Positions 1-64,000 of a stretch of 64,000 nt of DNA are shown here, piece after piece. Position numbers and translations under genes: made by a program. The notes below the pieces were generated by a model. The model did no database searches. It saw only the letters and a list, made by a program, of their open reading frames with translations, and was not told the origin of the DNA. Every line of letters starts with the position of its first letter. Within the stretch, counting starts at the first letter, position 1. Origin of the DNA: Hirudinaria manillensis (taxonomy: Eukaryota > Annelida > Clitellata > Hirudinida > Hirudinidae); the NCBI GenBank assembly GCA_034509925.1, contig CM067536.1, positions 522,001 to 586,000 on the forward strand, given 5' to 3'.

Positions 1-189
1 ATAAATAAATAAATAATAAATAATATTAAGAATATAAAACTCTCTTCCTCATGTAATCGTCTCATCTACTGCCTGCAGTTGATTCATTGATCTAATTAAT
101 GGCTGCGACTTTTGTTTTAATTGAGTTTGTATGTTGAATAATTGAAAAATTAATATGATGCAAGCCAATTTAAAATTAATTTTTGACAG

Positions 190-3100
190 AAAATACACAA
201 TTTTAAATCCAATTGCAAAGGACTTTTTAGATGAGATTCAAGATGGTCGGTCCATCTTGGAACGTGAACGAGAAAGAAGCAAGAAAAGTAAAATTATTTT
301 GGTTATGATTTCATTATTTAATAATTTGTCACTTTTTATTATAAAATGAATAAGAACAATTAAATTAACATTTTTTATTATTGCAAAAAACACTCAAAAT
401 GATTGAAATATTGAAGGGCTCATGTCGAAATTAAGATAATAATAGGTTACCGTAACTCTGTAATATAAACTCTGCAAATCCTGATAGTAGATATTTCAGA
501 TCACTTTCCTATATTTCTACAGATTCCTATAAAATGTGATCGAGCAAATACAAAGCTTGGACAATATAGACAGATTAACACCCATTCCAAAAATAAATTT
601 CAAAATGCACTTACATTATGTGACTGGTCTTGTGTATCAAATCATTGCATAAATGATGATCCCTGTTCGGCTTACAAAGAATTTATTTCTATTTACTTAA
701 CTCTATACAATGAAGCTTTTCCCCTAGTGCCTGACCAACATAGGCCAATCAGAAATTTCAAACAACCTTGGATGAATGCATCCCTGCTGAAGTCTTCCAA
801 TACAAAAAATAAATTATATAGAACTTTCCTTCAATACCCCACAGACCAAAATAAACTGGCCTTCGTTAATTTCAGAAATGCTTTTAGGAAATCCAAATTA
901 GCTACTAAAAAGGCATATTATGATAAACTCTTTATAAAACATAAATCCAATATGCACAGAACCTGGGATATCATTAAATCTTTGATGGGATGTCAGACCA
1001 GTACCAGAAATAACTCTGGTTTCTTTGTGAATGACAATGGTGATTTGCTTACTCCACATGAAACTGCTAGCCAATTCAATCGCTATTTCTCTGGTATTGG
1101 AAAGAACATTGCCAGCACTATTCCCACAACAGACAGGAACATCTCGGATATGCTGAGTGGATTTTCCCAATTACAGTCCATGAGTCTCACACCAACCAGT
1201 CCTTTCGAGATCATCAAATTTTCCAGTGCCCTCAACAAATCCCATAGTTGTGGTGTCGATGACATAGACCCTTGCATAGCACATGAATTTATATCACTAG
1301 TAGCAGATCCTTTATCTTCTATTTTCAATTCCTCCTTCCGTACTGGTCTCATCCCAAAAGAACTTAAATCTGCTAAAGTTATACCTCTCTTCAAATCAGG
1401 TGAGCAGGACAAGGTTGAAAACTACAGGCCCATATCTATCTTACCATACTTTTCCAAATTTTTAGAAAAAATTGTACATTCCAGACTATATGATTACTTT
1501 GATAAATTTAACCTACTTAATGATTCTCAATTTGGTTTCAGAAAGAATCATTCAACTTATATGCCTCTATTGTTGCTTCAAACTGATGTTTACAATGCTT
1601 TTGATGATGGTGATGTTGTATTGGCTTTGTTTCTTGATTTACAAAAGGCTTTTGATACTGTTAATCATCAAATATTGCTTCGTAAGCTTGAATTGTATGG
1701 TGTCAGAGGTGTCGTTTTGTGTTGGTTTAAAAATTATTTGTGTGGCAGAAGTCAAAGGGTTATGTTTAATGGTGTGTGTTCTTCTGATGTTCTTATTGAT
1801 TATGGTGTTCCTCAAGGTTCTATACTGGGTCCCCTTTTATTTCTTATTTATATTAATGATTTTCAATGTTCTTCTGATCTTTTCAAAGTATTAATATATG
1901 CTGATGATATTGTTATTTATACATTAGGGAAAAACATAAATAGTCTTATTACTTTATTCAATAATGAATTAACTTTTTTGAAAAATTGGTTTGCGAGTAA
2001 TTGCTTATCTATCAATGTTTATAAATCAAATTTTATGGTTTTTCACTCTTCCAGAAAGGTCATTGCATGTAACTCCTCTCTCTACATAGATAAGTTTTCC
2101 CTAAATAGAGTCACAAGTATTAGATATTTAGGGATCACAATAGATGAACACCTTTCTTGGCTAAACCATATATCTTATTTACAAAATCGCATCTCCAGAA
2201 ATATTGGAATAATATCAAGGATACGGCCTTTTATCAACACAAAAATAGCACTTTCATTATATTTTTCACTTGTCTATCCCTACCTAACTTACTGTAATAT
2301 CATATGGGCTTCTACTTACAAGACACACTTACATCAGTTATCATTATTACAAAAACGGATTGTGCGTGTCATTTTCCTGTTGCCGCCTCTATCATCGACT
2401 GTCTCTGCTTTTACAAACAATAATTTACTAAGTGTAACCCAAATTCATGACTTACAAATTGCCCTTTTTATGTTTGCCTACAACTTCAATTCTATTCCTA
2501 AAATATTTTCAGATTTTTTCATACCAAGCAATACCTATAACAATCCTTCTTATTTCTTACGTAACACTCACGAATACAGTCCTACCTTTGCTAAATCTAC
2601 TTTGAAATTATTTTCTATACAATGTTATGGGCCAAGATTATATACTTCAATTCCAGATTCAGTTAGGGAATTAACTTGTTTTCATTCATGTCCTTTTGAG
2701 TTATTGTTTCTGTTGTTTAAGAAATTGTATAAGTCTCATTTAGTAAGGGTTGTTTGAATTTACATGGTTGTATTATATATATTATGATTTTTAGGGCCAG
2801 TCTGTTTAGCGGAAGCTTGCGCTTCCTTAAGACTGACCCTATGAGTTTATTTTGTATTTTAAGTTTAAATTGTTTCGTTGGTGTACATAATTGTTTGTTC
2901 AATTGTTTGTTCAATAAACTCTAAACTCTCAAAAAAAAAAAAAAAAAAAAAAATATAAACTTCCATTTTGGGTATTTTAAATATTTTGTTATATTCAATA
3001 ATTCCATGATTGTCTTAAAGAGCAATAATTTTAAATAAATAAAGTCATTTAAAAAGGTAATATCTTTTTTATATAATTCTTCATAGAATTTGAAACAACA

Positions 3101-6100
3101 AATTTAATATTGTTGATGATTTCAATCAGAGATTAAGGTCATCAGAACGAATAAAGGAGACTATTACCCACTGACAAGCAGAAGAGAGATCCTCACAAAG
3201 AAGTCAGAATTCCATGACATTGTAATCTATGAATCGTAAGTTGATGAAATAATATTCCGTTACTATATTTACAGGATTGAATGATGCACTCGATTTTGGC
3301 TTTAATTGTTTTAAATTGGTTAGAACCTTATTATTGTTTCTTATCAAAAATAATTTAAAGTCAAGATTAGCATCTTGCAACCATGACACTAGCAAATTAA
3401 TATTGAATAATGCATGCCAATATGTTGATAAATATGATAAAAATTAATTCAGTGTGAGCCATGAAAAAGTCTTATCCCTTGATGATACCCTCTGGGTCAC
3501 TGAGTATGATGAATTCTTTCAGAAAATAATGTTCAGTCTTCCTGTAATTGGTCATCAGGAACCAAATGACGTGAGATTTGATACATTTCAACATTCACGT
3601 TGTAGGTACTTTTAAAACATAGGAACTACAAACAAAAATATAATGCCTGGAGACAATCAGAGTAAAGATCACCAGAAGACAATTAAATGACTATGAATTG
3701 TCTCAGACTATTGTTTGCTCTTGCTCTCTTAGTTGATAAACTTGATTCTCCTTTTGGTCCAACTGACATAGTAGAAAAGAATAGAATGCCTTGAATGTGG
3801 AGCATTGAAAACCTTTCATAAAGGGAGTTTCTTTGAACAAAATCACTTGTTTTTCCTGCTCCTTGCCTTTCTGATACTAGATCACTCAAAGGTTCATCAC
3901 AAAAGACCTGAACAGCAGTCACCACTCACTCACTCAGCAATAAATCAACTAACTTGAAATATAATTTTACAACCACAATTATAATGAATAATATCAAGGT
4001 CCAGGGTTGCTTCATCATGATTTCTTGAATGCAGGTGTTAGTGATTGGAGGAGGCGATGGTACAATTGTGAGCAAGTTGTTGAAACATCGCAATGTGAAA
4101 TTTATAACAGTTTATGAGAGCGATGAGGTGAGTCCAATTTCTTTTATTTTTATTTTAGAACTTATTTGAAATTGAAAACATGCAAATTATGAGGCTCTTT
4201 CAAGTCTTTCATAATATTCCTAATTCCCAATACTTAATATTTATTTTTTAAGCTACAGATAAATTATTGGAATAACAGAAAAATTAGTTGTAAAATTAAA
4301 AAATAAAGAGCTATCCTAAAGATAGTTATTGATAAATTGCAGAGCATATTGAAGTTAAGTCATGAACACTTCCCTTCTTTTGCCTCTTCTTTGAAAGATC
4401 CCAGAGTCAAACTTGTCATCGGAGACGGATTTAAATTCATGAAGACGCAGAGGAAGGCCTTTGATGTCATCATCAGTCGCTCAACAAGTCATTTCATTGA
4501 ATTGTTTTAATTTCCAGATTTTGATAATAATGATAACTGCAATGGAGTAATATTCTCGAGCAAAGAAGTTCGAAGTTGAGATTGAATGCCAAAATTACCT
4601 TGAGATATGATTGTAGGATTGAGATAGGATCATAGAACAACTGGAAATATTATCAAATTTTATTTGCAGATAAATATGAAACTTTATTTGGGAATGAATA
4701 TTTTGAGGTTGTTAAAGCTGCATTGAAAGAGGGAGGTGTTAGCTCTTTATTGAGTAAGTTCTTGCCTTGGATTCATTAATCAATACTAGAAGTGCCCAAC
4801 CACGTGTTGCTGTGGCTCAATCTGATTAATTTTATAAGAAAGAAATTTTCTAATATGTTTATTTTTACAATTTCACAATGCTTGGGTTATGATATTTTAA
4901 GCTTTTTCATGTCCATGGCAAGATGGCAAGATTTTCGAAAAAAGTGTATTTTTACATTATATAGTTGTTTCCTATACATGATACCTATACAAAAACACTC
5001 CTCTAATCGAGTACTATGTTGTGCCAAAATTTCAAAGCAATTGGTTAAGTACTTTCAGATAACATTTACATGATACAAACACACATTGCATTTTTATTTA
5101 TATAGATTCAACTAAAATGAACATAAGTTAGCCAATAACTTTAAAAAATCAAAAGATTAAAATATGCCAAAAACGTAAATAAAATATAAGACATGAATCA
5201 TTGAAATTATTTATGGTAATTTTTTAATTATTTGTATTCAAAACCAGGTAGTACAAGGTTTTCAAGTACTTGGCACCCTCACCAATGATTGAATTTTTAT
5301 TTGTTAAATAGTCCATCCTAAATTAATTAAAATGTAATTAAAAATGTATAACTTGAGTTCCAGTACTACAAGTCTACAAACCATATCTACAAAGGGAGCA
5401 CATTCATGATGGCTTTAACTGAATTCATTTGCAGTCCAAGGGGGAGGTTCCGGGAAAAAGGACGTAATTAAGAACACACTTGCCAGATTTCTTATGGATC
5501 TTTTTGATGTCATACAATATTTCTACTTGCCTTGTTATGACCATCCTGGCAGTCTTATCAGATGCATTTTGTGCAGCCTCAATCCTGTTAGCTTTACATG
5601 TTTTTCTGTAATGTTTAAATTAAGGTATCAATTATTATTATTATTATTATTCTTGTACAAACTCGACCATAGCGGCCAGAAAATCAATGGTTCCAGGTCT
5701 CAGCCAGAGTCCTCAGGAAACCACGTTCACAAGTTCTGCGCGATTCAATGTCACAAAAAATAAGAACAAAAATACAAATAAAAATCATCAACTCCTATCA
5801 AACTCAAATCAAATTCCAGTTCACCAACAGAAAAAAGAACAAAAAAAACATTCAATCTAAAATTTTTCTTAATATATGCGCTGTTCCGAACAATACAATC
5901 TTTTGGATCTCCTTGCAGTTTGGCTCTCCTGGCAGCTTGTCTAACTCTTTCTTCAAGCCTTCCGCAGCTGTCCCCAGAGACCCCACCACGATCGGCACCG
6001 TTTTGACCTTCATACCCCACATTCTTGCTATTTCAATCTCCAAGTCTTTGTACTTTAGAATTTTTTCACTTATCTTCTTAAGGATATTTTCGTCGTCCGG

Positions 6101-9098
6101 CACTGATATTTCGATTAACAAACAGCACTTTTTATTCTTATCAATATATATGATGTCGGGTCTATTGGCTTGAATTTTTCTGTCTGTTATGATTCCTTGA
6201 TTCCACGTTATTGTAATTTCATCTTTATTAATAACAGGTTCTGGAGAGTGTTGGTAATATTTTTCTGTAACTTGTAGGTCTAAATTTTTACAAACTTTCC
6301 AATGGATATATGCTGCGACCTTGTTATGTCTCTCGGTGTATTCGGTTGGGGCTAAGACTTGGCATCCAGAAATGATATGACTAATTGTTTCTATTTTTGT
6401 GACAAATTCTACATGTACTTGTAATATCCTGTTTCAAAATATGCCTTTGATAACATCTTGTTTTTAGTACTTGATCTTGGGCCGCCAATATCAAACTCTC
6501 CGTCTCTCCCTTCAATCCACCTCTGTTGAGCCAAGCAAACGTCATTTCCTTGCTCATTCCTGCCCTTTCAGTGTTCTTGATAAACTTTCCGTGCAAGGGT
6601 TTTCTCTTTAAATCCTCCAATTTTTCTTTTTCTATTCTTTTCTTGAATTCGTCTGTGATTTTGATGTCCGTGTGGTTGTGCTTCAGCATGTATTTATTTC
6701 GAGTTTTATCAGCTTCCTTTATCACTGAGCGTTTTTTTTTAAGCTATCATCGAGTCTGATCAATTGAACTAATTTACTATTATCTCTTTCTAAATATTCC
6801 GAGAGACCCAACATTGCATGTTGATAGACTGACCATATCTCTAGAAGCCCTCTTCCATCATTCTTTCTTTTAATATATAATATTTGCACGTCTGCTCTTG
6901 GATGGTGCATTTTGTAAATCGTTAAAATTTTTCTCGTTTTTCTATCAATTTTTTCTATTTCCGATTTTAGCCAGTGAATTATACCAAACCCATAGGAGAG
7001 CACCGGTACTGCCAGACTATTGATGGCAGTGATTTTATTTCGCGAGTTGAGTTGAGTCGCCAAGATTGTCCTTATTCTCCTGAAGTATTCTTTTTTGGCC
7101 TTTTGCTTCACCAATCTATCGTTTATTCCACTTTCTTCATCCATCCCAAGGTATCTGTAACATTCCTCAGCTTCTAGTGATCTAATTTGCAGAGGGGTCG
7201 TGAGCTGGATGCTCCTTCCATGAATGACTTTTCCTTGTTTTATTTCTAACGTGTCGCATTTTTCAATACCAAATTCCATTCGGATGTCATTACTGAAGTC
7301 CTCAACGATTTTTAAATTTTCTTCCATCTGTTCCGGACTTGTTGTAAATAATTTTAGATCATCCATGTATAGCAGGTGACTTATTTGCTGGCCATGTATT
7401 TCATATCCCGTTCCGTTTCTCCTAAGATTGTTTGATAATGGTATCAGCGACATGCAAAACAATAACGGTGACAAGGAGTCCCCCTGGAATATTCCTCGCT
7501 TAACAAAAATTTCTCCTGTTTTTATGCATTCGTTGCCAACTGTTAAAATCATATTGGTTCTCCACCTAAGCATTGACTGGCCAATGAAGTTCCTGGTGAC
7601 ATCATCAATCTTAAAAGTTTCTAGAATCTGCCTGATTAAGGAGTGGGGGATGCTATCAAAGGCTTTTTTATAGTCGATCCAGGTGATACACAGGTCTTTC
7701 TTGAATTTTTTTGCATGTTGGGCTACCATCTGACTGATGAGCAGCTGGTCTTTGCATCCTCTACTTTTTCTTTGGCACCCTTTTTGTTCCTCTTGTAGAA
7801 TGTTATTATTTTGGAGATGGGTATAGATTCTATCAGTTATTAAAGAGGTTAGAATTTTGTACAGGGTGGGCAGACAAGTTATTGGTCTATAGTTTTTAGG
7901 TTTGTCAGTTTCTTGTGTTTTTGGCAGCAGGAAGGTGACTCCCTTTGTCAATCAATGAGGCATATCCCCTGGGTTTTTCATTATTTCATTATACCCATTG
8001 AGTAGCTGACCATGTAGAGACCCCAAATACTTCACCCAGAAATTATGTATTTTGTCAAACCCTGGTGATTTCCAATTCTGCAAAGCTGAAATTGCTTTCT
8101 TCAATTCTGACTCTTCGAAATTTTTCCATGTCTCAGTCTTCAGCTTTTCGTGGGACCTTTCTTCCTTCTGAATCCATTCTGCCTGACTATTGTGATTTAT
8201 GTCATTTTCCAAGATTTCTTTCCAAAATTTCCCCATTTCGATGGGATCTGGTGGTTTTTGCACTCGAATTTGGCATTTGTTTATTTCTCTGTAAAATTGT
8301 TTTTGGTCTTCATTGAACAATCTATTTTGTTGATATTGTGTACTTCGCTTGCTATATCTTCTCAATCTTTGTGCCTTGGATTGCAACTTCATTCTTATAT
8401 TGTTTTCAATCTCACCAATTTGTTTCATACCCATGGCTGATCTATCACATATTTCCATTATTTTAATTTGCACTTTTTGGCTAGGATTGCCTTTTCTGAA
8501 TTGCTTTATAACAGCTAGATCTTTTCTGCAATCGCTAATAACTTTATTAATTCTGGTTTTCCATTTCGGCATCCCTATACGTTGATCGCCATTTTTAATT
8601 TCTGGTCTTTCGCCTGCTATCACAGCCGCAGTCGCGTAGATCCATTCATTAATTTCTATTAATTTTAGTCTGGTGATTTCAGTGATGTTTTGCAGCGATT
8701 TGTTTGCCAACTCTATTTCTTTGGTAATCAATTTAATATTTCTAATCTTATTCAATTTTTTCCTTTCTTCGTATTTGATTTTTCTAACTTCGATGACTTT
8801 TGCACTGATTTTCATCTCCATGTTTTTGAATTCATCTACTTTTACCATCTCCCTCTCCAAGCCCCCATCCGCTGGATCGTCAAAGCAATGCATTTCCGAT
8901 CTTTTGTCAGCCTCAATTCAGCCTTTATTATTATTATTATTATACACATTTTTCCTGCTTCTTCTCGGTCTCACAGCCGGTGATGAATGAATGCTGAGCA
9001 CTACCAGTGCTCTCAGCAATTCACCCAAGAACTTTTCGAAGAATGTGGGCAGTGCCCAGCAAGGAGATCTTCTGAATCTCCGAAGTCTTTGGTCGTCC

Positions 9099-9154
<56 letters not shown>

Positions 9155-10084
9155 GTCAATTGTAATATGACAATCATTACTGATATTAAGGAAGAGTTTA
9201 TTATTGAATTAGTTTTTTGTATTTGATTTTTACAAAAATGTTAGTGTTAGGTATGAGTGCATCAAACCCAACAAATTATATTAAATCTATTTGAACAATT
9301 TTTCAATCTCATTCTATTTATTACTGAATTGGTTTTCATATCGAAATTGCTTTAGAGTCTAGATTTCTAAGTTAGATTCATTTTTGGCAGCATATTTTTA
9401 TGCAAAACATTTCAGTTTATATTTATGTATAAAGTTTTACTTGAAAATTCTTGCAAAATTTATAATAATATACATTTAGTTATACATATATCATCTGTTC
9501 CCAATGATGTTGTACTATTGTTATACAAAACAGTCATCAAGCAGAATTCAGTTTTGTAATTTCTCAACTATGTTTATTTATAAATTTCATGATACTTTCC
9601 ATTTGCTATCATTATTAATTATAAAGTTATAAAGTTGTCATTTCATTTTATTCATCATTCATGGCAAATTCATAATTTTAATGAAATCCGTCCCTATTAT
9701 TAAGGTCTGTTTATTACTTATTATTGATATTAAAAAGTACAAAAGAATGCTTTTAACGATACGACATTTAACATATGAGACGTACTATTTTTTGTACTAT
9801 TTCCATATTAGTGTTCATTAATTAATTAAATAAAAATGATATAATAATGTCTTAAGTTAATTTAAATTATTTTAATGCTCCTAAAATTCTCACAGGTGAT
9901 AGATTTTGAAAAATTCTTTGATGTGATGACTTCTCAGTTTCAAAGTGGCAAGAGGTTGGTGTATTAAAATCATAATCTGGCCATTTCAAATCATTTCATC
10001 GATTAAGTATTTTTATTTTGTAATTCTTTCTGTCCAACTGATATTATATTAATTTTTGCTGTTTTTAGGAGGAAAAATATATAA
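190..10084 (+). CDS. Spermidine synthase-like (pseudoenzyme) cassette 1; 5' part lies before the window
   Basis: Exons read from frame and GT-AG signals: 190-287 (linker), 3130-3235, 3453-3570, 4035-4127, 4343-4487, 4670-4753, 5435-5586, 9896-9954, 10069-10084 (stop). Phases join cleanly and give one domain that follows spermidine synthase from the N-terminal beta-hairpin (EFHDIVIYES) through the nucleotide-binding loop (VLVIGGGDGT) and IGDGFKFM to the C-terminal CSLNP strand. It is a homologue by fold, but the family catalytic motif TDSSDP reads SRSTN, so aminopropyl transfer is unlikely. The first exon (YTILNP...SILERERERSKK) resembles the linker exon between the two synthase-like domains of gene E (45.6 kb). 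The cassette is therefore probably the C-terminal half of a larger receptor whose 5' end is outside the window. It ends in a basic tail (SGKRRKNI). Two introns carry retrotransposons. No Ig exons are visible upstream. Confidence 0.72.
480..2953 (+). mobile_element. 5'-truncated LINE with poly(A) tail
   Basis: The insert starts just after GCAAAT at 474-479 and ends in a run of about 23 A (2931-2953). The tandem-duplicate locus at 10940-11000 reads straight across this point without the insert, giving a natural empty site. A target-site duplication is at most a few A/T bases and is hidden in the tail. The 3' UTR contains GCTTCCTTAAGACTGACCCT, which recurs in the fragment at 48.6 kb, so the family is multi-copy here. 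Confidence 0.9.
481..2757 (+). CDS. LINE ORF2 fragment: end of AP-type endonuclease plus reverse transcriptase
   Basis: The frame is open from the truncation point, about 758 codons, with no real start codon. It begins in the last endonuclease motif (ISDHFPI), then enters the reverse transcriptase: NYRPISILPYFSKFLEKI, LDLQKAFDTVNH, GVPQGSILGPLLF and the catalytic box LIYADDIVIY near 1896-1920. A C-terminal thumb region ends at the stop at 2755-2757. The motif set fits the jockey/CR1 group of non-LTR elements; I cannot fix the clade by eye. There are no stops or frameshifts, so the copy is young, but 5' truncation makes it unable to move on its own. Confidence 0.88.
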   Translation: MIVDISDHFPIFLQIPIKCDRANTKLGQYRQINTHSKNKFQNALTLCDWSCVSNHCINDDPCSAYKEFISIYLTLYNEAFPLVPDQHRPIRNFKQPWMNASLLKSSNTKNKLYRTFLQYPTDQNKLAFVNFRNAFRKSKLATKKAYYDKLFIKHKSNMHRTWDIIKSLMGCQTSTRNNSGFFVNDNGDLLTPHETASQFNRYFSGIGKNIASTIPTTDRNISDMLSGFSQLQSMSLTPTSPFEIIKFSSALNKSHSCGVDDIDPCIAHEFISLVADPLSSIFNSSFRTGLIPKELKSAKVIPLFKSGEQDKVENYRPISILPYFSKFLEKIVHSRLYDYFDKFNLLNDSQFGFRKNHSTYMPLLLLQTDVYNAFDDGDVVLALFLDLQKAFDTVNHQILLRKLELYGVRGVVLCWFKNYLCGRSQRVMFNGVCSSDVLIDYGVPQGSILGPLLFLIYINDFQCSSDLFKVLIYADDIVIYTLGKNINSLITLFNNELTFLKNWFASNCLSINVYKSNFMVFHSSRKVIACNSSLYIDKFSLNRVTSIRYLGITIDEHLSWLNHISYLQNRISRNIGIISRIRPFINTKIALSLYFSLVYPYLTYCNIIWASTYKTHLHQLSLLQKRIVRVIFLLPPLSSTVSAFTNNNLLSVTQIHDLQIALFMFAYNFNSIPKIFSDFFIPSNTYNNPSYFLRNTHEYSPTFAKSTLKLFSIQCYGPRLYTSIPDSVRELTCFHSCPFELLFLLFKKLYKSHLVRVV
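4780..5110 (+). repeat. Dispersed repeat (retroelement or SINE-like tail)
   Basis: The unit runs from ACTAGAAGTGCCCAACCACG to TTTTTATTTATATAGATTC. Copies occur at 12898-13225 (same strand, by tandem duplication) and reverse-complemented at about 17910-18125, where the edge reads CACTAGTGATGCCCAGCAACG on the minus strand. The open frame of about 90 codons in it (4792-5073) is shared by the copies but has no recognisable protein, so I treat it as repeat DNA. It lies in an intron of cassette 1. Confidence 0.6.
5651..8924 (-). mobile_element. R4/Dong-like non-LTR retrotransposon inserted in a (TTA)n microsatellite
   Basis: Both flanks are (TTA)n: 5633-5650 and 8925-8945. In the duplicate locus (13750-13848) the microsatellite is uninterrupted, so this is an insertion into TAA/TTA repeats. 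On the minus strand the order is N-terminal region, reverse transcriptase, CCHC-type zinc finger, restriction-like endonuclease. That order and the TAA target match what is known of the R4 clade, of which silkworm Dong is the type. The 5' end is probably truncated, since no N-terminal zinc finger is visible. Confidence 0.82.
5852..8893 (-). pseudogene. R4/Dong-like ORF (RT plus restriction-like endonuclease), disabled
   Basis: The frame from 8893 to 7952 (IEADKRSEMHCFDD onward) is stopped by one TGA after NPGDMPH at about 7949. It continues in the same frame to about 6722 with reverse transcriptase motifs: NYRPITCLPTLYKILTSLI, IDYKKAFDSIPHSLI, GIFQGDSLSPLLF and the catalytic box LLYMDDLKLF. 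A frameshift in the homopolymer near 6731-6739 moves it to a second frame. The C-terminal part has a CRICHK zinc-knuckle start and an endonuclease core (RPDIIYID ... LLIEISVPDDENI ... EKILKYKDLEIEIARMW), the PD-(D/E)xK-type domain of this clade, ending near 5852. One stop and one or two shifts mean a recent but dead copy. Confidence 0.82.
8946..9098 (-). mobile_element. 3' end of a second R4/Dong-like copy
   Basis: On the minus strand the segment encodes EIQKISLLGTAHILRKVL, matching the C-terminus of the main element (EIQKIVLFGTAHILRKIL), followed by a short 3' UTR and (TAA)n at 8945-8925. A heavily 5'-truncated copy therefore sits directly upstream of the main element in the same microsatellite. 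Confidence 0.72.
9099..9154. repeat. (TTA)n microsatellite
   Basis: About 18 uninterrupted TTA units form the far side of the retrotransposon target. The following sequence TTGTCAATTGTAATATGACAATC matches the right flank of the intact microsatellite at 13750-13848. Confidence 0.95.
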
Positions 10085-10510
10085 TACGTAATAGATTTCA
10101 GAGCACTGCCACACCACAACAGACACTACAACTTGGACTATAAACTTTTGAATATCAATGCCTCATCTGTGATTTGTGCCTATGCTATAAAATAGTCCAT
10201 GGTCTTGTTAAATGCAGCATTCCACAATTCCCTAACTTTCTAACCTCCAGAACCCATGATCACCTCCTTCACTTATGCCAAGAGAAATGTTCCACCAGTC
10301 ACAGGCAGCATTTCTTTACCAACCTAATTATCAAACCCTGGAACTCACTACCATATGATGTCACTAACACCTCAACATTTTCTCGCTTCAAATCGTGCGT
10401 GTCATCCTTAAACCTCAATAACCACCTAACCATTAAGTGAACTTAATTTTCTGTTGACAATGTTGTTGATTCTGTTTCATTCTATATAGAAAATAAATAA
10501 ATAAATAAAT
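10085..10510 (+). mobile_element. LINE 3' relic with (AATA)n tail
   Basis: The frame at about 10174-10440 reads LCLCYKIVHGLV ... RTHDHLLHL ... FFTNLIIKPWNSLPYD ... FKSCVSSLNL, the usual C-terminal end of a CR1/L2-type ORF2. The 3' end is a (AAATA/AATA)n tail at about 10485-10510. The same tail opens the window at position 1, so one repeat copy probably marks each edge of the tandem duplication that produced cassettes 1 and 2. Confidence 0.68.
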
Positions 10511-10685
10511 AAAAAATAATATTAAGAATATAAAACTCTCTTCCTCATGTAATCGTCTCATCTACTGCCTGCAGTTGATTCATTGATCTAATTAATGGCT
10601 GCGACTTTTGTTTTAATTGAGTTTGTATGTTGAATAATTGAAAAATTAATATGATGCAAGCCAATTTAAAATTAATTTTTGACAG

Positions 10686-15306
<4,621 letters not shown>

Positions 15307-16392
15307 ACAGAGAAAAGTTGTGCAGGTGAAAAAGGAAACAGAACTATTTCTTCTAAAATGAATTACAACTGAAAGCTTGTTATGAAGATGGAGATCATAA
15401 GATCACACCAACATTGAGTGTTTCTAGACTGAAATTACATATCAGGACGAGCTAGATGCTTTAATGCCTATTTTTTTCTTTTAGTTTTTGTCTCAGTTCA
15501 ATGCTTTATTCTGCAGGTATATCCAATCTCAAATTTTGATAGTTTAAAAATTACATAATAAATGTGTGGTTTTAGACATGATGTTGTTGTTGTTGTTATT
15601 GGGGCTGTTGTTATAAGAAGAGTTTTTCCTCTGTTTTGGCCTAACATGCATGAGATCAACACTCATTGGCAATTTTTTTAGAACTTCAAAAATATTGTTC
15701 ACAAATAATGTTTTGTTAAGTTTTTTGAAGTAATGCAAAATGCTTTAGAGTTTACAACTAAAATTATTAAAACATTCAATTAATTCAGTGTGGAAAGGTC
15801 TTCACCCTTGATGGTACCCTTTGAGTCACTGAGTTCTATCAAAAAGTCTATATTCAGTCTTCCTGTACTTGGTCATCAGGAACCAAAATATGTGAATTGT
15901 GATATTTCAACATTTATGTTATAGGTACTTTTAAAACATAAGAACTTCAAATGGGGAAAATAATAAGATTCCTTGAATTTCTGAATTCTTCTGATTTTAT
16001 AAAATTTTAGAAAAGGACTTCTTTGAACCAAAAAATTAGATTTTATTGCTGTCTTCTGCAAATAGTTATGTACAAAATCATGAACTATGTGATTTCACAG
16101 CAATACAAATATGCAAAGCATACAACTTTGGTGATTTTTTATTCTAAGACCAAGTTGAGATTAATTGATCAAATTAAATTTGTCAAAATAATTCATGCAC
16201 TGTACAAGGATCAGTGTGATCAAGATATAGTCTTTTGTAAAAATATTCTTGTGGAACGATCCCTGAACAATGAATCATTTATCATGAAATAGAATTATTT
16301 TGGTGAGCTCATGAAGCCTAACTTCCTGCAAATCTTGCGCTTTAGAGTCACACATGTAAAATACCAAGACTCTGCCATGAATATTCATACTG
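15307..16392 (+). pseudogene. Broken third copy of a cassette exon (core about 15788-15895)
   Basis: The stretch after ATTCAG at 15788 aligns to the second synthase-like exon (GKVLTLDDTLWVTEYDEF...). It has lost six bases and one further base near its start, and TGG of the Trp codon is TGA. The downstream part (CAGTCTTCCTGTACTTGGTC) and following intron also match cassettes 1 and 2. The rest of the interval holds a (GTT)n run near 15580 and nothing I can call; the frame at 16023-16292 has no recognisable protein. This is the space between convergent cassette 2 and gene A. Confidence 0.65.
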
Positions 16393-19300
16393 CTAGCTTA
16401 CTGAGTGAGATCTTCTGAATTCATTCTTTTTGTCGGTGGTTCTCGAGGTCGGGTGTGAATAAATGAATTCTTTTCCAACAAATTCATAAGTATTATTTAT
16501 CTTAACATCTTTTATTATCTTATTTATTTTATTATTTTATTTATCTTATTACATATTAACAATGGAGACAAATTAATTAAATTATTTAACTAATAAAATT
16601 AAGTGTAAACATTGGAATTTAAAAAATAAACATTTCTCACCCCTTTTCTTCATTTTCTGAATATCCTGTTTATTATCAAAGAATTCTGGTTCATCATTCT
16701 CTCCATCTTTAATGTTGTTCCTTCAGATTAATGAAAAGTGTCTTGTAATTGGGAGAAAATTACAATATCATCAAATAATTAATAATATACTATATTAGTT
16801 AGTACTGGATGAAGGACATGAAATCACTCATCAATCATTTTGGTGATAAAGGCAAAAACAAGGAACCAAATTTCTATTATTTTTTTCTGGACAAGTTAAA
16901 ATGTCCAATTTGCAGATTTTAGTATAAAAATTTGTTATGGTGTTGGATATTTAAATTTCTAAATAAATTAGAATAGAATGTTTATATCATATGATCTGAC
17001 ATCACCTTTCTGTAATTTCAATCTGTTCCCGTTCATGTTCTTTGATCACCTCCCGATGGGCTGGCTGAGTGGCTTGAGCAAGAAGGAAAGAAATTGAATA
17101 ATTGAATGACTTAATTAACGAGTCATTTAATTAGTAAATTAAATTTTGTTTATTTTAAAAGTACAAATCTGAGTATAATAACCATAAAATTAAACATTAA
17201 ATCTCTAAAAAAATAAACAACAATAATAATAATAATACATTTCCCTCTAAGAAAAACTCTGATATTAAATTTGGACTTGAATGAATATAAATTTGTGTGC
17301 TGCAAATAATCTGTCATTACCGCAAATACAAGATGAACTTGATGAACAACATGGATTATTATCAGATAAATATCTGTTCTTGTAAACTAATGAGTTGTGA
17401 ATCCAATCCAAAAAAATTAAAATATTAAAATGCTTGGATTAATAATAATAAAATAATAATATTACAAAAATAATAAAAGTGGTATATTAACCCTTGGACT
17501 TAACCAATTATTAAACTACAAGAAAGAGACATTACATACAAACTTTATAACAACAATAAAAGTGTAGATATTCAAATTTTGATTTAATATTGATTGATTG
17601 AATATTTCTGCAAATAAATTATTTATTTTAGTTATTTTTGTAATATTACTTTGATTGATTTTTTGATTAACAAATATGGCAGAGGAAAAGAGAAGATTGT
17701 AATTGGTGTTTTATTTAATTATTTTTTATAATATTTTATTCAAATTATTCTTTAATACAAATTATAATGTAACTAATGGTTGACAATATTACATATCAAT
17801 TTTAAAACAGGAACAATTTTAACAAATGAATTCATAGCATTGAGGTTATAAATAAGACACCTTACAAGACTACTTGGAATATTGATTATTGTAAGGAGTC
17901 CATAGCTATATAAATAAAAATGCAATGTGTGTTTGTAATGTGCAAATGTTCTCTGAAAGTACTTAAGCAATTGCTTTGAAATTTTGACATAACATAGTGC
18001 TCGATTAGAGGAGTGTTTGTATGTAGGTTTCATATATATGCCACAACTATGTCGTGTAAAAATACGCTTTTTTCGAAAATCATGTTGAGCCACAGCAACG
18101 CGTTGCTGGGCATCACTAGTTAGGAATAAAAAATATCAAACCATGGATTCTTTGTGGTTGTTGTTTGATGACCAAAATGCATCTTTGCTGTTAACTATGA
18201 TATTAAAAGTAAACATTATTGGCTATTAATGGTATACACAAATTTCCAATTTAAAATAACAAAGCTGAAAAAAATAAAAGAAAAATTCAAGATTTCTGGA
18301 AAAATATAATGGCTGTCATTGCCTCAGTGAAATTCAAGCTCTTGGTACAACAAAAAATAATGCAGTCTTTGAGCATTTCTGATTTTAATTTGTATTACAA
18401 TTCATACTGGCAGACCTGCCTTCAGTGTCATTCTTCCAAAATGTTGAAATGTCACCCATTGCAAAAACTCTAAGAATCATGCTAACAATACAACCATGTT
18501 TCTAATACAACCACGCAATAGTTTTTAAAAACATTTGGCTCATTTAGATCCAATTTTTACTCCTATTCATTAATTATTCTTCTGAACCAAGGATATTGCT
18601 TTCCTTATGAGGCTAATTTGTTTTTCTTCTCAAATCCTCAGCCATTTGTGTTTCTTGCAGTAGCTTAAGGTGGAAAGAGGGGGATTTTAAAAGTGGCAAA
18701 AGCTGAGGGTAAATTGCAATACTATGCAATCATTTTACTAATATTTAAAGCTAATACTTTACATTTGCTTATATGAAAATAAATAACCCATTGTATTTAT
18801 TTACCATTTTCTTCATTTCTTCCCTGCTGCTTTTTCTGATCCAATAACTTCATAGTTTTGTGTTTAACTTCACATGCAATGAAAATTTTATATTTTTTAA
18901 TTAGAAGTTTTTAAAATTCTTAATAATATTTTCCCGATAATGACTCATTGGATTATATACCAACCATATAGCAAAATAAATAAATAAAAATATATATGTA
19001 TATATATTGATATCAAAATATGTATATGATCTAATAACTCCACAGTTTCATGTTCAACTTCACATGCAATGAAAATTTTGTGTTAAATTATAAGTATGTT
19101 TAAAACTTTTAATAATACTGCCTTATGAAATATTTCTAATAATTCCTCAGGTTATAACAATAATATTACATGCCATTGCATTTCTAATAATCATGTCTCA
19201 GGTTATAATAACAATGTTACATGCCATTTGGGATAAAATCAAGTGCTTTAAAAATTGGATAAATAAATGCAAATATAGATGTATGTTGTGGATAATATAA

Positions 19301-22300
19301 TAATATTGTAAGAATTTATTATTACTTAAGTTAATTGCAATAATTTTCAGAATCTTTTTGAGGTTAGTGCAATGGCACATTCTTGGTAATAAAACAACTT
19401 AGTATCTCCAATTCCCAAAGTAGTCCTTAATTATATAACAAGTAATTTAAGATACAACATTGGCGACGAGGATGTCTAACGCTCAAGAACTATCGGTAGC
19501 AGAGATAATCAAGAGGTTCTCATCCTACCAGAAAGAAAAGGACCAGAGATAGAAACAAGAGCATGAAGAAAAAGAGCAGAGAGAGAAAATAGAGCACAAA
19601 AAAGGGAACAAAGAGATTAAGAATGATGGCTGACAATAATCAAGATGTTCAGCGCAAACACCATGGCTGCACCTACCCCTGTCCACTGCCTTGCGTGGAA
19701 GGAGGAAGAAGGGAGTAAGGATACTTGATGTAGTGGGCAAAGCCCAAAAAGAAGCCATGATGCACAAGGTCAGTGAAGAGTCCTTTCTGGCAACTACCCC
19801 AGTCCACTGCAATGCATGGAAGGAGGTAGAAGAAGGATACCAGATGTAAAAACAATGTAAATATAAATTTACCATCTTCTTCACGTCTTCCCTCCTGCTT
19901 TTTCTGATCTAATAACTCCACAGTTTCATGTTCCACTTCACATGCAATGAAAATTTTGTTAAATTATAAGTATGTGTAAAACTTTTAATAATACTGCCTT
20001 CTAATTATGCCTCGGATTATAACAATAATATTACATGCCATTGCATTTATTTACCATTTTCTTCATTTATTCCCTCCTGCTTTTTCTGATCCAATAACTC
20101 CATAGTTTTGTGTCCAACTTCACACGCTTTGAGAATTTTATTTTTATTAATTAGAAATATGTTTAAAATGCAATGTTTTGTTATATAATATCATCTATAA
20201 TTATAATTATGCTACATTATATTTATTGACAACAAAAATGTCATTAAAATTTATTAATTAATATTCAGAGTCTTTCTCATAAATAATGTTTATTTCATTG
20301 TTTCTTACTGATAATAAAAATCAGTTTCCTTCTGCAATACCAAGCTCAAATTAATAAAGGAATTACTGAGGTTATTAAACATGGTATTATAAAGCCATTG
20401 TATTTATTAACCATTTGTTTCATTTGTTTCCTGCTGCTATTTCTGATCCAACAAACCCACATTTTCATATTCAACTTCAAATGCAATGAAAATTACAAAT
20501 TTTCTAAATTTTAAATATATTTAAATTAATTTAACAAATATATTTAATATATTTAAATATATTTAAAATTTACGATAATTTATTCATCATGTTACTATAA
20601 TTTTTTATGAAATATTTCTTAAAATATGTATGTAAATATGTAAATGTATATGTAAGTATAATATGAACACAATTATTAATTTTGTTAAATATCTAGCATT
20701 AAAACGAATATTATCATTATCAGAATGTTTCATTATATTACAATTATTATTACCTTTACCTTCTGTGGTTTCTTTCTGTTTCTTTCTATTTGTTTTCCAA
20801 AAAAGAACTTTTTTCTTTCTAGAAATTAAAAATTCCAGAAATATGCAGGTATTTAAATATTTAAATATTTAAATTATTTTCCAAACTAAATTGATCACCA
20901 ACCTCAACACAATCACAACAATTAAGGCTGCTAATACCAGGATAATTGGAATAACTATTAAACCTGAGGAATAATTAATTTTTCAGAAAATGCCGAACAA
21001 AGAAACTCATAAATTGAAAGCAATTAATTAATAAACAAATATTAACCAATTAGGCCCGATGTATGTGATCCATGAATAACTTTAAATTCCATAGCTTTGA
21101 TGATGCAATGACTTTTATGATTTCCAACATCACATGTTGCAAAACAAGTGTAAAGACCAAGTGATTTCATATTTTCAACAGGCAACATTGCATGTGGATT
21201 CTCAGCCATGGATCCTGGACTTTCATGAACCCAAAAATAAGAACATTCAACATTTTGACTCTTTTGGACCAAACAGATTTTATTTTGAAGGTCATTGGAG
21301 TTTAAAGATGGAGGACTTTCTGTGGTGTTTCTGACATCTGATGATTTGAATAAATTAAAATAATAAATAATTGATTTCATGTTGACAACTAATACCACAA
21401 CTAAATTGGCAAAAACTTTGAAGCAAGAATATTAATATCTCTTCCCATTATCCTGGTTATAATTGAAATTCCTGAATCTATTACCAGATTTTATTTTTGC
21501 TTAGATTTTTTATTTAATATAAATATTGTTCAAATTCATCTTTCACTTCTTTATCCTCTTACAGTACTTAATGCAAAACTTTGCACAAATGTTGCATTCT
21601 TCAGGATTTCACAGGTCATCAAAAACTTTCCATATTTCCCCAACACAAGATGGAGTCTTGCATTAATTTTTGATCCAAAAATCTTAATTTATTCCATGTG
21701 TTGTCATCAAATTCACAACAAAACTTCACAAAAATTTCAACATTTTATTTTCAGGTTGCCTTTGATTTTCATGCCTTTTGGGTCCCTGAATGACCTGTTA
21801 ACCTCAGCGTTAAGACTCACAAATCTCTCCTGCAGTAACTATTATTTGGCAACTCATTTTAAGATTATTTAAAATTTTCAACAAACTTTAATTTGATAAT
21901 AAATTATTGCTAAATTTTAAATATTAATAATATTTCATTGTTTTCTCTCATTTATTCCAATCTAATTGGTTAATAATAACAATAACAACTTAAACACCAA
22001 CAAATTTGCCTCACATTGAGTTCTGAACTCATGCAACTGGCATGGTTTGACTTGAGTATCATCCAAAACACATTGAAATATTGAGTTTTGCATCTCATAA
22101 GCAACAGATAAGTTGGTTTGAATTGAAATCTTTTTTGTTCCATCTTTCACTTCATGGTTTATTGGTGATGAATTTAATTTCTTTTCCAATGAATTAAATT
22201 TATATTTTTCAATCCATCTGAGATGAAGAAGGTTATAATTGATGTTGCCAAAGTAATTGAAAGAACATTTCAGATTTAAAACATCTGCTTCTATTCCATA

Positions 22301-24224
22301 GCAATCATTTTCTCCAATCAATGTCAGGTCTTTATTCACATTTTCATTGCATTCCAATTCTATTTATAAATTTTATTTTTTTATTTTATAATATTTAGGG
22401 CAATAATGCAAAAACTCACCTCCAACAACAAGTTCTATTTCAATAAAATGTGTCATGGGATCCAAGCCATATTTATTTTCATATTCAAGTGATTCTCCAA
22501 TCAAGCAAATATATTTTCCTGCACTTTCCTTGTTTGCTTCAAGTATTTTCAGATTACAAGAGAGTTCATGAGGTTTACATTGAACTACATAATTCTTGTT
22601 TGATGTTTCTTTTGCAGGCATGTGATAAACAGCATAAGTTAAAACACCCTTTGTTGAAACATGGCTCCATCTTGCTCGTGTTAAATTTTTTATGTTGTGT
22701 TCACATGGAAGAATAACTGAATCACCAATGTTTGCCACCATATTTGTTTTATTTGTACCTGTTAATTAGTGAACATAACATTAGTGAACTTTCTTTATTT
22801 ATTATTAAACTGATCCTTAAAAATTTCAAAAGTAAAACAAAACAAGTAAGCTGAACAACAAATACAAGCATGAAATCAGTTTTTGATCCTCCGTTCTATA
22901 ATTATAATTATAAGAAATTAAAAGAGTAAAATATAAATAATAAATAATATAAATATTATAATTACAATTATAATTATGATAATTTATTTGGTAAATAACT
23001 TTCTTAGAATTAATCACATTATTTCATGGGTCACCAGTTAAGAAAGTTCATCTTCAAAAAGATTTCAAAACCATAAATAAAATATTTACTGGAATATAAT
23101 ATAAATAATAAATATTTTTAAAATTTAATAACTGGAAATGTGAAAAGTAAAGAGCATAATTGATATTCCCAAGTCCTGATCATTGCTAAATTATGAAATG
23201 AATTTTAATTATTCAGTAAATTTTTTAACCATCAAAAATAGTAAATAAGAGTTTCAAATAACATTTTATTTCAAAATAAAATTTGGTTCATTCATACAAA
23301 ACTTTTTTCAACATTAATGTTTTATCACTTGAATTACTTGAATTAATATTTGAATTATTACTTGAATACTAACTTATAATGACCAGTTCGATCTCAGTAA
23401 CAGGTTTGAGCAGATTGGAGTCAAACATAGCATCAACTTCTTCTCCAACATAGCAAGTATATTTTCCTGAATCTTCCTTTCTTGCTTGAATTAATTTGAG
23501 AATGCATGTGGATGTAAATTTTCCCTGAGGCTGACAGGAGACTTCAAATCCACTTTTTAAAGTTTTGTCAGATTGTTGGCTGTCATAGATGGTTTCATTT
23601 CCATTAAGGACTGCTGAGGTGTATTCCCACTTGACTCTGGTTGTACTTAATGATTTGTAACCACAGTCAATTTCAAAGGGACTGTTCTCTCTAATAACAT
23701 ATCGATCTTTGTGAATTTCTGAAAATATGTGTTAAACAATTGAATAATAGATAAATCATGGACTATTAAAATAAAAGCTTAAAATGAATTAAAGATTGAT
23801 AATTACGAATAATTATCTATTTAATTAATCCTCTTCAGAACATTCAAGTCAAATTTTCAAATGTATGGCAGGAATAAGGCATGGTTTTGATCAATTGATC
23901 TTTTGCACAATAACCAATCTTGAAATTGGCAGTGGTTATAAAATACAAATATTTTGTTGCAATTTATTTTTTAAGGACAATGCATTTTATGAAACATTAT
24001 TTATATTGTTTTTATAATTTCTACTTAATTTTAAGTTATAACATATAAATTAATAATTTAAATGCATAATAATAGTAATAGCAATAATCAGCATAATAAT
24101 TTCTTAAATTTTAAATGAATTAAAATTTTATTAATTGCCCAATAATAACTGAACTTTGTTACTTGCCTGAACTGTAAACCTTCAAGATGCTGAAGATTGA
24201 CATCCAAAGCAAGAAAAGGATCAT
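16393..24224 (-). CDS. Gene A: four-Ig transmembrane receptor with repeat-exon cytoplasmic tail
   Basis: Exons, minus strand: 24167-24224 signal peptide (MILFLLWMSIFSILKVYSS); 23375-23720 Ig1; 22420-22758 Ig2; 22015-22359 Ig3; 21047-21337 Ig4; 20903-20963 transmembrane (GLIVIPIILVLAALIVVIVL); 20760-20818 basic juxtamembrane (RKKKVLFWKTNRKKQKETTE); repeat exons 20055-20117, 19873-19935, 18805-18867; 17006-17072 (ATQPAHREVIKEHEREQ); 16641-16720 (acidic, DGENDEPEFFDNKQD); 16393-16469 (basic Ser/Arg tail FRRSHSVS, TAG). Each Ig exon has the Cys pair, the Trp and a YxC strand F; Ig1 and Ig2 carry DSGKYTC and ESAGKYIC. A type I surface receptor is inferred. No synthase-like domain and no clear kinase or Tyr motif is present. 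The first intron appears to use a GC donor (GCAAGT). Tail exons below 18.8 kb rest on frame and splice consensus only. It points toward cassette 2 and tail to head at gene B. Confidence 0.78.
17910..18125 (-). repeat. Dispersed repeat, inverted copy
   Basis: This is the reverse complement of the repeat at 4780-5110 and 12898-13225. Shared blocks include AAAATTTCAAAGCAATTGCTT and the terminal TTTTTATTTATATAG. It lies in an intron of gene A. Confidence 0.65.
18805..20474 (-). repeat. Array of 63-bp repeat exons encoding a 21-residue module
   Basis: Five copies of one exon with its flanks: 20412-20474 (has an in-frame TAG, dead), 20055-20117 (VGHKTMELLDQKKQEGINEE), 19873-19935 (VEHETVELLDQKKQEGRREE), about 19022-19067 (truncated, second half missing), 18805-18867 (VKHKTMKLLDQKKQQGRNEE). 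Each starts after GAAG and ends at ATG before GTAAAT, phase 1 at both ends, so copy number can change without frame loss. The charged, Gln-rich module looks helical. Related exons occur once in gene E (40321-40383) and twice in gene F (62659-62721, 62853-62900). The flanking intron sequence is repeated too. Confidence 0.8.
19284..19860 (+). mobile_element. LTR retrotransposon fragment: LTR, primer site and gag start
   Basis: An LTR of about 176 bp (19284-19459, TGTTGTGG...ACAACA) is followed at once by TTGGCGACGAGGATG, the usual primer-binding/leader sequence of invertebrate gypsy-type elements. A gag-like start follows (MSNAQELSVAEIIKRFSSYQ) and ends at a TAG after 26 codons. No second LTR lies downstream. 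The same LTR occurs as a solo copy at 38613-38789. The part after 19600 contains a short internal duplication (GTCCACTGC...GGAAGGAGG at about 19680 and 19800). Confidence 0.65.
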
Positions 24225-25308
24225 AAGCAATTGCAAATTAATTATTATTAATTTATTATTTTATAGTGACTGCTGAAGTCTGGTGATAGTTGATGACGAA
24301 AATATTTTTTATCAAAAAGTCCCACCATTGAAATTGTAAACTCTTTTGAACAAATCAGTTGAAATCAATTCTTGTTTTGTAATCATAAAAATTACTTCAC
24401 CCTCTTGTTAAACTTTGGAATACTTGAGCAGTCTAATGCTAAGATGCTTAGAGTTCAACAAATCAATAAGCCACGCCCAAAACTTCTTAAACTAGAATTT
24501 CGTTTTCTTATTTATTTGTAACATTTGACGTCTTGTAATGAATTTAAAGAAATTATTAATTAATTAGAAACAATTGTTCAATTATTAGTCGGACGTCGCA
24601 ACTCGAATCCAAAACGCAAAATAGCATAAAACTGAAACGAAATAACATCCAGGAATCGATACTCTGGAAAACCCAACGAGTAGGTGGCAAGAATAAGACT
24701 CGCAGGTGAGTGATGCGTTTATGATATAAAATAATTTGATAAAACGCACCGAGCATAAAGAAATAATTTTAATAAATTGTGTTTTTTAATTATTAGTAAA
24801 TTGTGCATAATATAAAAAATAAAAATCGTTTAATAAAAAGTAGCCATCTACAGTCTGGAATAAAAACCGTATCTTTTTGATTGAGTTCAAATTTCTTTTT
24901 GCCTCTTAAATTTTAATTAAATTCTTTGACAAAACATGGTCTCATGAAGTTTTGAATTTCTCTCAACATGCAAATTAAGCGCAAGAGATTCGCGTTGATG
25001 ACATCATCGTCTGCAATAACAACGTTTAATCATACAATTATAAAATTGATATATTACATATATAAATAAATTTGATTCAATTTTAATTTAAATATTGGTA
25101 TTGATTAAATATATCTTCTTAAAAATTAATTTTATATTGATCTTCAATTATCCGAAATTATAGATTTCAATCTGTTAAAGATATTTTATGGTTAAGGATA
25201 TTTTACGCGTAATGCACGGAGAAAAAATCGTGGTGAACTTTATTTAAAAGTATTTTAAAATATTTCTTAAAAATGGCACAGCCCTCCTGTTAGATAGTTT
25301 TTAAATTT
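24225..25308. promoter_or_regulatory. Intergenic region upstream of gene A, downstream of gene B
   Basis: No coding exon was found. It includes the presumed promoter of gene A (minus strand). Visible candidate sites are CCACGCCC near 24473 and TGACGTC near 24528; both are short and may be chance. Confidence 0.3.
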
Positions 25309-27155
25309 TTAAATCATTTTACTTTTAGTTGCTCCATTTCTTTCATCCACGTTGCATCCTTTCACAGCGTTTGCACCTCCAAACATCTCAATGAACAAAT
25401 TTTTCTTCAACAGTTCCGAAATGTCCAAAACATTTATTGCATCGAACAGTTCTTCGGAGATGTTTCGTTGATTTACATCTTTCCCTGTTTTACATCTTTA
25501 ATTAATAATATTTGTTAAATTAACTTTTTTTTATTTAAACTTTAAACTTCATATTCTACTTTCTTAACCTCGAGATCTTCTTGTGCACTGTGTCAATATC
25601 TGAAAATATTTCATGCTAATATTTCGGCACAATGGTAAATGAGGAAAAACATGCTGCCATATTATTTTTGAAAATTTGTTTTGTTTTGTTGATTAATAAA
25701 TTATTTTCAGATTAAATTCTCACATAGTAAAGCCTGTTCATCATCCATGCTCTGCTGGCAGACATTCATCTCGGCGTGCAATTTCCTTTTTAAGTGCTCG
25801 GAAATGTCCAACATGCATATTATTTCGAAAACTCTGTTTTTGTTGAAAGAATTTTTTATATATTCACTGAATTGATAACAATTTTTGTGTAATTTTATTC
25901 AAAATAAGTTTTTGTTGGAGACATAAAATGCATATTAACCTTAATAGTTCCAGGGGTACAGTGCCACAGCCTAAAGAATCAGTCAAGATTATGATAAAAT
26001 ATTATTTAATTATTTATATTTTTAATAAAATTTGTATATAGAGTACTTATCAAAATTTAAAGATAATAGTGACAATATTACTTAGGGAATAGACTGAAAT
26101 TCGCATAATAAACAGTTCACCCATAATAAGTGGAGATAGATAACTTTATGGGGGGTAATTTTATACAATTATAATTATAAACCAGTATTACACCTTAAGA
26201 CCCCAAAATATGTCTTACATTGATGTTGTTTGGTAATATTATGAACCAGTACTATACCTTAAAATATATTACACATTGATGTTATATGATAATATTACCT
26301 TCCTTATCACTTTTGTTAACACTTTTAACTTCACAGGTTTTCGTTATTTGGTCGCTAATTAATTCTGCAATAAATCCATTCTTTGACTCCTGAGAAATTT
26401 TTAAAAGATTGATAACTTCAATCAACTGCTTCTTGGTTTCCAAACGTTCTTCTGCAACGTTCAAGTGATCTCCGCTGACTTCAGCTTTACATTGGCGACT
26501 TCAATTTATTAATTTTCAATATATTTCAATTTATTAATTATTAAAACTTATTAATTTTAAATAAATTATGTTATTGAAGGATAATACATAAATGAGTGGT
26601 CTGAACAAAATCACCTCCGTAATTCAATGCTTGTGTTAAATTCATCTGCAAAATAAAAGAAATGCTATTTCCAACCAGGTATTAATTTATATATTTGTTT
26701 ATTCTTATTTATTAAAATATTACAAAATTAAACACAATCATACTTTCAACTTCAAGAATTGAACAATTTATAAAATAGATAATTATCTATTTGGCACATA
26801 TCCCTTCAGATATAATTTGTATCCTTTATCTTTTTTTTAAATCAATATTAACAAGCATATGTTATTAACCCAATATCATTTTTCTAATTACCTTCCTTAT
26901 TTTCATCTTCTGCTGGAGACAGACCACTCATTATTTCGGCGAGCAATTGTTCCCACAACCTTCTTGATATCTTTAACATCCTATTCATGCCTTGGCCAGA
27001 ATTGATTGAGTGTTGATAAGGAGTTGTTAATTCTTCGGTGTTGGCTCTTTAAATTATGAATCTTAACTTAAAAAATAAAATTTAAAAAATACAAACATAC
27101 CAACATATTAACCTTTGGAGCTTCAAATATGATTTGCCGACATCTTCAAGAACAT
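25309..27155 (-). repeat. Four-unit cytoplasmic repeat of gene B
   Basis: Four exon pairs. The short exons are 27113-27155 (VLEDVGKSYLKLQ), 26615-26645 (DEFNTSIELR), 25940-25970 (GCGTVPLELL) and 25569-25599 (YIDTVHKKIS). The partner exons are 26892-27046, 26299-26498, 25724-25833 and 25309-25495. All partners share a segment of about 22 residues: MNRMLKISRRLWEQLLAEIM, LIEVINLLKISQESKNGFIA, VFEIICMLDISEHLKRKLHA, LFDAINVLDISELLKKNLFI. The consensus is hhxxhxxLxISxxhxxxhhxEM. Short exons go from phase 1 to phase 2 and partners from 2 to 1, so a pair can be duplicated in frame. I do not recognise the fold; a small helical bundle is likely. Confidence 0.7.
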
Positions 27156-30100
27156 CTATCAAATATAGAGATGTTATTAATAAATATACAAGCATAATAT
27201 TTTCCAAGTTTGCCTCAAAATCTTTAAATTTTAAATTCAGTTATTGATGTGGATGTGATGTGTTTGCACTACAAGTAAATTACGATATAACCATAATTGT
27301 CTTCAGAGGTTCTTTTAATTGAAGAATTTCTGTTATTCCTCCTTTTAGCTCTTTTACTAATAAAATATTAACTTGATTATAATGTAAATTTCATAAAAAC
27401 ATTGTTACACGGAAACAATTTTAAAACAAACAACACACACCTAACCAAAACGGCAACAATAACAACAACATTGAAAAACACCACCACTATTAATCCAATA
27501 ATCAAACCTGAAATGATGAAATTTTTTTATAAAGATAGATTAATAATATATAAGAAAACGTAATATTATTCCTAGCATTATTATTATTTATGGTGATATT
27601 CAGAACAACTCACCAAACATTGACACGTTTGATCCTTGAATTACTTCTATCTCCATGGCTTTGATAATGCATTCCTTATCACATTCAAGGCGGCATATAG
27701 CGAGGCAGGTATAAATGCCGGGCAGATGCATGTTTTCAACTCTAAGAATTGTCTGCTGGCTTTCAAACATGGCTCCCGAAGCTTCATGAATCCACTGATA
27801 TGAGCAGTGGACATTTTCACTCTTGTTGGCCAAACATTTTATATTTTGAAGATCTTTGGATGACACGTGTGATATTTCTGAGGCATTTTTTACGTCTGAT
27901 AATTTGGAAAATAATCAAAAAGGATAATAACAAGAACAATAACATGCAAAAGCAAATTTAATGTTATTTATATCTTTAATTATCTGGGTCAGGCTCTTGA
28001 TAGCACAGTAAGATAATTTGAGGTGTTTGCAACCCTTTGGGTTTGTAATGGCAAAGCGTTTGGGTACCAATGGACCCAGCAAACACATCCCGGAGGGGCC
28101 CGCGAGGGCTGAATGCGGGTTGCCCGTCTTGCCCGCCATCAGCTAAACAATTTTGATGTTATTTAGTTTGAAAATTCTCGCTAAAGCAGTCGCTGGTTCA
28201 GAGAATATTATTTAACTTGAATGTGCTTAATAAATAACATTTGGAGCTATTTAAAGTGAGTTTTCACGAATTAACGGCTAAGCAAATGGGCGGAGTTACG
28301 CCTGGTGGAGTGCTGTCTTTCTAGAGCCGTACTCGGAAGAAAGGGCAGAGGGCGGGTTGCCCGGCTTGACTGCATTAGTTAAACTGACTATTGATGTTAT
28401 TTAGATTGAAAATTCATACTAAATAAGTCGTTGGTGCAAACGATGTTATTTAATATGAATGTGCTCACTAAATAACGTTTGGAGCTATAATTAAATATAT
28501 TTAGAGCGAATTTGCATAAAGGCGAAAAATGGGCGGAGCGTGATGAGACGCGGGTATTTATAAGGTCTTTGTCTCTTGGTTCCTTTTGCATCTATTAGGA
28601 AGAGACTGGAACTGACTGGGATTTGTGTCACTGTTAACACTTTGCTGATCGAACTTAAAGATAGTGAGTTCTTATTATTTAATTCGATAGTTCATTGAAA
28701 ACTTTCAAGCTAAGGTTTCTTCGGCATCACCTCTTTAGGATGAGTATGTCATTTTTGTCAGCACGCACCCAAAGGCGTAAATTAGCGAAGCGAGTGTCTG
28801 AAATAATGGACTCATATAGGACTGTTACTTTTGTTAACGATCCTCCATGCTCAAGTATACACAATGGCATTGGTGATACAGTAGAGTGGATTGAAGAGTC
28901 ATATCAGGAGTTTGAAGAAACGTGGTCTGTGCGTTTTCAAAACTCTGACGAAGAAGAAATGATTGATTCTGAGGAAACAGTTGATGAATGTAACATAAAT
29001 GAAAGAATTGCTGAATGGGCCATATCTAATAATATTAGTCATAAAGCCACAAAAAGCTTATTGAAAATTCTTCAGCATGTTATTCCTAATCTGCCAAGTG
29101 ATTCGAGAACTTTGCTGAGAACAGATAGAAATACTATAAGCAAAAGCTTGGCTGGAGGAGAGTATTACTATTTTGCAATACAGTTTTGGTTAGAGGAGAA
29201 ATATGTTAATTTAATTGGAAAAGATATTTCTACAAATACTTTATACATTAATGTAAGCATAGATGGAATGCCACTTTTCAAAAGTTCAAATATCGATTTA
29301 TGGCCTATTCTAGCTTGCATTTCAGAAGATCCAAAATCTGATGTTTTTCCTGTTGCAATATTTTGTGGGAGTGGAAAGCCAACTTCTATTAATGATTATT
29401 TAAGTGATTTTGTTGAGGAAATGAAGGGTTTAGAAGATAAAGGCTTTTTGTATAACGGAAGAAATTTTAACATATTTTTGAATGCAGTTATTTGTGATGC
29501 CCCCGCAAGAGCATATGTCGATTGTGTTAAAGCCCACAATAGCTGTAATTGTTGTGAAAGATGTGTTCAAACTGGTGTATTGGATAATAAAGTTGTGTTA
29601 CCAGAGTTGGATTGCATTAATAGAACAGATGAATCTTTTTGTTTGTTGTGTCATAATGTTTTATAAAATGTATTTTTACATGATTTTTTTTTTAGAAATG
29701 CCTTTTTTAATTGTTGAATTTGAAAATACAAAAGAAGTGGATTATTTGCCAAATACCTGGTTAAATTTAGAGGAGAGCGAAATCTGCCAAATAATGAAAG
29801 ATAAAACCCTAGTTGATTGTTTTTGGCCACCTACTTCCATAAGGAATGTTTCTAAAGCTAAGGGATATGAGTATGGAGCCAAAAGAAGACTGGCCGAAAT
29901 ATCACCATCTCACTCATATCATACGTCAATGCCGTTTCATTCTCCATCACCTCATCAGTCAGCACTAATAGTTTCAAGGACCTTTGGTGAGTTAAGCAAC
30001 ATTGTAATGTTATTGAACAAATTCACATTCATTATTGATATATTCCTAAAATAGATTTGGAAAAGGTTGTGAAGGATATTATTTCAAATCAAGAAAGTAT

Positions 30101-32612
30101 TAAAAAAAAAGATTAACTTCATGTTCATCAAGAGTCAAAACCAAGGCAATGCGATTGAAAATCCAGATATTCCAGGAGTGCATCTCCCAGTTCGAGATGA
30201 CTCTGAATTTCTAGTCTTTGAGGACCTTTTAAAGGATCCTGCTATAAAATCTCAATTGGTTAGTGTAAAGGTAATATCTTAATATTTGTTTAATAATTTT
30301 TCATTTTTATTCAGATTTCTGCTTTATGTGTCAATGGAAGTTATGACCTAGATACAACAATGAAAAGGTTATTGAAGCAGCTTAACTGAGGATATGGCTC
30401 GATCATTTAACCTCACAGGGCAGTATGGCAAAAAAGCCTTTGGACGATCTGAGATGATGAAAGTTGTGTTTGGTTAGTCAGATGGCCTTAATGTCATATA
30501 TTTTAACTTTTAACCATGTGCTACTTATCTTAATCAGGTGTAGTGAAGAAGAATCCAAGCACATCAACCTCCACCATCCAAGATTTGGAAAATGGGCCAC
30601 GCAAATAGTTTGGGAACGCCAAAGATAGAGGGGATGGAAGTCGAAAGAGGAAATTAAATGTCGATGAATTAACCATTTTTTTAAATAAATATTTTATACG
30701 TATAGTTCGTCAGTTAATAGTTATGGCGGGTTGGATACGGTCGATCCGCGATTAATGGTCCGGGATTTGGCTGGGTAGCCCATGTATAATGGCTGGGATT
30801 AGGCTGGGTAGCCCGGATTTAATGGCTGGGCAACCCGAGACTGAAGACCGGGATTTGGCAGGGCAACCCGAGCTTAATAGCCGGGCAGCCCGCACGGGTC
30901 CCTTGCGCCCCCCGCGGTCAAAGCCTACGCGGGACCCGCGCATATGCCCGCCCGGGCACCGCGTGGGCCCCCCTGGGGTGTGTTTGCTGGGGAGAATGTA
31001 TTTATACACATGCAAACCACAATGGTAAAAAAAAGTGGCTTTATAGAAATACATTTAAAATCAATTTTATGGAAATCTTACTTACATTGAGTTCTGACTT
31101 CGTGCAACTGACATGGTTCAAACAAAGAATTTTCCAAAGCGCATTGAAATGTTGAGTTTTGTAGATCGTAAGCTATAGGCATATTGATTTGAATTGAAAT
31201 CTTTCGTGTTTCATCTTTCACTTCATAGCTTATTAGTGATGAATTTAATTTCTTTTTCAATGAATTAAATTTATATTTTTCAATCCATCCGAGATGAAGA
31301 AGGTTATAATTGATGCCGCCAAAGTAATTGAAAGAACATTTCAGATTTAAAACATCTGCTTCTATTCCATAGCAATCATTTTCTCCAATCAATGTAAGGT
31401 CTTTATTCATATTTTCATTGCATTCCAATTCTATTTAAAAAAATCCCATTACACTAATAACATATTTTTACATTTACATCTGTTACCTCCAACAACAACT
31501 TCTATTTCAATAAAATGTGTCATAGATTTTAAACCATACTTTTCTTCAAACTCAAGCGATTCTCCAATCATGCAAATGTATCTTCCCGCACTTTCCTTGT
31601 TTGCTTCAAGTATTTTCAGACTACAAGAAAGTTCGTGAGGTTCGCACAGAGCTTCGTAATTCTTGTTTAATGTTTCTTTTCCAGGCATGTTAAATATAAC
31701 AAAAGTTGCAACATTTGAAAGTGTTTTGTAACTCCACTTTGCTCGCGTCAAATTTTTTATTTTGTGTTCACATGGAAGAATGACTGTATCACCTTTCTTG
31801 ATTATCAATTCTTTATATTTTGGCACTGGTATTAATTTAATACTTAAGATGTAATTTAAAAATTATTTTATTATGGTATAATAACGATTGGCGCCTTTTA
31901 AAATCAATTACAAATCAAAATATGTTTGAAAAGTGCGGCGACCATCGAGGAAGTCGAGGTAAAAGTAGCGAAGCCGCCCCAAATTATGTTTTCACTAAAC
32001 TTTTTATTCCAGCAGATTACAGAGATTGCTAACCTCTTACGACCAACTCAATTTCGGTGATAGGCTTTAACAGGTTTTGCTCTTGTCCGCCATAACAAAT
32101 ATATTTTCCCGAATCTTCCTTTTTTGCTTGAATCAGTTTAAGTTTGCATGTTGAAACTTGGGGAGATTGACAGGAAACCTCAAAAGCATTTTTAAAAGTT
32201 TTCTTGTATCGACTGTCATATATGACTTCACTAATTTTGCCGTCTGAAGAGTTGAATTCCCATCGAACGTTAGCAATGTTCCCAGGTGAATTTTCCATTA
32301 CATGGCATCCAACTTGAAATGTTTCATTTTCTCTGATCACAATTCTGCTTTCTTGTAACCCTGTTAAAAAAAAATTGCTAAAAATTATTAGTTATTGCAT
32401 GTATAAGGTTTTCATTTTCATTAAAATAAAAATTGGGAAGAAGAAAGAAGCCAGTATTTATATTATATTAAGAATTATAATTTTCAATTTGCTCTAATAA
32501 CTTATTCAAAAATAATCTTTTGAATATCCTGTTGTTTTCAATTAAAAACATTACCTGATATTTTACACCATGTACTGAAGAAAAATATCCAAATAACAGG
32601 TGAATGCATCAT
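25309..32612 (-). CDS. Gene B: four-Ig transmembrane receptor with helical-repeat cytoplasmic tail
   Basis: Exons, minus strand: 32555-32612 signal peptide (MMHSPVIWIFFFSTWCKIS); 32033-32360 Ig1; 31487-31825 Ig2; 31086-31430 Ig3; 27614-27895 Ig4; 27441-27507 transmembrane (GLIIGLIVVVFFNVVVIVAV); 27292-27356 basic juxtamembrane (SKRAKRRNNRNSSIKR); 27113-27155; 26892-27046; 26615-26645; 26299-26498; 25940-25970; 25724-25833; 25569-25599; 25309-25495 (TAA). Intron phases join without a stop from start to end. The ectodomain is a close relative of genes A and E, with Ig3 nearly identical. The tail is unlike either: short exons of 10-15 codons alternate with longer exons that share a helical motif. 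No known enzyme or tyrosine-based motif was recognised. A 2.9-kb DNA transposon sits in the Ig3-Ig4 intron. Gene D starts divergently beyond its 5' end. Confidence 0.8.
28740..29666 (+). CDS. Transposase-like protein (TNP2-like motifs)
   Basis: The ATG at 28740 gives MSMSFLSARTQRRKLAKR, then an acidic stretch and a conserved core: LPSDSRTLLRTDR, GGEYYYFAI, VSIDGMPLFKSSNIDLWPIL, FPVAIFCGSGKP, VICDAPARAYVDCVKAHNSC and paired CxxC (CNCCERC). The order (Asp in IDGMPLFKSS, Asp in CDAPA, Cys/His cluster) is that of a widespread transposon protein resembling plant TNP2. The frame ends at a stop at 29664-29666. The last residues (LLCHNVL) may be intron read-through, as a continuing exon could exist. 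It is open and apparently undamaged. Confidence 0.7.
   Translation: MSMSFLSARTQRRKLAKRVSEIMDSYRTVTFVNDPPCSSIHNGIGDTVEWIEESYQEFEETWSVRFQNSDEEEMIDSEETVDECNINERIAEWAISNNISHKATKSLLKILQHVIPNLPSDSRTLLRTDRNTISKSLAGGEYYYFAIQFWLEEKYVNLIGKDISTNTLYINVSIDGMPLFKSSNIDLWPILACISEDPKSDVFPVAIFCGSGKPTSINDYLSDFVEEMKGLEDKGFLYNGRNFNIFLNAVICDAPARAYVDCVKAHNSCNCCERCVQTGVLDNKVVLPELDCINRTDESFCLLCHNVL
29698..30608 (+). pseudogene. DUF4806-type second gene of the transposon, decayed
   Basis: The start MPFLIVEFENTKEVDYLPNT with WLNLEESEI and DCFWPP is typical of the short proteins that accompany this transposon type. Later pieces match the DUF4806 domain: IENPDIPGVHLPVRDD ... FEDLLKDP (about 30150-30250), ISALCVNGSYDLDTTMKRLL (about 30316-30375), then in another frame LTEDMARSFNLTGQYGKKAF and MMKVVFG, and VVKKNPSTSTSTIQDLENG. 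The shift near 30387 and an A-run stop near 30113 break it unless splicing avoids them. Confidence 0.6.
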
Positions 32613-33274
32613 TATAAAAATCTGTAAACACATTTAGTGTTCTAATTTATAATCACATCGATTTTGAATTTGTTGAAAAGTTCCAACTGCAAATCCTATG
32701 AACTAAAGTTTATCGTTTCATGTATTCATGTTTGACATCCATTAAGCTGGAAGTTTGTGAATTAATTGGCAACATTAAAAATTTAATTGCTCCTTTTTAC
32801 AATTCAAAGAAATGGTTCACTTAATTGTGGTTAAACTCTTAACTTAATTATTTTGCCATTTATTGCAAGAGTTAAGTTTAATTGTGCAACTTTTACTTTT
32901 CAATTCTTGTTGAATTCAAGATAAATGATGTAATAAGTTTCATTTACACTTATTATTCATGTGACTTTTACAGAGTCGGGTATCAGGAAGATCATTGTAG
33001 CTTTTTTTTATAGAATGGGCAGATGGCAGGCCAACACTTGAACCTCCTGATAATTTTTTTGTTTCCCATCACATGTCCAACAAAAATCATGACAACAACA
33101 ACAATGATGGTCCTTGTTCAGTATTGGAAGCAATGGATGGAAGGATGGTTGCTGGAGGTTTGTTTTGTGGAGCGGAGAGTTTATTTCTTATTGTTGTTTC
33201 CATACATTCATTTTCTTAAAATGTTTTGTCAATAAGATATTTTTTTGTACTTAAATTTCCTTTTGAATCGAAAG
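32613..33274. promoter_or_regulatory. Divergent intergenic region between gene B and relic D
   Basis: No exon was identified. It should contain the gene B promoter (minus strand). The frame at 33023-33235 has a hydrophobic start (LNLLIIFLFPITC) but no Ig homology and no downstream splice that joins relic D, so I do not call it. Confidence 0.3.
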
Positions 33275-35177
33275 ATGTCAGGAACAGCACAGAATTATCT
33301 TCAACTACGTCATCTGATGACCAGCGAAACACAACATGCTTGATTGCCAGGATTGAAAACATTGATTGTTAAGTACAAGTGGGTTGATGATGAGTCAAGA
33401 GTTGTGGTTGCAAGTGAAGTCTTACCTGGAAAAATGGTGAACTCGTCTCATAATTACACCTGTATTGCTACATGTCATCTGGGAAGGTACAAGGATTGCA
33501 CTGTAATGGTCACGGAGGTTTCATTCCAAGAGGGTTTGTTTGGTGTTTTTTTAGAATTTAAATTTAAGTTTTTAAATTTCAAAATATTGCATAATAATGT
33601 TGAAAACATTGTTTTAATTTTATTTTTAGAATTAAGTGGAGAAGCCATTTTTATGATTTGGTCAATTTTGCCTGCATTATTATTTCTAATAATTCTACTC
33701 TTTCCAGTCTCTGTTTGCATTTATAAAAAGAGGTTGGTTATTGGTTGGTTAGTTTTGGAGCCAATATAATGTAATTTTAGTTAATAATCAACAATTTAAT
33801 AATAGGATTTTGGAATAGGATAAAAGGAATATGGTTCCTGGAATAAAAAAAATATTATCACTGAATAATTCAAATAAAGATCATTCCAATAAAAAGTTTT
33901 CATTATTATTAATATTATAATTATAATTATTATTATTCATTTTTAAACATTCTCAGAATTCTGGTTTTATGTGCTTTCTTCACAGCTCCTCATAATTGGA
34001 AGTTATTTTGGAATTATTGACCTGGTGATGTCGAAGGGTGCAGTTGTTGAGCATCTTCTTAGCAACAAAGATGAAGTAATTCGATTGTTTTCATGAAAGC
34101 CATTTGAAAAAATTAATGCATTTAATTCTTTGATCACTTCAGAAAATTATTGATTTTTGTAAAATAAATGCTCCTCAACTGATCAAGTGTTTGAAAGATG
34201 GAAATTTAAAAAAGTTAAAATGGACGGTTCTGAATACATGAGAAGAAACACGAGGTCGTTTGATGTCATACTTGATTTTTCTTGGCTTCTTGATGGTAAG
34301 TTGGGTAAAATATTGTTTGTTGCACTTAAAATTATCATCCAAATTTGAAGTATTACCAATAATGGTGGTGCTCTGACAAAATGGAGTCATTTCAAATTGG
34401 CAACAGGGAAGGGACAAACCAAACTTCCTTTTGTTTTCATCATTTGATCCTCCTCAAATTACATTCCTTCTTGTTAATAAAACAACGGCCTGCAATAAAC
34501 TATTTTAATTATATTGTTATTACATTGCAATGCTGATGTAAGATGCTGATGCAATAGGTCGGAACATTTCATAATAGCATTGTGAAAGTAAGGTGTATTA
34601 TCTTTAAGGTAAGGTGTATATTATCTTTAATTGTTTTAAATCATAGGTTGTCCTTCCAAGTTTCAGGAATACCTTGAAGTTGTTCAATTAGTTCTTAGAG
34701 AAGGAGGAGCTGCATATGTGCATTGTGAGTCATTGTTTGGTCCATTATTATGTGATTATTATTAATAAATACATAAAGTTTTTATTGTGAAAAAATTGCT
34801 GGCCGATAATGCTAAGTAGTTTAATATAATTTTAACAAATAATATTTGTTTCTAATGACTAACTATTTGCAATTACTACATTATCACTATATTTATAAGT
34901 ACATATATGTATGCATTTATGAATATGTCAAGCAAATAATATACTATTGCTTTGTTTTTTTAAATTATTTTTTAATCTTATAAGAGGTTCTTTTAAAAAT
35001 ATCCTTTAAATAAAACAAAGATTATCAAATTAAAAACATTATTATCATATTAAAAACATTATCATCATTTTAGACCAAAGTTCAGAAATAGGCATTGAGG
35101 AAAAGGTGGCAAATGTTTCTATTTTAAGTTATCAGCCTTTTGGGGACATTGTGTTGAATGTATTGAAAATAAATTAA
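33275..35177 (+). pseudogene. Gene D relic: Ig4, transmembrane and synthase-like exons with frameshifts
   Basis: Recognisable exons: 33275-33533, Ig4-like (YTCIATCHLGRYKDCTVMV), with a one-base shift at about 33366 where TGT TAA interrupts it; 33630-33732, transmembrane (FMIWSILPALLFLIILLFPV then KKR); 33986-34075, nucleotide-loop exon (LLIIGSYFGIIDL, the GGG lost); 34143-34295, which needs a shift near 34200 to read EYMRRNTRSFDVILDFSW; 34647-34724 (PSKFQEYLEVVQLVLREGG); 35074-35177, ending NVLKIN and a stop. Ig1-Ig3 and the N-terminal part of the synthase-like domain are missing. Order and phases match gene E, so it is a decayed paralogue. Confidence 0.72.
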
Positions 35178-36597
35178 AAGGTGATAAGCTTGTAGCAGAA
35201 GGTGCTATGTCTTTATAAATATTGTGATAAGTTTGTTAGAGTTATAATTGTTTAATAATCAATATTATATTTGGTGAGTTGTGTTTAATTTAGGCTGGTA
35301 TTAGCTAAATGCTTAGCTGAAGTCTCTTTGTAATTATTTTATTAAACAATTTATTAAAAAAATAGTCTTCAATAATTTTTGATTTTTATGTTAAATAGTT
35401 AATGTTGAACTTCATTTCATTATGATTTCAGATTTGCTTGAAATAATCATTTAAAAATTTATTTTCACTCCATTTTAATGACAAATACTTGAAATGGTGA
35501 AATGTAAAATGCTTTTGAACTGATATTGATATGTTGCTTCAATGCAAACCATCAATTATATGTTGCATTGATCTCTGCATCACTGCCTTCATTTTTTTAA
35601 GAAATATATATCTTGTCATTCTTTAGGATTTCTATAGCATTGTCATCCAAGCTTTGATAAATTTTTAGTCCTACAAATTTTCTAACTTTTATGGCAATAT
35701 TCTATAATGAAATATTTCATTACAATATAGGACTTTTTTTTTAGTTTATTCAAATGTCAAAGAAGCAAATTAAACGTATATCATATTAAACAAACAATTA
35801 AATACATAACACAATGATGCAGATGAACCTAAAAAAGCTCGTTGAAATTGAGACCCCTGCGCTTAATTCTGGTAGAGGAATGAAGCGCAATTACGGGCAG
35901 ACGATTAGAAGCGCTCGGATTTTTAAGTCATCTTAACCTGTGGCGTGATTATATTGCATATGCAGAGTATGCATTGCAATTAACTAAATTAATTAATTAG
36001 TTATAACTCACGTCGATTCTTATTCCGTCATCAGTTGAAGGAACGAAACTGAACAATAAGTTCAATTAGACTGGAATATATGATTCTGCGTAGGAGTCGA
36101 TCAGTGACGTTTAAAATAACTGTTATGGTTATTTGCAATTTATTATTTAAAAAAATCAAATTTTAAATTAAATTAATAATAAAAGTAATGAAATCAATAA
36201 ATGTATCTGATCGTTGAAGTTTGAATAGGGGCAATTAATTATTATTATTATATATATTATAAATTTAATCATTAAATGATTAACTTCTGTTATTTAATTT
36301 TCATAAAATAAGCCTGTGCACCTTAACAAATAAACTGGGAATTCCAATGACATCTCGAAAGCAGTCATGCGAATCGTGTCGAATTGTACCTGTCTGAAAA
36401 CGATCGGCATCTCCATCTCGTACTGCAGAAGCAATTTTATTAATAAAGTGCTCGGAACAGATTATTAACTGAAGACCATCATGGATGGCTTACTAGTATT
36501 GGCTAATAGTTATTCGTGAGGTTGAGACTGTGTCATGGTTTATACTTTAGATTTATTTCACAAAAAGAGAAATTGGAAAATGATTTATATTAGAAAA
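35178..36597. promoter_or_regulatory. Upstream region of gene E
   Basis: No exon was found in 1.4 kb. The stretch 35830-36110 is less AT-rich than its surroundings and includes GAACGAAACTGAAC (36041-36054), which resembles an interferon-response-type IRF site (GAAANNGAAA). Any link to gene E is inference. Confidence 0.3.
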
Positions 36598-39500
36598 ATG
36601 ATTATACTTGTTGTTTGGATCCCTCTCATAGAATGTTTGGTCTTGCCAATAGGTGAGTTCAGGTGATTGGGGACATCCATAACGTTAACATGCTGATTAA
36701 AATCGAGCTAGCATGCTGTTTTCGTTAGAGGCAAAACATGCAAAATATTGTCGTCTAAAATATTTTAAAATTGAGAAAACGAGTAATAAAAACTTAAAAA
36801 TAAAAATAAAAGGCTGTTGCTAAATATGGACTTTTGCAGCCAGTCAAAAAGAGAGAAATAGAGTAAAAACAATCAAATTTTTGCGGACATCAATTTCTAA
36901 GTTGAGCAATTATCCGAAGGGACAACATATCCGTAGTATCATTAATGGCAACGAACCGAACCAGCCTGCGTTGCCGGTGAGTGGAGACGCTATGCAAATG
37001 GGAAAAGGTATTAAGAAGTGCCTTCATATTCCTTCGTGTCATTTAAAGGCACTCAAAGGATTCCAAATGCGACTAATATCGATATAAGCGTATTACAATA
37101 TAAGAAGCACAATTTAATATTATGTAAATTTTTATAATATTTTTATATTATAAACCTTTTAATTTTTATTCCACAATTTTTTTTAATTCTCAGTAAATTT
37201 CATTAATATTTGGCTATTAATTTTCAGTAATTCAAAAGGACAGATATGCAGTAAGAGAGAATAAAGCTTTTGAAATTGATTGCATTCATAAATTAAAAAA
37301 GGTATCAAGAGTTAAATGGGAATATATCTCAACAAATGATACACATGACGCAATCTACGACAGTCAACAACCCAACAAAATTTTAAAAAGTGGATTTGAA
37401 GTCTCCTGTCAAAGACATGAGACATTGATATCAACATGCAGTCTCAAATTGGTTCAAGCAAGAAAGGAAGATTCAGGAAAATATATTTGTTATGTTGGAC
37501 AAGAAGTTGATGCTGAGTTTGACTCCAATGCATTGAAGCCTGTTACTGAGATTGAGTTGGTTGTAAGAGGTATGTAACAGTTATGTTAAAGTGTCTTTGT
37601 TGCAATCCATAATGAAAGTCATATATGATGATATAACACTATCACTTCACACTTTCAAGTAAATTTTTGTTTGCAATGACTGAATTTAATATCATCTATG
37701 TTAGTATATTTTCAAAATTTAATTATGCATTGCAGGACCCATTCATAGAACAACAGCAGTAAACAGTGGTGACTCAAAAATTCTTCCATGTGAACACAAC
37801 ATAAAAAATTTAACACGAGCAAGATGGAGCCATGTTTCAACAAAGGGTGTTATAACTTACAGCTTCTATCACTTGCCATTAAAAAACACTTTAAACAGGA
37901 ATTATAAAGCTCTGTGTAAAGCTCATGAACTTTTTTGTAACTTGAAAATACTTGAAGCAAACAAGGAAAGTGCAGGAAAATATATTTGCTTGGTTGGAGA
38001 ATCACAAGAGTTTGAAGAGAAATATGGTTTGGATCCTATGACACATTTTATTGAAATAGAACTTGTTGTTGGAAGTAAGTGGTTGTAAATATCAATTATT
38101 AAGTATTATAAATTCACTAAATAAAATTTATAAACAGAATTGGAATGCAATGAAAATATGAAGAAAGACCTGACATTGATTGGAGAAAATGATTGCTATG
38201 GAATAGAAGCAGATGTTTTAAATCTGAAATGTTCTTTCAATTACTTTGGCACCATCAATTATAACCTTCTTCATCTGAGATGGATTGAAAAATATAAAAA
38301 TAATTCATTGGAAAAGAAATTAAATTCATCACCAATAAACCATGAAGTGAAAGATGAAACAAAAAAGATTTCAATTCAAACCAACTTATCTGTTGCTTAT
38401 GAGATGCAAAACTCAATATTTCAATGCGTTTTGGATAATAATCAAGTCAAACCATGCCAGTTGCATGAGTTCAGAACTCAATGTGAGGAAAATTTAAATT
38501 TTTTATTTTATTATTAATAAACCTTTATAAACAATATTTTTATTATTGGAATATATTGAGCGACAAAACGTGTATTTTAAGTATTTATTAAGATAATTAT
38601 GTTGTATGTTTATGTTGTATCTTGAATTACTTGCTATATAATTAAGGACTACTTTGGGAATTGGGAGATACTAAGCTGTTTTATTACCAAGAATGTGCCA
38701 TTGCACTAACCTCAAAAAGATTCTGTATATTATCGAAATAAACTTAAGTAATAATAAATTCTTACAATATTATTACATTATCCACAACAGTTTATTTATT
38801 AATATTTGAAATAAAAATTATTTAGATGTTAAAAACATGACAGAAAGAACTCAACCCATACACTTTAATAACCTCCACAACATGAAATGTTTGGCCAACA
38901 AGAGTTCAAATGTCCAATGTTCATATTATTGGGTTCATCAAATTGCAGGAGCCATAGTTGAAAATCCTTATGCAATCTTGCCTGTTGAAAATATTAACTC
39001 ACCTGGTATTTACACCTGTATTGCCAAGTGTCATTTTAGAAGCAATAAAGAGTGCCTTATTAAAGCTATGGAGGTTGAAGTTATTCAAAGATCAAATATT
39101 TCAGGATTGGTCGTTGGTCAGTGTTTTATTGATTTCCATTTACCTACTTGTCATGAGTTGGTGATTTAATGTGAAGTGCATCTATTGTTACTTTGATTAG
39201 ACAACCAAGTTGGGTTAAAGAATGTTTTTTGAAAGGTTAGGCAGTGAATCCATATTAAGGTGCAGTAACCCTTTGAGCTCCTGAAAAATTTAAACTGCAT
39301 CAACATTTAATCAACACCAACAATTTAAAAAAAAAAACATTTTATATCGGCATAAAAAGTGGACATAAACTTTAATAGTCGTTTTATGAATCCAAGATTT
39401 TTACTTTTCAGGTTTAATAGTTGGATTAATTCTTGGAGTTGCCACAACCATATTTTTATATATTTTATGTAAGACATATGAGAGGTTAGTTAGCTATTCT

Positions 39501-42356
39501 TAAATAAAAAATGGAATAATTATTGATTTCATAATGTTTTATGTTTAAATTAAACTCTATTTCATGATCACATTTGATGGTAATAGGATATATGGTTTAA
39601 TAAATTTGTTATTTAAATGTAATATTTATGATGCTACAAAATCATTTTAAATTTAATTTATTTAATTAAATTTGCTAGAAAAAAATTCAAAGCTTGGAAG
39701 AACAAAACAAATAATTTAACAGAACCTCTACTTGGAGAAGGTGAAGTAAACTTTATGGAATTTAGCAGTTGGGTCTTTGCATTTAAAGCTTTATCACAAC
39801 TAAATATTTTACTACTAATAATTACTATAATTTAAGGCACCACAGTGCAAAACATAGTGACCTTCATGTTTATGCCAGACAAACTGTGAGATAAACATAA
39901 ATAATTAAGTCCAAATGCTATAATTCCAATAATAATTGCAATAATAAACAACTTAATTTAATATAAAAACTTTTTTTGATAATTTAACTTTTCAAACAAA
40001 TTTGAATGCCACATTTTCCTTGCAATAACTTCCACTGCCACATGACCTATACCCCTACAAGATCAAACCAAAATCCATGTACATAACATACACATATTAT
40101 TAGCACTGTCTTATAACCTTCATCTTTAATTTAAACATGTCATTAAACAAAGTTGTTTCTGAACTTTTGAGTGCCTTTTCAAATCTGATGGGATGTGATG
40201 GCAATTCTTATTCAATCCCATTTGTATAATGTGACCATTGATCCATCCGTCCGTCCGTCCGTCCATCCATCCATTTTAAATTTCTAATCAAGAAATATGA
40301 CATTCTCATTACTTTTAAAGTTGGACGTGAAACCAAGGACTTAGTGGTTCAGGAAAAGCAACAGGAAAGAAATAAAGAAGATGGTAAATGAAAAGCAATG
40401 AAGCATTTAAATTCGAATTTTTACATATTTAAACCTTTATTCATATAATTCCAAATATTAAGTCATTAATTGATTTAATTTCAAAACAGATCTTGGCTGT
40501 AAATAAACATTTGTTTTAAAAAATAAGTTTTCTGTAATTTTTATTTTAAATAACTAATTCTTCTTATAACTTTATAACTTAATAACTTCCAAACAGAACA
40601 TGAAATCACCAGATTGTCTCCATCAACAAGAAAACCTTTGAAAGTCAAGAAGATGTTGCATGAAAAGATGACGAATCATCACGAAATCAAGATTTATGAG
40701 GCGTAAAATTTTGCTTTGTTTACATTACTTTGTTAAAAGCATCTTGGTAATAAAATCTTTTTTATAAGCTTTCTTTGAACTTGTACAAATACTTCTTAAA
40801 AACAGAACTGATAGTGATTATGGAAAAGTATTGATGATTGATGGAGCCATGTGGGATGCAGAATTAGAGAAGTACTCATATCAGAGAATGATGACTGTCC
40901 TTCCAATTAGGAGCCATCAAAATCCCATGAAAGTGAGTTTATTAACTGATCTTACCAATACCAGATAATATTATCATAATACCAGATAATAATCCAAAAT
41001 TATATTTTACTAAACAGTCTAATTATATTAGTTACTTTAACAAAATTAAGATGCATATTAAGTTAATATTATAGATTCAACAGGTTGCAATATTTTTAAA
41101 TTTAACTTTTATGTTTCTTTTGCATGCAGGTGTTGGTCATTGGAGGAGGTGAAGTAAGACTTGTGAAGGAATTAGTGGAGAATTCAGAAGTGGAATCCAT
41201 AACAGTTTGTGAGGTTGATAGGGTCAGTTCTCCAGTTCTGATATTTGACTTCTGTTGTAGACTATAATTGTATAATTATCTCTCTACAACAATTTTATAT
41301 TTAATTTATGAATTTATGCACGTCCAGCTATGGACATAGTGGTTTAATCAAGGAAGTTTAGGGAAACTTAGATACGACCAGAATAAAAGCAGATTGAACA
41401 CACTAGAATAAATCGATCAACATAACATGCTCAGTGAGCATTGCTCACTCTCTTTCTTGAATAAATTTGAAGTTTAATCTAAGAGAGGAAATAAAGATAT
41501 CTAGACAAGTGTGATTCTTCAAACTACTAAAAGTATTCTCTCCTCTGTTTCATGATAACTTTAATCCAGGAACTCCTTGCAATTTGTCGAAATTATGTTC
41601 CATCATTGGCTTCATCATTGGATGATGATAAGGTGAAGATCAACATTGAAGATGGATTTGAATTCTTAAAGAAAACTGAAGATACATTTGATGTCATTAT
41701 CAACCATTCATCAAATTCTGAAGGTGGATTTGGAACTAATAATTAATTTTATATTTCATTTTAAACATTTTAATGTTTAATAAATATATTCATGAAATGG
41801 ATTCAAAATATTACATTCTAAATTTGAAGTTGTGGTTGAAATTGTTGGAATAAAAATATGAAATTTAAATAAAATTCAATGCTATTTGCAGGTCCATCCA
41901 AATACCTCTTCACCAAAGAATATTATGAACTTGTTAAATCTAAACTTAACGAGAGAGGAGTGGTGGCCTCAATTGGTTAGTGCATTAATTAATTAGTAAT
42001 ATTACAATAATAATTTAATTGTTTAATAAATTGACTACATCAGTAGTTATTAGATATACAGTAACACAAAATAAAGTGCTTTAAATTTCTTACATAATAT
42101 ATATGTTTTTATTTGTTTAATTTTAATTGCAAGTTAATTTATTTATGAGTATGACTTAGTTAAAATATATTAATGAACTCATACATCAATATTTATTATC
42201 ACAGTCAATGGGAAAGATGCATCAGGATCTGATGTCTTAGAACAAATAACAATGAAGTTCTGCAAACAACTTTTCCCTGCAGTTCATTATTTTTACATTC
42301 CTGCATTCAAACATCCAAGTAGTCTTGTCAGGTCACTTGTTTGCAGTCTTGATGAT
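36598..42356 (+). CDS. Gene E: four-Ig transmembrane receptor with cytoplasmic spermidine synthase-like domain 1
   Basis: Exons: 36598-36652 signal peptide (MIILVVWIPLIECLVLPI; an in-frame ATG at 36580 is an alternative); 37228-37569 Ig1; 37736-38074 Ig2; 38138-38482 Ig3; 38826-39116 Ig4; 39412-39484 transmembrane (GLIVGLILGVATTIFLYILC); 39679-39740 juxtamembrane (RKKFKAWKNKTNNLTEPLLG); 40321-40383 repeat exon; synthase-like exons 40597-40702, 40806-40932, 41130-41222, 41570-41723, 41892-41975, 42205-42356. All phases join with no stop, about 655 residues. The domain has the full spermidine synthase order: HHEIKIYEA, GKVLMIDGAMW, YSYQRMM, VLVIGGGEVR, CEVD, EDGFEFL, FDVIINHSSN, LVCSLDD. The catalytic TDSSDP is NHSSN and GGGDG is GGGEV, so it should be inactive. 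A receptor with an intracellular pseudo-synthase is inferred. After 42356 the chain either ends soon or continues into the cassette at 45.2-52.7 kb. Confidence 0.85.
38613..38789 (-). mobile_element. Solo LTR with 5-bp target duplication
   Basis: A 177-bp LTR with TG...CA ends is flanked by GTTTA on both sides (38608-38612 and 38790-38794). It is the reverse complement of the LTR at 19284-19459. It lies in the Ig3-Ig4 intron of gene E. Confidence 0.85.
40240..40274. repeat. (CCGT/CCAT)n short tandem repeat
   Basis: CCATCCGTCCGTCCGTCC continues into CCATCCATCCAT, in the intron before the 21-residue repeat exon of gene E. Confidence 0.9.
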
Positions 42357-43095
42357 GTGAGTTTATTTACTGAATAATTTGAATTAATATTAAATAATTA
42401 ATTATATTTTCAAGTTAATAATTACTTAAATGACTTAATATTTTAACATGGACATTGTTCTTTTGAACTGCAGCACGATTCTAATTAGTTAATAATAATC
42501 TGATAATGTTTAACAGATTTAATAATTTTATGCTTAATAAATATTTAAATATTAATGAAATATTGCTTGGATTTTATTGCTTTGTTCAAATATGTTTTTT
42601 TTATTAATTTTAATTTTGCAAGATTTAAGTCCCGTTTAAGTTGTATGTATTCATATTCATTGGAATATCTTATTTCAAAGCATTTCCTTTTGATGAGTGC
42701 CCAAAACTCATTAATGTTTTTGTTTTTCTTTGAAGGACACAAGTTTTCAATATGTGTGTGGCGAGATGAAAGTTGAATATAAAGTTGGTTATGAAATAAG
42801 AATCATCACGAAAAGGTGACCAAATTTTAATCTATTTTAGTTTATTAAAAATATTCTTAAATCTCAATTTCTTAACTTTTAATATTTGTGTTTGAATTGC
42901 TTTTTATTTTATGTATGTTTTAGTCATGCAGTTGAATTAATAGTTTAATCTTAGTAAGAATAATTAATTATAGTATTAGTTTAATTATTTGATTAACTCA
43001 GAAAATTTATTGGCCCAAAAATATTTTGTTATATAAAACTTGTAACAAAAATTGAAATATTAATTAATTATTTTTCTCATTTATTTAAAATAAGG

Positions 43096-43169
43096 AGTGA
43101 AGGTCAAGGGTATATTGGATCTTGAATAACTATTAAAAAAGATGAAAAAAGATATGGATTTGATTGTAT
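43096..43169 (+). repeat. Partial duplicate of the exon/intron junction at 45288-45365
   Basis: GGAGTGAAGGTCAAGGGTA...TTGGATCTTGAATAACTATT and the following bases match 45288-45365. The sequence after the LTR element (45072 onward, ATATATAATAGAGCTGATAA) matches the continuation at 45371. A small tandem duplication therefore preceded the LTR-element insertion. The exon copy here is truncated. Confidence 0.7.
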
Positions 43170-45067
43170 TGTAATAACCCGGGGTCCTCAAACTAATTAT
43201 AGAAGGTCAGGTTTATTGAAAGTTGTCAGATGGCTTGGAAGATGTAAAATGCTTAATTGATTAAGTCTTGAAATCTGCTGTTTCTCTAACTCTCCCTCTC
43301 ATTTTCGAGATAAATCCATTTGTCAAGGTTCCCAACCAAAGAGTCTGAATAGCACCAATTAATTAATTCTCAAATTATATTGCCACTAAAGTTAATTAAT
43401 TATTAAATTAATTAATCGGCAATATAATTTTAATTATTCTTCAATTTATTGGATCTAGGGATCCAACACTGCCCCCTCCTTAAATCTGTTCGTCCCGAAC
43501 AGACATCTATTCCCATTTTCATTTTTACTCTAGGAATAGGATCCGATCTTCCAACAATCTCATGGCTGCAAATCCCAGATCCATTTGCTTTGCCATCTTC
43601 TGGGATTTCTGTTTCTTCCCTTTTGCTTCTGTGTCCCGCAAGTTTCAGTCGTCGAACATCGCCATTTCTATGTTCAACCTCCTGCTCCACCATGTCGCCA
43701 GATCTCAGACTCTCTACAGGATCACCTGCTCCATTTTCCTTGCTAGGCACTCTCCCGAAATCCCGAGCACTCCGTTCTGTTATCTCCAATGGAGACGAAA
43801 CATCCGCTGGTAAATCCATGGGCAGTTCTGTAGACTCTACTTGTTCCACCATCAACTTCGTGTGCTTCATTGGTAACTCAATGTCCTTCATCGGTAACTC
43901 TTCGAGCAGTACTAATAACTTCACAGACTCTGTCGGTAAATCCATGGGCTGTTCTGTAGACTCTACTTGTTCCACCATCAAATCCGTGCGCTCCACCGGC
44001 AACTCCACATGATCCACCGGCAAACCCACGGGCTCCTCCGAAAGTTCCACCTGCTCCACTACAACCTCCGTGAGCTCTCTGGGCCCTGCTGACCTGATCT
44101 GGTAACTCTATGGGCTCCAACGTCGAGTTCTCTAAGTCTGCCATCACGCACAGAGTTTCTGGAGACACGCACGCACTGTGGTCGGATGTGTCTTCTAATG
44201 ACTCCATCCCAATGCTGCCAGAAACGATACTTGGAACATCAGAACTCTTCTCAGTAGAGTTTCCACCAGAAACCAAAGAGGCATCCTGACGCGGAACCGC
44301 TGTGCCTTTCAAATCACCCCTAATAATCCCCCTAGAGTCCTCTGCTAACTTTCTCCGAAACTTACTATATTCGGACTCGAATTCAAAAGAACCAACAGGA
44401 CTCTTCTCGGTAGAGTTTTCACCCGAAACCAGCGAGACATCCTGACATGGAATCGCTGTGTTTTCCAAATCGCCCCTAATACTCCCCCTCAACTCCTCTG
44501 TTAACTGTCTCAGCAACTTACGATATTCAGACACGAATTCGTATTCTTTCGGGTCATGGCCATTCTCTGTCAGCCATGCCCCAAGTCGCTCCCGTATCTC
44601 AGCTTTCGTGCCTGTCGAATCCAGGCCACGCTCTCTCAATTCTTGTCTCAATCGAGGCACGTTCAATTCATCCAAGCACTTCGGCATCCTTCACTTTTCA
44701 ACTAAACAAGCTTCTACCTTAGTTACTCTCGGACACCCTTTAACTCTAAATCCCACTCCTGACACCAATGTAATAACCCGGGGTCCTCAAACTAATTATA
44801 GAAGGTCAGGTTTATTGAAAGTTGTCAGATGGCTTGGAAGATGTAAAATGCTTAATTGATTAAGTCTTGAAATCTGCTGTTTCTCTAACTCTCCCTCTCA
44901 TTTTCGAGATAAATCCATTTGTCAAGGTTCCCAACCAAAGAGTCTGAATAGCACCAATTAATTAATTCTCAAATTATATTGCCACTAAATTTAATTAATT
45001 ATTAAATTAATTAATCGGCAATATAATTTTAATTACTCTTCAATTTATTGGATCTAGGGATCCAACA
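43170..45067 (-). mobile_element. Non-autonomous LTR retrotransposon, complete with both LTRs
   Basis: Two 299-bp LTRs (43170-43468, 44769-45067) differ at about two positions visible by eye and have TG...CA ends. The 4-bp target duplication GTAT lies at 43166-43169 and 45068-45071. On the minus strand the 5' LTR is followed by a primer site TTGGTGTCAGGAGTGGGATT (44768-44749) and the 3' LTR is preceded by a purine tract AAGGAGGGGGCAG (43481-43469). The interior is only 1.3 kb with a gag-like ORF and no reverse transcriptase or integrase core, so it must be mobilised in trans. The GC content of the interior is far above that of the host DNA. It lies in the intron between synthase-like domain 1 and the next cassette of gene E. 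Confidence 0.92.
43878..44687 (-). CDS. Gag-like protein with N-terminal SAP domain
   Basis: MPKCLDELNVPRLRQELRER begins a SAP-type helix-turn-helix (LRERGLDSTGTKAEIRERLG). It is followed by two imperfect copies of a segment (EFVSEYRKLLRQLTEELRGS and EFESEYSKFRRKLAEDSRGI, each followed by a DVSLVSGENSTEKSP-like stretch). The C-terminal part turns into low-complexity Gly/Ala after about residue 200. An overlapping frame (43430-44059), with ELPMDLP-type repeats and an end VCSGRTDLRRGQCW that runs into the purine tract, suggests a frameshift near 44090. The end may be the remnant of a deleted pol C-terminus. Confidence 0.65.
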   Translation of the reverse strand: MPKCLDELNVPRLRQELRERGLDSTGTKAEIRERLGAWLTENGHDPKEYEFVSEYRKLLRQLTEELRGSIRGDLENTAIPCQDVSLVSGENSTEKSPVGSFEFESEYSKFRRKLAEDSRGIIRGDLKGTAVPRQDASLVSGGNSTEKSSDVPSIVSGSIGMESLEDTSDHSACVSPETLCVMADLENSTLEPIELPDQVSRAQRAHGGCSGAGGTFGGARGFAGGSCGVAGGAHGFDGGTSRVYRTAHGFTDRVCEVISTARRVTDEGH

Positions 45068-45190
45068 GTATAATAATATATAATAGAGCTGATAATATAA
45101 CATCCTATTTTTGAATGTTCAAAATATTTGTCATTGTTGTCCCTTTAATAAAATGCTGATTTGGTGCAAAGGATAACATTTTATTTTCAG

Positions 45191-48100
45191 TTTTGGAATA
45201 GAAAGCTATGTTAAGGAAATCATGAAAGCATTTCTAGATTTGTTGAAGGAAGAAGGATTGGAACATTCTAGGAAGGAACTTGAAGAAGGAGTGAAGGTCA
45301 AGGGTAAGTTGGATCTTGAATAACTATTTATAAAAATGATGGTAAATGATATGGATTTGATTTTATAATAATATATAATAGAGTTGATAACTGCAAATTA
45401 CTTTTGGATGTACCCATTCATGAAAATTCTATTTTGAATATTTATCAAATCAATGATTATTATTTCTGGCAGCCATCTTTGTGTTGAAATATGCCAACAA
45501 TTTCTTTCATTTAAAACCTTGTCCAAGTATTATTATTGTTTACATTCATCAGATGAATACAAAACTCTTGCTAAGCCAGTATTTGAAGGAGACATGAATG
45601 AATATTTGAAGAAGATTGCCAGTGGTCCATCAATTATTCACCGTAATAATGAGATGCGCTTTAACAGAAGTGAATATATTTTATTTATAATGAGTTATTA
45701 ATATTAACATTTTTTAATATTTCAACTTTTAGCACTGTTAGAAACTTTGCTTTTGTAACAATTTAAATTTTAAACAGATTATTTTATTCTTTTTAATAAG
45801 TTTGAATATTTCATCAATAATGTAATATATGACATGATTGAAGGAAGCTTAACCAATGAAATTCAATACATCTTATTATAATTACTCAAATGCAATAAAG
45901 ACAATGCATGTATTAATGCATAATGCACCAGTTATTTATTTTCTTTTTGTAGCAAAATCTAGTAATGAATTTAAGGACTTTGTTTGAAAAATTTGTTTAA
46001 ATTTAACAATTTTTAATAATATTAAGGAAAGAGGATGTGGGTGAGTGACAAATCTGGTTCCAAAATGTTAAATGTGAGGAAGGTTTTGCGTGAAGAAAAG
46101 TCAAAACACCATAAAATCAGGATTTATAAATCGTAAGTGAAATAAATAATTATACAATAAATTTTTAATTTATTTGAAATAAGAGTTTTTAAGAGATGAC
46201 TTTAACAGTTTAAAGTAAAGTAAAGTAAGTGCATTTGTAAATATGTTTGCTCCGATGTTTTGACTGAAGATAGGGGGGGGACAATCGACCAAAATTATTT
46301 CATGCAAAATTCCCTAAAAATTATTTTAATTAAATTTTAATTAATTCAGTATTAATCACGGCAAGGTGTTCATGCTTGATGGAGCCATTTGGATGACTGA
46401 AACTTACTCTTTTCATCAGGAGGTTCTAACAACTACACCTTTGATCAGCCATAAAAACCCAAAAGATGTGAGTGAATTATGTTAATCCAAATCATGATGC
46501 AATCTTAACTTTTTTCAATGAATTACATTCTTTTAGATGTATGAATAACATAAAAAATATTCAAATAATAAATCTTTATATAATGAGCATAACGTTACAC
46601 GAAAGTGAAGTCTGCAATACGATCTTCAACAAAACCTAGTTTTACGATTTAAATGATTAAAAATCAACCGCTTATGATAAAAAATGTGCGGTTTATTTTA
46701 AAAAATAGTAGACACATTTATTTCCGATTATAAATATCATAAACCAATATTTGCATCAATATTAGACAAATGTGGTTTGCATAAAACTTTACTTAACTTT
46801 TTGACAAAATGAAAGTAAATCATGTTCAGGAATTCTATAACTTCTTTGGATTTGAGAGAGACGGATAGCATTTTGAACGACCAAATCAATGCACAACCTA
46901 AAAACTAGCCAAAACCATTTATTGGATCTATCATACCATATATGTAAGCCTAACCCTGCTGCATCATATAGCATTATATTATAGCCATACAGCATGCTAT
47001 ATTTTGGTTAGAAGTTGATTTGATTTATTGTTTTCTTGGTATCAGCAATATAACACAAATAACAATATTAGGACCGCGATTATATGATACCACAGGATGC
47101 CCGAAGAGAACAATGTTCCCGCTAGATGAGCAACCTATTCACAAAAAAAAAAACAAGTTACAAATCGATTCCATGGCTATTATACATCAAAGTTCATTTT
47201 AGCGGCTTATGAGAGTTTGAAGTAATATTTTGGGTACCGAGTAAATGCGATTTAAGTGATTTCTTGAACATTGAGGTCGAGGTAGATGATTTTATCTCTA
47301 TAGGTATGTCAGAAAATATTCGAGGACCACGGCATTTTATAGAAAATAGTTTCAAAGTTGTTCTGGCAGAATCCCAACGTAAGTCATTAATATTGTGCAA
47401 ACTGTAGGAGTGGCTTCCGCCAATCCTTTCAAAGTAGTCCTCGAAAAATGACGGTAACATGTTGTTAAAATATTTATAAATAAATATGCCTATTTGGAAT
47501 GTGTTTATGTTGTAGATTTTGAGAATTTTATGGCTGATGAACAAGTGCGTCGACGATGAAAAAGGATGATGATGGAAGATAATACGTAGTGATTTTTTTT
47601 AGCACTGGCCAAAGAGGTCAATCGGGATGGGTAAGTAGATGCCCAGGCTATGTTACAATATGATAAATATGGATGAATGAGGCAGTAGTAAAGGATAAGC
47701 AAGGTACTCCCATTGATGAATCCAGTGATCCGTGATAAAATACCACAGTTTTTAGAAATTTTCGAATGAATAAGATTGATGTGATTTTTCCAAGTGAGAT
47801 TATCATCCAATAAAATGCCAAAAAATTTACAAGACCTCACTCGGTTAATAATCGTTCCATTAATATACAATTTGTGATAAGAGACAATCTTTTTGTTATG
47901 GTGATGAAATATCATCTAGTTGGTCTTATTTAAATTAACAGATAACTTATTCGCGCAGAACCAGGTGAATAGACAATCGATTTCGCGGTTTATGAAGCTC
48001 ATGAGATTGTTTAGATTATCGCCAGTAACGAGGACATTAGTGTCATCAGCAAATAATATAAACTCAAAAAACGTAGAAGTCTGACAAATATCGTTAACAT

Positions 48101-51100
48101 AAATCAAAAATAGGAGTGGTCCCAGGATAGAGCCTTGGGGTACTCCACAAGAGATGGATTTGATTGACGATAGCACATTTTGGAAACAGACGCGTTAAGT
48201 TCTATTTTTTTAGATAGCTCCCAAACCAGCATAGAACAGGTCCGCGAACTCCATAATATTCTAATTTCTGGTATTCCCGATCGATAAGCCCTCTCTATTA
48301 TCGCTCACAACAATGGAGCAACCATAGCTCCACCCCCCATACATAATTTATTAATGTAGCTCCTCCTCCTGCTAATTTGTAAAAATAATTGTATATATTT
48401 TCTTAAAAAATATATTATTATATTTAAAAATATACGTTCAATATTTTAAAAATACTCAATCAAATTAAAATCAAGTAAAACAACACGTAGCTCGGCTAAA
48501 GTGAACAATGACAAAAATTGCGCGGGAGCTGACCGTCCAATCAGAGGCTTCTGGAAAATCAGGGTTATGGTCCGAGATTATATATCTCAATACCAGATTC
48601 AATTAGGGAGTTAACTTGCGCTTCCTTAAGACTGACCCTATGAGTTTATTTTGTATTTTAAGTTCATTTGTTTCATTGTGTTATGTACATAATTGTCTGT
48701 TTAATATTGTACATGTTCAATTTGCTATTTGTTCTTTCAGTTGCTTTGATACCTTAATAAACTCATAAACTCAACACAAAAAAAAATTAGTTATATTCTC
48801 CACCCATAAAATCCCACATAAAGTAAAGCACAGAATATTTATTTACAACAAAAAGCAAAGAGTATTTATGTACAAAATTTATACAGGATAATATGCTCGA
48901 ATCAGCTCCAGCGTCCTGTCGAATAGGGATCTCCTGGGTATCAAACGGCGCCAAAGGAACTCCGCGATGTGCTCAGGACAAGTTCCTCTCATTTTCGTTA
49001 TCTTGTCCTTCGCACATCTCCACATGTTCTCGACGGAGTTCGTGTTGACGCAGTTGGGGGCCACAAACATCAGGGAATGGTTCACAGTGGCGTGATCTAA
49101 TCCAGTCACTGCCGTTAAGTTTCTGTAGGCCCCCACTGATCGCTCCAGACAGTAGTGCCTATTAAAAGGAAATTAAAAGTTAATTCGTTTATTCCACTGA
49201 TTTACAGAATTATCTAAGTTTTTCTTACCTGGAAGCACGTACTGTCGTACTATCGGCAAGAGCGTTTTTGTATATAAATATGCTTTACTTTATGTGGAAT
49301 TTGATGGGTGGAGAAATAACTAATAAAGTCATATTTTCCAGAAGCCTCTGATTGGACGGTCAGCTCCCGCGCAATTTTTGTCATTGTTCACTTTAGCCGA
49401 GCTACGCGTTGTTTTACTTGATTTTAATTTGATTGAGTATTTTTAAAATATTGAACGTATATTTTTAAATATAATAATATATTTTTTAAGAAAATATATA
49501 CAATTTTTTTTACAAATTAGCAGGAGGAGGAGCTACATTAATAAATTATGTATGGAGGGTGGAGCTATGGTTGCTCCATTGTTGTGAGCGATAATAGAGA
49601 GGGCTTATCGATCGGGAATACCGTATGAAAAACAATTTAGAATTAAGATAATATTTCTACGACTTAAACAAATTTAAAAAATCGATTTGTTTGAGTGTCA
49701 GTTTAAACTGACGAGGGCTGCATATGGGTTAAATGTCAATTGGGCTGCTGTCACAAAAGATCATTGTCATCACCACCATCATCACATCACATTTGTTTAT
49801 CAATCAACATCTTCTTCCAGGTGTTGGTGATTGGTGGGGGTGATGGAGCAATTGTTAAGAACTTGTTGAAATATTCAAAAGTGGAATCCATAACAGTTTT
49901 TGAAATCGATGAAGTCAGTACCCTGAATATTAATTAATTATTAAATTAATTGATTCGCAATATAATTTTAATTGTTCATTAATTATCGGGATTATAACAA
50001 TATGTTAATTGCTGATGTATATGAAATTTGTTATCTAAATTGCTTTTAATCAGGATTTCATTTAAAATCTAATAACAGCGCATCATAGAATTGTCTCGTG
50101 AATATTTCCCCTCATTGGCCTGTTGTCTGGATGACCCTAAGGTCAAAGTTCACATTGGAGATGGAAATGAATTCATGAAGAAGCAGAAGAAGGCTTTTGA
50201 TGTCATCTTCATTCGTTCATCAACTGTTCAAGGTTGGAAATTTAAAGGTTTTGATGATGATGACGGTGATGATGATCTTATAATAGGGAACAAAGACTTG
50301 ATTTGTTTCTCAAAGAGCACATGGGCAATGCTGAAGAGTACACTAGTACCTGGAAAGATATAATAAAAATGTTGATGCATTGGTCTTGATCAAACATCTG
50401 TAGAGAGAGATTTCTCTATCAATAAGATTCTTTTACATGAAAATCAGAAATAAACTGATTACCTGAATATCAGAAGACTGATCAGGGATCACTTAAGCAG
50501 CATAGGTGGTGTTGCCTATTACAAAATCACTAACTCTGTAATTGGCTATTATAAAACCTCAAGACAAAGGTAACCCTTTTTTCTGGAGCCCATAGAAAAG
50601 AGAAGCATACTTCTGAAGCTAAGAAGTCGAAGGTAGAAGAAGATGATTTAGCCATGCAAAGGAAAATTAATGGATGAAAGTATCAGAAACATGGATGTGG
50701 TAACACAACTAAATAGTCCTAGAGAGGATAGTGAGGCAAAAAAAGACTTGAAGAATTTGAAAAAACTGCTCAAAAATGTATTTATTTTGGTTAATAAATG
50801 TATAGTTTGTTTTTCTGTGTTAATTTGTCTAATTTCAAATCATCATTGGAAAGATGTTTTATAAATTCCATTAGCAAGTCCATGTTTGCATGTCTGCATT
50901 ATTCCAATATTCAATATCTGACTGCTACCAAGAGGGGTGACAACATTATCATCATTATTGATTATTTGTTAGTAACATCAATGATTATTAGCTGGGAAAG
51001 CAAGCAAAAATAGCAAAGCTTCAACATATCAATTTGAATAATTTTTCTGCATTTTTTAACTTAAATATGACATCATTTTATAATTAGACAAATTGGAATA

Positions 51101-52658
51101 AGTATTAATACCTAATTAATTGTTAATAAATATTTGAGCATACTGTTTTCCATATGTAAAATAAATGTTCTTTCACATTTTGTAGAGTAATATTGAGATC
51201 ATTTCAAATATTTGACATTTGTATGGGAATGAAGTTGTAAAAATATCAAATGCTGATTTTTGTTTTAAGATGGTTACATAAATGATAAATATTATAATGC
51301 TGTTAAGGGAGCACTTAAAGATGGAGGTGTTGTTTCTTTGGATGGTGAGTGAAGAAATGATTGATCTTATAATTTTTGCAATCAAGATGATTAAATTTAA
51401 ATTTTATTGTTCTATTGCATTAAGAAATATATTAAATGTTAATTTAGTCACTGAGAAAGATGCAGAAGACGATAAGTATGATATGGATGCTGATGTCATG
51501 GGAACAAGAGCTATGGACTTGTGTGATAAATATTTTCCTGTGGTTTATTATTTTCATCTCCCATTTCAAGAACATAATGGTACTATAACCAAATGTCTCA
51601 TGTGCAGCCTCAATAAAGTCAGTTCCAATTTCAGCTTGATGTGAATTTTAAATTAAATAATCATCATTGCGTGGTTTAAAAATTGTTTAACATGACAAAT
51701 ATCATAATTTGGCAGTTTAAATATTGGCCTTTTTTGTTAATTACATGATTTATATTCAATTTTTTGCTAATAGTAATGTGATGTAATTACATGATTAATA
51801 TTAAGTTAAAAATATTATAAAATATCTTTCCAGTTGCTGCTATTTACAATTAGTTTATCAAAAAAGTATTATCTGTAACTAAGGCATTATACCATTTTTC
51901 ATAAAGTCTGTCACAAAACATTTCTTGAATTCTTGTTTTGTGAGTTTTTAACAAGTTTTAAAAACTTAGTAACTTAACTAAAAACTTGTAACACTTTAGG
52001 AAATCAACTTCAAGCTCTTGCTTAAGAAGGTTCAGGATGAAATGGCAGCACAAATTGAAGCTGAGGTAATGCCTTTCACAGTTGTTAAGAGGAATTTATA
52101 TTCACAAATAAAAACTTTTAAATCTTATTTCATAATTTAAAAATGATATTATTACTGTTGTGGTTTATTTATTAGTTTCATTAAATTTGCAAATCTTAAA
52201 CCATATTTTAATTATAATTTATGGGGTTAAATAATAAGTTTAACAACAATTATTATGAAATTATCACCCAATTTCATGAAACTGCTCTGATGAGCTTAAG
52301 AACATATAACTGAAGTTAATAGGAATTTGTGTTTGCAGGAAGACTTTTATTAACTTATTAAAACATTAATTAACTAAATTATTATTTATAAGATTGAAAA
52401 TAATATTTGTTTGTAATGACTATATATCTAAATAATATTGATTGATTCTGATTATTAACATTAAGTTATGCTTTTCCCATGATGAAAATTGCATTTTAAG
52501 ACTTCATCATTTTAAAATTTCAATAAATTATTGTAAATAAAACAAAATTATATTCTATTTATTTTGCTTAACATTTGTACATTCACTTAAATGTTTAACA
52601 CTTTAAAATGCAGATACAATCCAAACTGGAGAAGCAGAGTATGAAGAAAAACGTTTAA
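45191..52658 (+). CDS. Gene E continuation: linker and synthase-like cassette 2 (domain 2)
   Basis: Exons: 45191-45304 (FGIESYVKEIMKAFLDLLKE), about 45554-45668 linker (DEYKTLAKPVFEGD ... SGPSIIHR), 46029-46133 (KVLREEKSKHHKIRIYKS), 46352-46467 (GKVFMLDGAIWMTE), 49821-49913 (VLVIGGGDGAIVKNLL), 50079-50232 (IGDGNEFM, FDVIFIRSST), 51272-51343, 51450-51617 (PVVYYFHLPFQEH), 52001-52063, 52614-52658 (ends SMKKNV, TAA). The domain is complete; the catalytic motif reads IRSST, so it also looks inactive, though GGGDG is kept. The first exon is open only if entered after two leftover bases, while the previous exon of gene E (ending 42356) leaves none. In phase 0 it stops after FWNRKLC. Joining to the receptor therefore needs an unseen exon or another donor, or the cassette is separate. 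The 3.3-kb intron at 46.5-49.8 kb holds a LINE and a Merlin-like element. Confidence 0.68.
46500..47015. repeat. Dispersed repeat shared with 54040-54720
   Basis: Blocks such as AAAGTAAATCATGTTCAGGA, CTTCTTTGGATTTGAGAGAG and GATAGCATTTTGA recur in the same orientation at about 54555-54700. TTGAATTACATTCTTTTAGA-like sequence recurs at about 54058. No protein or terminal repeat was recognised. Confidence 0.6.
47194..48235 (-). mobile_element. LINE relic (reverse transcriptase, C-terminal part)
   Basis: On the minus strand [20 protein letters not shown] and FADDTNVLV (altered catalytic box) are followed by thumb motifs (KFFGILLDDNLTWKNHI, YCLIHPYLSYCNIAWA) and the C-terminal pattern (LKLFSIKCRGPRIFSDIP). 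A TAG near 47916 and a shift in the A-run near 47590 disable it. It resembles the LINE at 480-2953 in motif order but is clearly diverged. It lies in a gene E intron. Confidence 0.8.
48560..48787 (+). mobile_element. Short 5'-truncated LINE copy nested in the transposon arm
   Basis: It contains ATATCTCAATACCAGATTCA, GCGCTTCCTTAAGACTGACC and TGAGTTTATTTTGTATTTTA as in the 3' end of the LINE at 480-2953, and ends in an A-run (48777-48787). A few bases of the transposon arm were lost on insertion. Confidence 0.82.
48879..49274 (-). pseudogene. Merlin-type (ISXO2-like) transposase C-terminal fragment
   Basis: The main exon (about 49162-48879) reads TVWSD, GAYRNLTAVTGLDHATVNHS, NSVENMWRCAKDKITKMRGT, the last two Asp/His/Glu blocks of the ISXO2-like DDE family. 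An upstream exon near 49274-49230 gives LLPIVRQYVLPG before a GTAAG donor. A missing G in the run at about 49131-49135 breaks the frame between SDQW and GAYRN, and the N-terminal half is absent. Confidence 0.72.
50350..50660 (+). pseudogene. Transposase C-terminal relic (hAT-like dimerisation region)
   Basis: One frame reads LDQTSVERDFSINKILLHEN, then stop, then RRLIRDHLSSIGGVAYYKIT and YYKTSRQR. The pattern ERxFSxNK...EN...R.I.DH....GG is common at the end of hAT-type proteins. Several stops are present. It lies in a gene E intron. Confidence 0.4.
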
Positions 52659-52840
52659 CATGAAATAAAACGTAGACTTCTCCATCAACATTAAAAATTG
52701 CTTCATTATGTGATAATATGTAATGATTTGAGTTTTACTCGTTATTATTGTTTTTACTAACTTTTAATTCTACGAAGAGCTATACATTTGTGAGACAATC
52801 CAATTAACAGTTATTCATTTTACATGATTTTTGATGCTTA

Positions 52841-52965
52841 TTTCAAAGAAATTATTAAATCTCTTGATTAATATGCAACATGGCATCATTTGCACTCCTG
52901 TTATTATTTTTATAAAAAAATTAACTCAAATTATTATGGATTTTGTCCACTGACATTTGTTGGTT

Positions 52966-53006
<41 letters not shown>

Positions 53007-53836
53007 TCAGTTCGTTAAAGTGGCGTATGTCCAGTGGACTTCAAGGCCACTGAGGGGGGTGGGGATGACTTTCCCTGAAGAGGAAGGTCTTCAGGGCGGA
53101 GTGGAAACCGGCTGGGTCTGAGGTCGTCACCTTAGGATCTAGTCTGTTCCAGGTCCTGGGCCCAACGACGTCGATGGACCTGCCGTCAAGCGTGGCGCGG
53201 TTGGCGTGTGGGCGGAAGAGGGAGCCTCTGGATGTGGACCTGAGGCCGCGTCTGCCCTGAAGGTGCGCACTGCGGGTGAATGGCAGGTATGACGGTGAGC
53301 AGCCCGAGAGAGATTTGTAAACCAGCGTGGCGATCTTGTATTCGATGCGCTGGTGGATACGCAGCCAGTGGAGCTCGTAGAGGAGCGGTGACACGTGGTC
53401 GTACTTCCTCTTGTTGAATATGAGCTTAGCTGCCGTATTGATCACTCTCTGGAGCTGCTCCAGGCGACAGGACGGGAGACCTAGCGTAGTCAATCCTGGA
53501 GTGGAAATTAAATTTTATATTTTTAATGGAGCACTAACATGCCTTGACTTCCATGAAGAATTATAAGTCATATTTTAAAAACTATTGTTATAATTATGTT
53601 ACAATTATGTTGAATCATCAAATATTCACTTATAAAGAGATACTTTAAAAACGATTGTAATTATTAAACAACGGTTTTAACTGTTGAATCATTCACTTAA
53701 GAATAAAACCAACAAATGTCAGTGGACAAAATCCATAATAATTTGAGTTAATTTTTATAAAAAATAATAACAGGAGTGCAAGTGATGCCATGTTGAATAT
53801 TAATCAAGAGATTTAATAATTTCTTTGAAATAATTT
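52841..53836. repeat. Inverted-repeat junction between genes E and F
   Basis: Arms 52841-52965 and 53703-53836 are inverted copies (left arm contains GACATTTGTTGGTTTT, right arm AAAACCAACAAATGTC; both contain the TGATTAATAT...CTCCTGTTATTATT block). The centre holds the LINE at 52966-53497 and about 200 bp of AT-rich DNA. Genes E and F lie as mirror images on either side. Confidence 0.85.
52966..53497 (-). mobile_element. 5'-truncated LINE with (TAA)n tail
   Basis: The minus-strand frame 53493-53041 encodes the last 150 residues of a LINE ORF2: LPSCRLEQLQRVINTAAKLI, HWLRIHQRIEYKIATLVYKS, GPRTWNRLDPKV ... FHSALKTFLFRES. No stop occurs before the natural end, followed by a (TAA)n tail at 53007-52966. 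GC content is much higher than in the surrounding DNA. It is a different LINE family from the one at 480. Confidence 0.9.
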
Positions 53837-55106
53837 GAGTTAATTTTGCAAATAAATTAAATGTTAATAAAATACTTTTCAAAGATGATGCAACTCACCA
53901 GTTAAAGAAACAACTCCTCCTTCTTTAAGTGCCTTTTTAATGAACTCTTAATATTCCTTATTGAAGTAATTGTAAATTATCTGAAAACGACTTTTAATTT
54001 ATTACATTAATTAATAATTGAACAAATTGAACCATAATGCAATTTCAATTTTTTTCATTGAATTACATTCTTTTAGAAATATGAATATCATAAAGTATAT
54101 TGAAAAATTTTTTAAATAATAAACCTTTACATAAACATAAACATTACTGTGAGTTTAAACTGATGCTAGCCACAAGTGTTTGCATTAATGTTCTAGGCAT
54201 TATGGAGTTGGTAGATAAAACAGCTTAAATTGATTCACAGACCAAAAATTTTATTAATTCTTCAATAAAACTGATAACAAATTTGGATTTAATTTAATTT
54301 AATTATATGATTTTATTTAAGATTATCAAGAGCTTAAAACAATTTTGACATCATCAAATGTATAATTAAATTCAAGCAAATGGAAATGTTTTAGAACATC
54401 TTAGATTTATACAATGACTTTGTTGGACTGAGTACAGTCATCATCAAAAAAGTAGCATTGAATTGAAAAGCAGAATAAAACTGAGTTGCAGGATAAGGAT
54501 AACAAACTCTTCATGTTTCAAATAGCCAATAGTTTGCTTATAAATTTGCCTTACTTTTCGACAAAATTAAGTAAATCATGTCCAGGAATTCTAAAACTTC
54601 TTTGGATCTGAGAGAGATGAATAGCATTTTGATCTGCCAAATCAATGCAAAACCTACAAAGTATCCAAAAACCATTTATGTTGCACCTTGTAGCATGCTA
54701 CATTTTGGTCAGAGGTTCACTTTATCCATTCCATAATTATACATTTGTATTATTCTTGACAAATCAGCTTCGATTCCCTCATTTTGTTTCCAAGAAAATC
54801 ATTACTTTTTGAATTGCTTGAATACTCATCACATATTTCAAGACAATGGTTATCAATTTATTGTTGTTCCAACAAACAATACAACAATAAAACTTTAGAT
54901 TTCCAAGTCAAGGCAACCAAATGGTTCTTTTTTCATAACATAAATGCTCATGACAGGAGCTGCATAATCAATATTAAAATTTAAGCTTTATGAAAAGGTT
55001 ATCAAAAATAATAAATTATGTTCAATAGCTCTTTCAAAAATGATAAAATGAAGTTAATGGAAAACCACAGCAAAAAGTGAAGGTTAAACTGGTGAATATT
55101 GTTTAA
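53837..55106 (-). pseudogene. Intergenic DNA with one synthase-like pseudo-exon (about 53905-53978)
   Basis: On the minus strand, YFNKEY, a TAA stop, then EFIKKALKEGGVVSLT matches exon five of the synthase-like cassettes (gene F: YFDKEYYEAIQKALKSGG). No other cassette exon was found beside it. The rest of the interval holds the repeat shared with 46.5-47.0 kb and no gene that I can support. Confidence 0.6.
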
Positions 55107-58100
55107 CTAATAAAACGATTTTGGTGATGGAGCCTCTCTTCCTGCAATCAAATGTCCTTGTCTATTTTTACTCAGTTTCTGTTTCGCCCATTCTATCAAA
55201 GACTCCAGATCTGTTTTAAAATATTAAGTGCTATTGAAATGTTTGATTTTTAGTAATATTTGTCTATAAGTAAATATTTAATTTTTTAATTTACCAAGGA
55301 TTTAACACATTCATTCAGGTGTTTCATGAAAATAGTTGAAGGATCTTTTTATTCAATCTACCTGTTGTATCGTTTAATCGAAGAATAACTAGTCTAGAAC
55401 AACGGTTTCGGCACAAGGCTATTTATAGCGGCCTTACACAATAGAATGCCGCACTCCACTCCACTATTGGTGCTCCACCGCAACACTACCATTTCTACAG
55501 AGGTGTTTAAAAGCAATCTTGAGTCATGAACAAGGTGCTTAAAGACTCTAGCCATTACCACAAGCATTCAACCAACTTGAACATCAATTCATAAATTATT
55601 TGAAGTCATTTTTTTAAAAATAAAATGTGCCATCCTAACTTGTGTATCAACATGATATTATATCACATGATATTCATGATATTCAGATTCTCAAATGGGA
55701 TTATTAAAACATCTTTTGACAACTGGAAATGGCCTTACCTTTACTTTGTTGTTTCCCTTTTTCTTTTAATATCAACTCGAACAGACCAGAAAATGCAATT
55801 CCCTAAGTTCATTGTTAAGATTTTAGAAGAATCATAACAAGTATAGCATTCATAAGAAGATTATTGTACGATAACCTTATATTTAATGTTTATATTAAGT
55901 CTTATGCTGGACTTAATATTGCCTTACAATTAAATTTGTGTTAACCTTTTAACCTATAACCCTAACCCTGAAGAATAACTACGATGATGATGATGGTGAT
56001 AATCATAATAGAAGTAATAAATTGAATTTCAAGCAGAACTAACATCTTTGAGGCCACACAAGAGACATCTTATCCTGGTACCAGGATGTTCATAGAAGGG
56101 AAGGCAAAAATATGTAACTGAAGGGAAAATTTGGTCAACCATCTCTTTTATTGCCAAGACATCATCATCATTATCATCATCATCATCATCATTTTTTATT
56201 TCTTTTCCAGTGACTGAAATGTATATTAAACTTAATTCAAATTAATTTATTGTTCAATTTCAATATAAAACTAAAATAAACGTCTGAAAAATATTTTTGA
56301 AAGGTGTTGGAACTAACCAGCTAAAGAAACAATGCCTCCACTTTTGAGTGCCTTTTGTATAGCCTCATAATATTCCTTATCAAAATAATTATCTGTAAAT
56401 AAATAATTTTATTGCATTAAAATTTCAAATAAAAGAAAACCATGGTTATCTTCCTTGATATTGATGGCATAAGGCAAATGTATTTTGGATTAAAAACTTA
56501 TATTCACGTATTTTAAGCAAAAAGTTTGAAAAATCAATATAACCATAGAAATTATAACAAAATAACTTATTCATATTTATTCAAAATTCCAAGACATTCT
56601 TTAGTATTTTAGTTCTTTAATAATTATAACAGTTGTGTTTTTATATCAAACAAAATCATTTCCAAAAGTAAATTTCATCCTGAAAAGGGATGAATTGAAC
56701 TTTTATGGATGATGGGGAGGACTAAACATGTTATGATTTCTAATTCAATTTAATTACAAATTCTAATTTAATTAAAATTAAACTTGTACATTTAATTAAT
56801 TGATAAGGATATATCAGCATCTGTTATTAATAAATTATGATTGGATTGAGATTTTTGATCTTTTTAAATTATTAAAAAATCTTTGTGCTCATCAACAAAA
56901 ATGATGTCCTAAAATATCATATTGTAATAACCCGGGCTCCTCAAACTAATTATAGAAGGTCAGGTTTATTGAAAGTGTTCAGATGCCTTGGAAGATGTAC
57001 AATGCTTGAATGTCTAAGTCTTGAAATCTGCTGTTTCTCTAACTCTCGCTCTGATTTTCGAGATAACTCTATTTGTCGAGATTCATAACCAAAGACTTTA
57101 ATCAATCATCAAATTATATTGCTAATAAATTAATTAATTGCTAAATTAATTAATCGGCAATATAATCTTAATTATTCTTCAATTTACTGGATCTAGGGAT
57201 CCAACAATATGTTATATAATAATATGTTTTACAATAAATATGGCTACTAATTACTATATATCAAGTGGCTAAATATCAGCAAATATCAGCAACTTTATGA
57301 AATCACAATTAAAACTATATATGATTTCAAACCTTGAAGTTTTGTTGAATTAATGAAGATGACATCAAAAGCATTCTTCTGCTTCTTCATGAATTTATTT
57401 CCATCTCCAATTTGAACTTTGACCTTAGGGTCATCCATGGAATGGGCAAAGGATGGGAAATATTTACGACCCAATGCAATAATGCGCTGTTATTATATGC
57501 AAAAAAATAAATATTTGTAAAAACTAATTCACAAATGAAACAATGCTTTGTAAATTTTGGTCAACAAAGTGTTTTGTGTCATTCATCATTAACTTTTATT
57601 TTAATTTTCTGATTTAATATAGATTTGTGCACAACATATTAAATATATAATTCTTATATAAGCTACAAGAAGGCCTAAGATACATAATTGATATACACAA
57701 CTGTGTCAAAACTTTTTAATTAAGCAACATCTGGAATATATCTACGTAACAATTGTAAACCAAAATTGTCCTTTAATTGTGATTGAATCAACAGAATCAT
57801 TTTATAACCCTTTGAGGCAACAATCACATAAATAATCAAATGATCAATTTAATGTAATGCCTGTGACATTGTAATACTTAATACTTTGTATGTAATTATA
57901 GACATAAACAAACGAACAGGCAAACAAAGCAGCAAACAGGAAACCATAAATTGAAAACAAAACTCTTTATATCTACTAAAATCTATCTTTATGGGACATT
58001 CTAGAATAATCAGCGTAAAATATTAAAAATATTTGAATATCTCTCAAACCCACCACAAACAATGAGTAGAAGGTGGATGAGCATAAATAACATAAGAATG

Positions 58101-59697
58101 TGAAAGTCTCTGAATATAATGCTATGACATTAAACCTAGTAATGATACCACCACAACAATTTCTATTTCTGTTCCTAAATTTAATATAAATTTGTGACTA
58201 TAAAGTATACTTCAACTGACCTCATCAACTTCATAAACTGTTACGGATTCCACTTTTGGATGTTCCAACAAACACTTTTCAATTGCTCCATTACTTCCAC
58301 CAATCACCAGAACCTGAGTTCAAGAAATCATGATGGTGGTGATGACGAAAACGATGATGATAATGATGATGGTGACTACCACAAGTGATATCTAATTCAT
58401 GTGATGATTGTTTAACTCACTCACATCTTTTGGTTCTTTGTGACTTATTAGTGCTATAGAAGTTAAAGTCGTTGGAATCAATGGATCAATTTCAGTAGAC
58501 CAAATGGCTCCATCGAGCAAGAAGACCATTCCACCTTGAATGCTGGTTTTATTTTTAAAAGTGGTTTTGAGAATATTTTCTTGAAATAATTTTAATTTAA
58601 AATGAATTCTATGGAATTTTAATGAAGCACAGCTAAAAACAAATTGTCAACAAAGAATTTTGAAGCACGAGGTCCTACATTTTACAAAAATCATCACACG
58701 AATGAATGTCAAAACACAATTCATAAATTATAAAACAATGCAATACGATTTGAATTATTTTATAATATAACTGGTACAAATTTTCTTCCTTTTCCAAAGT
58801 TGTCAATCATAATTCCATTTATAAATAATACATATATTCATAAATTCAATTTTGTAAATAACTTATGTAAATAAAAACTGCATCTCGTATCTTAAATTAA
58901 TCATTTGCCAAAAACAGAAAAGTGAATTTTCCTGCAACTTATAAATTAATAAAATATTCAACTCACGAATTGTAAATCACGACATCATGGTGTAATGTTG
59001 CTTCTTCATGCAAAATCTCCTTCTTATGTAATAATTCATGGCCTGAGTTTTTCCCTTTTACGATCCCAGTCCCTGATTAATAATTTATTTAAATCAAAAT
59101 ATCATTCACAATGTAAATGTTATATATAAATATATTATATACAGTATTTAGCTACTATTGTATATAATTTTCATATATATTTGATCATAATATTTTCATA
59201 TTGCACTGATGTTGCATAGCTTCACGTGACAGTTACAGCCATTCTCATCTACAATTCTTGACCAAATCTGCAATTCCAAAACTATTTTTATTAAAATACT
59301 CTTTAATTCTTGTGTTGTAATTTACTATTTCAAGCTTGCACTGATTAAATTAAGTATTTTGTTTTTGATAAAGCTATTCAAAGTTCAACAATGTCATTAA
59401 GATGTCATTTTATTTACCTCATTCAATTCTTAGGCTGTTATTCATGAATTTATAGATTAAAAACTTGATAATAAAAAGTAAATATCTAAAAATTTTAGAT
59501 TAAAATATTTCATAAATATATTCACATCTACTGTGTTCCATTCTTTTATGATGATCAATAATTGTCCGGCCACGGACAATCTTCTTAAAATATTCCTTCG
59601 AACTTGGCTCCAATTGTTCTCTATCAAAATATTAAATTTTAAATAAATAAACAAATAATGCAATCAAAAAGAGGATTTGAACCTTAACAGTCCCTTG

Positions 59698-59736
<39 letters not shown>

Positions 59737-60169
59737 GAACCAACTAAAAGTAAAATAAATCAATTCAGTGCAAATGGAATTATAGTTGCCAACTTTGGAA
59801 AAGGAAGAAAATTTTTATCAGTTATATTTTGATTCAATCAATAAAGTTGAATTTAATATCTTTCACTTATTTGTGAAGATTTCTATTAATAATGCTAATA
59901 ATGTTTTGCTAATTTATTAAATTAATGAAATAAAGCCTCTAAAAAACATTTAGTTTTATGTGAACTTTAATGTGAAATCTAATAAAACTTCAATATGTTT
60001 ATATAAAAATAAAATATTACAGAGTGCCTTCCTTTTTCCCGTTAATTTCGTAATCAGTTCTTCAGCTGATGGCCTAAATTCAAGCGACATTCCCTTACGT
60101 GGCCTCAGTTGCTTCAAAAAATCTATTTGTTTCATGAATTCCAAGGGATCATCTAATTCCTCCATTAAT
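55107..60169 (-). CDS. Gene F continuation: linker and synthase-like domain 2
   Basis: Exons, minus strand: 60021-60169 linker (MEELDDPLEFMKQIDFLKQL), 58977-59072 (ILHEEATLHHDVVIYN), 58425-58542 (MVFLLDGAIWSTE), 58221-58313 (VLVIGGSNGAIEK, YEVDE), 57333-57486 (IGDGNKFM, FDVIFINSTK), 56318-56392 (YYEAIQKALKSGGIVSLA), 56044-56213 (poly-Asp stretch, then FPSVTYFCLPFYEHPG and IRCLLCGLKD), 55107-55202 (WAKQKLSKNRQGH, ends SPKSFY). The phases from the second exon to the last join without stops if the last acceptor is GGAG at 55203-55206. The catalytic motif is INSTK and the loop GGSNG, so the domain is probably inactive. The link to domain 1 is unresolved: the frame before the linker stops after GVKKW at 60555. 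A solo LTR sits in one intron. Confidence 0.66.
56923..57206 (-). mobile_element. Solo LTR of the 43-45 kb element family
   Basis: It begins TGTAATAACCCGGGCTCCTC and ends GGATCTAGGGATCCAACA, flanked by ATAT on both sides (56919-56922 and 57207-57210). It is more diverged than the LTR pair at 43-45 kb, hence older. It lies in an intron of gene F. Confidence 0.9.
59698..59736. repeat. (ATC)n microsatellite
   Basis: About 12 ATC units lie in an intron between gene F linker and domain 2. A related (ATC)n run at about 56161-56192 is exonic and encodes poly-Asp. Confidence 0.9.
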
Positions 60170-60554
60170 CTGACGTGAAAACATTTGCAAGAAAATAATC
60201 ATTTTATATAAAAGGCAGCAATGACAAACACCTTGAATATTCAAAAATAGGGTGCCATAATTAAACATTTTAAATAAAGAATTAATTCATTAATGATTGC
60301 ATTTGTATTTATTGCTAGTTTTATGGATTTCATTCCACAAAATTCTGGAGATCTCTTAGTTGGTTATTTGCATTAATCAAAATAATCAAGACAATCCCAT
60401 ATTTAATGCATTTATTTGGCTTAAATTATCAATTAAATTGTTTAATTTATATATACGTAAAATAATGGGCATATAATAAATTCAAACATAAATATTGAAA
60501 GATTATAAATTGAAATATTATTTTAATAAATAAAGATGGAATAATAAAATGTGA

Positions 60555-63500
60555 TCACCATTTCTTTACACCATCTTTTATATATTCAGCATACATCTTA
60601 TGAAAGAGGGCTTTAAAACCAGTTTCCTTTAAAAAACGGGATAAATTAATGAGGAAAATAAAACTAAAAAATAATTTAATTAATTTAAAAACTAAGATTA
60701 AAGTCCATTTATAACTCAATCAATGATTAATTCAGCACTTTGAAATAAAGTCTTCCAAAGAATATCAACACAAGTCTTTGGTGTAATGATTAATTTGAAA
60801 AGATAATTATTTAAAAATAAACTCACATCATCGAGACTGCAAACAAGGGACCTGACAACATCATTTGGATGATTGAATGCAGGAATGCAAAAATAATCAA
60901 CTTCAGGGAAAATTTTATTGCAGAACTTCATTGTTGTTTGTTCTAAGATGTCAGATCCTGATTTGACTTTTCCATTGACTATGATAATAAACATTAATAC
61001 ATATATATATATATATGTATAATAAATATATTTATAATTTATACATGTATAACTTATAATATTTTATTATATTAATACGTATTAAGAACGTCATACTTGG
61101 AAATAAAATTAAACAAAGATCTTGTGAATTATATGAGTATTTTAATTTACTGTGTAGACCTATTACCAATATTTATTTGTTAATCAATTAAATTGTTGGC
61201 TACTTAGAACTTATTAAATATTTGTGTATTTCAATATTCACTAACCAATTGAGGTCACAACTCCTCTCTTATTCAGTTTAGATTTAACAAGTTCATAATA
61301 TTCATTGGTGACGAGGTATTTGGATGGACCTGCATTAACCTTAACTTTAATTGTCATATTTTGTATTCCAATAACTTCAACCACAACTTCAAATTTATAA
61401 TTTAATATTTTGAATCCATTTCATGAATATATTTATTAAACATTAAAATGTTTAAAATGAAATACAAAATTAATTATTAGTTCCAAATCCACCTTCAGAA
61501 TTTGATGAATGGTTGATGATGACATCAAATGTATCTTCAGTTTTCTTTAAGAATTCAAATCCATCTTCAATGTTGATCTTCACCTTATCATCATCCAATG
61601 ATGAAGCCAATGATGGAACATAATTTCGACACATTGCAAGGAGTATCTATATTAAAGTTATTATGAGAATGGAATTAGACAGAATAATTCTAAAGAATAA
61701 TCTGTTTATTATTAATTTTTTAAAATTAAATGCACATTTAATTCTTTGTTGATGGCAATAAATTAAAGCAACGATTAATTTTAAAAAATTAAAAAAATTA
61801 ACTCGGATCGACTTTAAATTTTGGAAGAACCAAGGAAATTTGAATGTAAAAGTCTAAAAATAATAAAGATTAACAAACATCGTACATTTAATAACCGATT
61901 TATTCATTTTTAGCTAGAATTCAATTAAAATACTTTTGAAAGGAAATTTTCAATAATTTGAAATAAAACATCAGAATTTAAAAACTGACCTCATCAACCT
62001 CACACAGTGTTATGGATTCCACTTTTGAATTCTCCACCAATTCATTCACAAGTCTTACTTCACCTCCTCCAATGACCAATACCTGCATGCAAAAGAAACT
62101 TAGAAAGTTAATTTTAAAAAAAAATATTTTTATAACCAATGTTTCTATAATTTCAAAGTATTTAATATGACTTTAAACATCATCAGATTGTTTAATAAAA
62201 TGTAATTTTATTATCATATATTAATCTGTTAATAAACTCACTTTCTTAGGATTTTGATGGCACCTAATTGGAAGGACACTCATCATTCTCTGATATGAGA
62301 ACTCATCCAATTCTATATCCCACACAGCTCCATCAATCATCAACACTTTTCCATAATCACTCTCAGTTCTGTTTTTAAGAAGCATTTATATTCAGAGTTC
62401 AAAGAAAACTCATATAAGGAAATATGTTATGAATATGCTTTTAATAAAATAATGAAACAAAGCATTACGCTTCATAAATCTTGATTTCGTGATATTCAGT
62501 ATTATTTTTGTGCAGCATGTTCAAGACTTTCAAAGGATTTGTTGGTGATGGAGATAATCTTGTGATTTCTGAAAATAAATAAATTAATTAATTATTTAAT
62601 GAGTAAAGGTTTAAATATTTAAAAGTTTTAATTTAAGTGTTTCATTGTATTTATTTACCATTTTCTTCCTTTCTTCCTTGCTGCTTTTCCTGACCCAATA
62701 AAACCTCAGTTTCATGTCCCACTTCAAGTGTCATGTGAATTTCATATTTTTTTTATTAGAAGTGTGTTTAAAATTCGTAATAATATTTTGTTATAAAATG
62801 TTCCTTATAATGATGCCTTATAACAATATGGCATGACATTGCATTTGTTTACCATTGTCTTCATTTTTATGATTTTCCTGATCCTTGGTTTCATGTCCAG
62901 CTTCACATGCAAAGACAAATTTACAATTTTTAATTGGAAATACATTCAAAATTTACAATAATAAAATAATCTCTTACAATGAGACATCATATATTACATC
63001 AGACTGCGTAATCAGATTTACAACAATTATATTGAAAAAGGGAAAACATGCTTCTTTATTCATCATCACGAATATGAAAAGACTTACTTTTTGTGAATCT
63101 TTTGAAATATTTCAACATTTTAGTTAAATGTGAATAATGTGTAAACAATTAACAAAATTAATCTTAAAAGGAATATTTCACAAGAAGAAAGTTAAATCAC
63201 AAGCACACATTGTTGTGGTGAGATAACAATTAGATTTAATTATTTTATTATTATTAATGGCACCAATCTTTTATGTAATGTGTTCACCTACAACAATAGT
63301 GCACTCAGATAGATGGATGAATTGATGGTCACATCAAATAAATGGGACTGATTAAGAAATAGCAATCACATTTCACCCAAATGTATAAGGCACTCAAAAG
63401 ACATTCAGAGAAGTCTTCCTTAATAATGCATTTAAATTAGATGTGCTGGTTATAAGATGGATTATAATAACAAGCGTTATAAGTGAATTTTGGTTTGGAC

Positions 63501-64000
63501 TTCTAAATTACAAATTTTGTATTTTATTATTTATTATTATTATTATTATCAGATTACCAGCAGATGGATTATTATTGCAAGTTTATTTCACAGTTTCTAT
63601 AGCAAAACTTAAAGGTATTATTTACACTGTGGTTTAAATTCCTATAATTATTATTTGTAATAAAGCCTTGAGTATAAGGGTTCAACTGCTACATTCCATA
63701 AAAATTACTTCACCTCCTCCAAGTAGAGGTTCTGTTATATTGTTCTTCCAAGATTTGAATCTTTTTCTATCAAATTTGATTAAATAAATTAATTTTAAAA
63801 ATATTTTGTAACACCACATTTATCAGATTTAAAATAACAGATTTGTTACATTCTTAAACCTATTGCCATCAAATGAGTTCAAGAAATAAACTTTTATTTA
63901 AACAAAAAATTTAATGAAATCAGCAGTTATCCCATTTTTAATGAAGAATAACTAACCTCACATATTTCTTATAAAAAACATATAAAGATATAGTTGCAGC
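60555..64000 (-). CDS. Gene F: receptor (5' end outside window) with synthase-like domain 1
   Basis: Exons, minus strand: 63957 to beyond 64000 transmembrane end (ATISLYVFYKKYVR); 63714-63766 juxtamembrane (RKRFKSWKNNITEPLLGG); repeat exons 62853-62900 (shortened, AGHETKDQENHKNED) and 62659-62721 (VGHETEVLLGQEKQQGRKEE); synthase-like exons 62469-62568, 62242-62368, 61990-62082, 61493-61646, 61246-61329, 60827-60978; tail 60555-60626 (ALFHKMYAEYIKDGVKKW, TGA). All join in frame. It is the mirror-image paralogue of gene E, close throughout (exon four differs at about two residues). The catalytic motif is NHSSN and the loop GGGEVR, as in gene E. The TGA after KKW closes a complete single-domain receptor. 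The Ig exons should lie just past the window end. Confidence 0.8.

Follow-up and report, generated by a model that had tools for sequence, protein, structure and literature searches.

ErbB3, RYK, the guanylate cyclases (kinase-homology domain) and the RPTPs (D2 domain) are receptors carrying cytoplasmic pseudoenzymes thought to act by association, and the enzyme spermidine synthase is an oligomer. To our knowledge, no receptor family of the Dscam or FREP type carries a synthase-derived tail. In trypanosomes, the AdoMetDC prozyme is a dead paralog of a polyamine-pathway enzyme whose action has been shown (PMC5201418). The window analysed here, a stretch of 64,000 nucleotides from the leech Hirudinaria manillensis, contains a gene, gene E, in which a spermidine-synthase domain follows receptor exons. 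As judged from the genome, gene E probably belongs (probability of about 0.65) to a lineage-specific family of annelid receptors (type I, Ig superfamily) in which a dead spermidine synthase forms the cytoplasmic part and would serve for dimerisation or docking. Such a protein would share with ErbB3, RYK, the guanylate cyclases and the RPTP D2 domains a dead enzyme fold placed behind a transmembrane segment, whereas the leech fold derives from a metabolic aminopropyltransferase. It differs from the AdoMetDC prozyme by the enzyme concerned, by a receptor part that the prozyme lacks and by an action that is predicted here but demonstrated for the prozyme. The likeness to Dscam and FREPs, examples of the expanded recognition families of invertebrates (compare PMC12074976), concerns Ig ectodomains and their diversity. 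A receptor with a spermidine-synthase tail was not described in the titles and abstract openings listed by the literature searches, which covered open-access papers. In the protein database used, one search yielded four distant proteins with PF01564, and in another not one candidate out of 6627 reached E ≤ 0.01. In the prokaryotic proteins P0001 to P0004, PF01564 lies within chains of 731-822 residues; the alignments cover 38-43% of the query region at 29-31% identity and, unlike gene E, these proteins have no listed Ig domain.

Gene E consists of 15 exons with GT-AG internal junctions, consistent phases and a single open frame (Table 1), in agreement with the unbroken exon chain that the first-pass annotation had read here. 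The same exons were recovered when the gene E protein was passed back through a spliced aligner, a consistency check that is not independent. The chain begins with a signal-peptide-like exon and two Ig domains; after these come two cysteine modules, a putative transmembrane exon and a linker that leads to the spermidine-synthase domain. Exons 1 and 6, hydrophobic by eye, are both conserved in paralogs. Both ends of the gene had to be moved. The Met at 36598, formerly taken as the start, is the second one in frame, and at this place an ATG is missing from R9 and C6; the preferred start is 36580 (MIYIRK-MIIL...), six codons upstream, and F, R9, R10, C6 and the fragment R11 retain the equivalent Met in the same frame. 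Position 42356, formerly taken as the end, is that of exon 14 and is followed by a terminal exon with a stop, to which terminal exons with stops in genes A and F are comparable.

Table 1. Features of gene E and of related copies in the window (positions are those of the window).
Feature	Positions	Strand	Remarks
Gene E exon 1	36580..36652	+	start codon, signal-peptide-like hydrophobic stretch
Gene E exon 2	37228..37569	+	Ig module 1 (V-set)
Gene E exon 3	37736..38074	+	Ig module 2
Gene E exon 4	38138..38482	+	cysteine module 3, Ig unconfirmed; marker used for counting the family
Gene E exon 5	38826..39116	+	cysteine module 4, Ig-like, unconfirmed
Gene E exon 6	39412..39484	+	putative transmembrane segment, hydrophobic by eye; conserved in F, R9
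Gene E exon 7	39679..39740	+	basic linker, predicted cytoplasmic
Gene E exon 8	40321..40383	+	linker cassette (phase 1-1); repeats of it in R4, A
Gene E exons 9-14	40597-40702, 40806-40932, 41130-41222, 41570-41723, 41892-41975, 42205-42356	+	predicted dead spermidine-synthase domain
Gene E exon 15	42736..42819	+	terminal exon and stop
S525	3171..5586	+	dead synthase copy; no ectodomain recognised
S533	11184..13702	+	tandem copy, near-identical to S525; no ectodomain recognised
R4	18806..24224	-	same receptor family; three exon-8-like cassettes; synthase exons not found
R5	27401..32612	-	same receptor family, diverged; synthase exons not found
S568	46065..51617	+	dead synthase copy 3' of gene E, same strand; no ectodomain recognised; intron insertions
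S580	56044..59034	-	dead synthase copy 3' of gene F, same strand; no ectodomain recognised
Gene F, 3' part	60558..64000	-	exon 6 (partly) and exons 7-15; remainder at C11:586001-588594

Four Ig domains had been proposed for the ectodomain. After profile searches, profile comparison and structure modelling, modules 1 and 2 stand as such and modules 3 and 4 are unconfirmed. Module 1 scored as a V-set domain with 28.7 bits in gene E and 27.2 bits in gene F (cut-off 26), each of these genes thus having at least one Ig domain above the cut-off. Module 2 alone reached 15.2 bits, yet profile comparison showed it to be homologous to module 1 (probability 100). For module 3, none of 13 copies gave an Ig match, the profile-comparison probability was below 1% and the structure model had a pLDDT of 42. 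Module 4 gave one Ig_3 match (E = 0.08) in one of 11 copies, with a profile probability of 2% and a structure model of pLDDT 65; V-set folds were among its listed Foldseek matches, but no match of any kind reached E ≤ 0.001. In the ectodomain tree, eight of the nine inner branches are open.

The synthase part of gene E matched PF01564 with 138.6 bits (gathering cut-off 22.9; E = 2.2e-40) and PF17284 with E = 2.7e-7, and its closest solved structure was human spermidine synthase 2o05 (E = 3.4e-50). These matches are compatible with the full synthase fold predicted earlier. The family has the domain of spermidine synthase (SRM; PF01564 and PF17284; human 2o05) and, within it, the intron phases of the organism's own SRM gene; unlike SRM, it has lost the catalytic residues, the start codon and the N-terminus, and has receptor, transmembrane and linker exons in front of the domain. 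In human numbering, we take Asp173 and Asp176 to be the catalytic aspartates of spermidine synthase, Trp28, Tyr79 and Tyr241 to belong to its putrescine site, and Glu124 and Asp155 to its adenosyl site. Both catalytic aspartates are gone in the 14 synthase-like copies inspected (11/11 C11/C6 paralogs and 3/3 C1/C2 copies). In gene E they are replaced by His and Asn, and the three putrescine-site positions are occupied by Ser, Tyr and His, the His at position 241 being present in all 11 C11/C6 paralogs. The lost catalytic residues rule out an active membrane-bound spermidine synthase, and the synthase domain of the gene E family is, on its predicted residues, a catalytically dead pseudoenzyme. 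Since both aspartates are missing throughout, polyamine sensing through the original active site, a role suggested in the first-pass annotation, is unlikely. An intact spermidine synthase gene with its own ATG lies at C11:694553-692277, in the same cluster as the dead copies, and ODC and AdoMetDC genes are present in the genome; together they rule out a loss of the polyamine pathway as the cause of the dead copies.

The same residues bear on whether the pocket could still hold a ligand. The C11/C6 copies might bind methylthioadenosine, AdoMet or decarboxylated AdoMet, the occupancy altering association of the receptor tails, and the equivalents of Glu124 and Asp155 are indeed kept in 11/11 of these paralogs. 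However, all 11 have His at the Gln49 position, and five of the copies (E, F, A, R10 and S580) differ at Asp104. Little of the pocket is left in the three C1/C2 copies (glycine loop altered in 3/3, Asp155 lost in 3/3, Glu124 lost in 2/3) and purifying selection persists in them, which weakens ligand sensing as a role of the whole family. An adenosyl-metabolite sensor is considered quite unlikely; as regards the earlier proposal, the C11/C6 copies may still bind an adenosyl compound.

The synthase part gave omega values of 0.57 (0.37-0.91), 0.58 (0.41-0.83), 0.52 (0.37-0.71) and 0.53 (0.40-0.70), with bootstrap bounds in brackets; the value for the E-F linker was 0.46 (0.21-1.16). The range of 0.52-0.58, with upper bounds below 1, indicates that the dead domain is under weak purifying selection. 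Omega being about 0.5, and pseudogene remnants being present (R2, 537.8 kb and 555-556 kb), the synthase exons might instead be recent functionless baggage of a decaying family. This is very improbable: the upper bounds lie below 1, the modelled copies contain no stop codon in the synthase part, and in a neutral simulation the frame was kept in 5% of the runs with 73 substitutions and in 0.05% with 270.

The layout of gene E is repeated in gene F for 15 of 15 exons, and the same chain was found at five other loci. These copies confirm that it is not a chance artefact of one locus, as had been claimed, and rule out chance exon chaining. Receptor and synthase exons were modelled together at E, F, A, R9, R10 and C6, and partly at three C1/C2 loci; at A, R9, R10 and C6 the linkers were assigned by eye. 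Among 30 strong exon-4 loci, 17 are followed on the same strand by synthase exons, on four chromosomes (C11, 5/11; C6, 1/1; C2, 10/12; C1, 1/1), with 0/5 on C13. Nine of these 17 were checked by exon models and eight by position only, the synthase of the latter being six-frame matches, several with stops inside or at the edge of the match. The PF01564 family search gave 23 matches on C11 and C6 only and missed the C2/C1 copies, which were found by a later search; further diverged synthase copies may exist in the genome. The first-pass annotation had noted neither the pseudoenzyme nature of the domain, nor the enzyme gene in the cluster, nor the spread of the family over the genome. No synthase exons were detected at the other 13 exon-4 loci, and five dead synthase copies (S518, S525, S533, S568 and S580) have no recognised ectodomain, so the receptor and synthase parts appear separable. 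An own start codon for S525 was considered and dropped, since S518 has a further exon upstream.

Such separability would also be expected from two adjoining genes that were duplicated as one unit, the first encoding an Ig receptor whose short tail stops with exon 8 and the second a dead synthase of its own. Retention of the intron that follows exon 8 would bring a stop two codons further in E, F and A, and for this reason a short-tailed receptor form is possible. R4 and others are receptors without synthase, the ectodomain-less copies listed above would be the second gene on its own, and the true enzyme is itself stand-alone, with receptor R12 upstream on the same strand. Against this, the first synthase exon is entered in phase 1 in 9/9 copies, and 7/9 have no in-frame ATG in that exon, the exceptions being C1 and C2b; in 6/6 C11/C6 copies an in-frame Met is absent both upstream of it and at its start. 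The intron preceding it measures 90 to about 350 nt in the C11/C6 copies; in F the two genes would be 90 nt apart. Receptor and synthase keep their co-linear order at scattered sites on C1, C2, C6 and C11. Two separate genes have a low probability, and a receptor-synthase fusion predicted at more than one locus is well supported by the genome sequence.

Such a fusion could have started where a receptor gene lay upstream of, and on the same strand as, the spermidine synthase gene or one of its dead duplicates, with the phase-1 donor of the linker spliced into the first synthase exon. The unit would then have been amplified as tandem copies on C11 and C2, and have spread to C1 and C6. The ectodomain would recognise a ligand or a neighbouring cell, and the synthase fold would allow dimerisation or docking; its partner might be the true enzyme or one of the dead copies that stand alone. 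Of the roles proposed in the first-pass annotation, that of a dimerising scaffold seems to fit best.

Pairing with the enzyme could go further, the dead domain forming mixed oligomers with true spermidine synthase so as to recruit, activate or restrain it, as a membrane-tethered and prozyme-like regulator of polyamine synthesis. E and F still match the profile of the N-terminal tetramerisation domain, an intact enzyme gene exists in the genome, and the trypanosome prozyme (PMC5201418) is a precedent for a dead paralog in this role. Nevertheless, the C1/C2 copies have a strongly diverged fold, and the profile search listed no tetramerisation domain for the synthase part of C2a; enzyme pairing throughout the family is doubtful and such a regulator rather unlikely.

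If the fused proteins are made, an enzyme of core metabolism has been recruited as the cytoplasmic module of receptors encoded by a multigene family. This raises the question, for animal biology, of whether surface recognition can be wired to polyamine or methionine metabolism via a pseudoenzyme, or whether the fold is a mere dimeriser. It is conceivable, but unlikely, that a large clustered receptor repertoire (17 loci by position) signals via the pseudoenzyme, the emptied pocket of the C11/C6 copies binding an adenosyl metabolite and recognition being gated by the methionine/polyamine state; if true, this would be a receptor class without known counterpart. A single cluster contains the intact enzyme gene next to dead copies both free and fused and, provided that the fused proteins are made, the steps from an enzyme to a signalling part could be read in a single genome.

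The gene E protein, a predicted Ig receptor with a spermidine-synthase-like cytoplasmic part, was matched by three profiles above cut-off: V-set at 28.7 bits against a cut-off of 26, Spermine_synt_N at 30.8 against 22.1 and Spermine_synth at 138.6 against 22.9. The claim that a synthase domain lies in the same exon chain as an Ig domain was upheld. Of the four Ig domains of the first-pass annotation, modules 1 and 2 (exons 2 and 3) were recovered, whereas modules 3 and 4 (exons 4 and 5) were not confirmed as Ig.

Exons of gene E and synthase copies downstream of genes E and F
Feature	Window	C11	Strand
Gene E exons 1-5	36580-36652, 37228-37569, 37736-38074, 38138-38482, 38826-39116		+
Gene E exons 6-8	39412-39484, 39679-39740, 40321-40383		+
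Gene E exons 9-14	40597-40702, 40806-40932, 41130-41222, 41570-41723, 41892-41975, 42205-42356		+
Gene E exon 15	42736-42819		+
Second synthase copy, downstream of E	45-52 kb	567-573 kb	as E
Second synthase copy, downstream of F		578-582 kb	as F

The first synthase exon was entered in phase 1 in all nine copies examined. The preceding intron measures 213 nt (E), 90 nt (F), 126 nt (A) or about 314-354 nt (R9, C6 and R10), these six being the fully modelled fused loci. In these six copies of chromosomes C11 and C6, no in-frame Met preceded the conserved part and the frame closed 4-9 residues upstream; two of three C1/C2 copies had an in-frame Met in the first synthase exon region. The true spermidine synthase gene, SRM, unlike these six copies, carries an ATG within the counterpart of this exon. 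Speaking against a single gene, retention of the pre-synthase intron leads to a stop after two codons in E, F and A, so that a short-tailed receptor form may exist. Intact SRM itself (C11:694553-692277, minus strand, own ATG) lies inside the cluster, outside the window, with receptor R12 upstream on the same strand. The acceptor ahead of the first coding exon of SRM has an open frame in phase 1.

The predicted fusion within one gene was not confined to one locus, ectodomain and synthase being modelled together at six loci and in part at three more. Profile searches of C11:482001-706000 and C6:10192001-10212000 revealed, apart from gene E itself, eleven ectodomain blocks and some fragments, as well as eleven dead synthase copies, the true SRM and remnants. 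Exon 4, used as genome query, gave 44 matches: 14 fragments or distant and 30 strong (at least 78% identity across most of its length; 11 on C11, 12 on C2, five on C13, one each on C6 and C1). Of these 30 loci, 17 had synthase exons 3' of them in the same orientation (five on C11, ten on C2, one each on C6 and C1), namely the nine loci modelled fully or in part and eight assigned by position only, where several synthase matches contained or bordered on stop codons. At the other 13 (six on C11, two on C2, five on C13) none were detected; R2, a C11 receptor locus among these, has two synthase remnants, and no synthase exons were found in the two of five C13 loci read. Linker exons 7 and 8 are common to E, F and A, although in A exon-8 cassettes two and three are degenerate or short. 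R9, R10 and C6 have in common one acidic exon and, as second linker exon, one unlike that of the E group, both read by eye. E, F and A are each directly followed on the same strand by another dead synthase copy (S518 in the case of A), which has linker exons of its own. Receptor locus R4 holds, at window 18806-20118, three exon-8-like cassettes of phase 1-1 and a fourth, seemingly truncated stretch at about 19.05 kb. Ten distant exon-4 relatives (24-34% identity) at C1:2494262-3030052 form a second, older receptor group.

Eleven C11/C6 paralogs were compared with SRM at the catalytic and binding residues (human numbering). All eleven have lost Asp173 (to His, Arg or Asn) and Asp176 (to Asn, Thr, Ile or Lys), carry His for Gln49 and Tyr241, and retain Glu124 and Asp155. 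SRM retains all compared residues (253 bits to PF01564). Three C1/C2 copies also lack both catalytic aspartates; their glycine loop GGGD reads GTCE, GRCE and GRYE, Asp155 is missing in all three and Glu124 in two. In the synthase tree, with SRM as outgroup, E, F and A stood apart from the others; grouping of SRM with them had support of 88/86, under the tool's star level.

Pooled omega of the synthase part was 0.57 (0.37-0.91) for E/F/A, 0.58 (0.41-0.83) for R9/R10/C6, 0.52 (0.37-0.71) between these groups and 0.53 (0.40-0.70) for the C1/C2 copies, with somewhat optimistic intervals because the pairs have branches in common. The Ig part gave 0.49 and the E-F linker 0.46 (0.21-1.16, spanning 1). 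Survival of an open synthase frame under neutrality is unlikely. Exon 4 of gene E and its counterparts in seven paralogs share 97.3% nucleotide identity (28 pairs of 8 genes), against averages of 82-90% for other ectodomain exons and 84-89% for flanking introns, reflecting either local gene conversion or unusual constraint.

The searched genome comprised 148.4 Mb in 23 contigs, the window being C11:522001-586000. On the mitochondrial contig (15,581 bases), TGA encodes Trp, AGA and AGG are best read as Ser, and the gene order ND3-ND2-COX1-COX2-ATP8-COX3 is an annelid one; COX1 is probably leech-like. A near-identical nuclear copy of the COX1 region (C9:3026446-3027786) is a recent transfer or an assembly error. 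Annelid erythrocruorin linker domains gave eight matches, seven above cut-off. For antistasin domains, 150 candidates out of 162 were scored and 63 matches obtained, many grouped on C2 at 1.72-1.78 Mb. Taken together, these features indicate an annelid, probably a leech. Within the window, an LTR-like element (43170-45067) has 299-nt direct repeats, 99% alike, flanking an open frame that encodes a SAP domain. Another element, at 48270-49622 in an intron of the dead synthase copy S568, has inverted repeats of 290 nt that are 99% complementary; its ISXO2-like transposase match is weak, at 18 bits against a cut-off of 27. Open frames at 727-2757 and 6722-8893 resemble, by eye, retroelement reverse transcriptases.

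Receptors with pseudoenzyme tails are an already known class; the new element would be a tail made from an aminopropyltransferase. No such receptor tail was found in protein database searches, which covered few or no named animal genomes, and no such pseudoenzyme receptor in searches of open-access papers. Clustering, copy-number turnover and remnants suggest a likeness to recognition-receptor families. The C11/C6 subset could bind an adenosyl compound. Family-wide, since C1/C2 copies lack the pocket while their exons are under constraint, the synthase fold would rather be a structural part, dimerising or docking, than a ligand binder.
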